Shown here in pieces: positions 1 to 58,690 of a stretch of DNA of 58,690 bases; positions within the stretch are counted from its first letter, which is position 1, and each line of letters opens with the position of its first letter. Source of the DNA: Arenibacter latericius DSM 15913 (lineage in GTDB: Bacteria; Bacteroidota; Bacteroidia; Flavobacteriales; Flavobacteriaceae); the NCBI RefSeq assembly GCF_000424985.1, contig NZ_AUKX01000037.1:1-58690 (forward strand). The letters are read 5' to 3'. The notes under the pieces were generated by a model. It was not told where the DNA came from and ran no database searches. It worked only from the letters and a program-made list of their open reading frames with translations. Position numbers and translations under genes: made by a program.

Positions 1-4
1 AACA

Positions 5-286
5 TTAATAGAGCTTTAGTAGCTTGCTGATCAATGGAAGTTGTGAGGTGTCCAATCGTAGCCGGACTCCATTAGGGTAAATCAATTCTATGCTTCCCGT
101 TATTTCCGATTTAGGATGGATGGCAACAAATCCCCCGCTCACGGATGCCTCCTCTTGTGCTTTCTTTTTCTTCCAGTAATAGAAGGTGGAGGGCAAAAGG
201 CCCTTTTCCTTGCAAAATTCTCTACCGTTAAGGGAACTGTCCTCAAATTCCTCGATAAGGGCAAACATTTTCTCTTCCTTACTCAT
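5..286 (-). CDS. IS66-type element accessory protein TnpA-like
   Basis: The 93-residue protein has the layout of the small first ORF of IS66-family elements. A short helical DNA-binding N-terminus carries the motif FCKEKGLLPSTFYYWKKK (residues 24-41), followed by a C-terminal segment ending in IELIYPNGVRLRL. In IS66 elements this gene precedes tnpB and the transposase; on this strand those would lie to the left, outside the window. No transposase is visible here, so I cannot tell whether the element is complete. Family assignment comes from motif recognition. Confidence 0.75.
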   Translation of the reverse strand: MSKEEKMFALIEEFEDSSLNGREFCKEKGLLPSTFYYWKKKKAQEEASVSGGFVAIHPKSEITGSIELIYPNGVRLRLDTSQLPLISKLLKLY

Positions 287-359
287 TATATACTAATTTA
301 TGGGCAAAGCTAGATGCAGGAAATTAAGTTAACAATATGTGTTTGGTGGGATGCATACG

Positions 360-530
360 GTGTAAAGGGGAGTCTCACCCCTAAACCTCTCACAGAACCG
401 TACGTGAACCTCTCGATTCATACGGCTCTTGTCATACAGTCGGTAGGCCTAAATAGTTAGACCAGTTTATATCCCAGTTCCCAATGGTAGAACAGATTTG
501 GATATGACTTTGTAATGTAGGACATTTATT
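360..530 (-). mobile_element. 3' remnant of a group II intron (domains V and VI, end of the intron ORF)
   Basis: Read on the minus strand, positions 428-395 form the 34-nt domain V hairpin (GAGCCGTATG, apical loop, CGTACGGTTC). It is followed by a domain VI-like hairpin (GGGGTGAGACTCCCC) ending near position 360. Upstream of domain V, an open frame reading NLFYHWELGYKLV and stopping at 459-457 resembles the C-terminus of an intron-encoded reverse transcriptase. No other RT domain lies between 530 and 776, so this is a 5'-truncated, inactive remnant. Its exact 5' break is unknown. Confidence 0.7.
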
Positions 531-793
531 AAAACAACCTAATATTATAATTAAAATAGATATATCTACCCTTAGTAAAGGAAACTCATTGTTATCTCCT
601 TCGGAAGTCCTAAAGACTCAACATTGATAACAATTCACCAGCCCATTTGGAAATACTGGAGCATCCTGACCCCTAAGCTATTTTCTCTCTGGTTTTTGTT
701 TATTTAATAGATACTATTAAATAAAATCCTATTTTCATCAATTAATAGGTCGTTTTAAAACGTACTGCCGGTAGTTTGTATTTAGAAAAAGCT

Positions 794-2047
794 ATGAGTA
801 AAACAATAAGATTAAACAAGGCTTTACGCGAATTAAATATCTCGCTAGATAGGGCCACCGAATTTCTTGCTTCAAAAGGTGAAAACATTGAGGCTAGACC
901 AACCACCAAATTGAACGAAAAACAATATAATCTACTTGTAAATCAATTTGAATCATTTAAAAATAAACGATTAAATATCGTATATAATTCAGAGCAAATA
1001 CAAAAGACCTTACAAGAATTAGCAAGGGTAATAGAAACATCCAATATTCAAAATTTAAACCAGGTACTAGAGACCAATTTAGATTCAACAATCTCAAAAA
1101 GACAATCGGTTTTAAATTTGACCAAAGCATTTAAAGATGGGAAATTGGTATTAGTTTTAGGTGCTGGAATATCTTTGGATTTTGGTATTCCAACTTGGAA
1201 TAGTCTTTTACAAAAATTAATGGTTCATACAATAGAAAAGGATAATGAAAAATCTAATCTTTTATCGAACTTATTTAATAAAATATTCACCCCAACCCCT
1301 CTTATTGCTGGTCGATATCTTCAGAATTATTTTGAGAATAACAATTCGTCATTTGAAAATATGGTAAGAGATGTTATCTATGAAAAAGTAAAGAAAGAAA
1401 CAAAATCACCACTATTAGAAGAAATAGTTAAACTATGTGTAGCACCTGGAAAGCGTCCAAATTTGGACTCCATAATAACTTATAATTTTGATGATATTCT
1501 AGAATACAAATTAGAAGAAACAGAACTGGATATTCCGTTCAAATCTATTTATGGCATTGGTATGGACGTTCGAAATGATGAATTACCAATATATCACGTT
1601 CACGGTTTTCTTCCTGAAAATAAAAAACTTGATAAACTAAACGCAATTACGTTTGGAGAGAGAAATTATCATCAGCAGTATTCAGATATTTATAGTTGGA
1701 ATAATATTGTTCAAATTAATAAATTCAGAGAAAACGCGTGTATATTTATTGGAAGTTCGCTGACCGACCCAAATATCCGAAGGCTTTTAGATATAGCCTT
1801 AAAACAAAAAGGTAATAATAGAAAACATCACTATATTTTCAAGAAAAAAATTAACAAGTTATCCCTAACTAGTAAAATTGAATTCGATGACTCTTCAAAA
1901 AAAGAAGATATATTAGATTTGCTAATAAAAATGTATGAACGTTTTGAGGAGAACGACTCCTCTTCCTTTGGTGTAAAAACAGTTTGGGTAAACGAATGGA
2001 ATGAAATACCTGAAATTCTAAAATCAATAAGAGAACACGCAACCTAA
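794..2047 (+). CDS. SIR2-like NAD-binding protein with an IF-2 N-terminal-type domain
   Basis: The protein is about 417 residues from ATG 794. I prefer this start over TTG 776 because the IF-2-like segment begins right there with MSKTIRLNKALRELNIS. Residues 1-55 resemble the N-terminal domain of Bacteroidota translation initiation factor IF-2 (SLDRATEFLASKG, then a KLNEKQYNLL helix). After a helical linker comes a SIR2_2-type Rossmann domain: VLVLGAGISLDFGIPTW (about residues 119-135), TYNFDD (about 229-234), YHVHG (about 267-271) and FIGSSLTDPN. SIR2 domains of this type in defence islands (Thoeris, DSR-like and related systems) consume NAD+ after phage sensing. That role here is inferred from the family and from the restriction locus next door. 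No membrane segment or signal peptide is seen. Confidence 0.8.
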   Translation: MSKTIRLNKALRELNISLDRATEFLASKGENIEARPTTKLNEKQYNLLVNQFESFKNKRLNIVYNSEQIQKTLQELARVIETSNIQNLNQVLETNLDSTISKRQSVLNLTKAFKDGKLVLVLGAGISLDFGIPTWNSLLQKLMVHTIEKDNEKSNLLSNLFNKIFTPTPLIAGRYLQNYFENNNSSFENMVRDVIYEKVKKETKSPLLEEIVKLCVAPGKRPNLDSIITYNFDDILEYKLEETELDIPFKSIYGIGMDVRNDELPIYHVHGFLPENKKLDKLNAITFGERNYHQQYSDIYSWNNIVQINKFRENACIFIGSSLTDPNIRRLLDIALKQKGNNRKHHYIFKKKINKLSLTSKIEFDDSSKKEDILDLLIKMYERFEENDSSSFGVKTVWVNEWNEIPEILKSIREHAT

Positions 2048-2318
2048 CTTTGGATTCTATGCAAAGTACCAATCCCTAACATGGGGTTCTCACAATAAGC
2101 CAATCACAAATTCCACGAAAATAATTCCAAGTGTAACCTTCACAAAAAGAATATGACAGTTGTAAAACTAATTTTTAGCTCAACATAAAACACCTTTCCC
2201 AGTTCATATTGATGGCACCAACCACCTTCTGGTATTGTAAGAAATATCAACTAATTCATACTCCCTACCTCCATTTTGTTTCGTATCTTTAACGGTTTAA
2301 TCAACCGCAATTTCATTT
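2048..2318. other. Intergenic region upstream of the WYL regulator
   Basis: This AT-rich, 271-nt stretch contains no convincing ORF. A TATCTTTA sequence about 30 nt before the regulator start is a possible -7 element, but no matching -33 element is clear. Nothing else is recognised. Confidence 0.3.
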
Positions 2319-3329
2319 ATGGCCATTACTAAAAATGCACTCATCAGGTATCATGCGCTAGATAGGTGTTTTAGCAATCCCGGCAAGAATTATGATATAA
2401 GCGCTTTGTTGGAGGAATGCAACAAGGATTTGTACGAAGCCAATCCAGATTCGGATGGCATACAACGCAGACAGCTCTATGACGATATTAAGTTTATGGA
2501 GTCATCCCAAGGCTGGTCCATAGACCTAGAAAAATTCAGAAATGGACGAAGGGTGTACTACCGGTATGCCGATCCCAATTTCTCCATAAAAAAGGAACCG
2601 ATCAACGAACTGGAAGCAGAGCAAATAAAGTCGGCCATGCTGATTCTAACGCGCTTTAAGGGACTCCCTCAATTTGAGTGGATCCACGAATTGTTGCCTA
2701 AACTGGATCAGACTTTTAAGCTATCTAATCAGTCGCAGGAAATTATGAGTTTTGAAAACAACGAGTTTTTAGAAGGTTTAGAGCATATTGCTCCGTTGTT
2801 CAAAGCCATCCTCTACAAACAGACCCTAAGCATCACCTATAAAAGCTTTAAGAGTGAGGAGGACACCGTACTTACCTTCTCCCCCTATCATTTAAAGCAA
2901 TACAACAATCGCTGGTTCTTGTTTGGGAAAAATGGTGATTATGAAAGCCTTACCAATCTGGCCTTGGACAGGATAGTAAAGATTGAAAACTCCAGCATCC
3001 CCTATATTGAAAACACGGAGGTAGATTTTAACGAGTATTTTGAAGACATCATTGGGGTGTCCAAATCGGCCGGAGCGGAGGAAGTGAAAATCGTATTACA
3101 GGCCGTGCCAGATCTAGCTCCTTATATAAAGACCAAACCCCTTCATGGATCGCAACGGACTATTGTTGAGAGCGATCAAGGATTTACCTTTTCTATACAG
3201 GTGATTCCTAATTACGAATTGGAAAAACAGCTGCTAGCTTTTGGAGAACAACTCAAAATATTGGAACCAGCAGAACTTAAGGAGAAAATTAAGCTTAGAT
3301 TACAACAAAGTCTTAACAATTTTGATTAG
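2319..3329 (+). CDS. WYL-domain transcriptional regulator of the restriction locus
   Basis: The 336-residue protein has an N-terminal winged-helix segment (about residues 1-75, including IQRRQLYDDIKFMES) and a central WYL domain. The WYL core is recognisable as FSPYHLKQYNNRWFLFGKN (about 190-208), followed by the LALDRIVKIE strand. WYL regulators bind small ligands or nucleic acid and often repress defence operons (BrxR/CapW-type). It lies 61 nt before hsdM on the same strand, so it probably controls the restriction genes. Length and layout are normal for the family. The ligand is unknown. Confidence 0.85.
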   Translation: MAITKNALIRYHALDRCFSNPGKNYDISALLEECNKDLYEANPDSDGIQRRQLYDDIKFMESSQGWSIDLEKFRNGRRVYYRYADPNFSIKKEPINELEAEQIKSAMLILTRFKGLPQFEWIHELLPKLDQTFKLSNQSQEIMSFENNEFLEGLEHIAPLFKAILYKQTLSITYKSFKSEEDTVLTFSPYHLKQYNNRWFLFGKNGDYESLTNLALDRIVKIENSSIPYIENTEVDFNEYFEDIIGVSKSAGAEEVKIVLQAVPDLAPYIKTKPLHGSQRTIVESDQGFTFSIQVIPNYELEKQLLAFGEQLKILEPAELKEKIKLRLQQSLNNFD

Positions 3330-3390
3330 TGCACTTCTGATGCACACAAAACCTATATATTTACCATCGCATTAAAATAACGAGTATTAT

Positions 3391-4929
3391 ATGAGTACAG
3401 GAGAATTAAAATCGCAGATAGACCAGATATGGAATACCTTCTGGACCGGGGGGATCTCCAATACCATTACTATTGTAGAACAACTCACCTACCTTATCTT
3501 CATTAAGGATTTGGACGAGACGGAAACCCGTAACGAACGTAAGGCCAAGCGCGGTTTTAGTTACACCCCCATCTTTGGGGAACATCAGCAAAACTTCCGA
3601 TGGAAGAACCTTAAGGAAATGGACGTAAACGATCGTCACAATATTTTTAGCAATACCGTGGATGGTATCTTTCCTTTTATACGTTCCTTAGGAAAGGAGA
3701 AAAGTTTGTTCAGCACCTATATGCAAGGCGCCTCCTTTGGTATTTCAAAACCAGTGGTATTGGATCAGGTGATGGAAAAACTGGAACGCATAGATATGAC
3801 CAACCAAGATACCAAGGGCGATATCTATGAGTATTTACTCTCCAAATTGGAAGGCGGGGGTACGGCCGGTCAATTTAGAACACCGCGTCATATCATTAAG
3901 CTCATGGTAGAGCTGATGAAACCTACGCTGGAAGATACCATCTGCGACCCATCCGCTGGAACTGCCGGTTTCTTGGTAGCTGCCAAGGAGTATATAGATA
4001 AGCACACCGAACTTACGGAGCTGGACAAATACAGCGATCATATCAACCAGACCATGTTCAACGGAACTGAGTTTGATGCTACTATGCTGCGTATTGCTTC
4101 CATGAACCTATACTTGCACGGAGTAGAGGAACCCAATATTGTGGATGTAGATGCGGTGAGCAAGGACAATACCGTTTCGGACGCCTATTCCTTGGTATTG
4201 GCCAATCCACCCTTTAAAGGCACCATAGACAAGGAGAGTATTGCACCCGGATTACAGAACGTTACCAAGACCACTAAAACAGAACTATTGTTTTTGGCCT
4301 TGATCTTGCGTCAATTAAAGACTGGTGGCCGTGCAGCCGTTATTGTTCCGGACGGGGTGTTGTTTGGCAGTGGCAAGGCTCATAAGAGCATCCGGCAGGA
4401 AATTGTGGCAAACAATAAGTTGGAAGCGGTGATCTCCATGCCTTCCGGGGTCTTTAAGCCCTATGCAGGAGTAAGTACCGCCATCATCATCTTTACCAAA
4501 ACAGGCTCTGGCGGAACGGACAAGGTGTGGTTCTACGATATGGTGGCCGATGGGAAGAGTTTGGACGACAAGCGAAACCTGTTGGTAGACCAGGAGCTTT
4601 TTGAGGCCTTTAGTTTTGGCGAAGGGGCCGAGGCCCTTACCGAAGCGGAGCAGAAAGCCCTGCACGATAATTTCAACCTGCCCGATATTATACGGCGTTA
4701 CCCTAACCGAAATTCGGATTCCGAAGCGAACCGAAAACGTACGGAACAGAGCTTTTTGGTACCGTTTAAGGAAATTAAGGAGAACGACTGGGACCTGAGC
4801 ATCAACCGCTATAAGGAAATCGTGTATGAAGAAGTGGAGTATGATGCACCAAAGGTGATTATTGAAAGAATAAAAACCTTGGAACAAGAAAAAGCCAAAT
4901 TATTGGACACTTTGGAAAAACAAGTATAA
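3391..4929 (+). CDS. hsdM: Type I restriction-modification methyltransferase subunit HsdM
   Basis: HsdM is the adenine-N6 methyltransferase subunit; with HsdS it methylates the recognition site and with HsdR it forms the restriction complex. This 512-residue protein has an N-terminal HsdM helical domain (about 8-140), then the SAM-binding motif DPSAGTAGFLVAA (from about residue 186) and the catalytic motif NPPF (about 272-275). A late motif reads PDGVLFGSGKAHKSIRQE. Its C-terminus is a coiled coil (ERIKTLEQEKAKLLDTLEKQ). Length is normal for the short HsdM class. The gene is followed directly by the hsdS reading frame. A TATATTTA sequence just upstream could be its own -7 element. Confidence 0.95.
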   Translation: MSTGELKSQIDQIWNTFWTGGISNTITIVEQLTYLIFIKDLDETETRNERKAKRGFSYTPIFGEHQQNFRWKNLKEMDVNDRHNIFSNTVDGIFPFIRSLGKEKSLFSTYMQGASFGISKPVVLDQVMEKLERIDMTNQDTKGDIYEYLLSKLEGGGTAGQFRTPRHIIKLMVELMKPTLEDTICDPSAGTAGFLVAAKEYIDKHTELTELDKYSDHINQTMFNGTEFDATMLRIASMNLYLHGVEEPNIVDVDAVSKDNTVSDAYSLVLANPPFKGTIDKESIAPGLQNVTKTTKTELLFLALILRQLKTGGRAAVIVPDGVLFGSGKAHKSIRQEIVANNKLEAVISMPSGVFKPYAGVSTAIIIFTKTGSGGTDKVWFYDMVADGKSLDDKRNLLVDQELFEAFSFGEGAEALTEAEQKALHDNFNLPDIIRRYPNRNSDSEANRKRTEQSFLVPFKEIKENDWDLSINRYKEIVYEEVEYDAPKVIIERIKTLEQEKAKLLDTLEKQV

Positions 4930-5131
4930 ATATGTTAAGAATCTTTACCTGTTTCGATTTCAGGTAAAGAGAATAAAATTATTTATACATGATGAACCTT
5001 TAGAAAAATTAAAAAGAATATCAGAATTAAAGTCTGAAAGCACAATCTTAAAAGTATTACCTATCAAAAATCTAACTAAAATATCACAATATATAGAGCA
5101 AGTAAGAGGAGTTTCATATGGTAAAGCTGAT

Positions 5132-6250
5132 GTGTCAGAAAAACCAATAGATGGATATATACCCATACTTAGATCAAATAACATTAAAAATTCCAATATA
5201 GACCTAGAGGATTTAGTATATGTGAACCCGTCAAGAGTTAAAAATAGGCAATTTCTTAGGTCGGGTGATATATTGATAACTGCTTCAACGGGAAGCATAA
5301 AAGTAATCGGAAAGAATGCATACTGCGTTAAAGATTATGATGCCTCTTTTGGTGCTTTTTGCAAAGTTGTTCGACCTAAAAATATTGAGGCGACTTATTT
5401 GAAACATATGTTTCAATCTCCTCAGTATTTTAGTTATATTCAGAATGTTGTTAATGGAGCTAATATTAATAATATTAAGAATGAGCATTTAGATAATTTC
5501 AAAATCCCCCTCCCCCCCCTTGCCACTCAAAAGCGCATCGCACAAATCTTGGATGATGCGGCGGCCCTGCGCGATAAAACCGCCCAACTCCTCAAAGAAT
5601 ACGACGCCCTAGCACAGTCTATCTTCTTGGAGATGTTTGGGGATCCGGTAACTAATCCGAAGGGGTGGGATTCAGAAACAATTAATAACTGTAGTAAGAG
5701 AATTCAAATCGGCCCATTTGGATCCCAATTACATCAGTCCGATTATCAAGATTTTGGTTTTTCTTTGGTTAATCCAACAGATATTATTGACTCTAAAATT
5801 AATATAAATAGATGTAGAAAAATAGATAAGAATAAATTTGATTCATTAACTAATTATCATTTAGAAATAGGGGATATTATTATGGCAAGGAGAGGAGATT
5901 TAAGTAAAATAGCTTTAGTCCAAGATAGAAATTTATTTTGTGGTACTGGAAGCCTTTATATTCGTTTCAATAATAGAATCATTCCAACTTTCTCAAAATA
6001 CTATATTTCGCATAGTTCAACTATATCAAAGCTATATGAAAAAGCAAGAGGTATTACCATGGCGAATTTAAATAAATCAATAATAAAAAATCTTGATATT
6101 ATAGTACCGCCAATAGACCTCCAAAACCAATTTGAGGAAAAAATTGCGTTGATAGAGCAGCAAAAGGTACTGGCCAAGCAGGAGTTGAAAGAAAGCGAGG
6201 ATTTGTTTAATTGCTTGTTGCAAAAGGCGTTTAAGGGGGAAATACAATGA
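5132..6250 (+). CDS. hsdS: Type I restriction-modification specificity subunit HsdS (5' end uncertain)
   Basis: HsdS recognises the bipartite target. The frame shows target-recognition domain 1, the central conserved region (IPLPPLATQKRIAQILDDAA, about residues 125-144, then a long helix to about 170), target-recognition domain 2 (GPFGSQLHQSDYQ onward) and the final helix (ENCLLQKAF-type end). The first usual start codon is GTG 5132, but the frame stays open upstream to about 4930 and encodes HsdS-like sequence such as IEQVRGVSYGKADV. The real protein is therefore probably longer, using a rare start or having lost its start by a frameshift near ATG 4932. The gene is more AT-rich than hsdM and hsdR, as is common for exchanged specificity genes. 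Confidence 0.85.
   Translation: MSEKPIDGYIPILRSNNIKNSNIDLEDLVYVNPSRVKNRQFLRSGDILITASTGSIKVIGKNAYCVKDYDASFGAFCKVVRPKNIEATYLKHMFQSPQYFSYIQNVVNGANINNIKNEHLDNFKIPLPPLATQKRIAQILDDAAALRDKTAQLLKEYDALAQSIFLEMFGDPVTNPKGWDSETINNCSKRIQIGPFGSQLHQSDYQDFGFSLVNPTDIIDSKININRCRKIDKNKFDSLTNYHLEIGDIIMARRGDLSKIALVQDRNLFCGTGSLYIRFNNRIIPTFSKYYISHSSTISKLYEKARGITMANLNKSIIKNLDIIVPPIDLQNQFEEKIALIEQQKVLAKQELKESEDLFNCLLQKAFKGEIQ
5506..5519 (+). repeat. C5-T-C8 homopolymer tract inside hsdS
   Basis: Five C, one T and eight C encode the IPLPPL motif at the junction of target-recognition domain 1 and the central region. One extra C would bring a TGA into frame at 5554-5556; one lost C would bring in a TAG at 5610-5612. 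Either slip yields a half-length HsdS with only the first recognition domain. Such tracts are known slippage sites in some hsdS genes (for example NgoAV). Here phase variation is only a possibility. Confidence 0.6.
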
Positions 6251-6675
6251 ACAATAAACAGTTAGCAATGATCAATGATGAACTTCTCTGATTAGGCTTG
6301 ACCGGTTTTAGAAATTGAGTTCATTCAGTGGCGCCCTTTTTGTTCCTTGTTTAAAAAAGAGTCAGGATAAGTATTAATCGGATAAAAAATAATTTTAATA
6401 TAAAGAAAACTAAAATAGGGTCAAGATGGCCGAGAAGAACGTTTAGCACAATTATTATCATTTGGAACATACGCCAGATGAGGTACTTATACCAAAGTCT
6501 AAAGATGACACATTTATTTGTGCACCTAAGGACACTACGGCAAGCAGCAAGCTTGTTATATGGTAAAGTAAGATGTTGTTCATAATTTGAGCTGTTATGT
6601 TTAAGACAGTTAATACAAAGATAACAATATTTATACCTGAAAAGAGTAGCGACATCGTAACCAGAAGTGGTGAAA
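6251..6675 (+). other. Noncoding region upstream of the reverse transcriptase
   Basis: This 425-nt gap separates hsdS from the RT inside an otherwise compact operon. It contains a 7-bp inverted repeat (ATGAACT at 6278-6284, AGTTCAT at 6318-6324). It also has one short frame from TTG 6462 to TAA 6566 (34 residues, starting MEHTPDEVLIPKSKDD) with protein-like composition but no recognised relatives. Defence RTs such as DRT2 and DRT9 are known to carry template noncoding RNAs directly upstream of the RT, so an RNA gene here is plausible. No sequence match to a known one was recognised. Confidence 0.35.
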
Positions 6676-8310
6676 ATGTCGAAAGAGCACTGTTCAATCA
6701 TAAGCCTGCTACTAGTAAATCTTGGCCCTTATTTTAAAACTTATATGGAAGATCATCCTTGGATTAAACTGAAAAAATATCCTCATATTGGTTTCCCTTT
6801 AGAACCTAAGGATATTTCATATTTAGAGAACTATATAACAAACCCTGTTATAATAGCAAAACATAGTTTTCTTCCTTTATTACACCGTACCATTTTTCAA
6901 AGAAAATTTAGAGCAAACACCAACGGCTTTAAAAATAAAAGTAAAAAGCGAAGGCGTGTACATTTAGAACCTAAAGCCCGTGAAATATTCTTTGCTGGTC
7001 ATTTTGATGCACAAATCTATTCGTACTACAGTTACATACTTTCAGAAAAATATGAAACTTTTCTAAAAACCAAAAGTTTTAAGAAAGCTATCGTTGCATA
7101 CAGAAAAATTGAAATTGAAGGCAAAAAGGATAAACACAAGTGCAATATAGATTTTGCATTAGAAGCCTTTCAGTTTATTAAGAATAATAAAGAAAAAGAG
7201 CTTACTGTTATTGTTGCAGATATAACTAAATTCTTTGATAATTTAGATCACAAAATTCTTAAACAAAAATGGTCAGAAGTTTGGGATGCTTCAAAAACAT
7301 TACCTAAAGATCACTACAGAGTGTACAAGTCTCTAATCAATATGAGATATGTAAACGAGGACTTATTATTTAGAAATTATAAGGACAGGATATGGGTTAA
7401 AACGTACATAGAGAACGATTCAAAAAAATCCCAAAAGCGGCAAAAAAGTATTAAGCACAAACGATATTTAAAAGATAATAACGCCATTGCCTATTGCGAT
7501 AAAACTGATTTTTTCAAAAACAGTTTAAACTTAATTACAAAATCCACAAGGTCAGAAGGAATACCGCAAGGAACTGCGCTTAGTGCAACATTAGCCAATA
7601 TTTATATGATGGATTTTGATCAAGCAGTTCAAGATTTTATAGATAGTGATAATGTAAAAGGATTTTATCAGAGGTATAGCGACGATTTAATTATAGTCAT
7701 CCCGAGGGAATTTCAAGAAGAAACCATAAAACGTCTGCGTTCATTGGTATACAATAAAGTAAAACTAGAAATACATACGGACAAAACAAAGGTGTACCAG
7801 TTTCAGGAAGTCAACGGTACATTTAAAGGTTTTGAAGTTGATGAATTAACAGGAGAAAAAACCAACAAAGAATTGGAGTACTTAGGTTTTGAGTATAATG
7901 GACAAAGAGCAATTTTAAAAACGGCTGGCTATTCAAAATTCTATAGAGCGATGAAACGATCCTTCAAACGATCGACATCCCTAGCCATTAACGCCAAAAG
8001 CACTGATGATAAAATTCATAAAAGCGCGTTATATAAAAGGTTCACTTATAAAGGAGCAAAGCGTCGCAAGCTATATACGCCAGATCCTCTAAATCCTAAT
8101 AAGTTCAAAGAAAGTTTTCGCTATGATTGGGGTAATTATCTAAGCTATGTAAATAAGGCTAATGATGCTTTCAGGCATTTCAATCAAGGAGATCAAATCA
8201 AAAGACAGTCCAGAAAGGCCTGGTCAAACTTTCATGTTTTAATGGTTAAATCCCTTAATAAAATTGAAACAAAAAAGAAGTTATCTTCTTCATATAAAAA
8301 GAAAAGCTAA
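6676..8310 (+). CDS. Defence-type (UG/DRT-like) reverse transcriptase within the hsd locus
   Basis: The protein is about 544 residues from ATG 6676; GTG 6667 is an alternative start. Numbered from ATG 6676, the palm motifs are all present: motif A DITKFFDNLDH (about 182-192), motif B GIPQGTALSATLANIYM (about 295-311), catalytic YSDD (about 334-337) and the LEYLGF motif E. Before the palm is the conserved block FFAGHFDAQIYSYYSYIL. There is no maturase or HNH domain as in group II intron proteins, and no retron-type short layout. This fits the unknown-group/DRT class of antiphage RTs. The exact DRT type is not resolved; DRT2-like is my best guess. It sits between hsdS and hsdR, a position that suggests co-operation or a nested defence module. 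The C-terminus is very basic. Confidence 0.85.
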   Translation: MSKEHCSIISLLLVNLGPYFKTYMEDHPWIKLKKYPHIGFPLEPKDISYLENYITNPVIIAKHSFLPLLHRTIFQRKFRANTNGFKNKSKKRRRVHLEPKAREIFFAGHFDAQIYSYYSYILSEKYETFLKTKSFKKAIVAYRKIEIEGKKDKHKCNIDFALEAFQFIKNNKEKELTVIVADITKFFDNLDHKILKQKWSEVWDASKTLPKDHYRVYKSLINMRYVNEDLLFRNYKDRIWVKTYIENDSKKSQKRQKSIKHKRYLKDNNAIAYCDKTDFFKNSLNLITKSTRSEGIPQGTALSATLANIYMMDFDQAVQDFIDSDNVKGFYQRYSDDLIIVIPREFQEETIKRLRSLVYNKVKLEIHTDKTKVYQFQEVNGTFKGFEVDELTGEKTNKELEYLGFEYNGQRAILKTAGYSKFYRAMKRSFKRSTSLAINAKSTDDKIHKSALYKRFTYKGAKRRKLYTPDPLNPNKFKESFRYDWGNYLSYVNKANDAFRHFNQGDQIKRQSRKAWSNFHVLMVKSLNKIETKKKLSSSYKKKS

Positions 8311-8336
8311 AATTAAAGATAAAACCCATTGTTACT

Positions 8337-8460
8337 GGCAAAGATTGGATATAAGGGGGCACCATTCTTTGTCATAAAGACCCGTATTTGATCCTTAGTA
8401 GGAGGTCATGAGTCAGCTACCAGCCCCTACAACCTTGGGGAAGGTTGTTTAATCTTTTTT
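8337..8460 (+). ncRNA. Candidate structured RNA between the RT gene and hsdR
   Basis: Three stem-loops follow one another. The first pairs 8337-8348 with 8362-8373 (12 positions, one mismatch and one G-T pair). The second pairs GTAGG at 8398-8402 with CCTAC at 8426-8430. The third is the terminator hairpin at 8430-8447. A fourth imperfect hairpin lies at 8482-8507. The density of structure starts about 27 nt after the RT stop codon and ends in a U-run, as expected for the 3' part of a transcript or for a discrete RNA that partners the RT. No known RNA family was recognised. Confidence 0.4.
8430..8460 (+). terminator. Intrinsic terminator after the reverse transcriptase
   Basis: A perfect 7-bp stem (CAACCTT, loop GGGG, AAGGTTG) is followed by TTTAATCTTTTTT. 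This would end transcripts from hsdM-hsdS-RT before hsdR. A TATATTTA sequence at 8536-8543 could be the -7 element of a separate hsdR promoter. Confidence 0.7.
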
Positions 8461-8563
8461 AGTAGCGGAATGGACGCGGGACTACAGCTTGCCTGCTATA
8501 GTAGGAAACAAATTACTAAATTCTTATAAATACCGTATATTTAGTCTTTTATTACCTTAGTTT

Positions 8564-11500
8564 ATGAATACCAACTTTCAATTTCTAGAAGAGGAGTTTT
8601 CTACCTTCTTCGATAGAGCATCCAAGGCAGAACAATTGGTGATTACGGATCCCCGCACCTCTTTGTTGTACAGTCGTATGGCTTTGGAGGAAGCCATCAA
8701 CTGGATGTATGCCCATGATGCAGAATTGGAAAAACCTTACGATACAAGCTTAAACAGCTTGATGATGAACCATGAGTTTAAGGCTCAATTCAACCATAAA
8801 CTATACAACGAACTCCACATCATAAGAAAAGCGGGGAACCTGGCTGCCCACAACAAAGCTGTGAATGATGTGGACTCCCACAAATCCATTGATGCTCTCT
8901 TCTATTTTGCCAAATGGTTTGCAAAATCGTACAGTCAGGAACCCCTAGGGACCATTGGTATTTTTAATTTTGATTACATCCCTAGAACAGGGGCGAATAC
9001 GCTTTCTAAAAGGCAAATTGAACAGCTGCAGCAAAAACTGGATAAAGAATTAAGCAAGCACCAAGAGCAGCTAAAGGAAAAAGAGGAAGAACGACTCAAA
9101 CTTGCGGAAAAGAACCAACTCTTTCAACAACAAATAGAAGCCTTACAGGCACAAATTGAAGCCAATAAGGTAAAAGCCAATACCCAGGACGAGGTACAGC
9201 ATCCAAGGAATGAGGCAGAAACCCGAAAATACCTTATAGACGTGGCCCTGCGTGAGGCTGGCTGGGATTTGTCTGGGGTAAATGACAAGGAATACAAGGT
9301 GAACCATATGCCCAAGGCTACCAACCGTAGCGAAACTGGTTATGTAGACTATGTGCTCTGGGACGATGATGGGCTACCATTGGCATTGGTAGAAGCTAAA
9401 AAGACCTTGGAAAGTGCTTCCAAAGGCGAAAATCAAGCACAGCTCTATGCAGATAGTTTAGAGAAAATGTACGGCCGCCGTCCGGTAATGTACTATAGTA
9501 ATGGCTATGAGACCTATCTCTGGGACGATCAGTTTTATAAACAGGCAAGACCGGTACACGGATTTTATACCAAGGCAGAATTACAAACTCTCATGTTCCG
9601 CCGTAAACACCGTAAGGATATCCGTACCGCCCCTATAGACACCGATATAGCCGGACGTACCTATCAGATGCGCTCCATAAAGAGTATTGCGGAACACTTT
9701 TCCGGGTACGATAAAAGTACAGGAAAACTCATTGGAACCAATAGAGGGGCTTTATTGGTTTTGGCAACCGGGACCGGAAAAACACGGACGTCCATCGCCT
9801 TTTCTAAATTGATGTTGGAGTGCAACTGGGCTAAACGCATCTTGTTTTTGGCCGACAGGATAAGCCTGGTGGAACAGGCCAAGCGGAACTTTGTTAAATT
9901 CTTGCCACAGCATGCCAGTGTTAACCTTTTGGAAGAAAAGGACAACCCCGATGCCAGGATTGCGTTCTCTACCTACAAAACCATGATAGGGCTAATAGAC
10001 GGGAGCCGCTCGGACGAAGGGAGGTTCTATGGAGGAGGTCATTTTGATCTGGTGATTGTGGATGAAGCACACCGTTCCATCTATAAGAAATACCAAGCTA
10101 TTTTTGAATACTTTGATGCCTTGTTTTTAGGACTTACGGCCACCCCAAAAAATAATATAGACAAGAACACCTATCACGTTTTTGGCCTGCCAGACAAGTC
10201 CCCTACCGATGCCTATACCTATGAGGAAGCGGTTCGGAACAAACATTTGGTTCCCTACAGATCCATAGCCGTACCTACTAAATTCCTACGGGAAGGGATA
10301 AAATACCAAGACCTGTCCGAAGAAGAAAAGGAAGCCTTTGAGAAGGAAATATTGGATGGCGAGGAAGCCACCGGAAACGAATGGATTTCCTCTAGTGAGT
10401 TAAACGACTGGCTGTTCAATAAGCCAACCGCCATTGAAACCCTGCGATACCTGGAAACGCACGGGATTAAAAAACGAGGCGGGGACGAATTGGGGAAGAC
10501 CATTATCTTCGCCAAAAATAAAAAACATGCGCATTTCCTAAAGGAGATGTTCTTGGAACTGGACAAAGAAAGGTATGGGAACGATTATGTAAAAGTCATT
10601 GCCCATAGCGAACCCAAATCAAAGGAATTCATCAATAGGTTCTGTGATGAGGAAAAAGACCGTTTGCCTCAGATCGCGATTTCCATAGACATGATGGATA
10701 CCGGGATAGACGCCCCTAGCTGTGTGAATCTAGTATTTTACAAACCTGTAAAATCCTATACCAAGTTTTGGCAAATGATAGGGCGTGGCACACGACTCCG
10801 ACCCGATCTTTTTGGCGTTGGAAAGGATAAGACCCATTTCCTCATATTCGATCTTTGTCAGAATTTTGAATTTTTTGATGAAAATCCCGAGGGCATCGAA
10901 ACCACTGCACAGAAAAGTTTAACCGAAATCCTTTTCGGCCTACGCTTGCAGTTGGCCCAATACCTAAAGAGCGATCAGTTTAAGGACCAGAAGGATTTGC
11001 AAGACTACCGCCAAGAATTATTGGATGGACTACATGGGGAGATCGCGTCTTTGGATATCACCAGATTCGATGTGAAGATGAAATTGCAGATCGTACATGA
11101 ATTTGGCAACAAAAACAGGGAAGTATGGAACCATTTGTCAAAAAAAGACTGTAAACAGATCGAAGACGAACTAGCGCCTTTAGTGAAGCCCAAAAAAGGG
11201 GATTCGGACTTGGCACGCTACTACGATAAAATTCTTTATTCCCTCATTGCCAAAAGACTGGAGACGCCCAATAGCGAGGCCTTTGTAAACGATTTGGTTG
11301 TGCCCATCACCAAAGTAGCCGGCACGTCTAAAAAACTTTTGAAAAAAACGACTATTCCGGCCGTAAAATCCAAGGAACCTTTGATTAAACTACCCCTAGA
11401 GGAATCCTTCTGGAAGATAGATGGGATTGCCCATTTGGAAAAATTGCGTAAAGGAGTCCGGGAATTGGTAAAATATATAGATCCTGTGGATCAAAGGTAT

Positions 11501-12058
11501 GTTACCACCGATTTTGAGGATGCCATTTTGGAAGATAAGGTGGTTATCCGCGACATGGCTAGCGAGCCACAAGAATCCTATGCTTCCCCCTTCCAGAACA
11601 ACCTGCACCGTTTGGAAGAATTGATAAGGGAAAACAAGGACCATGTTACTATAGAAAGGATACGGAAGGGAGAGCAAATTACCAAGGAGGAATTACAGGC
11701 CCTGGAACAAATTTTATTTACGGATAAACTAAGCAAGGAATCCATTGAGAAAGAGCTGGGCAAGGAGTTTAATTTAGTCCAATTCGTCATCGCCCTAATG
11801 GGCTTGAGCGCAGAAAAAGTAGACGAAGCCTTCTCCCAATTTATCAATGACTATAAATTGAATGCGATCCAAATTCAGTTCCTGGATACCATAAAATTGT
11901 TCCTGACCAAAAACGGAAAAATAGATCCCACCAAATTATACGATTCCCCCTTTAAAAACTATCACAATATGGGAATAGATGGGGTCTTTAACGAGCAACA
12001 GGCAGACATCATTTTTAAGATCGTAGCCGATTTCAATACCCATCAACAAGAGGCATAG
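8564..12058 (+). CDS. hsdR: Type I restriction enzyme HsdR (nuclease-translocase subunit)
   Basis: HsdR cuts DNA after ATP-driven translocation by the HsdM-HsdS complex. This 1164-residue protein begins with a DUF4145-like helical domain (about 1-130), then a coiled coil (about 145-210). The PD-(D/E)XK nuclease is seen as YVDYVLWDDDG followed by LVEAKK (about 260-280). The helicase core has LATGTGKTRTSI (about 400-411), VDEAHRS (about 499-505), LTATPKN and the late motif QMIGRGTRLRPD. The C-terminal part resembles the EcoEI-type C-domain. All catalytic motifs are intact. Base composition matches hsdM rather than the RT or hsdS. A strong terminator follows 45 nt after the stop codon. Confidence 0.95.
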   Translation: MNTNFQFLEEEFSTFFDRASKAEQLVITDPRTSLLYSRMALEEAINWMYAHDAELEKPYDTSLNSLMMNHEFKAQFNHKLYNELHIIRKAGNLAAHNKAVNDVDSHKSIDALFYFAKWFAKSYSQEPLGTIGIFNFDYIPRTGANTLSKRQIEQLQQKLDKELSKHQEQLKEKEEERLKLAEKNQLFQQQIEALQAQIEANKVKANTQDEVQHPRNEAETRKYLIDVALREAGWDLSGVNDKEYKVNHMPKATNRSETGYVDYVLWDDDGLPLALVEAKKTLESASKGENQAQLYADSLEKMYGRRPVMYYSNGYETYLWDDQFYKQARPVHGFYTKAELQTLMFRRKHRKDIRTAPIDTDIAGRTYQMRSIKSIAEHFSGYDKSTGKLIGTNRGALLVLATGTGKTRTSIAFSKLMLECNWAKRILFLADRISLVEQAKRNFVKFLPQHASVNLLEEKDNPDARIAFSTYKTMIGLIDGSRSDEGRFYGGGHFDLVIVDEAHRSIYKKYQAIFEYFDALFLGLTATPKNNIDKNTYHVFGLPDKSPTDAYTYEEAVRNKHLVPYRSIAVPTKFLREGIKYQDLSEEEKEAFEKEILDGEEATGNEWISSSELNDWLFNKPTAIETLRYLETHGIKKRGGDELGKTIIFAKNKKHAHFLKEMFLELDKERYGNDYVKVIAHSEPKSKEFINRFCDEEKDRLPQIAISIDMMDTGIDAPSCVNLVFYKPVKSYTKFWQMIGRGTRLRPDLFGVGKDKTHFLIFDLCQNFEFFDENPEGIETTAQKSLTEILFGLRLQLAQYLKSDQFKDQKDLQDYRQELLDGLHGEIASLDITRFDVKMKLQIVHEFGNKNREVWNHLSKKDCKQIEDELAPLVKPKKGDSDLARYYDKILYSLIAKRLETPNSEAFVNDLVVPITKVAGTSKKLLKKTTIPAVKSKEPLIKLPLEESFWKIDGIAHLEKLRKGVRELVKYIDPVDQRYVTTDFEDAILEDKVVIRDMASEPQESYASPFQNNLHRLEELIRENKDHVTIERIRKGEQITKEELQALEQILFTDKLSKESIEKELGKEFNLVQFVIALMGLSAEKVDEAFSQFINDYKLNAIQIQFLDTIKLFLTKNGKIDPTKLYDSPFKNYHNMGIDGVFNEQQADIIFKIVADFNTHQQEA

Positions 12059-12102
12059 AATTATTTTAGGCACTATCCGCAGAAGAAATTTGTTAAAAAC
12101 TT

Positions 12103-12141
12103 AGAAGGGGCTGATCGTTACCAAAGGTCAGCCCCTTCTTT
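12103..12141 (+). terminator. Strong intrinsic terminator after hsdR
   Basis: The 12-bp perfect stem AGAAGGGGCTGA (12103-12114) pairs with TCAGCCCCTTCT (12128-12139) around a 13-nt loop, followed by TTG. It closes the restriction locus. Confidence 0.8.
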
Positions 12142-12447
12142 GTGGATGAAAATCCCTTATATCCCAACTTCCATAGGGCAACATCCTTGACTAATCATAG
12201 CAAACACCCCTAATTTTCAATTATTCCAATTGGGTGCAGATAGAGTGCACGCAACAGGTTCATATTTGCAGTAATCATCTTAAACACTGTAACTATGAAA
12301 CATTTTTTAAATCACTCAACCCTTCATTTACCTACTAGCTATAACAACTTACTAAGAGTGAGGTAACACTACTATAGGAACTGCTCCCCTAAATGGGACA
12401 AATACATCTGCATTCAATTTAAAATCCAAACATAAATAAAGCCTACT
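12142..12447 (+). other. Intergenic region with a possible promoter and a short ORF
   Basis: A CATATTTGC sequence near 12261 resembles a Bacteroidota -7 element. A 23-codon frame starting ATGAAACATTTTTTAAATC at 12295 follows, ending at TAA 12364-12366. Whether the short frame is translated is unknown. Nothing else is recognised. Confidence 0.25.
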
Positions 12448-13137
12448 ATGAAAAAACTAGTAATTGCAATCCTTTCTTTAACCGCCACCAGCGTAATGGC
12501 GCAAAAACAACTCGACGAACTTTCCTTCGAAGACACCCAGAACGCAGCCATATTCGAAAATATCCGGAACAACACCAAAATTCTAAAATATACCGCTGCA
12601 GATGGCTCTGTATTGAAGGTGGGCGACACCCTGGTGATCGGATTCCCGTCGGGAAGCATAACCGCTACTACAGCTGTAGGCGGCGGGTACCGGGTTGGAG
12701 CCGCCAAAGCACGTTCTAAGACCAAGAGCAATTTCCAGACCATTATCATGGGCAAACCAGCAGGTTTTGGCAACATCATGTCGGCTATGGCCGGAGAGAC
12801 ACCGAACAACGCAGGGGCCGAAATGCAAGGGGAAATTGTGGTGATAGCCGAAATGTCTGTCTTCCACAAGGGAAGTAGAAAGAAACCCTTGGCCTTAACC
12901 GTCCTTTTGGGAGAACCCAATGGAAGGGCCTTTGGAATCAACAAATACCTATCCGTTACGGACTATGAAAAATCCGTCCTCGCCGGGGAAATTAAAAGCA
13001 TCAATGCCCCCTTGACCCGGGAAGAGGCCATCGCTAAATTAAAAGAATCCAAGGATCTGTTAGACCTGGGAATATTAGATGAGGAAGCCTACCAAGCCTT
13101 GAAAAAAGAATTGACCCCGCTAATCGTTTCGGAATAA
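12448..13137 (+). CDS. Secreted protein with a C-terminal SHOCT-like segment, function unknown
   Basis: The 229-residue protein begins with a Sec signal peptide (MKKLVIAILSLTATSVMAQ, cleavage likely after AMAQ-type end). The central part, rich in Gly and Ala with GGGYRVGAAKARSKTKS, has no recognised family. The C-terminus (EEAIAKLKESKDLLDLGILD, then an alpha-helix) resembles the short SHOCT motif, which often marks oligomerising or membrane-associated proteins. It lies two nucleotides before the next frame and is probably co-transcribed with it. No defence or transfer role can be read from the sequence. Confidence 0.65.
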   Translation: MKKLVIAILSLTATSVMAQKQLDELSFEDTQNAAIFENIRNNTKILKYTAADGSVLKVGDTLVIGFPSGSITATTAVGGGYRVGAAKARSKTKSNFQTIIMGKPAGFGNIMSAMAGETPNNAGAEMQGEIVVIAEMSVFHKGSRKKPLALTVLLGEPNGRAFGINKYLSVTDYEKSVLAGEIKSINAPLTREEAIAKLKESKDLLDLGILDEEAYQALKKELTPLIVSE

Positions 13138-13184
13138 AGATGGGAACAATGGCAGAAAAAAAACTAAAGAATAATAATTTAAAA

Positions 13185-13922
13185 ATGAGAAAGATGAAAA
13201 AAATATTGGTATTGGTGGTATTCACCTTTATAAGCATGAGCACTATGGCGCAGGACAACTATAGGGACGTTGTGTATTTAAAGAATGGCAGTGTGCTCCG
13301 TGGGGTCATTACGGAACAACACCCAAACGTGTCCATTAAACTAGAGACGGCAGACCAGAGCATTATTGTATTCCAGATGGAGGAGATCGAAAAGATCGCC
13401 AAAGAGCCGTAAACGCAAAAAAGGGAACCCAAACGACCTAATTCCGGAATGGAGTCAGGATATGTAGGTAGTATTGAACTGGGATATCAGGCGGGGTTTT
13501 GGGACTATGGAATGGATCGCTGGAAACTGAATGTCGTCCAAAGCTATGCCTTTAGCCCAATAGTATCCTTAGGGGTTGGAACTGGGCTACGGTATTATCG
13601 AGAGTCGGAGGCCGCTCTCATACCGTTTTTTGCCAATGCCAGAATAAATTTAATGGATGCCCCTTCCACACCCTTTATCGCCTTTGATATTGGCTACAGC
13701 CTAGATGCCACCTATAGGTTTAAAGGTGTGGGCATGCTACTGAGTCCCACTTTGGGGGCCCGTTTTACGACCTCTGAGGGAACCACTTTCACTATAGGGG
13801 TAGGGTATGAGATGCAAAAAATGGATTTTTTATATATGTATAATAATGGGGAGTACTACGATATAGGATCCTCCTCCGAAAATTCTGGGGCCCTAAGCAT
13901 CAGTGTAGGGATATTGTTCTAA
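13185..13922 (+). pseudogene. Outer-membrane beta-barrel-type protein split by one nonsense codon
   Basis: Two segments lie in the same reading frame: 13185-13412 (signal peptide MKKILVLVVFTFISMSTMAQ and a DVVYLKNGSVLRG domain) and 13449-13922 (beta-rich, GFWDYGMDRWKLNV to SVGILF). Only a single TAA at 13410-13412 separates them; the 36 nt between them hold no other stop. Full-length proteins with this N-terminal strand motif followed by a small barrel are common in Bacteroidota, so one ancestral gene is likely. The N-terminal half would give a 76-residue secreted peptide. The C-terminal half lacks a signal peptide. A sequencing error or real decay are both possible. Confidence 0.65.
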
Positions 13923-13998
13923 AGACAACGATTCTTGCGCCTTTTTAAAATGAATACAGATAAAAAAAATAAAACAATATAACTTAAACCTTTTTAAA

Positions 13999-14469
13999 AT
14001 GAAAAAATATGTAATTCTACTAGGCATTTTACTTTCTTCATGTTACACCTATGAGAGAGTTCCAATAACCATGGAACCTTTTGATAGGACCATAATGGTA
14101 GAGGGAATTAAGAACGATTTATTTGTAAAGGCTAATAATTGGATGGTAGAAATTTTCACTAGCCCCAAATCCGTCATTCAATTTTCGGACAAAGAAGCTG
14201 GCGTAGTTACTGGTCGATATCTTTTTAAGGATTTTGGATCAACGATAGTAATGGGGGAAGTGGTCGATTTTGGACAGATTTATGCTATCATTAAATTAAA
14301 TGTCAAAGATGGAGCCACGAAAATCACTATAGACGCAGGAAATTTCACCGAAATACATAGCAAAACAAATGAGAGCTACCGATATACTAAAGCAAAGGCA
14401 GTTCAAGAGATACAAGTTCTAATGGACAACTACGAACAATATTTAAAAACTACTGATATCTCTTTTTAA
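13999..14469 (+). CDS. DUF4468-like lipoprotein
   Basis: The 156-residue protein has a lipoprotein signal peptide with lipobox LLSSC (Cys about residue 15), predicting a membrane-anchored protein. The following region, VEGIKNDLFVKANNWMVEIF to TGRYLF, matches the pattern of the DUF4468 (TBP-like fold) family of Bacteroidota lipoproteins. No function is established for that family. It follows the split barrel gene by 76 nt on the same strand. Confidence 0.65.
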   Translation: MKKYVILLGILLSSCYTYERVPITMEPFDRTIMVEGIKNDLFVKANNWMVEIFTSPKSVIQFSDKEAGVVTGRYLFKDFGSTIVMGEVVDFGQIYAIIKLNVKDGATKITIDAGNFTEIHSKTNESYRYTKAKAVQEIQVLMDNYEQYLKTTDISF

Positions 14470-14827
14470 AAAGAAATAATAAAAATGGAGGGCTATATCA
14501 AGGATCAGAATCGACACTCACCTTAAAACAGGGTTGTAAATGACTGAATGTGAAGCAGTAGCTTGTTATATGTATTGATCATATTTATAACATATAAGAT
14601 GTTATGCCTACCTATTCCTGGCACAAAACGAAACGAGATATGGTTGAACAATTATTTGTTTTTTCAGCCTCCTAGTTAAACTAAATGTTTTTAGGACAGT
14701 TCAATTCCCGCGGCAAAGAACTTTAATTTATCAAGAATAAGCCTGCTTCAGTAAAAGATAAACAAGGTATATATCAGTAAACTTTTATGTACCTATGTAC
14801 CAGTTACCTTAAAAAAAACACGACTAA
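14470..14827. other. Intergenic region with inverted repeats
   Basis: A perfect 7-bp inverted repeat lies at 14587-14593 and 14599-14605 (ATAACAT, ATGTTAT). It is preceded by a longer imperfect one (GTTATATG around 14564, CATATTTATAAC at 14580-14591). These may be a terminator or regulatory structure. No ORF is supported. Confidence 0.3.
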
Positions 14828-16240
14828 ATGAATATTAAACATAACGAAATTGAAATTCAACAAGAAAATCCTTTTGCTAATTGTAAATTGAATAGGCAAA
14901 AATATTCCGTAGTTTTAACCAATATAATCAAATCATATCCTTACGGATTTGTACTCGCCCTAAATAATAAATGGGGCACAGGAAAAACAACATTTGTAAG
15001 AATGTGGGAGCAAGATTTGAAAAATAGTGGCTTTCGAACCTTATACTTTAACGCTTGGGAAAATGATTTTGAAAATAATCCTCTCATAGCTTTAATGGGC
15101 GAATTAAAAACCCTTACAACAGAAGATACTGAACCAGAATTCAAAAACACATTAAAGAAGGCATCGACTTTAACGAAGCACATTGTACCAATAGTAGTAA
15201 AAGCAATAGCTGATAGATATATTGAAACCGAAGGAATTAAAGAGGCCATCGCTGGAGTAACTAAAGGATTGTCAGAGACTTTTGAGAATGAAGTTCACGA
15301 ATATGATAATAAGAAAAAAAGTATTTCAGATTTTCGTCAAGGCTTATCCGAATTCATAGTAAATACGAACGAAGGAAAACCTTTAATCTTTATTATTGAT
15401 GAATTAGACAGATGCCGACCAAATTATGCTGTTTCTCTATTGGAACAAATTAAACACTTCTTTTCTGTTCCAAACATTGTTTTCATTTTATCTATTGATA
15501 AAGAGCAACTTGGAAATGCAATTAAAGGAGTATATGGAAGTGATAACTTGGATGCTGAAGAGTATTTAAGAAAATTTATTGATTTAGAATATTCTATCCC
15601 AGAGCCAGAAGCAGATATATTTTACAGATACTTATATGATTATTTCCAATTCGATAAATTTTTCCAGTCACCAGAAAGACTAAATATTTATGAACTAACA
15701 TCAGACAAATCCTTTTTTCTTGAAACTTGTAAATTATTATTCACAAATTCCCAAATTCCTTTAAGACAACAAGAAAAAATATTTGCTCATTCGAGATTAG
15801 CTTTAAGGAGTTTCACATCAAATATGTATGTTACCCCAAATATTTTTCTTTTACTTACATTCATAAAAATCATAAATAATGATTTTTATGAACAAATGAA
15901 AGGTAAAAATTTAAGTATTTCTGAAGTTCAAGAAAGCTTTTTAGCCCTAATCAAGATTAAAATCAATGATGATACTGAAAGACAATTAATGCGGTTAGAA
16001 TTATCCCTAGTTAACGCGTATAATAATTATATTCAAGATGGGTATAATCAAAAGGTTTTATATGAAAGGGTTGGGGAAACTGGAAAAAACAAACCACTAA
16101 TAAGCTCAATCATCAATAAAGAAGCGTATAATGAGACAATGAACATCATTAAAGGTATACAACAAAGTCGTAGAGAAGGAGATTTAGATTTATCTCATTT
16201 CACCAACAAAATAGATTTATTAGAAGATTTAAAAACTTAA
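14828..16240 (+). CDS. KAP-family P-loop NTPase
   Basis: The 470-residue protein shows the KAP NTPase signature. The Walker A motif is WGTGKTTF (about 49-56), followed by YFNAWENDFENNP (about 73-85). The Walker B motif with the KAP-specific continuation is FIIDELDRCRPNYAVSLLEQ (about 188-207). KAP NTPases include the phage-exclusion protein PifA and occur often in defence islands as stand-alone genes. Unlike many KAP proteins, no transmembrane helices are obvious between the Walker motifs, so it is probably cytosolic. It is flanked by noncoding DNA on both sides, has no partner gene and is markedly AT-rich. An antiphage role is inferred from location. Confidence 0.8.
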   Translation: MNIKHNEIEIQQENPFANCKLNRQKYSVVLTNIIKSYPYGFVLALNNKWGTGKTTFVRMWEQDLKNSGFRTLYFNAWENDFENNPLIALMGELKTLTTEDTEPEFKNTLKKASTLTKHIVPIVVKAIADRYIETEGIKEAIAGVTKGLSETFENEVHEYDNKKKSISDFRQGLSEFIVNTNEGKPLIFIIDELDRCRPNYAVSLLEQIKHFFSVPNIVFILSIDKEQLGNAIKGVYGSDNLDAEEYLRKFIDLEYSIPEPEADIFYRYLYDYFQFDKFFQSPERLNIYELTSDKSFFLETCKLLFTNSQIPLRQQEKIFAHSRLALRSFTSNMYVTPNIFLLLTFIKIINNDFYEQMKGKNLSISEVQESFLALIKIKINDDTERQLMRLELSLVNAYNNYIQDGYNQKVLYERVGETGKNKPLISSIINKEAYNETMNIIKGIQQSRREGDLDLSHFTNKIDLLEDLKT

Positions 16241-16602
16241 ATCATTAAAAATCTGTGGAATGAATTTACCTCTAGCGAAAAGATTTCTATTAAAAAAGGG
16301 ATTCTAAATGCTGATAATGGAAAACTGACTTCTCACTCAAACGTGTGAGAAATTTCATGAAAAGTGGTTATAAAATACTGTGGGGAAAGGCTGTAGCTAA
16401 GCTATAGTATTAAAGTTTTGTCTAGTTGTATGATGCCGCCAAATCAGTTTAATTTTGCATTTGAAACTTAAACAAATAAGCACCAGCAAACAGCTTTGAC
16501 TTGGCGGAGCAGGAATGGACATTGCTTTCTTTCTCTCTCACCGCCTATATCTCGGGCTTAGGCAAACATTTATAACTCTTCGCATATTCCTTTTTAGAAA
16601 AA
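16241..16602. other. Intergenic region between the KAP gene and the AbiE operon
   Basis: A 7-bp stem (TTCTCAC at 16330-16336, GTGAGAA at 16345-16351) could end KAP transcripts. A wider inverted repeat pairs CCGCCAA at 16436-16442 with TTGGCGG at 16501-16507. No ORF of interest is seen. Confidence 0.3.
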
Positions 16603-16636
16603 GTTGTCAAGTATATTGCGCAATATACTTGACAAC
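16603..16636. promoter_or_regulatory. Perfect 34-bp palindromic operator of the AbiE operon
   Basis: The arms GTTGTCAAGTATATTG and CAATATACTTGACAAC are exact reverse complements around a central CG. AbiEi antitoxins are known to bind inverted repeats in their own promoter and repress transcription. The right arm supplies the TTG of the -33 element of the promoter that follows. Confidence 0.75.
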
Positions 16637-16658
16637 AACCTACACTTTCTTATATTTG
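16629..16658 (+). promoter_or_regulatory. Promoter of abiEi-abiEii
   Basis: TTG at 16629-16631 and TATATTTG at 16651-16658 match the Bacteroidota pattern (TTTG/TTG, about 19-bp spacer, TAnnTTTG). The -33 element lies inside the palindrome, so antitoxin binding should block RNA polymerase. The first ATG follows at 16682. Confidence 0.65.
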
Positions 16659-16681
16659 CATTCGATAAACAGTACTTATCA

Positions 16682-17407
16682 ATGAATGTAACAGAGAAAA
16701 TAGAGCGTAAGATCAGCAAGATGAAGGAAGGAACTACCTTCAAGTATCAGCAGTTGGGTATTGACAGGTCTGAATATAGTGCTGCCACCAAGGCTATTGA
16801 GCGATTGATCAGGAAAGGGCTTATCAAAAGGGCAACTACAGGAGTATTCTATAAACCCAAACAATCTGTGTTTGGTGAACTTAGGCCACGTGAAGAAGAA
16901 TTACTAAAACCCTACCTCTTTGAGGATGGGAAACAAATTGCATACATTACCGGAGGATCATTGTACAATCGCATGGGATTAACCACACAGGTTCCTAAAA
17001 CCATCAAGGTGGCAAGCAAAGTAAAACGGGTCACCACCAAGATTGGGAAAACACAAGTTAAACCTGTTAAAAGTTATGTGGACGTAAGCAATGATAACTA
17101 TTACTTACTAGAAATCTTGGATGCACTGAAAGACTTCAGGACCATTCCTGATCTGGACAAAAAATCAGCCATAACGCTACTTAAAAACAAGATCAGCAAA
17201 CTATCTAAAAATGACCTTTCAAAAATAATCCGCTATGCCTTGAAATACCCGCCACGAGCAACAGCTTTTCTAGGTGCTATATTGGAACTATTAAAGAAGG
17301 ATAACGAACTTGAGAGTCTGAGAGCAAACCTGAACCCACTGACCAGCTATAAACTCGGAATTAAAAAAGAATTATTGCCAACTGCACCAGAATGGAAGAT
17401 TAACTGA
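16682..17407 (+). CDS. abiEi: Type IV toxin-antitoxin antitoxin AbiEi (DUF6088-type)
   Basis: The protein is about 241 residues from ATG 16682. I chose this start because it lies 24 nt after the promoter -7 element, while upstream starts lie inside the palindrome. An N-terminal winged-helix domain (about 1-60, including TFKYQQLGIDRSEYSAATKA and LIRKGLIKRATTGVFY) should bind the palindrome. The middle contains YITGGSLYNRMGLTTQVP, typical of AbiEi/DUF6088 proteins, and the C-terminal half is helical. It represses its operon and neutralises AbiEii without direct contact in characterised systems. The toxin gene starts 1 nt after its stop codon. Confidence 0.85.
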   Translation: MNVTEKIERKISKMKEGTTFKYQQLGIDRSEYSAATKAIERLIRKGLIKRATTGVFYKPKQSVFGELRPREEELLKPYLFEDGKQIAYITGGSLYNRMGLTTQVPKTIKVASKVKRVTTKIGKTQVKPVKSYVDVSNDNYYLLEILDALKDFRTIPDLDKKSAITLLKNKISKLSKNDLSKIIRYALKYPPRATAFLGAILELLKKDNELESLRANLNPLTSYKLGIKKELLPTAPEWKIN

Positions 17408-17408
17408 T

Positions 17409-18383
17409 ATGAATTTACACCGCAACAAAGAACTATTACAGGATGCAATCCTCGCCACCGCAGAATATCTGGATATGAGAGATATTTATGTGGAAAAGGA
17501 TTATTGGGTAACCGTTGCATTATATGAAATATTTCATTCAGATATAGCCGATCAATCAGTTTTCAAGGGGGGTACCGCACTTTCAAAATGCCACAAACTG
17601 ATAGAACGATTCTCCGAGGATATTGACATGGTCGTACTCCAAAATAAAGGTGAAAATGACACCCAATTAAAGAAGAAGATCCGAGCAATTAGTAAGGTAG
17701 TGGGAAAGGTAATTCCGGAAGTAAACGTTGAAGGGTTAACCAATAAAAAGGGAAACATCCGGAAAACGGCTCATCAGTACGACAAGTTATTCGAGGGAGA
17801 TTTTGGTCCAGTAAGGGAGCACGTGGTAGTTGAAGCCACCTGGTTAGGGAATTTTGAACCCTATTCTAAAATCCAGGTCAGTTCCTACGTATATGAAATG
17901 ATGAAGTCCAAAGGACAAGATGCACTTATCGAACAATACAGCATGGCACCTTTCCCCGTTCAGGTATTAAGCAATCTGAGAACTTTTTGTGAAAAGATCA
18001 TGAGTTTGGTAAGGTTTTCCAGAACACAAGACCCAATAACCGACCTGAGAAATAAAATCCGTCATGTGTATGACATTCATCAAATGCTGAAAGATGAAGA
18101 AGTACGGAAATTCTTTAGCGATAATGATTTTGGTGAGATGCTGATCAAAGTGGGGAAGGATGACATAATCGGCTACAAGAACAATAATGACTGGATCCCT
18201 GAACATCCTTCCACTGCAATCATATTTGACCAACCAGAAAAAACATGGGAACAACTGAGCACTGCATACAACAATGATTTCAAAGACCTAGTAACAGGTG
18301 ATTTTCCAGCAGAAACAAAATTAATTGAAACCCTGAACCGAGTTGCCAATCGGCTTAAAAATGTAGAATGGAACATAACCTAA
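17409..18383 (+). CDS. abiEii: Type IV toxin-antitoxin toxin AbiEii (nucleotidyltransferase)
   Basis: The 324-residue protein has the nucleotidyltransferase signature FKGGTALSKCHKLIERFSED then IDMVV. The GGTALSK loop lies at about 54-60 and the catalytic Asp pair at about 71 and 73. AbiEii-type toxins transfer nucleotides (CTP or GTP in studied cases) to RNA targets such as tRNA acceptor ends and cause abortive infection or stasis. It is translationally linked to the antitoxin. All motif residues are present, so it is probably active. It borders the relaxase gene, which is transcribed towards it. Confidence 0.88.
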   Translation: MNLHRNKELLQDAILATAEYLDMRDIYVEKDYWVTVALYEIFHSDIADQSVFKGGTALSKCHKLIERFSEDIDMVVLQNKGENDTQLKKKIRAISKVVGKVIPEVNVEGLTNKKGNIRKTAHQYDKLFEGDFGPVREHVVVEATWLGNFEPYSKIQVSSYVYEMMKSKGQDALIEQYSMAPFPVQVLSNLRTFCEKIMSLVRFSRTQDPITDLRNKIRHVYDIHQMLKDEEVRKFFSDNDFGEMLIKVGKDDIIGYKNNNDWIPEHPSTAIIFDQPEKTWEQLSTAYNNDFKDLVTGDFPAETKLIETLNRVANRLKNVEWNIT

Positions 18384-18526
18384 CATTTACGGATTTCGTC
18401 TGCTAGATATTTGTTTCCTTATGGCACCCTGTCTATTGTATATTATCATTTATGGATATTACTGCCACCATATATACTGCAATTCAAAAAAACAAAATCA
18501 CATTTCTAATTCGATCCCTAAAATAC

Positions 18527-20812
18527 CTACATCCCAAGCCAATTCCCCTTGTACTTAGAATAATCCGTAAGCTCATCCTTAAACCCGTTATAGGCTTCCT
18601 CCTCTTGGGAAGTGGTAGGGCCCATGAGCGTTTCCAGGGCGTTATAACCTGTCTGGAGCATCCTGGCCTGTGCTCTTCGGTCCCGCTCCGTGGTGACGGC
18701 CACCAGGGCCTCCTTGAATCCGTTTGCCATATGGTGCTCCACTAGTTCGGGCGGCAAATTGGGTAATACACCTTCCAACACGTAACTATACGCAGCCTGT
18801 TTATAAAGTCCGCGTTCCATTAAGTGCCCCATCCAAAGGCTTTTTAAATTGTCCTGTCCTTTGGCTATTATATTGTTCAGGATGATCGACTGCGTGGCCA
18901 TGGCACTAGAAAGCTCAGGGGACGATTGCAAATAGTCCTGCATTTTCGTTGAAAGGGCGATCGCTACCGAATGTTTGGAATACAAGGAGCCTACCCAGAG
19001 TTTTCCTCCCTGCTGTTCAAAATAGAAGCCCCTGGCATTGAAAAAGGCGATATAGTCCTTGGGCGATTTCTCAAAGGGCGCCTGCATCCTTTCGGCATAG
19101 CAATGGTAGGCCTGTAGGGCCAAGGTATCGAACCGCTCCCTAAAGGTTGGGGCCATAGCGTTATAGAGTTTCGGGAATACCATGGGCAAAAATAGGGCGG
19201 TGGGACCCGGTTTTATTTCTTTGGCAGATTTGCCGTGCAGCAGCCCTTCCAACAACTTTTCATTTTCATCTGCAAAACCAGGAAGGGAATAGGGGTTTGC
19301 ACTCGTCTGTAATAGCTCTCCGCCCAGATCCACCGGTACTTGGTGGAGCTTGGAGTTCGCATAGGTCAGTGTTCCCTCATTGTAACGTACGCCCAGACTT
19401 TGTACAAGCGCACCAAGGACCTCCCTTTGGTCCAGGGTATAGGTGAACAGCTGGTTCCTGGCCCGTTGGATAAGGTCGGCCTTCTTTTGCAATTCCTGCT
19501 TTTCCTTATTAATGGCGGAAGTATATAGCTTCTCACTAAAAGGATAGTAGTGGGAGGCGATCACCTTCCATAAGTTCTGATTATCGGTATGTAGGTATTT
19601 CTTAAGGAAGAGAAAACGCTCTGATTTCATCATTTCCCTAACCAAAACATCTAAAGGCGTTTTCAGGATATGCTCTGAGAACAGTGGCTTGTACCTTAAC
19701 TCCCTATAGGTCTTTTGGAAGGCTTCCCTTAAACAGCGTTGGAACTCCAATGCCAATTGCCTGCTATCCATATACATTTGGGTGTGTTCGGTTTGGAACA
19801 ATTCGGGGTTCTCATGGATACCAAGGTCACTAGCGATCTCTTCGCTGCGCAGCACATAGCCCGATTTATCATGGATGGTGAAATCCTCCACCTGTCCCTG
19901 GTCGTTGTAGCTTAGCCTACAATCCAGATTTTGATGGGCGCCTAGGATGTCCGGGAGATGCTCGGGGCGAAGGGTCCTGAATAGCTTATAGGTGGTGCGC
20001 ACTTGCTTTTCCAAGCGTTTTTTCACCATGGGCAATAGGGCCGATTCCTTATTGCGCTCGAAGAGCTGTTGGAGTTTGGGACCGGAGAATTGGGGGTGTA
20101 CGGTATAGCCCCCAATAAAACGGGATCGGTACCCTTCCTTGGTCGCAATGCCATAAGTCACCCCTACCCTACCGGAACGCTCCACTACCTTCAGTTGGAT
20201 ATGGTACTTTTCAAGTAGTTTGGCAAGCTGTTCAAAACTCCGAACCTTATGTTTTTGCAGGGTATTGTTCAGTATATCCTGCATATAGAATCGGACCCCG
20301 TTTCCATCCTGGGGGTTTAACTGGGGCGTTTGCTGTTTGGGAAGCTCTCGGACCGTCCTTTTATTTGGCGAGCGGGAAAGCCCAAACTCTTTCTCCAGGT
20401 ATTTCTGGGCGGCCATGCTCCTTCTATAGTCGAAGGAAAGGTTGATCTGGGTACAATTTTCCCTGATGGTACTGGAGACAATGTGAACGTGCTCGTGCTC
20501 GGTATCGTGATGTCGTACCACCATATAGGGCTGCTCCCCATAGCCCATGTATTCCATATAGGCTTTGGAAAGGGCCAAGAATTTAGTATCGTCCAGATGT
20601 TCGCCACGAGGAAGATTCAATGTAACATGTACGTAGCGCTTTTCGGAGGCATGGCGGAAGCCCAGAAAGACGAGTACCTGTTCGAAGACCTTAAGATTGG
20701 TATCCGTATCGGAATAGGTATTGTGGAAGCCGAGGATGGTAGATTCCGGTTTCCCCAGAACGTATTTCAGAACGCCCTGTACTTTGTTCCGATATAGGAG
20801 TCGTGCAATCAT
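18527..20812 (-). CDS. Mobilisation relaxase (MobP/MobB-like)
   Basis: The 761-residue protein has an N-terminal relaxase domain (about 1-280) with the metal-binding triad motif RHHDTEHEHVHIV (about 100-112) and a likely catalytic Tyr near residue 17 (VLKYVLGK). The long C-terminal region has no recognised domain. Relaxases nick oriT and lead the strand into the recipient. Its start codon overlaps the stop of the upstream MobC-like gene by ATGA, showing translational coupling. The usual VirD4-type coupling protein gene is not downstream; the AbiE operon is there instead. Confidence 0.88.
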   Translation of the reverse strand: MIARLLYRNKVQGVLKYVLGKPESTILGFHNTYSDTDTNLKVFEQVLVFLGFRHASEKRYVHVTLNLPRGEHLDDTKFLALSKAYMEYMGYGEQPYMVVRHHDTEHEHVHIVSSTIRENCTQINLSFDYRRSMAAQKYLEKEFGLSRSPNKRTVRELPKQQTPQLNPQDGNGVRFYMQDILNNTLQKHKVRSFEQLAKLLEKYHIQLKVVERSGRVGVTYGIATKEGYRSRFIGGYTVHPQFSGPKLQQLFERNKESALLPMVKKRLEKQVRTTYKLFRTLRPEHLPDILGAHQNLDCRLSYNDQGQVEDFTIHDKSGYVLRSEEIASDLGIHENPELFQTEHTQMYMDSRQLALEFQRCLREAFQKTYRELRYKPLFSEHILKTPLDVLVREMMKSERFLFLKKYLHTDNQNLWKVIASHYYPFSEKLYTSAINKEKQELQKKADLIQRARNQLFTYTLDQREVLGALVQSLGVRYNEGTLTYANSKLHQVPVDLGGELLQTSANPYSLPGFADENEKLLEGLLHGKSAKEIKPGPTALFLPMVFPKLYNAMAPTFRERFDTLALQAYHCYAERMQAPFEKSPKDYIAFFNARGFYFEQQGGKLWVGSLYSKHSVAIALSTKMQDYLQSSPELSSAMATQSIILNNIIAKGQDNLKSLWMGHLMERGLYKQAAYSYVLEGVLPNLPPELVEHHMANGFKEALVAVTTERDRRAQARMLQTGYNALETLMGPTTSQEEEAYNGFKDELTDYSKYKGNWLGM

Positions 20813-21198
20813 GGCAGGTTCGTATTGTTGATTATCGTATTCAAGGTAGCTACCAATTCATTGGCCTTTTCCATCTCGCGCACAAGGCTTGCATTGGGGC
20901 TCCTTAAGTTCTTGTAATGGGCCACTTTTACCAATTGATTGAGGTTGTTTCCTATTTTGTTCAGTTGATAATTAACTTTCGGCGTACTAACCAGTCGTTT
21001 TTCCGTTTTCTCTACCTCCTTGTTCAGAATGAGGCTCCTTAAGAAAGGGCCCACCGTACCTCTTTTCTGGAAATCGACCTGATAAGACCGTAAAAGCGCC
21101 TTCACTTTTTCCAGTTCCTCGGTATTGAACCGGAGCGTGATCGCATGCTTTCGCTTGCTCTCTCCCAACCGTTTCCTACCGATGTTGCCAGTTCCCAT
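20809..21198 (-). CDS. mobC: MobC-like relaxosome accessory protein
   Basis: The 129-residue, strongly basic protein has the layout of MobC/MbpC accessory factors. It has a ribbon-helix-helix-like segment (HAITLRFNTEELEKVKALL, about 22-40), then a helix with FLRSLILN and the signature NQLNKIGNNLNQL-like stretch (residues about 77-90). Such proteins bind oriT and load the relaxase. It is the first gene of a two-gene unit with the relaxase. The candidate oriT lies just upstream. Confidence 0.8.
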   Translation of the reverse strand: MGTGNIGRKRLGESKRKHAITLRFNTEELEKVKALLRSYQVDFQKRGTVGPFLRSLILNKEVEKTEKRLVSTPKVNYQLNKIGNNLNQLVKVAHYKNLRSPNASLVREMEKANELVATLNTIINNTNLP

Positions 21199-21430
21199 TA
21201 TTTTTCTTGTTTTTTACTGCCGAGGGCAGCTTTTCACTTCGTTAGAAGTAGGAGTTTTGCGTTGCGCAAAACATAACTTGCTATCCGTTAAAAACGGATA
21301 ATCCTATATAAATATAACACATCAAAACACAACCTAAAAGACTTATTTACAGTATCTTACACGTCAAACCAATTAAGGGTAATTAAAGACCAATATAGAC
21401 CAGCACTGGTTCTTAATGGTCTTTAATTCA
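21199..21430. other. Candidate origin of transfer (oriT)
   Basis: Directly upstream of mobC lie several inverted repeats: GTTTTGCG (21254-21261) with CGCAAAAC (21265-21272), TATCCGTT (21282-21289) with AACGGATA (21293-21300), and AATTAAAGACCA (21381-21392) with TGGTCTTTAATT (21417-21428). Position upstream of the relaxosome genes and this density of dyads are typical of oriT. The nick site is not assigned. Confidence 0.55.
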
Positions 21431-21721
21431 TTTGAAAAAATAGTAGAAAACGATAAAAATAGGTCGAATTCATAGCGAGGGAGAAAAAGGGCAAGGGGTT
21501 TTTCACCCTTGTGCTTTGGTGCGGCCCCGAGGCGTTCGGGCAAGAGTGCTGACGAAAACGTCCCCTAACCGATTATTGGAAATATGGGGAGGGACAAGAA
21601 TAGGTTCGGAAGGTTGGTCCGATGGCCGCAGGGCGATGGCATATCTTATAAAGTTAATTTCTACAGAAAGTCTAAATAAATGTGAGATTTTAAGGGAGAA
21701 GCGTTAGATTAGTTTCCTTAG
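21431..21721. other. Intergenic region between oriT candidate and metal-resistance block
   Basis: It contains a short GC-rich patch (GGTGCGGCCCCGAGGCG around 21519) in AT-rich surroundings. I see no ORF or clear signal. Confidence 0.25.
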
Positions 21722-21931
21722 CTAATTACAGCAACCAGCCCCTTCCTGAACGGGAGGACATTCTACCGAACCATATGAACAGTAGACACAACAATCGCCT
21801 TCTATTGGCTTTAGCAATGTTTTACAACTTTCACACTCATAGAAGAACTGGCAGGCAGTGGTAGGCATCTTCTCAGTTGCTTGATGACCGCACTTAGGGC
21901 AGGTGATTGTGGATTCTAACTTTATTTCCAT
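21722..21931 (-). CDS. Small Cys-rich GDCCVYC protein of the mer-type operon
   Basis: The 69-residue protein has CPKCGH, CESCK, GDCCVYCSYGSVECPP and a terminal GCCN, a zinc-ribbon-like arrangement. Proteins with the GDCCxxCSYG motif are regularly found next to MerT or MerTP in Bacteroidota; their role is not established, but metal binding is likely. The start codon overlaps the merTP stop by one base (TAATG), so it is translated from the same message. Confidence 0.75.
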   Translation of the reverse strand: MEIKLESTITCPKCGHQATEKMPTTACQFFYECESCKTLLKPIEGDCCVYCSYGSVECPPVQEGAGCCN

Positions 21932-22539
21932 TATTTAATTATTTTGTATCCTGAGCTCAGGATGGCGGTTTCTATTTCTTCAAGGTTCACCTTGGTTTCA
22001 TCATATTTTACGATTGTATTTGCTGATTCATAATCTGCCTTAACATGAAGTATTCCATCAAGATTGCTAACTTCACTTTCAATATGTGCTTCGCAACCTT
22101 CACAGGTCATTCCTTCTATGGTTACTCTTATTTCTTTAACGTTCGACTGATCCGTGTATAAGATTTCATTCCTAGAGTCTGAACTGAAATAAAAAATATG
22201 GGAATAGGATGGAAATGCCAACATCAATCCCGCAAATACCGTAATTATAAATAGGAAGGATTTGGATTGCCAAAAAGATGGTTTTGCATCATCCTCACAG
22301 GCACAGGCGATTTCCTCCTGTGTTTTTGGTCGAAGTTTCTGATACCAGGCAAAAACCAATACGACGATTGTTAGGCCGATTAGATAAGGCCGATACGGTT
22401 CCACCCAAGAAAAGGTGGATACAATGCCGCTTGTTCCTGCCATCAATGCCAGAACTGGGGTGATACAACAGATTGATGCGGCTATGGCCGTAAATATTCC
22501 AGCGTAAACTACCCTGTTCGAAGTTTTTCCAGTTTCCAT
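21931..22539 (-). CDS. merTP: Mercuric ion transporter fused to binding domain, MerTP
   Basis: The 202-residue protein combines a MerT-like membrane part with a C-terminal MerP-like HMA domain. The membrane part has a Cys pair in TAIAASICCITPVLALMAG (Cys 24-25), further segments around 52-66 and 94-110, and a Cys pair at about 79-81. The HMA domain has GMTCEGC at about 143-149. MerTP imports Hg(II) for reduction by MerA. No MerA is in the window, so uptake without reduction would be odd; a different metal or an unlinked merA are both possible. It sits between arsR and the Cys-rich gene. Confidence 0.85.
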   Translation of the reverse strand: METGKTSNRVVYAGIFTAIAASICCITPVLALMAGTSGIVSTFSWVEPYRPYLIGLTIVVLVFAWYQKLRPKTQEEIACACEDDAKPSFWQSKSFLFIITVFAGLMLAFPSYSHIFYFSSDSRNEILYTDQSNVKEIRVTIEGMTCEGCEAHIESEVSNLDGILHVKADYESANTIVKYDETKVNLEEIETAILSSGYKIIK

Positions 22540-22540
22540 A

Positions 22541-22912
22541 TTATGCTACTTTTCGATTGCTGTCAATTGTTGAGAGGGCCTTATTCAACACGGTCGTATT
22601 TTCCTTGACCAAAGAGTAATAAAGGGTTTGGCCATCACGCCTCATTCGGATGACCCCTGCATCTTTCAGCTTACGGATATGCTGGGAAACCGCAGGAGCG
22701 CTCATCCCAAGTATATCCGCAATATCACAAGGGCAAAGCTCCTCTTCCGTATTCAAAAGAAAAAGGATTTTCAAGCGCACCTCACTGCCCGCCAATGCAA
22801 ATATTTTGCTTATCTCCTGAAAACTGGAGGATGAGCTTTGTATGGTTTCTTTACATCTGGAAAGCTGCTTATGGTCAGCCTCTTTACGGGTACAGGATAT
22901 TTCTAGTTTCAT
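22541..22912 (-). CDS. ArsR/SmtB-family metal-sensing repressor
   Basis: The protein is about 123 residues from ATG 22912. I reject the longer frame to 22990 because its extra N-terminus is the translation of a palindromic repeat. The winged helix is clear: LAGSEVRLKILFLL, then CPCDIADILGMSAPAVSQHI as the recognition helix, then MRRDGQTLYYSL. Cysteines near the N-terminus (ISC, SRC) and the CPC at the start of helix 3 are candidate metal ligands. It is the first gene of the arsR-merTP-Cys-rich operon and probably represses it. Confidence 0.85.
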   Translation of the reverse strand: MKLEISCTRKEADHKQLSRCKETIQSSSSSFQEISKIFALAGSEVRLKILFLLNTEEELCPCDIADILGMSAPAVSQHIRKLKDAGVIRMRRDGQTLYYSLVKENTTVLNKALSTIDSNRKVA

Positions 22913-23396
22913 ATGTAGCAATTTATTACTTTTTAACGGTGATTCTAGGGCTTGCCGCCAGAACGACCCTTTCGGGCTGGCGCTCAGCACCGATACGCGA
23001 ACTCGCTCTTTTCTTAGTAAGGCTTTAGTCGGGAAATAAAATATATCCTTACGTAATTAAGCAAATACTTAAATAATTTATTTATAAAGATAGATTTTGC
23101 TCAGTAACTAGGCTGGATATCGCTAACTAATATAGTTTCGACCAATGAACTTTTACACTGTAACTATTTATTTTACGAAGGCATTAATAGTTTTTTTCAA
23201 CTCATTGTTATTCAGCTAAAAAAAAGGTGATAAAAGCTAAAAGCAGCCTCATTAAAGAATATGGCAAGAACACGGATGAAGATCGTTATTATGGTTACAA
23301 CACCTAATATTTAAACTTTTTTAGCGCTGGTATTTAAAGCAGTTTTTCCATTGGTATTCTTTACTCTTCTATACCTTCGATTTTGTGTTACATTCT
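22913..23396 (-). promoter_or_regulatory. Leader and control region of the arsR-merTP operon
   Basis: On the minus strand a strong hairpin (CGCCAGCCC, GAAA, GGG, bulge, CTGGCG) lies at about 22953-22984, in the untranslated leader. Further upstream, TTAAG (23057-23061) and CTTAA (23068-23072) form a palindrome with a 6-bp spacer in AT-rich DNA, a plausible ArsR operator. The rest to 23396 shows no ORF. Confidence 0.4.
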
Positions 23397-25385
23397 TTAA
23401 TTCCACTTCATATTCTGTAGCCTAACAGCATTCAATATTGCCAATAAGGCCACTCCCACATCCGCAAAAACTGCCTCCCACATCGTTGCAACGCCACCAG
23501 CACCCAAAATCAGGACCACTGCTTTCACCCCAAATGCCAGACCAATGTTTTGCCAAACTATACGACGTGTGGAACGGCCAATTCTAACAGCTTTTGCAAA
23601 TTTACTGGGTTGGTCCGTTTGAATAATAACGTCTGCTGTCTCAATGGCTACATCACTGCCCAATCCGCCCATTGCAACACCTACATCACTTGCGGCTAAT
23701 ACCGGCGCATCATTTATACCATCCCCTATAAAGGCCAACCTATTATTGTTTGCAGACATCAATTTTTCAACTTCGTTCAATTTATCTTCCGGAAGCAGAC
23801 CACCTTTTGCCCAATCCATACCCAATTCTTTGGCGACTTGTTGGGTAATGGAATCCTTGTCCCCTGAAAGCATTATGATTTTTGAAATTCCTGACGCTTT
23901 AATTTGTTCAATGGCCTGGTGCGCATCTTCCTTCAACTCGTCCGCAATGGTTACATATCCTGCCAATTTCCCTTCAATGGAAACCATTACGATCGACTCT
24001 ACAATATTGTCGGTCTCAACGGGCACTTCCAAATTGTTAGAGGTCATCAATGCTTTATTTCCGACCAAAACTGTTTTACCGTTTACTGTTCCTTTCAATC
24101 CTTTTCCTGCTATTTCACTTACTTCGGAAGCTTGAAAAGTGTCGCCATCAGCTTTATACTCCATAATGGCCCTGGCAATGGGATGGGTGGATTGTTCTTC
24201 CATCGCCATTAGGTATTTCATCATTTCGGCTTCCTGCCCGTCCGGCAGGCGGGCGCTCAACGCCCCATTGCTTATAACGACATCTTTGATTTTAAAGACA
24301 CCCTTGGTCACGGTACCGGTCTTGTCCATCACTACGGTGGTTACCTTTGTCATTTCATCTAAAAAGGATGCCCCTTTAAAAAGGATCCCATTCTTTGAAG
24401 CTGCCCCCAATCCGCCAAAATAGCCCAACGGGATCGAGATTACCAGGGCACAGGGACAAGAAATAACCAAGAAGATCAAGGCCCGGTATAGCCAGTCCTG
24501 AAATATATACTCATCAACGAAGAGGTAGGGCAAAAAAGTCAATGCAACTGCCAAGTATACCACGATAGGGGTATAGATCCTTGCAAATTTTCTGATAAAC
24601 AATTCGGTTTTTGATTTACGTGCGGTGGCATTTTGGACCATATCGAGGATTCGGGCAATCGAACTATCCTTAAATTCTTTGGTGGTCTCGATTTCAATTA
24701 CGCCATCTAGGTTGATGCTTCCCGCAAATACTTTTTCGCCCTTCACTATCGTATCGGGTTTGCTTTCCCCTGTTAATGCTGCTGTATTGAATGAACCTTT
24801 TTCAGAAAGTAAAATACCGTCCAAAGGGATTTTTTCGCCAACGCGTACCTGTACTTTTTCGCCGATAGCTACGGATTCCGGACTTACCGAAATGTAATCG
24901 TTATTCCGATATACCCGAGCTTCATTGGGCCGTACGTCGAGCAAGGCTTTTATATTGCCTTTGGCACGATTGACCGCCGCATTTTGGAAGAGCTCGCCAA
25001 CCGCATAAAAAAGCATTACTGCCACAGCTTCAGGATATTCACCAATGGCGAATGCACCCATGGTGGCAATGGACATCAATAAAAACTCCGTAAAGAAATC
25101 GCCATTTATAATGCTGTTCCACCCTTCCCTTATCACAGGAAGACCTACGGGAAGATATGCTGCAACATACCATACGATCCGAATCCAACTCTGAAAAAAT
25201 TGGGCGTCAAAATAATCCCATCCTATACCCACAATCAAAAATACAAAACTGAAAATTGCCGGCAGATAGGTTTTAAGTTTTCCTGGGCTTTCTGGGCTGC
25301 TGTGGTTTTGACCACCTACATCTAAATGTTCGCCTTGATGTTCCTGGGTAGTAAGATCTCGAAGATTTTGTTTTTTCTTGCTCAT
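23397..25385 (-). CDS. P1B-type Zn/Cd/Pb-exporting ATPase
   Basis: The 662-residue pump has the TGES actuator motif (about 205-208), the transport motif SCPCALV (CPC about 310-312), the phosphorylation site DKTGT (Asp about 354), the HP dipeptide (about 401-402) and the hinge GDGINDAP. The last membrane helices carry GVKAV and FADVG, which fit the Zn/Cd/Pb subgroup. There is no N-terminal CxxC domain; instead the N-terminus has a few His residues. Residues about 374-384 (GALSARLPDGQ) look like an in-frame insertion encoded by a palindromic repeat. It exports divalent metal from the cytosol and complements the RND pump upstream in the block. Confidence 0.9.
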   Translation of the reverse strand: MSKKKQNLRDLTTQEHQGEHLDVGGQNHSSPESPGKLKTYLPAIFSFVFLIVGIGWDYFDAQFFQSWIRIVWYVAAYLPVGLPVIREGWNSIINGDFFTEFLLMSIATMGAFAIGEYPEAVAVMLFYAVGELFQNAAVNRAKGNIKALLDVRPNEARVYRNNDYISVSPESVAIGEKVQVRVGEKIPLDGILLSEKGSFNTAALTGESKPDTIVKGEKVFAGSINLDGVIEIETTKEFKDSSIARILDMVQNATARKSKTELFIRKFARIYTPIVVYLAVALTFLPYLFVDEYIFQDWLYRALIFLVISCPCALVISIPLGYFGGLGAASKNGILFKGASFLDEMTKVTTVVMDKTGTVTKGVFKIKDVVISNGALSARLPDGQEAEMMKYLMAMEEQSTHPIARAIMEYKADGDTFQASEVSEIAGKGLKGTVNGKTVLVGNKALMTSNNLEVPVETDNIVESIVMVSIEGKLAGYVTIADELKEDAHQAIEQIKASGISKIIMLSGDKDSITQQVAKELGMDWAKGGLLPEDKLNEVEKLMSANNNRLAFIGDGINDAPVLAASDVGVAMGGLGSDVAIETADVIIQTDQPSKFAKAVRIGRSTRRIVWQNIGLAFGVKAVVLILGAGGVATMWEAVFADVGVALLAILNAVRLQNMKWN
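24233..24265. repeat. Palindromic GC-rich element inside the P-type ATPase gene
   Basis: CCTGCC (24233-24238) pairs with GGCAGG (24244-24249), and GGGCG (24251-24255) pairs with CGCCC (24261-24265). The element is much richer in GC than the surrounding gene, keeps the frame and encodes ALSARLPDG in the loop before the HP motif. It resembles REP-like palindromes seen between genes of this window. Confidence 0.55.
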
Positions 25386-25547
25386 ATCACTCTTTTTATT
25401 CCATTATAAGTTTTACCGTAGCTAGGCCCGTTCCTTATATTATAAATCAAAATACAATACCTTGGACGTGGTAAATAATTTGGTTGCTCTATCCTAATTA
25501 CAATATTTCATCAATTAAGTGAAATATAGGATGCAATGGAAGTGCAT

Positions 25548-25964
25548 TTACTGGCCATTACATTTATCGCAAATGCCCTTTACCACCAAATTCACATTCT
25601 CTGCCTTAAAACCTTCGGGCAAATTGATATGTGGGATTTTATGCGCTGTTAGGCAAACTGTTTCATTACAATTTGCACAATGAAAATGCAAGTGTAGATC
25701 AGTATCCACGTCACAATTGCAATTCTCTTCACAAATAGCATATTTGGTACTACCGGTACCATCATCTATTTGATGGGCGACACCATTTTCCACAAAGGTT
25801 TTTAAGGTCCGGTACAATGTTGTCCTATCCGAATTATGAAAGTGCGCTTCAATATTGACCAAACTGACCGTTACTTTTTTGTTTAGGAGATATTGTAGGA
25901 CCAACAAGCGCATTGCAGTGGGCTTTACGTTATTATTCTCCAGTATTTGCTCTAAATCAGACAT
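25548..25964 (-). CDS. Fur-family metalloregulator (Zur-like)
   Basis: The protein is about 138 residues from ATG 25964 (MSDLEQILENNNVKPTAMR). The N-terminal winged helix includes the typical VKPTAMRLLVLQYLL and RTTLYRTLKTF. The dimerisation domain has DLHLHFHCANCNETVCL, with Cys-x2-Cys here and at the end (GICDKCNGQ), suggesting a structural zinc site. It lies between the PII-like gene and the P-type ATPase on the same strand. A role in Zn/Cd-responsive control of the block is inferred. Confidence 0.85.
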   Translation of the reverse strand: MSDLEQILENNNVKPTAMRLLVLQYLLNKKVTVSLVNIEAHFHNSDRTTLYRTLKTFVENGVAHQIDDGTGSTKYAICEENCNCDVDTDLHLHFHCANCNETVCLTAHKIPHINLPEGFKAENVNLVVKGICDKCNGQ

Positions 25965-25968
25965 TTTG

Positions 25969-26307
25969 TTATAAATCAAAGCGTTTTAAAGAATCTCCTG
26001 TTTTTATCTGAAAGGCATCCACTATATCCGTTATATAGATATTCCCGTCCCCAGGTTCTTCCGTTCTTCCGTTTTTTAAAATTATTTCAATTGCCCACTG
26101 GGCTTCCCCATTCTGGCAGACCAATTCCAGCTTTACCACTGGACTATCGGTAATGTAAAAATCCAATGAGGGCCTGGCTCCTTTAGCCTTAAAGGCTCCT
26201 GTGCCCTCGGCCTGCGATAAGGTCATACTTTTAAACCCATTGTCGGTCAGCGCTTCAATAATTCTTTGTATCCTGTTTGGTTTTACAAATGCTTTTATTT
26301 CTTTCAT
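25969..26307 (-). CDS. PII-like signalling protein of the metal-efflux operon
   Basis: The protein is about 112 residues from ATG 26307 (MKEIKAFVKPNRIQRIIEAL), with the PII ferredoxin-like fold pattern: beta1-alpha1 as above, a T-loop region (SQAEGTGAFKAKGARPSL) and GDGNIYITDIVDAFQIKTGD near the end. The T-loop is unlike GlnB, with no uridylylated Tyr in the usual context. PII-like proteins are often linked to CusA/CzcA pumps in Bacteroidota, but their effector is unknown. It lies 114 nt after the adaptor gene and just before the Fur-like gene. Confidence 0.8.
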   Translation of the reverse strand: MKEIKAFVKPNRIQRIIEALTDNGFKSMTLSQAEGTGAFKAKGARPSLDFYITDSPVVKLELVCQNGEAQWAIEIILKNGRTEEPGDGNIYITDIVDAFQIKTGDSLKRFDL

Positions 26308-26421
26308 AGTATGCATCTTTAAAATGATAATCGATTTAGAGCCGATCCTGCTTTTTGGTTTTCAACCAACTAATGAAGACAATCCACAAACCCGGAACCA
26401 AAATCGTTGTTTGTTATTGGA

Positions 26422-27651
26422 TTAATGGTCGTGATCCAGTTCGTCCTTGACCATTTCCGAGGATAGGTTATAGGCTCCGTTTATCACGACTTTGGCATCC
26501 TTTGAAACTTCAGCGGGAAGATGGACCTCTACAAACCCTAAATCAGTAACGCCGACCGACACGCGTATCATTTTAAATTTCAATTTGTTCGCTTCCAATT
26601 TTTTATCTTCATCCAAAATAAAAATAAAGGAATGCTCCCCTTCTTTTATAACGGCAGCTTCCGGTACGGCAAATCCCTTTTTCTCGCCCTGCACTATGCG
26701 CCCCTGCACGTACATACCCGGCAATAGGTTTTTATCCTTGTTTTCTATATCTGCCAGAACTTCCAAAGCTTTTGGGTCGGTATTAAAGGTCTGTCCTATA
26801 GAGCGAACGGATGCCTTAAACAATTCATTTGGACGTGAAGTGGTTGAAAAATGTATCTGTTGCCCTTTTTCGATTTGCCTTATGTCCTTCTCATATACCT
26901 TCAGATTGACATAAATCATCGAGTTGTCGCTTATCGAGAACATTCTGGATTGTGGTGCCACATAATCCCCAAGGCTAATTAGTACTTGATCCACGTAGCC
27001 ACTTATGGGCGCGGTAATGGGAGCCGCGGAATATATTTGGCCTTCAGCCACTTTGTCGGGATTAATGCCCAACAGTTTTAACTGGGATCCCAAACCATTG
27101 ACACTGGAGGAGGTTGAACGATATTTTGACTGCGCCATCTGAAATTCCTTTCCTGAGGACACGCCTTTTTTATAAAGGATCTGCTTGCGTTCAAAATCCT
27201 GTTTCAAAAAGACCAGTTCGTCTATTTTCTCCTGATACTCCTGTTGCATTGCAATGATATCCGGGTGTTCTATATATGCCAATACCTGACCTTTATTTAC
27301 GTTATCGCCTGGTATTACTTTTATAGAACTCACATTTCCACCAATAAACGGACTAATGTTCGCCTTGTCCTGTGGAAAAAGCTCCAGCGTTCCCGTAACC
27401 TTTATGTTGTTCCCTAAATTCCGTTCCTCCAAAGTTCTCATTTCCAAACCAATGGTTTCGGCCTGTTGCTTTGTGATTTCGACAACGCCTTCTTTCTTAG
27501 CCTGGTCTTCTTTGGCCTTCGCCAGTTCCGTAGCGGAACCTTTCTCCTTATTACCGGACTCTGAACCTACTTTAGTATTACAACCTATCAATAAAGAGGT
27601 TACAAAAACTAAACTAATTATAGATATATATTTCATTATTATTTGCTTCAT
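26422..27651 (-). CDS. czcB: RND efflux periplasmic adaptor (CzcB/CusB-like)
   Basis: The 409-residue protein starts with a lipoprotein signal (SLLIGCN, Cys about 24). It has the membrane-fusion layout: lipoyl-like halves (SVKVIPGDNVNKGQVLAYIE region and APISGYVDQVLISLGDYV), an alpha-hairpin between them (about 135-185), then a beta-barrel and a C-terminal domain ending with a HDH tail. It links the inner-membrane pump to the outer-membrane channel. It begins 6 nt after the pump gene, so the two are co-translated. The terminal His-Asp-His may bind metal. Confidence 0.88.
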   Translation of the reverse strand: MKQIIMKYISIISLVFVTSLLIGCNTKVGSESGNKEKGSATELAKAKEDQAKKEGVVEITKQQAETIGLEMRTLEERNLGNNIKVTGTLELFPQDKANISPFIGGNVSSIKVIPGDNVNKGQVLAYIEHPDIIAMQQEYQEKIDELVFLKQDFERKQILYKKGVSSGKEFQMAQSKYRSTSSSVNGLGSQLKLLGINPDKVAEGQIYSAAPITAPISGYVDQVLISLGDYVAPQSRMFSISDNSMIYVNLKVYEKDIRQIEKGQQIHFSTTSRPNELFKASVRSIGQTFNTDPKALEVLADIENKDKNLLPGMYVQGRIVQGEKKGFAVPEAAVIKEGEHSFIFILDEDKKLEANKLKFKMIRVSVGVTDLGFVEVHLPAEVSKDAKVVINGAYNLSSEMVKDELDHDH

Positions 27652-27657
27652 TTTGAA

Positions 27658-30600
27658 TTATAGATTGCCCAATTGATATTGCATATCGATGGTCTGCTGG
27701 TTAAACTGGTTTATGTATTGTAAATGGTTTTGTTTGATTCGGATGGCACTGTTGAGAATCGTTATGTAAGTGATATAGTCTATTTCACCTTCTTTTGACG
27801 CCAATTGTGCTGTGGTAATTTGTTCCTCTGCTAAAAGCAATGCGCCTTCTTGGTAATATTGCAATATCTTTCTAGTTTTCTCAAGGGATTTTAGCAATTG
27901 CGCCACCCTGCTTTCGGTTGTTGCCTTTTGCTCCAAATACTGATTCTCCGCTACCAATGCGTCTGCCTTGGCTGCCTTGACCCTTGATTTCTGTGGAAAA
28001 AACCATAGCGGAATGCTAATACCGGCCTGATAGGTGTTGAAGCCTGACACTGCATCCACAACCTGATTGCCATACGATAAACTGAATTTTGGTAGGAATT
28101 GTGATTTCTCGACACCCACGTTTGCTTTACTTACCTCGGCGTTTTGCAACGCATATTGCAATAATGGGTTATTGACCACCGAAGTGGAATCCATTGTCGC
28201 CATAAAATCCAATGTTTTGTATGGTTCATTTATGGTTTCAATGGATTCATCGGTTCCCAAATATTGTTTTAAGGCGCGTTTGGCAATTTCAATATCATCA
28301 AAAGCTTGTTGTCTTAATACCTGGATCTGTTGAAATTCGGAAGCGGCTGAAATAAATTCCAACTTACCTGTTTCCCCCGTATCATACCGAAGTTGGGCAG
28401 CGGTCTTAAAGCTGGCATAGATACTGTCCAATTGGTCTGCAAAACGCAACCGTGCTTTGTAATAATTAATCTGGTCATAGGCCTGCATCACATTTCGCAC
28501 CAACTGTTGTTCACTGGCCACATAAAACTTTTCTCCCAAGGCAATACGCTCTTTGTAAAACTTCGATCTTGAAAATCCGGAAAGCAAATCAATGTTGCCT
28601 TGTTGCACACCAATAGTTGTCTGAATTCCGGGGAGATTATTTCCATATTCTTCTTTGCCAGTGAAAACTTGGGTGCTACCAAAGTCAAAGCTGCTGCCTT
28701 TCATTGCCTGTTCGCGTTCTATAAAAGCTTGGCTCTCTTTAAGCGATGGGTAATTCTGTTTTGCCATAGCAATGGCCTCCTCTACAGTCAAGGTCCTTGG
28801 AATTGTACCTTCTTGATCGGTGTCTTGGGCAAATGCAGTTCCAGAAGCCATCAAACCGCCAACCATCAAGAATACGGTTACAATGTTCGTTGATTTGCTG
28901 ACATAGCTTACACCTCCATCGGTATTGTCTCGTTCCTTTCTCGATTCCAGCCAATAATAAAGAATAGGTAAAACCACCAAGGTCAGAAATGTTGCCGTAA
29001 GCATTCCTCCAATGACTACCGTTGCCAATGGTCGCTGTACTTCTGCCCCACCAGAGGTGGAAACCGCCATTGGGATAAAACCCATGATTGTTGTAATGGC
29101 AGTCAATAAGATTGGTCGTAAACGTTCGTGCGTAGCTTCGTAAATACGCTTCTTTAAATTGGTCATTCCACTATCTTTTAATTCATTGAGTTTGTTTATG
29201 AGGATTAGTCCGTTTAACACGGCAACCCCAAAGAGAACAATAAACCCGACTCCCGCCGAAATACTGAAAGGCATTCCACGAATCAACAAAACGAAAACCC
29301 CACCAATGGCCGCCAAAGGCACTGCCATATAGATCATCAAGGCCTGTGAAAACGAATTCAAAGCAAAATAAAGTAGAACAAATATTGTCAGTAGAACGAT
29401 TGGCACTACTATCATCAATCGGTCTGATGCACGTTGAAGGTTTTCAAATGAACCTCCATAGGTAACGTAATAACCTGGTGGCAGTTCAACTTCCATTTCC
29501 AGTTTTTGCTGAATTTCCTCGACCATCGATTTCACATCGCGTCCACGGACATTTACACCCACAGAGATACGACGAGAGGTGTTGTCCCTTGAAATCTGCA
29601 TCGGCCCGGATTTATAGCTGATATCCGCCACTTCCTTTAGGGGCAATTGAGCACCGTTCGGTAGGTCTATATAAAGATTTTTAAGACTATTGATGTCTTG
29701 CCTAAATTCCTCAGCCAACAGGATGACCACATCAAAGCGCTTTTCACCTTCAAAGATCACACCTGCCTTTTCGCCTGCAAAGGCGGCACTTACATAACCA
29801 TTTAGTTTGTTTACGGTTACACCGTATTGTGCCATTTTTGCGCGGTTATACACCACCGTCATTTGTGGTAGCCCGCTTGTAGCCTCTACGTTAAGGTCTG
29901 CTGCACCCGGAACTTTTCGGATGACCGCGGCGATTTCCTGTACCTTGTCTGCCAATACATTCAAATCTTCTCCATATAATTTGATGGCCACGTCCTCACG
30001 GATCCCGGTAAGCAGTTCATTAAAACGAAGCTCTACAGGCTGAGTGAACACGAAATTAACGCCAGGTACAACGGCAATTTTTTCTTGAATCTTTTCTATG
30101 AGTTCCTCTTTACTGTCTGCGGATGTCCATTTACTCTTGTCCTTTTCAAGAATAATGTAACTATCGGCAATATCCATGGGCATTGGGTCTGTGGGGATCT
30201 CGGCCACACCAATTCTTGAAACGACCGTTTTTACTTCCGGAAATTCATTAATCAGATTCTGAAGTTTTTCTGAGGCCTCAATGGATTCAGTGAGACTGCT
30301 TCCAGGTTTTATCAAGGCCTGAAAGGCTATATCCCCCTCATCAAATTTTGGGATAAATTCTGCTCCCATATTACTGAAAAGAAATCCTGCAATCAAGAAT
30401 AGCACAACCGCGCCTATAACGACTCCTGCTTTAAAGCGAAGAGAAAAATTCAATATGGGCAAATAGGCTCGATTCAAAGCACCCATAATTTTATTACTGA
30501 TTCTATCAATCTTATTTTCAAATTTAGCAAACCAACTATTTTGGTTTTTGGCAGGTTTTAAAAATAATGACGACATCACTGGAACGTAGGTAAGACAAAG

Positions 30601-32073
30601 GATAATTGCGCCTAAAACGGCAAAACCAAATGTAAACGCCATTGGTCGGAACATTTTCCCTTCCACACCGGTCAAAAACAGAATAGGTGTAAAAACAATA
30701 AGAACAATTAGTTGACCGAAGAAGGCAGAATTCATCATTTTACTTGAAGAGTCATAGGCGATTTCATCCATCTCGGATTGTCCTATGATAGTATTGGATT
30801 TTTTCATCCGTTGATGAATGTGAAAAACCGTTCCTTCCACGATAATCACCGCGCCATCTACAATAATTCCGAAATCTATTGCTCCCAAGGACATTAAATT
30901 CGCCCAAATGCCAAATTGTTTCATCAAAATAAATGCAAATAATAAGCATAAGGGAATTATCGAAGCAGCAATCAATCCACCACGAAAGCTTCCCAAAAGA
31001 AGTACCAAAACGAATATGACGATAAGCGCCCCTTCAATTAGATTTGTTTTTACGGTACTTGTAGTTCTCTCAATAAGCTCGCTTTGGCTTAAAAACGTAT
31101 CGATATAAACGCCTTCAGGCAAGGATTTTTGAATTTCCGTTATACGCTTTTCAACATTGTCTATAACGGTGCTCGGACTTTCGCCTTTCAGCATTAATAT
31201 TTGTCCACCCACAGATTCGTGGCCATCCTGTGTAAAAGCACCATAACGCACTTGACTGCCATATCCAACCTTTTCAGCCACATCTCGGATTAGAATAGGG
31301 TTACCATTTTGTGTAGTGACCACTGTATTTTCCAAATCTGAAATGCTACGCGCCAAGCCTTCGCCACGTATAAAATTGGCCTGATGGTTTTTTTCAATAT
31401 ACGCCCCTCCCGTGTTTGCGTTATTATCGCTTAATGCTTCAAAGACCTGGCTCATAGTAAGTCCAAAGCTTTTAAGTTTATCGGGGTTTAGAGCAACCTC
31501 ATATTGTTTTACATAACCACCAAAAGCGTTTACTTCCACAACTCCAGGGACTAATGCCATTTGCCGTTTAACGATCCAATCCTGAATGGTACGAAGATCT
31601 GTTGCATCGTATTTTTCTTCATACCCTTCTTTTACTTTTAGGGTGTATTGGTAGATTTCGCCCAGACCTGTGGTTATGGGTGCCATAAATGGCGTACCAA
31701 AACCTTCAGGAATTTCTCCCTTCACTTCGGCTAATTTTTCTTGTACCAATTGCCGGGGAAGGTAGGTCCCTGCTTGATCTTTAAAGACAATGGTTACTAC
31801 GGACAGACCAAACCGAGAGATCGAACGCAGCTCGATAACGTCAGGAAGATTGGCCATTGCCAATTCTACGGGAAAGGTTACAAATTGTTCAATGTCCTCA
31901 GTTCCCAAATTGGGAGCAGCTGTAATCACTTGAACTTGATTGTTGGTAATATCGGGCACAGAACCCAAGTTTATAGTGGCCATAGACCAAATACCGGTAC
32001 CGACAAGCACTACTATAAAGAGCCCAATAATAAATTTATTGTTAATGGAAAATGAAATGATCTTGTTAATCAT
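27658..32073 (-). CDS. czcA: Heavy-metal RND pump fused to a TolC-like channel (CzcA-CzcC)
   Basis: The 1471-residue protein has a complete HME-RND pump (about 1-1045) followed by an outer-membrane factor domain (about 1075-1471). TM4 carries DFGIIVDGAVIIVEG, with the Asp, Asp and Glu that mark divalent-cation (Zn, Co, Cd, Ni) pumps such as CzcA rather than Cu/Ag CusA. Between the two parts is a hydrophobic stretch ending GTAFAQ, which looks like the original signal peptide of the CzcC part. Such fusions are common in Bacteroidota; cleavage there would release the channel. It heads the czcA-czcB unit, with a small His-rich gene upstream. Confidence 0.92.
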   Translation of the reverse strand: MINKIISFSINNKFIIGLFIVVLVGTGIWSMATINLGSVPDITNNQVQVITAAPNLGTEDIEQFVTFPVELAMANLPDVIELRSISRFGLSVVTIVFKDQAGTYLPRQLVQEKLAEVKGEIPEGFGTPFMAPITTGLGEIYQYTLKVKEGYEEKYDATDLRTIQDWIVKRQMALVPGVVEVNAFGGYVKQYEVALNPDKLKSFGLTMSQVFEALSDNNANTGGAYIEKNHQANFIRGEGLARSISDLENTVVTTQNGNPILIRDVAEKVGYGSQVRYGAFTQDGHESVGGQILMLKGESPSTVIDNVEKRITEIQKSLPEGVYIDTFLSQSELIERTTSTVKTNLIEGALIVIFVLVLLLGSFRGGLIAASIIPLCLLFAFILMKQFGIWANLMSLGAIDFGIIVDGAVIIVEGTVFHIHQRMKKSNTIIGQSEMDEIAYDSSSKMMNSAFFGQLIVLIVFTPILFLTGVEGKMFRPMAFTFGFAVLGAIILCLTYVPVMSSLFLKPAKNQNSWFAKFENKIDRISNKIMGALNRAYLPILNFSLRFKAGVVIGAVVLFLIAGFLFSNMGAEFIPKFDEGDIAFQALIKPGSSLTESIEASEKLQNLINEFPEVKTVVSRIGVAEIPTDPMPMDIADSYIILEKDKSKWTSADSKEELIEKIQEKIAVVPGVNFVFTQPVELRFNELLTGIREDVAIKLYGEDLNVLADKVQEIAAVIRKVPGAADLNVEATSGLPQMTVVYNRAKMAQYGVTVNKLNGYVSAAFAGEKAGVIFEGEKRFDVVILLAEEFRQDINSLKNLYIDLPNGAQLPLKEVADISYKSGPMQISRDNTSRRISVGVNVRGRDVKSMVEEIQQKLEMEVELPPGYYVTYGGSFENLQRASDRLMIVVPIVLLTIFVLLYFALNSFSQALMIYMAVPLAAIGGVFVLLIRGMPFSISAGVGFIVLFGVAVLNGLILINKLNELKDSGMTNLKKRIYEATHERLRPILLTAITTIMGFIPMAVSTSGGAEVQRPLATVVIGGMLTATFLTLVVLPILYYWLESRKERDNTDGGVSYVSKSTNIVTVFLMVGGLMASGTAFAQDTDQEGTIPRTLTVEEAIAMAKQNYPSLKESQAFIEREQAMKGSSFDFGSTQVFTGKEEYGNNLPGIQTTIGVQQGNIDLLSGFSRSKFYKERIALGEKFYVASEQQLVRNVMQAYDQINYYKARLRFADQLDSIYASFKTAAQLRYDTGETGKLEFISAASEFQQIQVLRQQAFDDIEIAKRALKQYLGTDESIETINEPYKTLDFMATMDSTSVVNNPLLQYALQNAEVSKANVGVEKSQFLPKFSLSYGNQVVDAVSGFNTYQAGISIPLWFFPQKSRVKAAKADALVAENQYLEQKATTESRVAQLLKSLEKTRKILQYYQEGALLLAEEQITTAQLASKEGEIDYITYITILNSAIRIKQNHLQYINQFNQQTIDMQYQLGNL

Positions 32074-32189
32074 AAATAAGTATTAATTCAATTGAAAACT
32101 TACGATGCGAACAGGTGCAGCGTATTTATATGGCGATGCCCATTTTGAGAAACATCACGTTAGGATATAGCTATCCTTAAAAAATTGAA

Positions 32190-32582
32190 TTATACTTGAG
32201 GGGGTTGGAAAAGGGATTCCAGGTATCGGGAAGTGAAGTCTACGTCATGTAAGTTAAACCGATTTTTCCCTTCAAACTTTAGTCGATTGGTCAAAGCCGG
32301 GTTGTTGTTTGCAATAATTAACACTAAATGACAACATTGATTATGGGAATGAATTGGTGCATTCTCCTTATCTTGGTTATTATGATGCCCTTTATTTTTT
32401 GCATCCTTGTCAATGTAATCTTCAACTACATATTCAAAGAATGAGTCACCATAAACTTTATGATCTTGATAATGGGAAAGAATACTTGAAATTTTATCAA
32501 ATGTTTCACAAATGTCCATATCTACGCTAATTCCCTGAAAAAGGAATAAAATAGACATTGATATTGAAACGAGTGTTCTCAT
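32190..32582 (-). CDS. Small His-rich secreted protein preceding the metal pump
   Basis: The 130-residue protein begins with a hydrophobic signal-like segment (MRTLVSISMSILFLFQGISV). A His-rich central stretch follows (GHHNNQDKENAPIHSHNQCCH), plausible for periplasmic metal binding. The C-terminus ends FQPPQV. It is the first gene of the efflux operon. I recognise no named family; similar short proteins precede CzcA in other Bacteroidota, so a metal-binding accessory role is an inference. Confidence 0.6.
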   Translation of the reverse strand: MRTLVSISMSILFLFQGISVDMDICETFDKISSILSHYQDHKVYGDSFFEYVVEDYIDKDAKNKGHHNNQDKENAPIHSHNQCCHLVLIIANNNPALTNRLKFEGKNRFNLHDVDFTSRYLESLFQPPQV

Positions 32583-33120
32583 AAAGTTTTACAAATTTAC
32601 GGATTAATGAGTGCAACTCAATTGCAAAGGGAGGAATATCCTAGCCCCCTAGAATGTCCGTTTTGTAGTACTGTTCAGATGTCATCTGATAAGTTCTATT
32701 TCCTGTTCCATTTATTATTCTTTTTAGTAGTTCCTGCTTAAATCCCATTTTTCGTAATAAGAAAAGTGTATTTAAACTTCTCTTTTATTTAATAGAAATC
32801 GACTACTTTTTCGATACTCAAAATAAGCATAGTTTATTTTTCCCGCATCTTTTATTAGTTTACACTCTTAACCTTTAAATGCCCAAGATGGTTTTTTGAA
32901 TAAGTAAGAGTTAGTTTCAAAACACAAAAATTGGATTTAGAAGTTGATGCGCTATTAAAAGCGAAGGTTCTTTTTAAGAATATTTTCTCTGATTACATTT
33001 CAGGAGAAATTTTAAGCACCTACATTAATTGCCTAGTGATCTATAAGTAGCAACTGCTGGCGCCACAAAAAGAACCTTACACCTAAAATCTTATGGATTA
33101 AACAATTAAATATTTATATT
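32583..33120. other. Noncoding region between metal block and tra operon
   Basis: This is the divergent intergenic region, so it should hold promoters for both sides. A 12-bp perfect inverted repeat, AAGGTTCTTTTT (32964-32975) and AAAAAGAACCTT (33067-33078), encloses most of a 39-codon frame (TTG 32931 to TAG 33050) with no recognised relatives. The rest shows nothing clear. Confidence 0.35.
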
Positions 33121-33328
33121 TAGATATCACGATATACAAATATCCAGATATCAACATATTTAGATATCACGATATACAGATATCCAGATATCCAGATATC
33201 AACATACTCAGATATCACGATATACAGATATCCAGATATCAACATATTCAGATATCACGATATACAGATATCCAAATATCAACATATTCAGATATCACGA
33301 TATATAGATATCCAGATATCGGCATATT
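33121..33328 (+). repeat. Array of five 40-bp direct repeats made of 8-mers (GATATC-rich)
   Basis: Units start at 33121, 33161, 33209, 33249 and 33289. Each is five 8-mers (CAGATATC, ACGATATA, CAGATATC, CAGATATC, AACATATT) with few substitutions; the second unit has one extra CAGATATC, making 48 bp. The repeats are contiguous, without spacers, so this is not CRISPR. Position directly upstream of a ParA gene with a small basic partner suggests a centromere-like (parS) or regulatory binding array. Confidence 0.85.
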
Positions 33329-33344
33329 CGGATGTGTACCAAGG

Positions 33345-33362
33345 TTCCTATATTTATAGGAA
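33345..33362. promoter_or_regulatory. 18-bp palindrome upstream of the ParA gene
   Basis: TTCCTATA and TATAGGAA flank a central TT, giving a perfect dyad 70 nt before the parA start. It lies just after the repeat array and may be an operator of the tra operon. Confidence 0.5.
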
Positions 33363-33431
33363 AATAATCTCCCCCAAAAAACATAGTTAAAGGAATTCAA
33401 TCTACGCAAGACCTGTTATAAGACTTATATT

Positions 33432-34127
33432 TTGGAAACAAGAATAATCAGTATCGTTGGGGAGAAAGGAGGAATAGGGAAAACCACCTTAAACTTAATC
33501 CTTGCTTCCAATTTTTATTATGCCCATGGAAAGAAAGTGGTCCTCTTGGATGGGGACGATCCACAGTATTCCATCTATCAGAAAAGGCAGCGCGAACTTA
33601 GCCTCCTGGCTGAAACGGCTGCCAAGGGATTGGACCTCTATCCCATTGAGCGGGTAACGGTGGACACCCTAAGGGATACCATTTTAAAATATTATGGTCT
33701 GGTAGATTATATTATTTTGGATCTACCGGGAAGCCTAAATGTAGAAATGGTAAAAGGCCTATTATATGTTGAACATATTTTTATTCCCTGTAGTCACGAT
33801 GAATTGGAAATAGACAGTACCTCTAATTTTTACTTTACCTTAAAAAGCAATTTTCTGGAAAATGATCAGCGGGTCTTAAAAAGCGTACACCTATTTTTCA
33901 ACAAATACCAGTTGATACGTAAAAACAAGTTTACCGTACTACGGCAACAATTTCTAAACGCTGGTATCCCCATGATGGAAAGTGTGGTCAAGGATAAAAC
34001 AATCTATAAGGAACAATACCGCAATACCCTACAAGCCATCCCGGAAAATAAGGAAGAAGGTGTTTTGGGCATCAAGAGCTTCCTAAGGGAAGTAGCGCAC
34101 TTATCAAATCTAAAAACACAAACGTAA
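33432..34127 (+). CDS. traA: ParA-family ATPase (TraA-like)
   Basis: The 231-residue protein begins with the deviant Walker A motif VGEKGGIGKTT (about 9-19) and continues with LLDGDDPQYS (Walker A-prime), then DYIILDLPG (Walker B). Homologues open the tra operons of Bacteroides conjugative elements. The start is TTG 33432; no ATG lies nearer the motif. Its stop overlaps the next start (TAATG). With the repeat array upstream and the small partner downstream it has the layout of a type Ib partition cassette, perhaps stabilising the excised circle or guiding it to the transfer machine. Confidence 0.85.
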   Translation: METRIISIVGEKGGIGKTTLNLILASNFYYAHGKKVVLLDGDDPQYSIYQKRQRELSLLAETAAKGLDLYPIERVTVDTLRDTILKYYGLVDYIILDLPGSLNVEMVKGLLYVEHIFIPCSHDELEIDSTSNFYFTLKSNFLENDQRVLKSVHLFFNKYQLIRKNKFTVLRQQFLNAGIPMMESVVKDKTIYKEQYRNTLQAIPENKEEGVLGIKSFLREVAHLSNLKTQT

Positions 34128-34567
34128 TGGGAAAAAAGAAAAAAGTCAGCACCATGGACCTGCTCCAGCAATTAGCCGATAAAAACCAAGAAACCAATAG
34201 CACCTTAAAACAACTCCGGCGAGACCGATTGGAAAACAAGCCTACCGGAAGTTCAGCTACCGAAGGTAGAACGGATTCCGCAACAGATCCACAAGGGAAG
34301 CAACCTCCAACAAAAATCACAAAAAACAACCGAAGGTCTAAAAATCAGCTAGAGTTACTGCTGCAAGTGGACACAACCAAGGGTGAAAATGAACGCATCT
34401 TATTGGCAATTGACAAGGACTGCGCCATGAGGTTCGAAAAAATAGCGCTCGGGATCTCTTATAAAATGGGAATCAAAACTTCCAGAAACGATCTTATCCG
34501 TAAAGTCCTATTGGACTATACGAATAAAAATTACGATAAATTGATTGCACTTATCGAACACCATTAA
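34127..34567 (+). CDS. Small basic partner of ParA (DUF3408/TraB-like)
   Basis: The 146-residue protein has a charged, disordered N-terminal half (about 1-75) and a C-terminal segment ILLAIDKDCAMRFEKIALGI then SRNDLIRKVLLDYTNKN, which looks like a ribbon-helix-helix or DUF3408-type domain. Proteins in this position of Bacteroides tra operons (TraB to TraD) are of this class. By analogy with ParG-like adaptors it could bind the upstream repeats and ParA. It is translationally coupled to ParA. Confidence 0.65.
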   Translation: MGKKKKVSTMDLLQQLADKNQETNSTLKQLRRDRLENKPTGSSATEGRTDSATDPQGKQPPTKITKNNRRSKNQLELLLQVDTTKGENERILLAIDKDCAMRFEKIALGISYKMGIKTSRNDLIRKVLLDYTNKNYDKLIALIEHH

Positions 34568-34577
34568 TAGTAACGAA

Positions 34578-34928
34578 GTGAGCATAACTTGGTACATATT
34601 CATCGCGCTTTCCCTACTCTGGTATGGGTATCTCATTTGGTTATTCGTGATAAAAAATGACGATACCTCAAAAAAACAGCTAAAAAATATTGATAATTTG
34701 CATATAAATAGTAAATTAGTATATAATTCAGAAAATGATCCTACTAATGTAGATGCTGTACTCAACCAATTACACGAAGCGGAGGACGCTTCAGAACTAT
34801 TGGAAGCATTTAGAAAAGGGTCATTGGAAGAAGATTCGAATTCCTTAACTCACAGAAAGCATGAAAAACTCACCATCATCCGCACCAGGAAGTCCGCCGG
34901 GAAATCCCCGCCGGATTCCAAAACTTGA
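34578..34928 (+). CDS. Small single-pass membrane protein of the tra operon
   Basis: The protein is about 116 residues if started at GTG 34578, just after the previous stop; TTG 34545 is an alternative. One transmembrane helix (WYIFIALSLLWYGYLIWLFVI) is followed by a charged cytoplasmic tail. It overlaps the next gene by 68 nt. The position corresponds to TraC/TraD-type small proteins of related elements. I recognise no domain. Confidence 0.55.
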   Translation: MSITWYIFIALSLLWYGYLIWLFVIKNDDTSKKQLKNIDNLHINSKLVYNSENDPTNVDAVLNQLHEAEDASELLEAFRKGSLEEDSNSLTHRKHEKLTIIRTRKSAGKSPPDSKT

Positions 34929-35220
34929 AATCTATCTTTTCTTACTAGTCTACCTTCTGATAATCATGAGCTCGTATGGCCAATTCGACCAGCTCCTGCT
35001 GGAGGCACAGGATTTCAAAAACGACTCAAAAACCCTTTCCAAAGAAATTGTCGATATCATAAAGATCATTGCAGGAGTGGCCATTGCCATTACGGGCTTG
35101 ACCTATCTCTACATCCGGGACCAGCAAACCGATTTGGCCAATAAATTGGGAAAGATCATCATCGGCATCGCCATATTCTTTGCCTTGATTGCCATCGGGG
35201 AGGAAATCGCCAATATTTAA
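34861..35220 (+). CDS. traE: TraE-like membrane protein (DUF4134)
   Basis: The 119-residue protein has an N-terminal hydrophobic segment (about 23-40) and two further helices (KIIAGVAIAITGLTYLYI and KIIIGIAIFFALIAIG). This matches the TraE/DUF4134 proteins of Bacteroides conjugative elements, which take the VirB2/VirB3-like place before TraF. The first 20 residues are Pro-rich and overlap the preceding gene, so a later start cannot be excluded. Confidence 0.75.
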   Translation: MKNSPSSAPGSPPGNPRRIPKLEIYLFLLVYLLIIMSSYGQFDQLLLEAQDFKNDSKTLSKEIVDIIKIIAGVAIAITGLTYLYIRDQQTDLANKLGKIIIGIAIFFALIAIGEEIANI

Positions 35221-35231
35221 ATTCCTTCACC

Positions 35232-35555
35232 ATGAGCAATTCTCACCTACCTATTAGGAAAGGCCTGCAAAAAGAAGCCTCTTTTTGGGGACTCAAAGCC
35301 AGGTACATCTATTACTTCGTATATCTCTCAGTTGCCGCCATTGTACATGGACTGCTGCTGTCCCTATTTCTCCCCACATTCCTCGCCATGCTAATTTCCG
35401 CTGCCCTTATGGGGTTCGCTTTCCTAATCATCCTTTTTTACTCCCGCACCTATGGTGCCAACGGTTTTATCAAAAAAGTGGCGGATACCTCCAGGCCCAG
35501 TGCAATCAAACTAGTCCATAACTTTAAAAGTCTACTACTATGGAAAAACAACTAG
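35232..35555 (+). CDS. traF: TraF-like membrane protein (DUF4133)
   Basis: The 107-residue protein has two adjacent transmembrane helices (about 31-70) and short basic ends, the DUF4133/TraF layout and the VirB3 equivalent. It overlaps the start of traG by 16 nt, as VirB3-like and VirB4-like genes often do. Confidence 0.78.
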   Translation: MSNSHLPIRKGLQKEASFWGLKARYIYYFVYLSVAAIVHGLLLSLFLPTFLAMLISAALMGFAFLIILFYSRTYGANGFIKKVADTSRPSAIKLVHNFKSLLLWKNN

Positions 35556-38092
35556 CACTTTGGGATGTATTCCCCATTTACGGTTATGAACGACAAGCAT
35601 TGATAGCTAAGGAAAAAGGCTGCGTGACCATTCCATTACAGCTCACCCTCCCAGAGGTATTTACCCTGGATGCCCAAGATTATAATACACTCCATAGCCT
35701 GTTCACCAATATCCTGACCATCTTGGGCCCCAACAGGCTTGTACATAAACAGGACCTTTTTTTCCAAGAGAACTACTCGCCTATTTCAGAAAGGCTGCAG
35801 GGGGATTTGATGGAAAGGGCAAATGAGAACCATTTTACCAACCGTCCATTTTTGGTGGGTACCCATTACCTGTACCTCAGTATGGTGCCAGAAAATTACC
35901 TAAAGTTCAATCCTAAAAGGGTCAATGCTTTTTTAGATAAAGACAGGGAGTTTTACCTTACCAATCCCATTCCAATGGAGTTTTTGGACACGAAGGTTAT
36001 GATGGACTTTGAAGCCCAGGTCCAGGAGGTAAACAAGCTTATCAATTCCTCCGAATTGATGAAATCGCGCATTCTGAACTACGACGATCTCTTTTCCCAA
36101 AATGGACTATATGCCAAGTACTTTGGACTTAGCACACAAAACCTCTCGTTGAAAGATATCGATTTTAAAGGGAACGACCTTCGGGTCGGCAACAAACGCG
36201 GAACGTTTTATACCCTTGAAAACCTGGACCAATTTAGCAAGGACCATGTCAGCACCTATGAATTCTATGGCAAATTTACCTCCAAAGAGCAGCCCTTCCC
36301 CATTGGCAACCTTTTCCCATTGGGTTTCAAGATTCCCCATGAACATATCATCAATCAATACCTCTATATACCCGACCAGGACAAGGTCTTGTCCGGATTT
36401 CGCAAAAAGGCCCGAAATCTCAGGCGATTTAGCAATGGCAGAAAAGATGATCGCAATACCATTTATTCGGATCAGATCTATGACTATACCAAGGCTTGTA
36501 TAGAGAACCATCAGGGAACGGTCTTTTACCATCTTAATGTCTTGGGCATCGAGGGGCATAGGTCACGACCCAATGACCTTCATACCAGCCTATCGGGAGC
36601 CTTCAAAAAATTAAGGATACACCCCAAACACAATACCATAGACAGAAAGAATTTGTTCTTTGCCGGGGTTGCCGGGAACGCCATTGGGATCTCTGCGGAT
36701 ATGTATGTTCCCATGCCGATGGAAATGGCCGCTTCCCTACTCTATTTTGAAGGCGGATACAGGGATGCAACAAGGGCCGTAAACGGCCTGAAGTTGGTCG
36801 ACCGGATTACGGGCCAACCACTCTCGGTTTCCGTTTACCGAGAGCCGGAAAGAAAGAACTGGATATTCAATCGCGGGATGTTGGTCGCCTCAGGGTCCGG
36901 TGGCGGAAAATCCTACTTTACCAATCACTATTTGGCCTCGGAACTGCGACAAGGCGCAGAGGTCATTATCATGGAAGATGGCAACTCCTACGATCGGTTG
37001 ATCGAAGTCTTCGACGGGCGCACCCTACAGCACCAGGACACCGATCCATTTACCTTCAACCCCTTTGTTTTGGACAGTTATGATTATGTGGAGACCAAGG
37101 GTAAAGGCAAGGTGCTTATAGAGAGTAAGCGCACCTACCTTATAACCTTATTGAAACTTATCACGGGCACCCAGGATAATGTAGGGAAACCGGAAGTTAT
37201 AAATACGGTACTGGAATATTTAATTACTTCCTATTACCAATGGATGTGGCAAAATAAGAAGGGAGATTACAAATTTGATACCTTTTTCGATTTCTGTGCA
37301 AGTCATCTAAAGACCTATGTTGCATCGAAAAAAATTCCAAAGGACAAATTCGATCCCCATGTATTCATCTTTCTATTGGAGAAATACTATGGCAACAATG
37401 CTAGGGGAGATCTGTTAAACAAAGTGGATGACCGAATCTCTAAATTGGGCCATGAAAAATTGGTGTACTTCAAGTTGGGAAAACTGATCGACAACGAGCT
37501 GTTGTTCCCCATTACCGCACTGATGATCATGGAGGTCTTCACCAAGAAGATGCACGATCCCTCTAAATTGTCCATCAATAAAATATTGGCGGTGGATGAA
37601 GCCTGGAAAGCGTTGGCAAAACCAGCATTGGCGCATTACTTTAACAGTCAATCCAGAATGGCTAGAAAATTGGGCGGACAACCGATCTTCATTTCACAAA
37701 AGGTTGATGACTTTACCGCTTCGGACATCATAAAAAATGCTATTGTAGTAAACTCCCACATCAAGGTCTTTTTGGATATGCGCGATTTTGCGCAATCCTT
37801 CGGTACCATACAAGCGCTTCTAGGCTTGGGAGAAAAACAAAAACAATTGATCCTGTCTTTGAATAAAGATTTGCCAAAGGACAGAAACTATCGCGAGGTT
37901 GCCATTTGCTGGATGGACAAAATAAAGGTCTATGGGGTAGAAACCTCCATGGAGGAGAAATGTATCTATGAAACCAATCCCACGGAGAGTGATCGGATCA
38001 AGGCCTTACACCAAAAAAACCATGGCAACTGGGAGCTAACGGCCAAGGCATATGCCCAGGAGGTCAATACACGGAAAACCATCGCACCATGA
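35540..38092 (+). CDS. traG: TraG conjugation ATPase (VirB4-like)
   Basis: The 850-residue protein carries the VirB4-type ATPase core. Walker A lies in MLVASGSGGGKSYFTNH (about 447-463), Walker B in KILAVDEAWKAL (about 679-690), and a QSRMARKLGG-type motif follows. The N-terminal 400 residues match the TraG conjugative-transposon ATPase family. It powers pilus or mating-pair assembly at the inner membrane. It is intact and overlaps both neighbours (traF by 16 nt, the next gene by 4 nt). Confidence 0.92.
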   Translation: MEKQLALWDVFPIYGYERQALIAKEKGCVTIPLQLTLPEVFTLDAQDYNTLHSLFTNILTILGPNRLVHKQDLFFQENYSPISERLQGDLMERANENHFTNRPFLVGTHYLYLSMVPENYLKFNPKRVNAFLDKDREFYLTNPIPMEFLDTKVMMDFEAQVQEVNKLINSSELMKSRILNYDDLFSQNGLYAKYFGLSTQNLSLKDIDFKGNDLRVGNKRGTFYTLENLDQFSKDHVSTYEFYGKFTSKEQPFPIGNLFPLGFKIPHEHIINQYLYIPDQDKVLSGFRKKARNLRRFSNGRKDDRNTIYSDQIYDYTKACIENHQGTVFYHLNVLGIEGHRSRPNDLHTSLSGAFKKLRIHPKHNTIDRKNLFFAGVAGNAIGISADMYVPMPMEMAASLLYFEGGYRDATRAVNGLKLVDRITGQPLSVSVYREPERKNWIFNRGMLVASGSGGGKSYFTNHYLASELRQGAEVIIMEDGNSYDRLIEVFDGRTLQHQDTDPFTFNPFVLDSYDYVETKGKGKVLIESKRTYLITLLKLITGTQDNVGKPEVINTVLEYLITSYYQWMWQNKKGDYKFDTFFDFCASHLKTYVASKKIPKDKFDPHVFIFLLEKYYGNNARGDLLNKVDDRISKLGHEKLVYFKLGKLIDNELLFPITALMIMEVFTKKMHDPSKLSINKILAVDEAWKALAKPALAHYFNSQSRMARKLGGQPIFISQKVDDFTASDIIKNAIVVNSHIKVFLDMRDFAQSFGTIQALLGLGEKQKQLILSLNKDLPKDRNYREVAICWMDKIKVYGVETSMEEKCIYETNPTESDRIKALHQKNHGNWELTAKAYAQEVNTRKTIAP

Positions 38093-38712
38093 AACGGACA
38101 CTAACTTTTTGGAGCCTGCTGGTACATCTAGCCCTTTCTTCTCAGATTCCCGTGACGGATGTGGCCACCAACGCCAGTATTGGGATGTCCAATAGTCAGC
38201 TAATGAATATCAACACCCAGTTGCAAGCGGTAAACACCAAATTGTCCCGATTGATCAACCTCATGGAAAAAAACAATAAGGAAGCCATAAAGTCCAGTAA
38301 CATCCTAAAGGAAGAACTTGAAGCCAAGAAAACCGCCCCTAATTATGTAAAGCTCTCAACGGACGTCAATAGGGCCGTCGATTTAAAATCTAAAATCCTA
38401 GAAGCCTATCACAGTTCCAAACAGACTGTTACCGCACTGGAGTTTTTAAACAAAGAGGAAACCGACGAATTCTTAAGCTACACCACCAACGCACTAGTGG
38501 AGACCGGCAGTCTAATTAAGCAATGTAGTGACATCCTTCACACCAAAGCCATCATCTTGCCCGAAGAGCGCTTAAAGATGGTTTCAGGGATCAATCGAAA
38601 GCTGGAGGGAATCCTCGATAATTTGATTGCCTACTACCATAAGCTATCCCAGATTAACTCCCTACGAAAAGCACGGCGCACCTTGATCAACCTAAACATA
38701 AAACAGCCATGA
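38089..38712 (+). CDS. Periplasmic conjugation protein in VirB5/TraI position
   Basis: The 207-residue protein has an N-terminal signal peptide (TFWSLLVHLALSSQ), then long helices with coiled-coil character (QLMNINTQLQAVNTKLSRLI). Position between TraG and TraJ matches the TraI/DUF4141 gene of Bacteroides elements, thought to be VirB5/TrbJ-like. Sequence similarity is not strong enough for a firm name. Confidence 0.6.
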   Translation: MKRTLTFWSLLVHLALSSQIPVTDVATNASIGMSNSQLMNINTQLQAVNTKLSRLINLMEKNNKEAIKSSNILKEELEAKKTAPNYVKLSTDVNRAVDLKSKILEAYHSSKQTVTALEFLNKEETDEFLSYTTNALVETGSLIKQCSDILHTKAIILPEERLKMVSGINRKLEGILDNLIAYYHKLSQINSLRKARRTLINLNIKQP

Positions 38713-38713
38713 T

Positions 38714-39625
38714 ATGAACCCTACCACTAAAGGAATACGAGAATCGGTCAACGAACTTTTCGACCAGTACATTTTGGATGCCTACGAATTGGTAGCGCCC
38801 ATGCTAGAGATAGGTCAGGTTTTTGCCTGCATCGGTATTAGCATCGTCGGACTCCTTACCTTGTTGAACAAGGACAAAAGAGCCAACCTATTCTCCTATT
38901 TGAATTGGGTACCCCTTGCCTTTGTGTTATTTAATTACCGGGCCCTTACACTGACCATCCTGGAGTTCTACCAAAGCATTGGCATGTCGTTAAGGGCGAA
39001 TGACATATCCTGGGACGTGCTCCATATCAAGATACTGGTTGCCCAAACAAAATCCATGGCAGATTATGGGGTCTCCTACCTGCTGCTGCAGGGAGATCCA
39101 GAGGCCCTGCAGGCGTTGATACTGGGAGCCATCACCTCTGGGGTTACGGCGGTAGCTTCCGTTATATCCGCAGTGGTTTTCATTGGGATAAAGGCCATGT
39201 CGGTCGTATATCTATTCGTACTTATCATATTCGGGCCCTTGAATATTGGGTTGTCGTTCATCCCTATCTTCTCGGGAATGTGGAAGGCCTGGTTACAGAA
39301 ATTCATGAGCGTGTGCCTGTGGATCCCGATGCTCTACCTGATCGATAATTTTATGCTCCATGTGCTAGATAAATTGATCACCTCTCTATTATCTACAGAA
39401 GAAGCCAACTTAGGCTTGGTACTTACCAGCGGCCTACTAATGCTGATGAACGTATTTGTCTATTTAAAAGCCCCCAACCTAGCAAATTTTATAGTTCAGG
39501 GAATGAATATAAGTGCCAATCACCTAAAAGACCGAACCAAGCACTATGTCAAAAAAGTAGCACAGACCACTGTTGATGCGAAAACGGGCGGAGCTACAAA
39601 AGGGGTAAGAACCCTAATACAATAA
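38714..39625 (+). CDS. traJ: TraJ-like polytopic inner-membrane protein (VirB6-like)
   Basis: The 303-residue protein has at least six hydrophobic segments (for example VFACIGISIVGLLTLL, WVPLAFVLFNY, AIISGVTAVASVISAVVFIG-like stretch, VVYLFVLIIFGPLNIGLSF, LVLTSGLLMLMNVFVYL). This is typical of TraJ/VirB6 channel components. The basic C-terminal tail is cytoplasmic. It follows the previous gene by 1 nt. Confidence 0.82.
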   Translation: MNPTTKGIRESVNELFDQYILDAYELVAPMLEIGQVFACIGISIVGLLTLLNKDKRANLFSYLNWVPLAFVLFNYRALTLTILEFYQSIGMSLRANDISWDVLHIKILVAQTKSMADYGVSYLLLQGDPEALQALILGAITSGVTAVASVISAVVFIGIKAMSVVYLFVLIIFGPLNIGLSFIPIFSGMWKAWLQKFMSVCLWIPMLYLIDNFMLHVLDKLITSLLSTEEANLGLVLTSGLLMLMNVFVYLKAPNLANFIVQGMNISANHLKDRTKHYVKKVAQTTVDAKTGGATKGVRTLIQ

Positions 39626-39671
39626 CCCGTTCAACGATGAAATTTCAGTTTGAGCGAAATCAAAAATACAA

Positions 39672-40292
39672 ATGGACGATAAATATAAGATTTTCAACGA
39701 TTTAAATAGGGTTACTGCTAGGAGCAACCAGGTGATATGTGTATCTTTAATTATAGTATTTGTCACCACTCTCCTCAATATCTTTTACACCTACAAGACA
39801 AGCGAAAACGCGAAAAACAATTTCTACCTGCTCGATAATGGCCAGAAATTGGCTACCGTGAGGATTAAGGACTACAGACGGGCGATGGACATATTATGTG
39901 AAGGACACCTTACCAACTTTCACCAGTTGTTTTTTGCCATGGAACCTGATCTACGACATATAAAAAGAAATATTGAAACCAAGGCGCTCTATATGGCAGA
40001 TCACTCGGTTCAACGACTGTACAATCGTCTGATCGACCAAAACTATTACGAAGATATCGCCAAGAGCGGCTACTCGATAGAGGTGGAGACAGATTCTATG
40101 CAAGTGGACTATTCCAGGTATCCTTATGCCTTTAAATACTATGGGAAACAACGGATATTAAAAAGTGGGAATACGGAATACCGAAGCCTGGTCAGCCAGG
40201 GGTATTTGATGGAGACCGGCGCTACCAGTAATAATTTAAATGGATTAAAGATCACAAAATTCGATGTCTTAAAAAATCGGGATTTACAATAA
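39672..40292 (+). CDS. traK: TraK-like conjugation protein (VirB8-like)
   Basis: The 206-residue protein has a single N-terminal transmembrane helix (VICVSLIIVFVTTLLNIFY) and a periplasmic domain, the TraK/VirB8 layout. The motif LATVRIKDYRRAMDILCEGH and the C-terminal YLMETG stretch fit TraK. It lies between TraJ and TraM; the small TraL gene usually found after TraK is not visible. Confidence 0.8.
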   Translation: MDDKYKIFNDLNRVTARSNQVICVSLIIVFVTTLLNIFYTYKTSENAKNNFYLLDNGQKLATVRIKDYRRAMDILCEGHLTNFHQLFFAMEPDLRHIKRNIETKALYMADHSVQRLYNRLIDQNYYEDIAKSGYSIEVETDSMQVDYSRYPYAFKYYGKQRILKSGNTEYRSLVSQGYLMETGATSNNLNGLKITKFDVLKNRDLQ

Positions 40293-40300
40293 ACCAACCT

Positions 40301-41317
40301 ATGAACCGCAACATGGAGAAATTCAACCTTTGGTTAAAACGGCATAAGCTATTTGCTTTTACCGCTCCTATCATCGTATTTCTTGCGGTATTCTTTGTCA
40401 TGTCCAGTATCAGCTCCAACCATAGGGAACTACCCTCACAAAGCCCATCAGGGGGCTATAATAACAGCCTACCCGACCACGACCAGGAGCTCAATGTTTC
40501 CGGACCAAACGACATCTATAAAAAATCCAGGTTAGACTCCCTGAATCAGTTAAGACCACCAGGCCAATTTAAAAACTTGGAACAGGGAAAAACCGAGAAC
40601 GACTCCTTGGAACGAATCTTAGAGGAGCTTCAAAATTTTTCATTTGGTGAAAGAAAGGAGGGGCGTCGGGAAAATAACCATCCCACCTCCCCTTCAGCAT
40701 CCTCCCTTAAAAAAGATAGTCCAAAAGTTTCCGAGGCCCAAAAAAAGTTGGCCTATAGAAATATGCTCCTTCAGGCAAGGGAACAGCGCTTGACCCGTAA
40801 TCAGGATTATTCTGCCCCCTATATGGAATCTACAACCACAAACCATGCCGCCAGTCCCTTATTCAAAGCAGCAGTCTACCGCGACCAGTTTATTTTACCT
40901 GGAAACCGGGTCACCCTAATTTTAAGGGAGGACATTCAGGTCAACGGTAAGCCCTTCCCTAAGAATACGTTTGTTTATGCCACCGCAAATATCCAAGGAT
41001 CAAGAATACTGCTGGAAGTATCCAACCTGGCCAACATACCAATAGCCTTAACGGCCATTGATCAGGAAGATGGCATGGTGGGGCTACACAACGAACGCGC
41101 AGGTCAATTGCTACAGGAATTCAAAGCGGACGTTCAGCATCAAGGTATTGAGGAACTATCCAATACCGTAGGAGAAGCCACCGACCTTCCTATGGCACAG
41201 CACCTTATCCGTTCTTTCGGCAATTTCTTTCAAAAGAAAAAATACAAGCAACGGGACAAAATACTTTTGGTAAATGGGGACCGTGTATTGCTAACACCAA
41301 AACAACGTACACAATGA
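40301..41317 (+). CDS. traM: TraM-like conjugation protein (VirB10-like)
   Basis: The 338-residue protein (ATG 40313 is an alternative start) has one transmembrane helix (LFAFTAPIIVFLAVFFVMSS), a long low-complexity periplasmic linker rich in Pro, Ser and Asn, and a C-terminal beta domain (AVYRDQFILPGNRVTLILRE). This is the TraM/VirB10 architecture spanning the periplasm. Its stop overlaps the start of traN by 4 nt. Confidence 0.82.
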   Translation: MNRNMEKFNLWLKRHKLFAFTAPIIVFLAVFFVMSSISSNHRELPSQSPSGGYNNSLPDHDQELNVSGPNDIYKKSRLDSLNQLRPPGQFKNLEQGKTENDSLERILEELQNFSFGERKEGRRENNHPTSPSASSLKKDSPKVSEAQKKLAYRNMLLQAREQRLTRNQDYSAPYMESTTTNHAASPLFKAAVYRDQFILPGNRVTLILREDIQVNGKPFPKNTFVYATANIQGSRILLEVSNLANIPIALTAIDQEDGMVGLHNERAGQLLQEFKADVQHQGIEELSNTVGEATDLPMAQHLIRSFGNFFQKKKYKQRDKILLVNGDRVLLTPKQRTQ

Positions 41318-42279
41318 GAAAAGTTTGGATTCTCTTATCGGCCCTTTTCGCAAGTTGTACGTTACCTGCCCAAGCATATAGCGATACCTTAGAAATATCG
41401 AAGCACTTTAAAACGATTCTGATTTTCCCGGAGAATATTGCTGAAAGTAGCATCGGGAACGATTTTGGCTTTATCGTGGATTTACCAAAGCCCGAGGGTG
41501 GGAAATATAGTGGACGAATCGTTAAGCTTTCTTACGATGAACTCGCCACCGAAAATAAAGGAACCACCAATTACTTGGTGATCACCGACTCGGGGAAGGT
41601 CTATGATTTTATAATAAAACTTGTACCCGTTCCCCAGCAGACTACCTGGTTCATTGATAGAAAAATAGCTGTCGCCAATATTGGCAACAAGCCTGTATTG
41701 GAGCGGAAAGCCAAGGAAAAGCCATTTTCCAAAAGTGATGTGGAAATCCAAAGGAAAAGGATCGGGCCGATGGAGAACACGCCTGCTGAATCAAAAATCA
41801 GTGAGGGTATAATAGCGACTTCAATAGATTTGTATCAAACTGACCCTATGGAATATATTAGGCTAAGATGCTATTACATGCAATTCGACAAACCGAAGAT
41901 CAGACGGTATTTTTCCAGATCGGGCAATGTGTTTATTTGGCTTAAAGGAGTCTACTACAATCAGGACGAGCTTTACTTCCAGTACCGTATCGAAAACAAG
42001 GAGGGAGTGGATATGGACATCAATTTTATTAAGCATCAAATAGCCACCAACTATAAAAATAGCAGTAGCAATCAGAAAATTGAACTGGCACCAATTTATA
42101 CGTATAAACAGCCAAAAAGGGTGGCGGCAAAAAGTGAGAATAACTTTGTGGTGGTTTTTAAAAAGTTTGCTTTGGACGAAAAAAAAGAAGTGATGGTTGA
42201 ATTGGACGAGGAAAATGGCAATCGCAATTTCTCCTTACGCATTGGCCATGAAATCATTAATAATCCCATACATTTTTAA
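41314..42279 (+). CDS. traN: TraN-like conjugation protein (DUF4138, VirB9-like)
   Basis: The 321-residue protein has a signal peptide (MRKVWILLSALFASCTLPAQA) and DUF4138-type strands: FKTILIFPENIAESSIGND, FSKSDVEIQRKRIGPM, and near the end EVMVELDEENGNRNFSLRIG. TraN proteins form the outer-membrane core of the Bacteroides transfer channel. It is translationally coupled to traM. Confidence 0.82.
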   Translation: MRKVWILLSALFASCTLPAQAYSDTLEISKHFKTILIFPENIAESSIGNDFGFIVDLPKPEGGKYSGRIVKLSYDELATENKGTTNYLVITDSGKVYDFIIKLVPVPQQTTWFIDRKIAVANIGNKPVLERKAKEKPFSKSDVEIQRKRIGPMENTPAESKISEGIIATSIDLYQTDPMEYIRLRCYYMQFDKPKIRRYFSRSGNVFIWLKGVYYNQDELYFQYRIENKEGVDMDINFIKHQIATNYKNSSSNQKIELAPIYTYKQPKRVAAKSENNFVVVFKKFALDEKKEVMVELDEENGNRNFSLRIGHEIINNPIHF

Positions 42280-42281
42280 TT

Positions 42282-42821
42282 ATGAGGTATCACATTTCCA
42301 TCCTAGTCCTTTTTATCTCCACCTTGATGTTCTCACAAGGCAGCAATTATGCTTCCTCTATTGGTCTTAGCGGAGGCTATGCCGAGGACGGTTATGGGGT
42401 AAAGGGCACCTTTAATTATCACCTGAACCGAAATCAATATGCACAACTGAGCATATTTGCTGCCATAGCCGAAGACAAAGGGTCCTTTAATATTCCTTAC
42501 AATATATTCACCGTACAGCCCGGCTACTTCCTAAAAGTATGGGAACAAAAGAACTTTAAACGCTATGCCGTAAATCTCGGAGGAGGGGGCCTTTTCGGGT
42601 ATGAAATCATCAATAACGGTAACAGCACCTTATCCAACGGGGCTATTTTAGATGCCAAGAGCCAATTTATTTATGGCGTGTTTTTGGGGTTCGAAGGGGA
42701 GGTAACCTTGAACAATGATTTTTCCCTTCTGGTGAAAGCCAATGAGTATTACCATATCAACAGTGACGTCGGTCAATTCTATCCCTATGCTGGTTTAGGG
42801 ATACGGTATTTCCTATTCTAA
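42282..42821 (+). CDS. traO: TraO-like outer-membrane conjugation protein
   Basis: The 179-residue protein has a signal peptide ending MFSQ and a beta-barrel-like pattern (SIGLSGGYAEDGYGVKG, NYHLNRNQYAQLSIFA, YAGLGIRYFLF with terminal Phe). This matches TraO of Bacteroides conjugative elements. It starts 2 nt after traN and ends 11 nt before the giant lipoprotein. Confidence 0.78.
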   Translation: MRYHISILVLFISTLMFSQGSNYASSIGLSGGYAEDGYGVKGTFNYHLNRNQYAQLSIFAAIAEDKGSFNIPYNIFTVQPGYFLKVWEQKNFKRYAVNLGGGGLFGYEIINNGNSTLSNGAILDAKSQFIYGVFLGFEGEVTLNNDFSLLVKANEYYHINSDVGQFYPYAGLGIRYFLF

Positions 42822-42832
42822 AACCTGATAAG

Positions 42833-45800
42833 ATGAAAAAAATTGATTCAAACACCCATATCAGCATTGGTCTGCTACTTGCACTTCTAATCCTTATTTT
42901 TTCCTGTAGCAAGGATTTTGAATCGCTGGTGCTCGATAGTTTCGATTTTTCCTTTACCGGAGAGCATCCTACGGAAACCTATCTATTTGAAAATACCAGG
43001 ACCTCCTTCACCTTAACACCGGAAAAAGAAATTTCCACGATAGCCTATTTTATAAAATACCTGCCCAGCAACAAGAAAGGGTATTTTACCACTTTAGAGG
43101 GAGATACCATTCGACCTCACGACACCTTGCAGGTAAAAACACGGCAATGGAACTACAATTATGTCGCCATTGATACCGGAACGCACCAAGTAAGATTTAT
43201 GGCTTGGGATACCAACGCAAATAAAAAAGAACTCAGCTTGGCCTACAGGGCCCACTATGCCAGTTTTAGTTTTTTATTGAACAAAGGGGTAAACGAGTTT
43301 ATCATAAATTCCAAAAACCCGATCAATGCCACCTTATTACGAGACAAGGAAACATTGGATCCCAACAATAAGAACGATTTTGAGATTACCTATCAAATCC
43401 AGAACGGAACTGGAAAACTTTATATAGACGACCAAGCTTTTGATGCTGGAACGCCCTTTTTCCTACCTAAGGGAATAACGGAACTGCGGTATCTTCCTGA
43501 AACCTTGGGGGAGCATAAACTTAGTTTAACAGCCACAGCACCGGATGGGGCCACCAAAACTGAAGAATTGTTGTTTACGGTAGTCAACCTGGATTTTACC
43601 ATTAACACCACCGCAGCTTCCACCGTAGTGGAATTGGACACGAATCTGGCCATCGCCGTAGACCTTAACACCCAGGACGAGGAATCCAAGGTAAACTATG
43701 AAATAACGCATTCTTTCTCCGCTACCAGTGAAGGAGCTGGTACCGTAAGGGACCAAAATGGAGGTGTTATGGAGCCAGGTCAGTATAGGGCGATTATACC
43801 CGGCTCCTATAATTATACCTTTACGAGCAAGGAATTGGGGAACCGAATGATCTATTTTTCGGTAAGGGATTCCAATGCACAAACCAAAAGGGATAGTGTA
43901 GCGATCGAAGTAGCGAATATTCCCTTTTCGTTCACTGGAAATTCGGGGAGTAACTCCGTATTTATTAACGAGCGCACCCAATTGAACTTCAATTTAAAAT
44001 CGAACGGAAATACGGAAATCATTCAATATAGCCTATCGCATCAGCTACTGGAAGGCAACGGAAGGGTTGAAAAAGGTGACGGCACCCTTTTGCAAAACTC
44101 AAAAGAGTATGAGGTAGAGATAGGCGACTTTTCATTATTCTACTATCCAGAATCCCTAGGCTCCCACCAAATTGCATTTATGGTAACCGATAATTACGGT
44201 CAGGAAGTGGGTCCTGTAGTGATCGATCTGGAAACCAAACAGAACGATTTCACCTTAACTATTACCCCCTCAAAAACTTCGGAATTCGTCAACACCCCCA
44301 TCAACACCATTATCGATGTCGATGAAATTCCAGAAGGAACCAACGATATGTACGAGGCCTTTTATTCATCAGGGAAAAATAGTTCGCTCCAGGTGAACGG
44401 GACTACTTACGAACCAGGAGAAAAATTCCAATTGGGCCCCAATAATAATAACGTGGTTTACATTGGAGCGGAACCTGGCCAACACAATCTGGTGATTAGC
44501 GTAGAGTCTGGTGCGAATGTCACCCATACTGCCAGTACCGTGATCGACTATAAACAAATAGACTTCCTTTTTACTGCGGGGAGCCAGAAATCGGATATTT
44601 CCGTAGGAGAAACAACCTCCTTAAACTTTAATATTTCCGAGAACGTGGGTACGTCCAATTATAAGATGCGTTACAGCCTAAATGGAAATGCCTTGATAAA
44701 GGACGAGAATGGTATTCAGGTAAGCGCAGGAAACATTTATGAGGTGCCTAAAGGTAATTTCAATTGGAGTTTGGAGGGGACCGATGAAAGCAATGTAGAA
44801 TTGGTCTTCTATGTCCAAAACGATACTGGCTTGGAAAAATCCGCTGCAATCACCGTTGCGGTAACACCCAAGGATTATAATTTCTCGGCAAATGCGACGC
44901 AGTCCAAAACGTATACCGAAACCCCTGTGCCTGTAAACTTCAATATCTCCGAAATAGGTATTGGAGGGGATAGTTATACCATGTATTTTTCTTCTGGGAA
45001 CAATAACGGGACCTTTGAATATAATGGAAATACATATTCGGCAGGCGAGAGTTTTAGCGTCCCTACTGGTTCGTTCCAAGGGATGTACACTGGGCTGACG
45101 GAAGACACCCATCAAGTCGCTTTTACCGTACGGTCTTCTTCCCAAGTAGAAAAAACCGCCAACGTTTCCATCGAAATTGAAAAATACGAGGAGTTCTTTG
45201 ATCTAACCGTAAGCCAGTCGACCCAAGATAAATTTGAAGATCAACCATTTTTGATCAATGTGGTCACCAATGCACCTGCTGGACATGATTCTGAGGTAAC
45301 CTATGAAATGACGTTCCAGTTCTCGGGAATGAACGGAGGATATATCAACCATCGAGGGATCATCTATAAGGAAGGTGAAGTGATACCGTTGGAATATGGA
45401 TCGGTAGCCATGCAATTTTACCCAGAAATCGATGATAGTTTCACCATAAATTTCCGGGTCGAGAATTCAACGGGAATCTCACAAACCACCAGTGAATCCA
45501 TAGAAATGTTGAAAAAACCGACCGTAGCGGTTAAGGGTGAAAAACACAATATCAGTTGTGGAGGACTTAACGGCTGTGACTACGTGATCCGAATTTACAC
45601 CTGTTTTGCCGCCAATTGTTCCGAGGCCTATAATGGAGCAACATTACAACAGGTAGAGGTACGTGTTTACAATAGAAAAGATAAGCGTTGGGACACCATG
45701 TTATTCAATTATAATGACGCCAAGGGATCTGGTGTAGAACGTTATTTTGAACTTGAGGAGGAGCCTAAGGAGAGTAAACTAAGATACCTTGACCAAGACT

Positions 45801-45871
45801 ATGAGATACGCGTACAAGACAGTAATGGTCAATGGAGTGACGTCATAAGAGGAACAATTGTAAGGGTTTAA
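42833..45871 (+). CDS. Giant multi-domain TraQ-like surface lipoprotein
   Basis: The 1012-residue protein has a lipoprotein signal (ILIFSCSK, Cys about 25). It contains eight tandem domains of about 100-110 residues starting near 38, 143, 250, 362, 470, 577, 680 and 787, each with the pattern of YEI-strand, a G-x-G turn, an NGT or DGG turn, a PGxxY strand and a closing strand. This pattern resembles the DUF3872/TraQ domain, of which ordinary TraQ has one copy. The C-terminal 120 residues differ and carry four Cys (ISCGGLNGCDYV, TCFAANCSEAY). At the end of the tra operon, it is probably a cell-surface stalk or adhesin for mating contact. Confidence 0.7.
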   Translation: MKKIDSNTHISIGLLLALLILIFSCSKDFESLVLDSFDFSFTGEHPTETYLFENTRTSFTLTPEKEISTIAYFIKYLPSNKKGYFTTLEGDTIRPHDTLQVKTRQWNYNYVAIDTGTHQVRFMAWDTNANKKELSLAYRAHYASFSFLLNKGVNEFIINSKNPINATLLRDKETLDPNNKNDFEITYQIQNGTGKLYIDDQAFDAGTPFFLPKGITELRYLPETLGEHKLSLTATAPDGATKTEELLFTVVNLDFTINTTAASTVVELDTNLAIAVDLNTQDEESKVNYEITHSFSATSEGAGTVRDQNGGVMEPGQYRAIIPGSYNYTFTSKELGNRMIYFSVRDSNAQTKRDSVAIEVANIPFSFTGNSGSNSVFINERTQLNFNLKSNGNTEIIQYSLSHQLLEGNGRVEKGDGTLLQNSKEYEVEIGDFSLFYYPESLGSHQIAFMVTDNYGQEVGPVVIDLETKQNDFTLTITPSKTSEFVNTPINTIIDVDEIPEGTNDMYEAFYSSGKNSSLQVNGTTYEPGEKFQLGPNNNNVVYIGAEPGQHNLVISVESGANVTHTASTVIDYKQIDFLFTAGSQKSDISVGETTSLNFNISENVGTSNYKMRYSLNGNALIKDENGIQVSAGNIYEVPKGNFNWSLEGTDESNVELVFYVQNDTGLEKSAAITVAVTPKDYNFSANATQSKTYTETPVPVNFNISEIGIGGDSYTMYFSSGNNNGTFEYNGNTYSAGESFSVPTGSFQGMYTGLTEDTHQVAFTVRSSSQVEKTANVSIEIEKYEEFFDLTVSQSTQDKFEDQPFLINVVTNAPAGHDSEVTYEMTFQFSGMNGGYINHRGIIYKEGEVIPLEYGSVAMQFYPEIDDSFTINFRVENSTGISQTTSESIEMLKKPTVAVKGEKHNISCGGLNGCDYVIRIYTCFAANCSEAYNGATLQQVEVRVYNRKDKRWDTMLFNYNDAKGSGVERYFELEEEPKESKLRYLDQDYEIRVQDSNGQWSDVIRGTIVRV

Positions 45872-45876
45872 AGCAA

Positions 45877-46362
45877 CTAGCTTTTCTTAAAAGTTATAGT
45901 CACTAAGACATCTGTGCCGCCAAGGTTGTCTTGAGTTTCTACTACTAATTTGTCCTTTTCAAATTTCATGATTTTCATCTCTCTACGAGAACCAAAAACA
46001 ATACGATTATTATTGATAAGTTGATAGGTATCGGATTCAATTGTGGTAAAGGCTTGATTCCCCTCACATGCCAATCCATTTTCATTTATACTGAAAGATC
46101 CATCCTCCCCCTCACCTCTTTCGGCAAAAAATGTTAGGTTATCCTTTATACATTGTTTAATTTCCTGAGTGTTGAATAAGTCTATATTCGATGTCCCATC
46201 ACCATTGATATCCACCGCTCTATCGGTCATAATAGCCGTATATTCCCACTGTCCTAACAAGGCCTTGGCCTTATCACTTTCTGAAACATCGGCGTCATCT
46301 TTATTGCATGAGAATATTAAGATTAAGGGGAAAACATAGAAAATTACTGATTTTAATTTCAT
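45877..46362 (-). CDS. Lipocalin-like lipoprotein
   Basis: The protein is about 161 residues from ATG 46362. I chose this start because a lipoprotein signal begins there (VFPLILIFSCNKDD). The body (LLGQWEYTAIM, DGTSNIDLF, MKIMKFEKDKLVVETQD) resembles Bacteroidota lipocalin-like family proteins, which contain a NGDGxxNxDL segment. It converges on the tra operon with only 5 nt between the stops. No link to transfer is known; surface or exclusion roles are speculation. Confidence 0.65.
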   Translation of the reverse strand: MKLKSVIFYVFPLILIFSCNKDDADVSESDKAKALLGQWEYTAIMTDRAVDINGDGTSNIDLFNTQEIKQCIKDNLTFFAERGEGEDGSFSINENGLACEGNQAFTTIESDTYQLINNNRIVFGSRREMKIMKFEKDKLVVETQDNLGGTDVLVTITFKKS

Positions 46363-46459
46363 AACTACCTGTATTAGACCACTATAAATATAAACATTCT
46401 GATTATAAAACCCGTAAATAAAAAAATGCCTTATCGATTCTAGCGGTGGGAGATTAAAG

Positions 46460-46488
46460 GCAAATAGCACTTTTTCAGTGCTGTTTGC
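46460..46488. terminator. Hairpin, possible bidirectional terminator
   Basis: GCAAATAGCACT (46460-46471) pairs with AGTGCTGTTTGC (46477-46488) with one G-T pair around a 5-nt loop. A short T-run follows on the plus strand. It lies between the lipoprotein and the small accessory genes on the minus strand. Confidence 0.45.
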
Positions 46489-46630
46489 TTTTATGCGCGG
46501 TTTCGAGGAGGTTGACAACTAAGAACGAAACTCGACCAAAGGATATGGACGTAGTCCGTAAGTTTGGAAGAAGTGTAGTCGCAAGCTTTTCAACTTCCGC
46601 AGAAATATGGGAAAGAATGATTAAATCCGC

Positions 46631-46903
46631 TTATAGGGATTGGTTCCACCCCTTTTCCTCTCCATTGCTTGGATCAAAATTCCTTCCTGGTTCTTGACCA
46701 ACAGATTGGTCATAGCTATTGCCCTTGGCTTTTCGAAATTCGTCATTGAATTCAGCCATTCCCGCTTGTAGTGCCTTTAGGTTACCGTCTTCTGAAACTA
46801 GCCCCTTGAACATTGGGGTGGATAAATTGAGTTCTTTGGCCAATTCATATCCCAGATTAAAGGCCTGCAAATAATCCCTATCTACTTTTATTTCTTCTTT
46901 CAT
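46631..46903 (-). CDS. Small hypothetical protein beside the excisionase-like gene
   Basis: The 90-residue acidic protein is helical in its first 65 residues (VDRDYLQAFNLGYELAKELN) and disordered at the end. It starts 3 nt after the excisionase-like gene, so the two form a unit. Short proteins of this kind follow the xis-like gene in other Bacteroidota ICEs. No function is recognised. Confidence 0.55.
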   Translation of the reverse strand: MKEEIKVDRDYLQAFNLGYELAKELNLSTPMFKGLVSEDGNLKALQAGMAEFNDEFRKAKGNSYDQSVGQEPGRNFDPSNGEEKGWNQSL

Positions 46904-46906
46904 CCT

Positions 46907-47176
46907 TTAAAATGTTTCGCGTGCGTGATTTTCTATAAATTCATGAAGGGATTCCCTATCGTACAGAATAGTTCTTGGTTGGGGTTGAGAGAACCTGATC
47001 TTACCCTCATCCCTTAATCTCTGTAAGGTAGAGGCAGATTTAATATTAAGTATGGACAAAGCCTCCTCCCCATCTATCCATTTGGAAGGTTTATCTTTCC
47101 TAGTGGCCTCAATATGTTCTACTACCTTATCAAATAAGGCGTAAAACGCTTCTTCTTGAAGACATACGACTTGCAT
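46907..47176 (-). CDS. Excisionase-like helix-turn-helix protein
   Basis: The 89-residue protein has a MerR/Xis-type winged helix: WIDGEEALSILNIKSASTLQ (about 38-57) then RDEGKIRFSQPQPRTILYDR, with a C-terminal helix. This HTH_17 layout is typical of recombination directionality factors and regulators beside ICE integrases. Position between integrase and the rest of the element supports a role in excision. Confidence 0.7.
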   Translation of the reverse strand: MQVVCLQEEAFYALFDKVVEHIEATRKDKPSKWIDGEEALSILNIKSASTLQRLRDEGKIRFSQPQPRTILYDRESLHEFIENHARETF

Positions 47177-47443
47177 GAAATTAAATTTTAATATTATATA
47201 ACTGGACGTATTTAAAGGGGACTTTTATTACCTATAAGATACGAATTATGTGAGTTCCATTCAAGTCTTTTTAGTCTAAATGTCAGTCAATTGGATGAGT
47301 TACATAAAATACTATTCACCTTGGAATAAATTATCCCCAGCAATAATTACTTAAAAAATAAAGCTTTATAGTTTTCACTTGCACTGGGAATAAAACAATA
47401 CTTATAAATAGATCAAGTATTTAGTCATAAACCTAAAGTAAAT

Positions 47444-48655
47444 TCAAAAGTCAATAACCCTTTCCAAAGCATCATCAATTTCCCGATGCATAAAATTGGA
47501 TTGATAATTTACCGTTGTAGTTATAGAAGAATGGCGATATAATTTCTGCAACATTTGAATAGGAATCTTATCTCCAGAAATATTACCGAAACTATGTCGT
47601 GCAATGTGCATACTGAGTTTTTTTTCAATCCCCAGTTTCTCGGCGACCATTTTTAATCGCCTATTTAGGTTTCTTGTGATAGATTTCACTCGGATTGACA
47701 CTTTGTTATGATCGTTTAGATTAGTTCCCTTTAAATAATGAAAGACTAAGTCATTCTTGTCTTCTTGCCTAGATGTATATTGTTTAAGTAGCATTTTTGC
47801 CTTCTTAGGCACCGCTAGGGAAACAATTTTTTTATTTTTTCCCATTCTATAATATAGTCGTCCATCTTTAAAATCGGAACATTTCAACTTTAATAGATCT
47901 CCCACTCTTATTCCGGCGAAATAGAAACTCATTAGCCATGTGTTAACCGCATTCTGTTGAGCTTCCGACAAATCGCTCACTCCCTCGAGCAATTTAATTT
48001 CTTCCTTGGTTAAACCTATTTTCTCACTTTCTGGAAACTTTATTTGAATTTTTCCTTTCCCAAATGGATAATTGCTGTCCTCTACATGATATTCATTTCT
48101 CGCTAAATTATAAACTGTTCTTATTAGCATATGGTAATTGACCACAGTTCTTGGAGAAACTTTTCGTTCATAAAGTAAATGTGCCTCAAACTTCTTCAGC
48201 AATTTGACATCCAAATCGGTAAAAGACAATTTTTTACAGCCTAAAAACTCTTTGAACACTATTAATCTTTTTTCTTGGTTGTAATGTTGGTCAAACTTTT
48301 TTCTTCTTAAAATATTTTCAAGGAATATTTCACTTGCTTTAAAAAAATCAAATTCATCCTCGGTTGTTATTTTTCTTGCTATAATGGTTACCGAGGATTT
48401 GTTATGGCTTGTTTCTATTTCCAAAGCAGCATCATGTGCTTCAGAAAGCTTTTTTAAAAGTAGATTATTAAGACGTGCTGAATTTGGGTGACTATTCCTT
48501 GCCAATCCTTTAGTATCATCCCAATCCTTTTTCAATATATACTCTCCAGTAAAAATGAACTTTGTTTTTCTATTTTTTGTCAATCGTAAAACAATGGGAA
48601 ATGTTTTATCCTTCTTTTGATAATTTTTACGTAATATTATCTTAATGGTGGCCAT
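47444..48655 (-). CDS. int: Tyrosine site-specific integrase of the ICE
   Basis: The 403-residue protein has an arm-binding N-terminal domain (about 1-95), a SAM-like core-binding domain (about 105-195) and the catalytic domain. The catalytic residues are present: Arg about 250 (FAGIRVGDLL), His-x-x-Arg about 350-353 (MHIARHSFG), His about 375 (LYRHSSI) and Tyr about 384 (TVNYQSNF). It should integrate and excise the element at the partial tRNA gene located 160 nt upstream of its start. It is intact and of normal length for Bacteroidota ICE integrases. Confidence 0.93.
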   Translation of the reverse strand: MATIKIILRKNYQKKDKTFPIVLRLTKNRKTKFIFTGEYILKKDWDDTKGLARNSHPNSARLNNLLLKKLSEAHDAALEIETSHNKSSVTIIARKITTEDEFDFFKASEIFLENILRRKKFDQHYNQEKRLIVFKEFLGCKKLSFTDLDVKLLKKFEAHLLYERKVSPRTVVNYHMLIRTVYNLARNEYHVEDSNYPFGKGKIQIKFPESEKIGLTKEEIKLLEGVSDLSEAQQNAVNTWLMSFYFAGIRVGDLLKLKCSDFKDGRLYYRMGKNKKIVSLAVPKKAKMLLKQYTSRQEDKNDLVFHYLKGTNLNDHNKVSIRVKSITRNLNRRLKMVAEKLGIEKKLSMHIARHSFGNISGDKIPIQMLQKLYRHSSITTTVNYQSNFMHREIDDALERVIDF

Positions 48656-48691
48656 ATCTCACTGTCTAACAATGCTAAAGATACAAAATCC

Positions 48692-48712
48692 ATGTACAAC
48701 ATATGTACAACA
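48692..48712 (+). repeat. Tandem direct repeats near the attachment site
   Basis: ATGTACAACA occurs at 48692-48701 and again at 48703-48712, about 37 nt upstream of the integrase start. Direct repeats at this place are typical arm-type integrase sites, but no biochemical support is visible. Confidence 0.4.
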
Positions 48713-48816
48713 TTTGATGGTTTTTAATGGTTTTAAATCAATTTAAATTGTTAAACGCAACTGATAATCTACTGTTTTAGAGCTATTTAAGACCATTTAA
48801 GTACAGATCTTTGGAA

Positions 48817-48860
48817 ATTCATAACCCGGAGGTCTCGGGTTCAACTCCCGATCTCGCTAC
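48817..48860 (+). tRNA. 3' part of a tRNA-Met gene, probable attR
   Basis: From the anticodon loop onward the sequence is a good tRNA: TTCATAA loop (anticodon CAT), anticodon-stem strand CCCGG, variable loop AGGTC, T-arm TCGGG-TTCAACT-CCCGA and acceptor strand TCTCGCT. The upstream strand of the anticodon stem should be CCGGG but reads GGAAA, and no D-arm or 5' acceptor strand precedes it. The gene is thus interrupted at the anticodon loop, as expected for one att site of an ICE inserted into a tRNA gene. The intact copy should lie at the other end, outside the window. Confidence 0.75.
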
Positions 48861-48873
48861 AAGTAAATTAGGG

Positions 48874-48906
48874 AAACCCTGGAGATAATTCTTCTGGGTT
48901 TTTTCT
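48874..48906 (+). terminator. Terminator of the tRNA-Met transcription unit
   Basis: AAACCC (48874-48879) pairs with GGGTTT (48896-48901) with inner pairs around GGAG and CTTC. A run of T follows. It marks the chromosomal side of the attachment site. Confidence 0.65.
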
Positions 48907-49132
48907 TTTAAAATACAAGTTATTACAGCACAGCTATTTATAACTCTTTACCCCTTCCTGTAATTAGATACGTTAATGGATTACTGCTGAAAATTCACTT
49001 ACAAATCCTGTGAGGTTGACCGTCTCGAATCTTTTACTCTCCCTCCTGAACACTAGTTAGGTTTGTATTTGTTAATTTAGTTTTTTAAAAACGCAACTAG
49101 TCTTATCCAACGTTGACAACAAGCATTAAAAA

Positions 49133-50134
49133 ATGAAAAAACAGCTTATTACAGTATTATTAATAATATTTACACTCCAAGTTTCTACTGCGCAATTAGA
49201 AAATTTACAATGGTTAGATATTGAATTATCTAATTACAAATATCCTTATCCTGTTGCCTCAATCCACTTAAACATACAAGAGCAAAACTTAAAAATGGCT
49301 TATATGGATATTAAGCCAGAACACTATAACGGTAAAAACATTGTACTACTTCACGGAAAAAATTTTAATGGTGCCTATTGGAAGACCACAATAGAAGCCT
49401 TAACTAATGAAGGTTATCGTGTAATAGTACCAGACCAAATAGGTTTTGGGAAATCGTCTAAACCCACTCATTTTCATTACACATTTCAGCAATTAGCACA
49501 AAATACCAAGGTCTTATTAGATACCTTAAAAGTAGATAAAGTCTCTGTCTTAGGACATTCTATGGGTGGAATGTTAGCCACCAGATTCGTTTTAATGTAT
49601 CCTGATATTAGTGAAAAACTTATTTTAGAAAATCCAATTGGTCTAGAAGATTGGAAATTAAAAGCGCCCTATAAACCTGTAGAATGGTGGTATAAAAATG
49701 AACTAAAAATAACCTATGAAGATATAAAGAAGTATCAGTTAATTAATTATTACGATAATAAATGGAAACCCCAATACGACGAATGGGTAAATTTACTTGC
49801 AGGCTGGACACTTAACTCCAATTATAATACCATTGCCTGGAATAATGCATTGACTTTTGACATGATTTTTACACAACCTGTGGTATATGAGTTTAAAAAC
49901 ATTAGCACACAAACATTACTCATTATTGGCACTAGAGACCGAACCGCACTAGGCAAACCCTTGGTTACTGAAGAAGTGCGAAAAACTATGGGATTGTATA
50001 ACGAATTAGGAAAGAAAACGCAACAGGCAATACCTAATTCAGAGTTAGTTGAATTAGAAAACGTGGGACATTTACCCCATATAGAAAAATTTGAAAGCTT
50101 TATTAATCCCTTAATACGATTTTTAAAAAATTAA
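49133..50134 (+). CDS. Secreted alpha/beta hydrolase
   Basis: The 333-residue protein has a signal peptide (MKKQLITVLLIIFTLQVSTA) and a full alpha/beta-hydrolase core: oxyanion region LLHGKNFNGAYW, nucleophile elbow LGHSMGGM, acid residue in IIGTRDRTA and catalytic His in ENVGHLPHIE. The substrate is not evident. It is the first gene on the chromosomal side of the attachment site. A promoter-like motif is not obvious upstream. Confidence 0.85.
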   Translation: MKKQLITVLLIIFTLQVSTAQLENLQWLDIELSNYKYPYPVASIHLNIQEQNLKMAYMDIKPEHYNGKNIVLLHGKNFNGAYWKTTIEALTNEGYRVIVPDQIGFGKSSKPTHFHYTFQQLAQNTKVLLDTLKVDKVSVLGHSMGGMLATRFVLMYPDISEKLILENPIGLEDWKLKAPYKPVEWWYKNELKITYEDIKKYQLINYYDNKWKPQYDEWVNLLAGWTLNSNYNTIAWNNALTFDMIFTQPVVYEFKNISTQTLLIIGTRDRTALGKPLVTEEVRKTMGLYNELGKKTQQAIPNSELVELENVGHLPHIEKFESFINPLIRFLKN

Positions 50135-50475
50135 CGATTACCGACCTAGGCCCAAATAATACCAACCAAAAAAAGGTCATTCTTGGTAAATATTTGGCTC
50201 ATTCTATTATACATTAATAAGAACATGATAGGAGGTTACCATTTAAACCCTTAAAAGTAATTGTAGTGAATATACCCCTACTTTATGCTTTTTCAGCCTA
50301 AATTTGAAACAAGTTCCATTAAAAAAATGATTTATCATTTTAAAAATGTGTCCGAGTTTTAAGGTAAACTAACAATGCTCAAAACATGCCCATTATAGAA
50401 AACAACTATAGGACTTAACAGAATCCTCGGAAGATTATATTCTCATTTAGTGAGTAACTATCAAATAATATAAAA
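50135..50475. other. Intergenic region with an imperfect inverted repeat
   Basis: An imperfect repeat pairs 50150-50165 (GCCCAAATAATACCAA) with 50183-50198 (TTGGTAAATATTTGGC), possibly a terminator for the hydrolase gene. No ORF or clear promoter is seen in the rest. Confidence 0.3.
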
Positions 50476-51282
50476 ATGAATAAACTAGAGGGTAAAACAA
50501 TTTTAATTACAGGTGGCGCTTCTGGAATTGGTAAAATAATGGTTCGTTTACTATTAGAACGAAACGCCAAAGTTATCATCTGGGATATTAATCAAGAAAA
50601 AATAGACGAAACAATAGCGCAATTCTCTAACAAAGGGAAGGTTTTTGGTTACCATGTAGATGTTTCCGATATAGCGCAAATACAAGAATCAGCTAAAAGA
50701 GTTAAACAAGAAATAGGTATTGTTGATGTATTGATCAATAATGCTGGAATAATAGTTGGTAAATATTTTAGCGAGCATACGGTATCTGATATTTCCAAAA
50801 CAATGGAAATTAATGCAAGTGCCCCTATGCATATCACCAAGGTATTTCTAGATGATATGATGGAACAGAATTCTGGACACATTTGCAATATTGCTTCATC
50901 TGGAGGGCTCGTTTCCAATCCTAAAATGTCTGTTTACGCTGCCAGCAAATGGGCGCTAATTGGTTGGTCTGACAGTCTGCGATTGGAAATGAAACAATTG
51001 AATAAAAAGGTGAATGTTACCACCATAATGCCTTACTACATCAATACAGGAATGTTTGATGGTGTACAATCAAAAATACCAATACTTGAACCAGAAGCTA
51101 CAGCACTAACCATTGTAAAAGCCATTGAGAAGAATAAAAAAATGTTGAGTATTCCTGGGTATATATACAGGTTTACACGCTTTGGTCAGGCTATAATGTC
51201 GATTAATATTTTTGATTGGTTTGCGGGAGATGTTCTCGGAATTTACAAAACAATGGAGCATTTTACAGGTCGTAAAGAATAG
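50476..51282 (+). CDS. Short-chain dehydrogenase/reductase
   Basis: The 268-residue protein shows the classical SDR pattern: NAD(P)-binding GGASGIG (about 13-19), DVSD (about 61-64), NNAG (about 89-92), catalytic Ser in NIASSGG and the YAASK motif. Asp in IIWDINQ at the end of beta2 favours NAD(H). The C-terminal region resembles the 17-beta-HSD/retinol-dehydrogenase-like SDR group. The substrate is unknown; neighbours give no pathway. Confidence 0.87.
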   Translation: MNKLEGKTILITGGASGIGKIMVRLLLERNAKVIIWDINQEKIDETIAQFSNKGKVFGYHVDVSDIAQIQESAKRVKQEIGIVDVLINNAGIIVGKYFSEHTVSDISKTMEINASAPMHITKVFLDDMMEQNSGHICNIASSGGLVSNPKMSVYAASKWALIGWSDSLRLEMKQLNKKVNVTTIMPYYINTGMFDGVQSKIPILEPEATALTIVKAIEKNKKMLSIPGYIYRFTRFGQAIMSINIFDWFAGDVLGIYKTMEHFTGRKE

Positions 51283-51534
51283 TAATATTTTAGGGGACAT
51301 TGTAAAGTTCATCTGACACTTTAGACCTACCCAATACTTTAAACCTGCTTAAATACGAACTTTTGTGGAAATTTATATTTAAGTAAGTAACATACAAAAT
51401 ATTGTTTTTGGGAGTCTTTTAAACTAGGTATTTCAATACAAAGGTGTTAGACCTAGTTATCATTAAGAATGCATATAGTGAACTCTATTTAAGTAATCTG
51501 ATCAAAATCAATAAACTGAATAAACTTAATATTT

Positions 51535-53007
51535 ATGAAATATATATTTCATTTATTAATCCTTACAACCCTTATTATTGGCTGTAAGGAAACTTCTAAG
51601 CAAAACGAAATAGAAAAGCCATCACAAATTAAGCTTGAAAAAAGTGAAGAAAAATTAACAGATAGTATTCAGATAAAAAACATTCAAATAGGTTCGGAAA
51701 CCACTAATGACAAGAATAGGTTTCATTCTTCTTACCCAAGCACTACCTATACTTTCATTAATGATCACCAGGAAGAATTCACCCAAACCTACTTAAATGA
51801 ATTTAAAAATGCAGCAAAAAAGGAAAATGATAATGCTGTTGCAGGATTAGATTTTGGTCAACATTTTGAATTAATAGAAAGTTCACCTTCAATTATTGCT
51901 TTTTTAATAGAGCGTTATACTTCTTATGGGAATAACTATGACACACAATATTATACCCATATTTATGATTTAAAAGAAAAAAAGGAACTTCAATTCTCAA
52001 CTCTTTTTTCTCCACAAAAAAACTTTAATAAGCTTGCTGAAATTGCTAAATCGAAAACAGAAGATATTTTAAAAGAAAAAATCAATTCAATGGAAGGTCT
52101 AACAAATAGTGATAGAAATACTATTTGGAAAAGCACTCTAGACATGATTGCTGAAGGAACCAAACCCACCGATAAAAACTACCATGCCTTTTCTTGGGAT
52201 AAATCTGGTAACCTAACTATTTATTTTGATAAATATCAAGTAGCATCAGGTAATCATGGGAATATTCAGGTAACACTTTCTCCAAAATCCTATCAACCTT
52301 TAGTAACTAAAAAGTATCAATCTGTATTTCATATACAACGGGAAAAAATAGACACATCAGCATCTTCCATAGCGCGGGACAGTATTTCCCAAAAAACGTT
52401 TGAAATAGACTGCAGCAAAGAACCTTGTATAGCGATAACCTTTGATGATGGTCCAGCCACACACACTACACAACTTTTAGACATATTAAAAAAGCATAAT
52501 GTAAAGGCTACATTTTTTGTTTTAGGTAAATCTGCCAAAGTGCAAAAGAACACCCTGTTAAGAGCTTATAAAGAAGGACATCAGATAGGAAATCACAGTT
52601 GGGATCATAAGGATTTAAAAAAGCTATCGGAAGAAGCAATTGCTAATCAAATAATTAAAACTAATGATGTAATCTCAAATATCACAGGGGAAGAAGTACA
52701 GGTTATGCGTCCGCCTTACGGCTCTTTTAACGACATGGTGAAAAATAAAGCCAATATGCCCATAATTTTATGGAATTTAGATCCATTGGATTGGAAGGAT
52801 CGAGATGCTGATATTGTAGCAAAAAGAATAAGTGAGGCTAATTTAAATGGAATAGTATTGGCCCATGACATTCATAAGTCCACCGTAGAAGCTATGCCCG
52901 AGGTAATTTCTCATTTTAAGGAAAAAGGATATCATTTAGTAACCATAGACAACCTATTTGCTGATAAAAAGCTAGCAAATGGAAAAGTTTATGACCGTAG
53001 ACGATAA
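51535..53007 (+). CDS. Polysaccharide deacetylase lipoprotein with DUF3298-type domain
   Basis: The 490-residue protein starts with a lipoprotein signal (LIIGCKE, Cys about 17). The N-terminal half (about 70-260) resembles the DUF4163/DUF3298 (RsiV-like) module with FSTLFSPQKNFNKL. The C-terminal half is a NodB deacetylase: TFDDGP, NHSWDH, RPPYG, WNLDPLDW and VLAHDIH motifs are all present. It probably removes acetyl groups from peptidoglycan or another surface glycan at the cell envelope. The domain pairing is also known in Firmicutes deacetylases. Confidence 0.88.
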   Translation: MKYIFHLLILTTLIIGCKETSKQNEIEKPSQIKLEKSEEKLTDSIQIKNIQIGSETTNDKNRFHSSYPSTTYTFINDHQEEFTQTYLNEFKNAAKKENDNAVAGLDFGQHFELIESSPSIIAFLIERYTSYGNNYDTQYYTHIYDLKEKKELQFSTLFSPQKNFNKLAEIAKSKTEDILKEKINSMEGLTNSDRNTIWKSTLDMIAEGTKPTDKNYHAFSWDKSGNLTIYFDKYQVASGNHGNIQVTLSPKSYQPLVTKKYQSVFHIQREKIDTSASSIARDSISQKTFEIDCSKEPCIAITFDDGPATHTTQLLDILKKHNVKATFFVLGKSAKVQKNTLLRAYKEGHQIGNHSWDHKDLKKLSEEAIANQIIKTNDVISNITGEEVQVMRPPYGSFNDMVKNKANMPIILWNLDPLDWKDRDADIVAKRISEANLNGIVLAHDIHKSTVEAMPEVISHFKEKGYHLVTIDNLFADKKLANGKVYDRRR

Positions 53008-53108
53008 AAAAAAGTGATTATTCTATTTATCTTCTAAAAAATTCAATAGATCACGGAACGGGCTAGTGGCATAAATTTATAATCTCACTTTTTGAATAAA
53101 AGAAAACT

Positions 53109-54281
53109 ATGATTAAACAAGATTTTACGGAACAAACAAAAAGAGCTTTTCCGTGGCTGATAATGATCTTAATGTCCTCCGTGACATTTGTGGGAATCCT
53201 GTCCGAATTAATGCCTTCCGGTGTCTTACCACTTATGATGGCCGATTTAAATATTAGCGAAGTGCAAACTGGTAATCTAGTGGGATACTACGCTATAGCT
53301 TCCGCTATTTTTGCAATTCCTCTCATTTCTGTGACCATGCATTTTAACCGTAAATATCTATTGTTACTTCTACTTGCTGGCTTCGCAATTTCTAATATTA
53401 TAGCCGGACTTGTTCACAATTATACCATCATTATAATTCTTAGAATTATCGGTGGTATTTGTGCTGGGGTAATGTGGCCAATGATTGCTGCTTACGGAAT
53501 GCGATTGGTAGGTGAACAGCATCACGGGAAGGCAATAGCAGTTATCATGGCAGGCACTACATTGGGGATTAGTGTTGGGATGCCTATTATGACCACTATT
53601 GGAAATGATTATGGCTGGCGAACAGAGTTTATAGGGTTAGGTATTGTTATTATCGGTATTGCTTTAATCAGTTTATTTGCTCTACCCTCGATACCCGGGG
53701 AGAAACTAACTAAAAGCTCCTCCCCCTTTGCACTATTAAAAATACCAGCAGTTTTAATTGTGCTGTTGCTTACCTTGCTTGGCGTAATTGCACACTATGG
53801 GGTATATGTATATATCACAAGCCTTGTAGATGAAATTCAGCTTGCTGGTGGTGTTGAAAGGGCGTTATTGTTTTTTGGAATTGGATCTTTAATTTCTGTC
53901 TTATTAGCTATAAAACACACCGATAAACACCTTAGATTGCTCACCATCCTAATGTTTGGCTTGCTGATTATCTCCATGGTTATTTTTCTAACATTAGGTA
54001 AAACAACTATAATGGGGTATTCTGCCTTCTTTTTATGGGGACTTTCATTTGGACCCTTAGTAACTTTGTTGCAGGCAGCGGTGAGCAGACAGGTAGATAC
54101 TGCCAAAGACGTCGCTACCTCTGTACAATCTTCTGTATTTAACTTCTCTATTATGATTGCTTCATCCGCCGCTGGAATGTTGCTCCGAATGTACTCGCCC
54201 ATGAGTTTAATTTATCTTGCCATAGCTTTGTCCATTCCAGGTATAATTATTTCATTTTATTCTAAAAAAGCATTAAGCTGA
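53109..54281 (+). CDS. MFS transporter (DHA1/AraJ-like)
   Basis: The 390-residue protein has twelve predicted transmembrane helices in two halves. It shows MFS signatures such as GYYAIASAIFAIPLISVTMHFNRK between TM2 and TM3 and a TM5 antiporter-like stretch, GTTLGISVGMP. It fits drug or sugar efflux transporters. The substrate is unknown. Confidence 0.82.
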   Translation: MIKQDFTEQTKRAFPWLIMILMSSVTFVGILSELMPSGVLPLMMADLNISEVQTGNLVGYYAIASAIFAIPLISVTMHFNRKYLLLLLLAGFAISNIIAGLVHNYTIIIILRIIGGICAGVMWPMIAAYGMRLVGEQHHGKAIAVIMAGTTLGISVGMPIMTTIGNDYGWRTEFIGLGIVIIGIALISLFALPSIPGEKLTKSSSPFALLKIPAVLIVLLLTLLGVIAHYGVYVYITSLVDEIQLAGGVERALLFFGIGSLISVLLAIKHTDKHLRLLTILMFGLLIISMVIFLTLGKTTIMGYSAFFLWGLSFGPLVTLLQAAVSRQVDTAKDVATSVQSSVFNFSIMIASSAAGMLLRMYSPMSLIYLAIALSIPGIIISFYSKKALS

Positions 54282-54456
54282 CCTATATAGAAGCTATTGG
54301 GTTTAATTTGAAAACAGTCTTTTAAAGGATAAGGTAATAAGGGATTTGTTGATTATACCGCAATTTCGTAGTTATTAAATACAACACCTTTACATTAAAA
54401 TTGGTAATTTTAGACAGCATTGATTTATAAAACATAAATTCTAAAAAATAAGACAA

Positions 54457-55353
54457 ATGAATTATAAGAATATTACCGTAGCGGGAAGTGGTGTTCTAGG
54501 CTATCAAATTGCTTTTCAAGCTGCTTTTCATAATTTTAAGGTGACAGTTTATGATATTAATGATGAAATGCTAGACAAGGCAAAAGCTAAATTCAGCATA
54601 ATGAGTAATGCTTTTAAAACAGATTTAAATGCCAATGAAGAACAGTTAGCTGCTACTTATGCCAATTTAAAGTATAGTTCTAATCTTGAAGAAGCCGTAA
54701 AAGAGGCCGATTTATTAATTGAAGCTGTTCCAGAAAACCCAAATATAAAAACCGATTTTTACCAAAAGTTAGCAAAGGTTGCCGTAGAAAAAACAGTATT
54801 TGCTACAAATTCATCTACGCTTTTACCAAGTCAGTTTGCCGATGTAACTGGTCGTCCTTCTAAATTTTTAGCTCTTCATTTTGCCAATGATATTTGGAGG
54901 AATAATACTGCTGAAATTATGGGACATCCAGGTACAGACCCTAATGTCTATAAAGACGTAGTTGCTTTTGCTAAAGCTATTGGCATGTTAGCTTTGCCTT
55001 TACAAAAAGAACAACCAGGTTACATTTTAAACTCTTTGTTAGTGCCATTTTTAAGTGCTGCAACAAGTCTTATGGCTAATGAAGTAGCTGACCCTAAGGT
55101 TATAGACAAAACGTGGATGAAAGCAACTGGAGCTCCATTAGGCCCTTTTGGGATTATAGATGTTGTAGGTATAAATACGGTGTATAACATCAATAGAATG
55201 GCTTCTGAAGAATCAAAAGACCCTTTAAAATTGAAAGCGACCAAATACTTAAAAGAAAACTTTATTGACACCAACAAATTAGGAGTTTCTACCGGAGAAG
55301 GTTTTTATAAATATCCTAATCCAGCTTACCAAGAAGATGATTTTTTAAGTTAA
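54457..55353 (+). CDS. 3-hydroxyacyl-CoA dehydrogenase
   Basis: The 298-residue enzyme has the N-terminal Rossmann fold VAGSGVLGYQIAFQA (GxGxxG), Asp in VTVYDIND for NAD, the catalytic His in FLALHFAND, and a C-terminal domain with PGYILNSLLVPFLSAA and GPFGIIDVVGI. It oxidises 3-hydroxyacyl-CoA, or acts as a 3-hydroxybutyryl-CoA-type dehydrogenase. Length is right for the single-function family. No other beta-oxidation gene is adjacent. Confidence 0.85.
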   Translation: MNYKNITVAGSGVLGYQIAFQAAFHNFKVTVYDINDEMLDKAKAKFSIMSNAFKTDLNANEEQLAATYANLKYSSNLEEAVKEADLLIEAVPENPNIKTDFYQKLAKVAVEKTVFATNSSTLLPSQFADVTGRPSKFLALHFANDIWRNNTAEIMGHPGTDPNVYKDVVAFAKAIGMLALPLQKEQPGYILNSLLVPFLSAATSLMANEVADPKVIDKTWMKATGAPLGPFGIIDVVGINTVYNINRMASEESKDPLKLKATKYLKENFIDTNKLGVSTGEGFYKYPNPAYQEDDFLS

Positions 55354-55684
55354 AGTAGGGGTTTGTTTATTAACTCCTAATGCGGAGCTATTGGATTCTA
55401 AATTAGAAATTAAAACATAAAAACTAACTTAGAGGAATTGTCCATAGGGGTAATTGACAATACCTATAGAAATCATTTTGCCCCCCGCCTCCACGGATTC
55501 GGGCAAGCACGCCTGAATAGTACGGGCAGGCCCGCCTTAACGCATTCGGGCAGGTCCGCTTGAATGGACCAGGAAGTTAAATAAACGGGGAGTCAAATCC
55601 ACTAAGTGAAGAAAACAAGGAAACCCGGGAAGTAACATTTCTGGTTTTTTGTTCAGTTTATTTCTTAAGACTAACCTTCCCCCT
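55354..55684. repeat. Intergenic region with REP-like palindromic repeats
   Basis: Three GC-rich units built on ATTCGGGCAGGCCCGCCTGAA lie between about 55496 and 55568, each with partial dyad symmetry, in otherwise AT-rich DNA. A possible terminator follows near 55616-55645 (GAAACC paired with GGTTTT, then T-run). Units like these are probably dispersed repeats of the host genome. Confidence 0.55.
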
Positions 55685-55729
55685 ACTGACCAATATCATA
55701 GTTTAAAAAAGTAGGTGTATTTATTTTTA
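55685..55729 (+). promoter_or_regulatory. Crp/Fnr-like box and promoter of the first usp gene
   Basis: TGACCAATATCA (55687-55698), inside ACTGACCAATATCATAGTT, is centred 29.5 bp upstream of the -7-like TATTTTTA (55722-55729). That puts it near -41.5, the class II activator position. The same arrangement precedes the two following usp genes. Confidence 0.6.
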
Positions 55730-55753
55730 TAGAAACCGATAATTGGAGGACTT

Positions 55754-56608
55754 ATGAAAAAAATATTAATTCCCACAGATTTTTCCGAGAACTCCAAAAA
55801 CGCAATTCGTTACGCGCTTGATCTGTTTAAGGAGACTCCTTGCCATTATTATTTGCTGTATGTTAATGTAGATGGTTCAAAACATTTTGAAAACCCAGTT
55901 TATAATTTGGGTACTAACATCTTGGTGGACAAAAAACCTAAAGTTATAGATGAGAGATTAAAAGATTTAGTAAAACTTATAAACTCCGCTTCCACCAAGA
56001 ATCAGCAACATCAAACTACTACGCTTAGTGAAGAAGGTTTTTTTCTTAAAGCCATACGAAAACATGTCTTGGATAAGAATATAGAACTTATTGTTATGGG
56101 AACCCGTGGAGCTACCGAGATAAAGGAGTTTTTTATGGGCAGTCATGCTGGGGACGTAATCACTAAGGTAGAATGTGATGTTTTAATTATCCCAGATAAG
56201 GCGCGTTATACAGCCTTTAAACAAGTAATCTTCCCTGTAGATTTTGAATCGCCCCTAAGTGAAGAGATTATTAAAACCACCCGACAGTTAATCGGTTCAC
56301 AAAAAGCTCATATCAAACTACTCTATATAACAAAATCTGGAATCCCACTAATTAAAGAGATAGAGATATTACAAAAACAGTGGATAGAAAAGCTTTCTAG
56401 AATCCTACTCAATCCTATTAGCTTTCACAGGGTAGTCGCCAGCAAAATTGAGCATGGTATTGACCATTTTGCGAAAAGTACCAATGCAGATCTTATTATC
56501 ATGATATCCAAAGATTATGGACTACTACATAGACTGTTTTTAGACACCACGGTAGAAGAAGTCAGTTTTTGCACGAAAATTCCCCTTCTGTCTATACAAG
56601 GTTCCTGA
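55754..56608 (+). CDS. Universal stress protein, tandem UspA domains (1)
   Basis: The 284-residue protein has two UspA-like domains (about 1-145 and 150-284). The first has KKILIPTDFSENSKNAI and the ATP-binding signature VMGTRGATEIKEFFMGSHAG. The second is more diverged, lacking a full glycine-rich loop (LIIMISKDYGLLHRLFL). Such tandem Usp proteins are common in Bacteroidota and respond to stress or oxygen limitation. A Crp/Fnr-like box lies 50 nt upstream. Confidence 0.88.
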   Translation: MKKILIPTDFSENSKNAIRYALDLFKETPCHYYLLYVNVDGSKHFENPVYNLGTNILVDKKPKVIDERLKDLVKLINSASTKNQQHQTTTLSEEGFFLKAIRKHVLDKNIELIVMGTRGATEIKEFFMGSHAGDVITKVECDVLIIPDKARYTAFKQVIFPVDFESPLSEEIIKTTRQLIGSQKAHIKLLYITKSGIPLIKEIEILQKQWIEKLSRILLNPISFHRVVASKIEHGIDHFAKSTNADLIIMISKDYGLLHRLFLDTTVEEVSFCTKIPLLSIQGS

Positions 56609-56623
56609 TTTGAAATCCTTTAA

Positions 56624-56668
56624 ACTGACCTTTATCATGGTTATTGAAAATTAGCTGTTTTAATTTTA
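56624..56668 (+). promoter_or_regulatory. Crp/Fnr-like box and promoter of the second usp gene
   Basis: TGACCTTTATCA (56626-56637) is centred 29.5 bp upstream of TAATTTTA (56661-56668). The box sequence ACTGACCTTTATCATGGTT is shared in form with the other two usp promoters. Confidence 0.6.
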
Positions 56669-56693
56669 CTATATTATACTAAATAAAAACACT

Positions 56694-57530
56694 ATGGTTC
56701 GCATTCTTTTACCCACCGATTTTTCTGATAATTCTTTTGAGGCTATTCAATATGCTACAAAAGTCTATAACAAGACGGAATGTACTTTTTATTTACTACA
56801 TACCTATACCCCAACCGTTTATCAATCTGACTACCTAATGGGTAGTCCGGAACAAATAGAATTGGGAGATATATTGCAAAAAAGCAGTACTAATCAATTA
56901 GAAAAGTTAAAAAGTAAATTGGAGGATACCAATGGGAATCCTAAACACAAGTTTATTGTTCACTCTGCCTTTAACACCCTAATGGGTGAAATTTCTTATA
57001 TGGTAGAGGAAGAAAACATAGATTTGATAGTAATGGGAACCAAAGGCGCTACAGGTGCCCAAGAAATACTATTGGGGACCAATGCTGTACACGTAATAAA
57101 ACGTGCTAAGTGTCCAGTATTAGTAGTACCTCCAAATTATGAATACGAAGCCCCCAAGGAGATATTATTTCCCACCGATTATGAGATCACCTATGAAAAG
57201 GAAAAAATGAAACCACTACTTTCCATAGCAAATCTTCATAATTCTAGAATAAACGTAATGCACGTGCGAGCCGGCTATGAGCTTAATCCTTCTCAGGAGA
57301 AAAATAAGGCCCAACTAGGACAAGTATTAGAGAATAAAGGACAATTCCATGAAGTGCCAGACAACGGGATTATAACAGCTATAAACGAATTTCAGGTGAA
57401 GTCCAAATCTAACTTTTTAGTAATGGTGCAAAACAAACACACCTTTATAGAGAGATTATTCATTGAGCCGGTGATTAAAAAAATCGGTTTTCATGTTACC
57501 ATACCATTTATGGTCTTACCACAACTTTAA
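56694..57530 (+). CDS. Universal stress protein, tandem UspA domains (2)
   Basis: The 278-residue protein is a paralogue of its neighbours, with VRILLPTDFSDNSFEAIQ at the start and VMGTKGATGAQEILLGTNA as the ATP-binding loop of the first domain. The second domain begins PKEILFPTDYEITYEKE and lacks the glycine loop. It has its own promoter-like region with the shared box rather than being read only from the first gene. Confidence 0.88.
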   Translation: MVRILLPTDFSDNSFEAIQYATKVYNKTECTFYLLHTYTPTVYQSDYLMGSPEQIELGDILQKSSTNQLEKLKSKLEDTNGNPKHKFIVHSAFNTLMGEISYMVEEENIDLIVMGTKGATGAQEILLGTNAVHVIKRAKCPVLVVPPNYEYEAPKEILFPTDYEITYEKEKMKPLLSIANLHNSRINVMHVRAGYELNPSQEKNKAQLGQVLENKGQFHEVPDNGIITAINEFQVKSKSNFLVMVQNKHTFIERLFIEPVIKKIGFHVTIPFMVLPQL

Positions 57531-57652
57531 GCTTAAGTATTTACACCGAGCTAAATAAAATATATAGCTCTTTAATCCATTTATGGGGGATATCCATCGC
57601 TTATTACAAAAAAAGCAGACAGGTATCCCTCATTTTACTCTTGCTATAGCCA

Positions 57653-57697
57653 ACTGACCATTGTCATAGTTATCCTGCCTCTGCTACTTTATATTTA
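57653..57697 (+). promoter_or_regulatory. Crp/Fnr-like box and promoter of the third usp gene
   Basis: The box TGACCATTGTCA (57655-57666) is a dyad, TGAC-N4-GTCA, within ACTGACCATTGTCATAGTT. It is centred 29.5 bp upstream of TATATTTA (57690-57697). Confidence 0.65.
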
Positions 57698-57724
57698 CAT
57701 AAACATCTCCTAAAAAAGGAACTC

Positions 57725-58375
57725 ATGGATAAAAGAATACTAGTTCCTACCGACTTTTCAAAAAACGCACTTAATGCAGTGCGATATGCACTTGACTTGT
57801 ATAAGAAGATAAACTGTGAATTTTATTTACTAAACGTTTTTAGGCTAGACAGTTATACCACAAGTAACCTCTTGGTTCCTGAACCTGGAAGTACGGAGTA
57901 TGAAAATGCTAAAGCAAAATCTGAGGAAGAATTCGCAAAGCTATTAGAGATGATAGCTCTGCATCAAGACAATTATAAACATACTTTTTATACCATATCC
58001 TCTTATAATTTCTTATCGGAGGCCTTAGAACAGACCATTGCCACAAAAGATATCGATTTGGTGATTATGGGAACCCAAGGGGCCTCCGGAACTAAAGGAG
58101 TGATATTTGGCAGTAATACCGTCAACACCATGGAAAAAGTTAGGGAATGTCCTGTATTGGCAATACCAGAAAAGGTGCAGTTTACAGCACCTAAGGAAAT
58201 TGTTTTTCCTACCGATTTTAAATCCCGATACAAAAGAACAGAATTGAAATACCTCTTAGAAATTGCCAAAATTCACCAAGCCATCATTAGAGTAATCTAT
58301 GTGAATAAGAACATGGATTTAAATGAAACCCAAGAGAATAACAAACAATTAGGCTCTAGTTTAAGTTTGCGTTGA
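57725..58375 (+). CDS. Universal stress protein, C-terminally truncated (3)
   Basis: The 216-residue frame matches the first two usp proteins until about residue 205 (NKNMDLNETQENNKQL), then ends in an unrelated tail (GSSLSLR). The paralogues are 278 and 284 residues long. The break coincides with the start of an IS1595-type element, so the second Usp domain has lost its last 60 or so residues. The first domain, with VMGTQGASGTKGVIFGSNT, is intact and may still bind ATP. Confidence 0.8.
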   Translation: MDKRILVPTDFSKNALNAVRYALDLYKKINCEFYLLNVFRLDSYTTSNLLVPEPGSTEYENAKAKSEEEFAKLLEMIALHQDNYKHTFYTISSYNFLSEALEQTIATKDIDLVIMGTQGASGTKGVIFGSNTVNTMEKVRECPVLAIPEKVQFTAPKEIVFPTDFKSRYKRTELKYLLEIAKIHQAIIRVIYVNKNMDLNETQENNKQLGSSLSLR

Positions 58376-58690
58376 TATTAGTTTTTCATACCTAGTGTCT
58401 ATATTTCTGTATCTGGCATAGGTTCCAATGTCTTCAACGGTCTTGGGAACAAAGGCCTGGAGCATGTCCTTACTACCCTTGAGGTGCTCCTTTACCCTAA
58501 ACCAATTCAGATACTGCTGAAGATATTTGGTCGAAACGCCCCAAAAAGTGCCGTCTATCCATTTCTTTAGTCTATTGTGCGTGGAATTCACATGTTGTAT
58601 ATGGTAAACGCCTTGCTTTACCCGTTGTTTTATAATTCCCTTCAGGGCATGGTGTTCCAGTTTTCGATCCATTGCAAAACCTTTGTAGAT
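58361..58690 (-). mobile_element. IS1595-type transposase, C-terminal part, cut by window edge
   Basis: The open frame runs off the right edge; its internal ATG 58672 is probably not the start. The visible C-terminal 103 residues include HIQHVNSTHNRLKKWIDGTF and GVSTKYLQQYLNWFRV, the signature of ISXO2/IS1595-family transposases. The element end is probably near 58348 (GGCTCTAGTTTAAG), within the third usp gene. The catalytic Asp residues would lie outside the window. Confidence 0.75.

Follow-up and report, generated by a model that had tools for sequence, protein, structure and literature searches.

A probable DRT2 anti-phage module, apparently carried as cargo between hsdS and hsdR of Arenibacter latericius, with a predicted promoter at its cDNA repeat junctions

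The contig NZ_AUKX01000037.1 of Arenibacter latericius DSM 15913 contains a reverse transcriptase (RT) gene inside a type I restriction locus, which raises the question of what this RT makes and whether it acts together with the restriction system or only travels with it. The window, i.e. the whole stretch of DNA analysed here, comprises 58,690 nucleotides. The genes for a WYL regulator, HsdM, HsdS, the RT and HsdR follow one another on its plus strand:

3391–4929, plus strand: hsdM of the host type I locus (family searches)
5132–6250, plus strand: hsdS of the host type I locus (ORF list and family searches)
6745–8310, plus strand: predicted DRT2/UG2 RT of 521 aa, start codon ATG at 6745 (MEDHPWIKLKKYPHIG...), active site YSDD (relatives and solved DRT2 chain)
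8429–8448, plus strand: terminator-like hairpin between the RT gene and hsdR (pattern match only)
8564–12058, plus strand: hsdR of the host type I locus (family searches)

The listed hsdS ORF begins with GTG at 5132, and its frame stays open farther upstream. A sequence-only reading, made without database searches, had placed the RT in the same orientation between hsdS and hsdR, and this was confirmed. Its description of the RT as AT-rich and unlike the hsd genes holds in comparison with hsdM and hsdR (GC content in 500-base windows of 29–35% for the RT, 45–50% for hsdM and 41–46% for hsdR) but not with hsdS (30–40%); since hsdS is AT-rich too, the composition of the RT gene is not unlike that of all hsd genes. 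Similarly, the noncoding flanks which it had noted on both sides of the RT gene differ in character. The 5′ flank is not empty but apparently holds a structured RNA, whereas the 3′ flank (8311–8563) has the terminator-like hairpin without a significant overall fold. A structured RNA in this spacer was considered and rejected: its energy looked strong, but the z-score was only −1.64 and 13 of 200 shuffles folded equally well. The terminator-like pattern itself occurs at four sites in 6100–8700, where 1.7 are expected. A search of positions 1–20000 against Rfam at gathering scores gave a single match (360–430, minus strand) and none beside the RT or in the upstream RNA.

The RT is complete, as had been proposed. 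Its reading frame 6667–8310 has no interruption, and its three intact motifs, A (ADITKFFDNLDHKIL), B (PQGTALSATLANIYM) and YSDD, are in register with the solved DRT2 chain, whose YCDD is aligned with YSDD. Its start had to be corrected. The start at 6676 assumed previously and that at 6667 were both ruled out, as the relatives, with L033, L034 and L044–L046 among them, and the solved chain support the ATG at 6745 (MEDHPWIK). The RT has therefore 521 residues, and positions 6676–6744 belong to the 3′ part of the putative ncRNA. The search with family models, which the sequence-only reading had called for to place the enzyme among the UG/DRT classes, gave 432 bits (E 7e-130) with the PADLOC Drt2 model. 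Among solved structures, DRT2 chains (9c0i and others) matched with E 2.6e-43, the alignment beginning at residue 2 of the protein with the new start. The Drt2 model was also the best NCBIfam match, although its score of 314.5 bits is under the curated cut-off of 390 for this equivalog (NF041746), so that membership in this narrow model is not asserted for the RT. To judge from these matches, the protein is a DRT2/UG2 enzyme. The genome encodes one such RT, besides one weak partial RT match (E 4e-5, 31%).

A scan of genome contigs found close relatives of the RT in Arenibacter nanhaiticus (L032, 89% identity), an Algibacter metagenome-assembled genome (L033, 73%) and Gelidibacter salicanalis (L034, 72%), and further loci with identities from 74% to about 30% came from genomes of the phylum (395 searched), the family (397) and the class (395). 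RT matches at E ≤ 1e-20 were present in 28/397 family genomes and 12/395 class genomes (own genome counted; weak matches with E of 1e-8 and above were left out of the counts). One scan of viral contigs gave two pattern matches, neither of them a relative, and a plasmid collection gave 14 records, all with less than 60% identity. The context count was made without the Clostridia and Lachnospiraceae loci L036 and L039–L042, and the wide context without the partial matches L067 and L069, locus L074 and the later loci L141, L143, L144 and L146. Upstream regions were taken from 38 of 51 loci; the 13 others, which are without the N-terminal start motif, were left out, and some of them were examined later. 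After the unit described below had been seen in the first four loci, RT similarity served to choose a set of 16 among the 38 (41–100% identity in the best segment).

The upstream sequences of the four closest loci align in blocks with a variable centre, and the blocks recur when 16 loci are aligned. The following elements of a putative ncRNA were delimited:

6417–6744, plus strand: ncRNA with approximate ends, comprising terminal stem P1, a 5′ hairpin, the template and a 3′ scaffold up to the RT start (conservation, covariation and fold)
6417–6424, plus strand: 5′ arm of terminal stem P1 (AGGGTCAA), pairing with 6722–6729 (consensus structure)
6458–6481, plus strand: hairpin directly 5′ of the template, with arms 6458–6465 and 6474–6481 (eight pairs, five changed on both sides)
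6722–6729, plus strand: 3′ arm of terminal stem P1 (TTGGCCCT) (consensus structure)

Stem P1 has eight pairs, five of which are changed on both sides, and all alignment cells with letters are paired. Altogether, 40 consensus pairs were predicted on nine aligned sequences; 17 of them are changed on both sides, and 96.1% of the cells are paired, compared to 31–46% for control structures slid along the alignment, a difference which is favoured by the prediction of the structure from the same alignment that was used for the pair counts. Four of five covariation measures were above every one of 500 shuffles, and further pair types in the ncRNA showed no excess over the shuffles (179/500). The window ncRNA folds with a z-score of −4.86, and none of 100 shuffles folded as well. 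Comparative analysis thus indicates that the 5′ flank of the RT gene is a conserved, covarying structured ncRNA. A TAnnTTTA box, which may be part of a dedicated promoter before the ncRNA, is located upstream of it in all five loci in which the RT is nested between hsd genes; a convincing −33 element was not found there.

The suggestion that the RT may use a neighbouring noncoding RNA as template was borne out, as a prediction, by the conserved upstream blocks, a direct repeat and an open antisense frame shared by the relatives. These elements of the window are:

6489–6632, minus strand: template unit of 144 nt, the reverse complement of which forms the predicted neo gene when concatenated (repeat NIVIFVLTVLNITAQIMNNILLYHITSLLLAVVSLGAQINVSSLDFGI) (aligned boundaries and open frame)
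6489–6493, plus strand: direct repeat copy 1, ATACC, at the template 5′ end (alignment with relatives)
6633–6637, plus strand: direct repeat copy 2, ATACC, directly 3′ of the template, the presumed re-annealing site for template jumping (alignment with relatives)
6581–6583, minus strand: ATG predicted to start Neo, 32 nt downstream of the −7 box described below, with A at −3 (sequence reading)

The window unit has two endless antisense frames (0 and 1), of which frame 1 is common to the relatives, and the predicted Neo is an endless hydrophobic frame of 48-aa repeats. In all 16 aligned loci, with the boundaries set at aligned ATACC or ATTC-type words, the unit (126–156 nt) is divisible by three and antisense frame 1 is open; these loci are related and do not represent 16 independent trials. 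Frame 1 was open in 0.7–8% of dinucleotide shuffles, depending on the sequence. When all column pairs were scanned as boundaries, the antisense strand reached 16/16 and the sense strand no more than 11/16. The hydropathy (GRAVY) of the Neo repeats exceeded the mean of shuffled open frames in 16/16 loci (z 1.1–4.2), and published Neo repeats, as far as the available parts of the reports describe them, are likewise biased to hydrophobic codons. The six near pairs of loci showed no enrichment of substitutions at synonymous sites of the neo frame (one synonymous and five not between the window and L032), and conservation of the Neo amino acid sequence is therefore not supported. Frame 1 never gained a stop codon in these pairs, whereas the other frames differed at stops in 6/6 or 5/6.

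The main sigma factor of Bacteroidota recognizes TTTG and TANNTTTG as −33 and −7 elements. In the window, the corresponding sites are:

6616–6623, minus strand: −7 box TATCTTTG (TAnnTTTG) of the predicted junction promoter, near the cDNA start (sequence reading)
6500–6503, minus strand: −33 position of the predicted junction promoter, TTTA in the window and TTTG in 11/16 loci (sequence reading)

The −33 element stands 20 nt upstream of the −7 box only after concatenation of the units. The pattern TTTG-N20-TAnnTTT across the junction was found in 10/16 units, compared to 45/16,000 shuffles, 0/16 sense strands and 0/16 single units. The window and L032 read TTTA-N20-TATCTTTG, i.e. a perfect −7 and an imperfect −33. 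A joint rule combining this promoter with a 4-nt direct repeat, unit length and open frame selected 11/38 upstream regions, 0/38 reverse strands and 2/760 letter shuffles, and its looser form 18/38 upstream regions, 1/38 reverse strands and 4/380 shuffles; the window was missed by both searches because of its TTTA at −33. The first in-frame ATG lies 12–32 nt past the −7 box in the 15 of the 16 loci which were given such a box (three of them, L033, L034 and L043, by hand). The remaining locus, L052, is without a −7 box, and its 3′ repeat word does not match. As a positive control, a sigma-70 form of the rule with the 3-nt repeat CAA gave an endless 132-nt unit in 3/3 near-identical Pseudomonas DRT2 loci; the alternative boundary TG gave no endless unit in these loci.

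The control run also brought out a match that was noticed only after the fact: the junctions of L033, L034 and L043 read TTGACA-N17-TATATT, which agrees with the sigma-70 consensus in 11 of 12 positions, has a spacer of exactly 17 nt and lies in the same place. Such a match occurred in 0, 1 and 4 of 5,000 shuffles of the respective sequences (5/15,000). These three loci are close kin, so that they possibly represent one event, and the match could be due to chance. In L033 and L043 the sequence TATATTGC is present as well; it agrees with the TAnnTTGY box assigned, in the available part of the report, to a probable alternative sigma class of Flavobacterium psychrophilum (PMC9723704). We put forward only tentatively, as the less probable view, that DRT2 systems retune the promoter present in cDNA alone, the Bacteroidota branch rebuilding the −33/−7 type of its phylum and three of the five hsd-nested members having switched to a sigma-70 type, although the main sigma factor of their hosts recognizes a different sequence; TATCTTTG would have been retained by the window and L032. 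If true, the choice of polymerase, by way of an alternative or phage-supplied sigma factor, would be made by a gene absent from the genome. This is close to a prediction, unproved according to the available text, of phage-specific promoters in some DRT2 systems (PMC12039810).

Loci outside the 16-locus set provide a weaker test than the aligned set itself. The looser joint search matched 2/14 further loci (L071 and L013), L071 on the reverse strand as well. The four outside loci nearest by RT identity (L146, L004, L141 and L071) were inspected singly. L071 fits, with a unit of 114 nt, the 5-nt repeat ATTTC and CTTG-N20-TAACTTTA. L004 also conforms, its 126-nt unit having a 3-nt repeat and two open frames. 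For L141, the first boundary gave 146 nt, and a second boundary with a 3-nt repeat gave 141 nt and an open frame. L146, the nearest of all, fails: its ATACC repeats are 140 nt apart, so that the frame is broken across the junction, and it has a TATATTTG box and a stop-free unit. This locus may be decayed or misassembled, or it may be proof that the rule is not general. L053, L054 and L005 fit a 159–162 nt unit with TTG-N20-TAnnTT; since the open-frame criterion had a part in their selection and a second unit, of 132 nt, can be drawn in L005, they are consistent with the rule and do not prove it. An antisense bias was observed in the distant RGYPHF clade (9/15 vs 4/15, 7/8 vs 4/8 and 4/4 vs 3/4), in which template ends and a promoter were looked for and not found.

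What was computed for the window and its relatives is the anatomy: the class of the RT, covariation in the ncRNA, the direct repeat, a unit length that is a multiple of three, an antisense frame free of stops, the −7 box at the junction, and the return of these features in relatives. We conclude that the locus very probably holds a DRT2 (UG2) anti-phage module, consisting of an ncRNA and an RT and producing Neo from a junction promoter, which is carried as cargo in the hsdS–hsdR gap. By analogy with Klebsiella DRT2, the RT would bind the ncRNA and, upon infection, copy the 144-nt template at 6489–6632. It would then jump from ATACC at the template 5′ end to the identical ATACC at the 3′ side, as the Klebsiella enzyme does at its own repeat, giving a tandem-repeat cDNA, and second-strand synthesis would follow as in that system. 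At each repeat junction, the −33 region would come to stand 20 nt ahead of the TATCTTTG −7 box and form a Bacteroidota-type promoter that is absent from the genomic order. Transcription from this promoter would yield an endless mRNA for hydrophobic 48-aa Neo repeats, and these may arrest the infected cell in the manner of Klebsiella Neo.

The RTs found with at least 72% identity are all nested between hsdS and hsdR on the same strand (5/5: the window, L032, L033, L034 and L043/L086), with no, one or two other genes between the RT gene and hsdR; the L043 contig begins inside hsdS and the L033 stretch ends at the hsdR start. The nested RTs form one clade among 38 RTs (100/100), which corresponds to a single change, and 0/500 label shuffles gave a number as low. 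The arrangement has therefore persisted in no fewer than three named genera. Among 47 homologue regions, five are nested, nine more have an hsd match above 60 bits and 33, including three near-identical Pseudomonas loci, have none; the queries were the Hsd proteins of the window and L034, with which distant Hsd types may escape notice, and some regions are cut off by the end of a contig. Among the nine, the RT gene of L087 immediately follows hsdM-hsdS of a different type I system; in L097, L098, L110 and L111 it comes after hsdR and hsdM, and L075, L076, L082 and L093 have other arrangements. A search for the HsdR of the window in 299 family genomes provided 11 related hsd places besides the window and G543. 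In 10 of them the hsdS–hsdR gap contains ORFs of at least 90 codons, in L138 it is about 60 bases long, and no DRT2 match was found in any of the 11 gaps. In view of the 33/47 regions without an hsd match and the other genes in 10/11 gaps, the hsd locus looks like merely a carrier of the DRT2 module, a view drawn from genomic context. One of the two possibilities raised by the sequence-only reading, a DRT module using the hsd locus as a carrier, is thereby favoured. The other, an RT that senses restriction or serves as its backup, is so far not supported. The same reading had held that homologues scattered without hsd genes, together with phage protection that is the same with or without either partner, would speak against a two-layer system; the tabulation showed such scattering in most regions, though not among the five closest RTs found.

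The main competing explanation gives the nested RT the role that PrrC has in EcoprrI, that of a restriction guard: HsdMSR or its transcription would hold DRT2 in check until phage anti-restriction releases it. The PrrC gene family is typically tied to hsd genes. Such a tie was not found for the present RT family, given the predominance of regions without an hsd match above 60 bits. The common slot and strand in the closest relatives and their single clade would suit a guard, as would the precedents of prrC and darTG2 embedded in type I loci, in the available text of the reports (PMC3874165, PMC12255303). On the other hand, the nested RTs are not longer than the others (514–531 aa vs 507–572 aa in the 11 un-nested RTs of the 16), the slot is used by other genes in related loci, and the terminator-like pattern separates the RT gene from hsdR in the window. 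We therefore regard a guard as rather improbable; independence of the DRT2 module from HsdMSR is the simpler reading, although it is not proved.

An even smaller chance is given to the view that the ncRNA serves as a template whose product acts untranslated, like the poly-dA of DRT9 or the repeats of DRT10, the open frame being a by-product of composition. Non-coding repeats are indeed made by other UG families, as described in the available parts of the reports (PMC12483538, PMC12632851), and substitutions in the neo frame show no preference for synonymous sites, but this view is difficult to reconcile with an open frame and a multiple-of-three length in 16/16 units of differing lengths (126–156 nt), with the strand asymmetry, and with the correct order of promoter and in-frame ATG. 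It is hardly credible that the RT belongs to a group II intron or a retron and sits in the locus by chance. The RVT_1 domain is common to all these enzymes, and there are weak matches to the group II maturase model TIGR04416 (74 bits) and to the retron St85 model NF038233 (43 bits), scores far under the respective cut-offs of 300 and 235 and under the Drt2 score. No Rfam intron RNA lies beside the RT, and a DRT2-type ncRNA appears to be present. Clustering of the RT with group II intron proteins, which had been named as a finding that would speak against a defence RT, was thus not seen in the family scores.

The preferred reading, a DRT2 module carried by the hsd locus, has several implications. 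It predicts that the hidden-gene mechanism of DRT2 also operates in one Bacteroidota branch, where the jump word and the unit lengths differ and the promoter is that of the phylum itself. A promoter which exists only upon concatenation and matches the host lineage would be evolutionary evidence for transcribed cDNA. A gene missed by ordinary ORF prediction can lie in the unannotated sequence beside an RT gene. Nesting in hsd loci offers a natural pair for asking whether embedded defences act with the host system or only travel with it. Bacteroidota Neo units or −33/−7 junction promoters were not found in titles or abstract openings, the scope of the literature search; most subscription papers and all supplements lie outside it, and supplementary tables may contain some of these loci. 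In the available text, Tang et al. noted that Neo annotation is harder in divergent DRT2 clades and that other mechanisms are possible (PMC11100668), and Wilkinson et al. speculated that diverse DRT2 systems make quite different cDNAs and rebuild phage-specific promoters (PMC12039810).

The closest known system is Klebsiella DRT2, which protects E. coli as an ncRNA with its RT (PMC12039810, available text). According to the available parts of the reports (PMC12039810, PMC11100668), the two share a UG2 RT with YxDD, an upstream ncRNA and a central template between short direct repeats, a unit divisible by three, and an endless hydrophobic ORF on the antisense strand in which every repeat has its own start codon. 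In Klebsiella, a promoter is rebuilt only at the repeat junction; its counterpart is predicted here, in the window with a perfect −7 and an imperfect −33. They differ in the RT (521 aa here vs 425 aa), the template (144 nt vs 120 nt), the repeat (ATACC, for which use in jumping is inferred here, vs ACA), the promoter (the Bacteroidota −33/−7 type vs TTGACA-N17-TATAAT) and the nesting in hsd, which is found here. DRT9 and DRT10 also have a UG-class RT, an ncRNA template and a repetitive cDNA, the last being predicted here; their products, non-coding poly-dA in DRT9 and short tandem repeats in DRT10, differ from the long and predicted coding unit of the window (PMC12483538, PMC12632851, available text). 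The embedding of a defence gene in a type I hsd operon is analogous to EcoprrI, the guard PrrC of which is, in the text available, a tRNA nuclease sequestered by the restriction enzyme, unlike the RT described here from its sequence (PMC3874165, PMC12707154). The same slot between hsdS and hsdR is occupied in the RRDM island by DarTG2, which is a toxin–antitoxin pair in E. coli rather than an RT, and the available part of that report calls the slot a potential hotspot (PMC12255303).

The hsdS-hsdR gap, occupied here by the DRT2/UG2 reverse transcriptase (RT) and its ncRNA, is a cargo slot in related type I loci. Varied other genes lie in this gap in 10 of the 11 related loci that were inspected (L128-L138), and unknown defences may be present among them. 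Outside the gap, the following features were assigned in the window:

360-430, minus strand, group II intron RNA (Rfam RF00029, 48.4 bits), distant from the RT
776-2047, SIR2-type protein, ThsA/LmuA-like (Pfam SIR2_2), upstream of hsdM
2319-3329, WYL regulator, upstream of hsdM
14828-16240, KAP-family P-loop NTPase
16604-18383, DUF6088 protein and, after it, a nucleotidyltransferase of the AbiEii toxin type
within 18527-48655, relaxase, TraG ATPase, ParA-like protein and tyrosine integrase
27658-32073, minus strand, AcrB-type RND pump joined to an outer-membrane efflux protein domain in a single 1471-aa frame

The window as a whole looks like a conjugative element which bears a defence block together with E1-E2 ATPase and RND efflux genes. 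The fusion of the AcrB-type pump with the outer-membrane efflux domain seems to be unusual. The DUF6088 and AbiEii-type genes are probably an AbiE-like pair, and KAP-family P-loop NTPases are of a type common in defence regions. A WYL match was likewise found upstream of hsd in Arenibacter nanhaiticus (L032) and in L129, L136 and L138.

Upstream of the RT of the DRT2 relative L146, both ATACC words are present, and the unit of 140 nt breaks the frame. Among the hsd-nested relatives, the template ends of L033 (Algibacter MAG), L034 (Gelidibacter salicanalis) and L043 rebuild TTGACA-N17-TATATT at the junction of successive predicted cDNA repeats, whereas their kin have the Bacteroidota-type promoter instead. 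The L033 and L043 junctions also match the TAnnTTGY box of a probable alternative sigma class.
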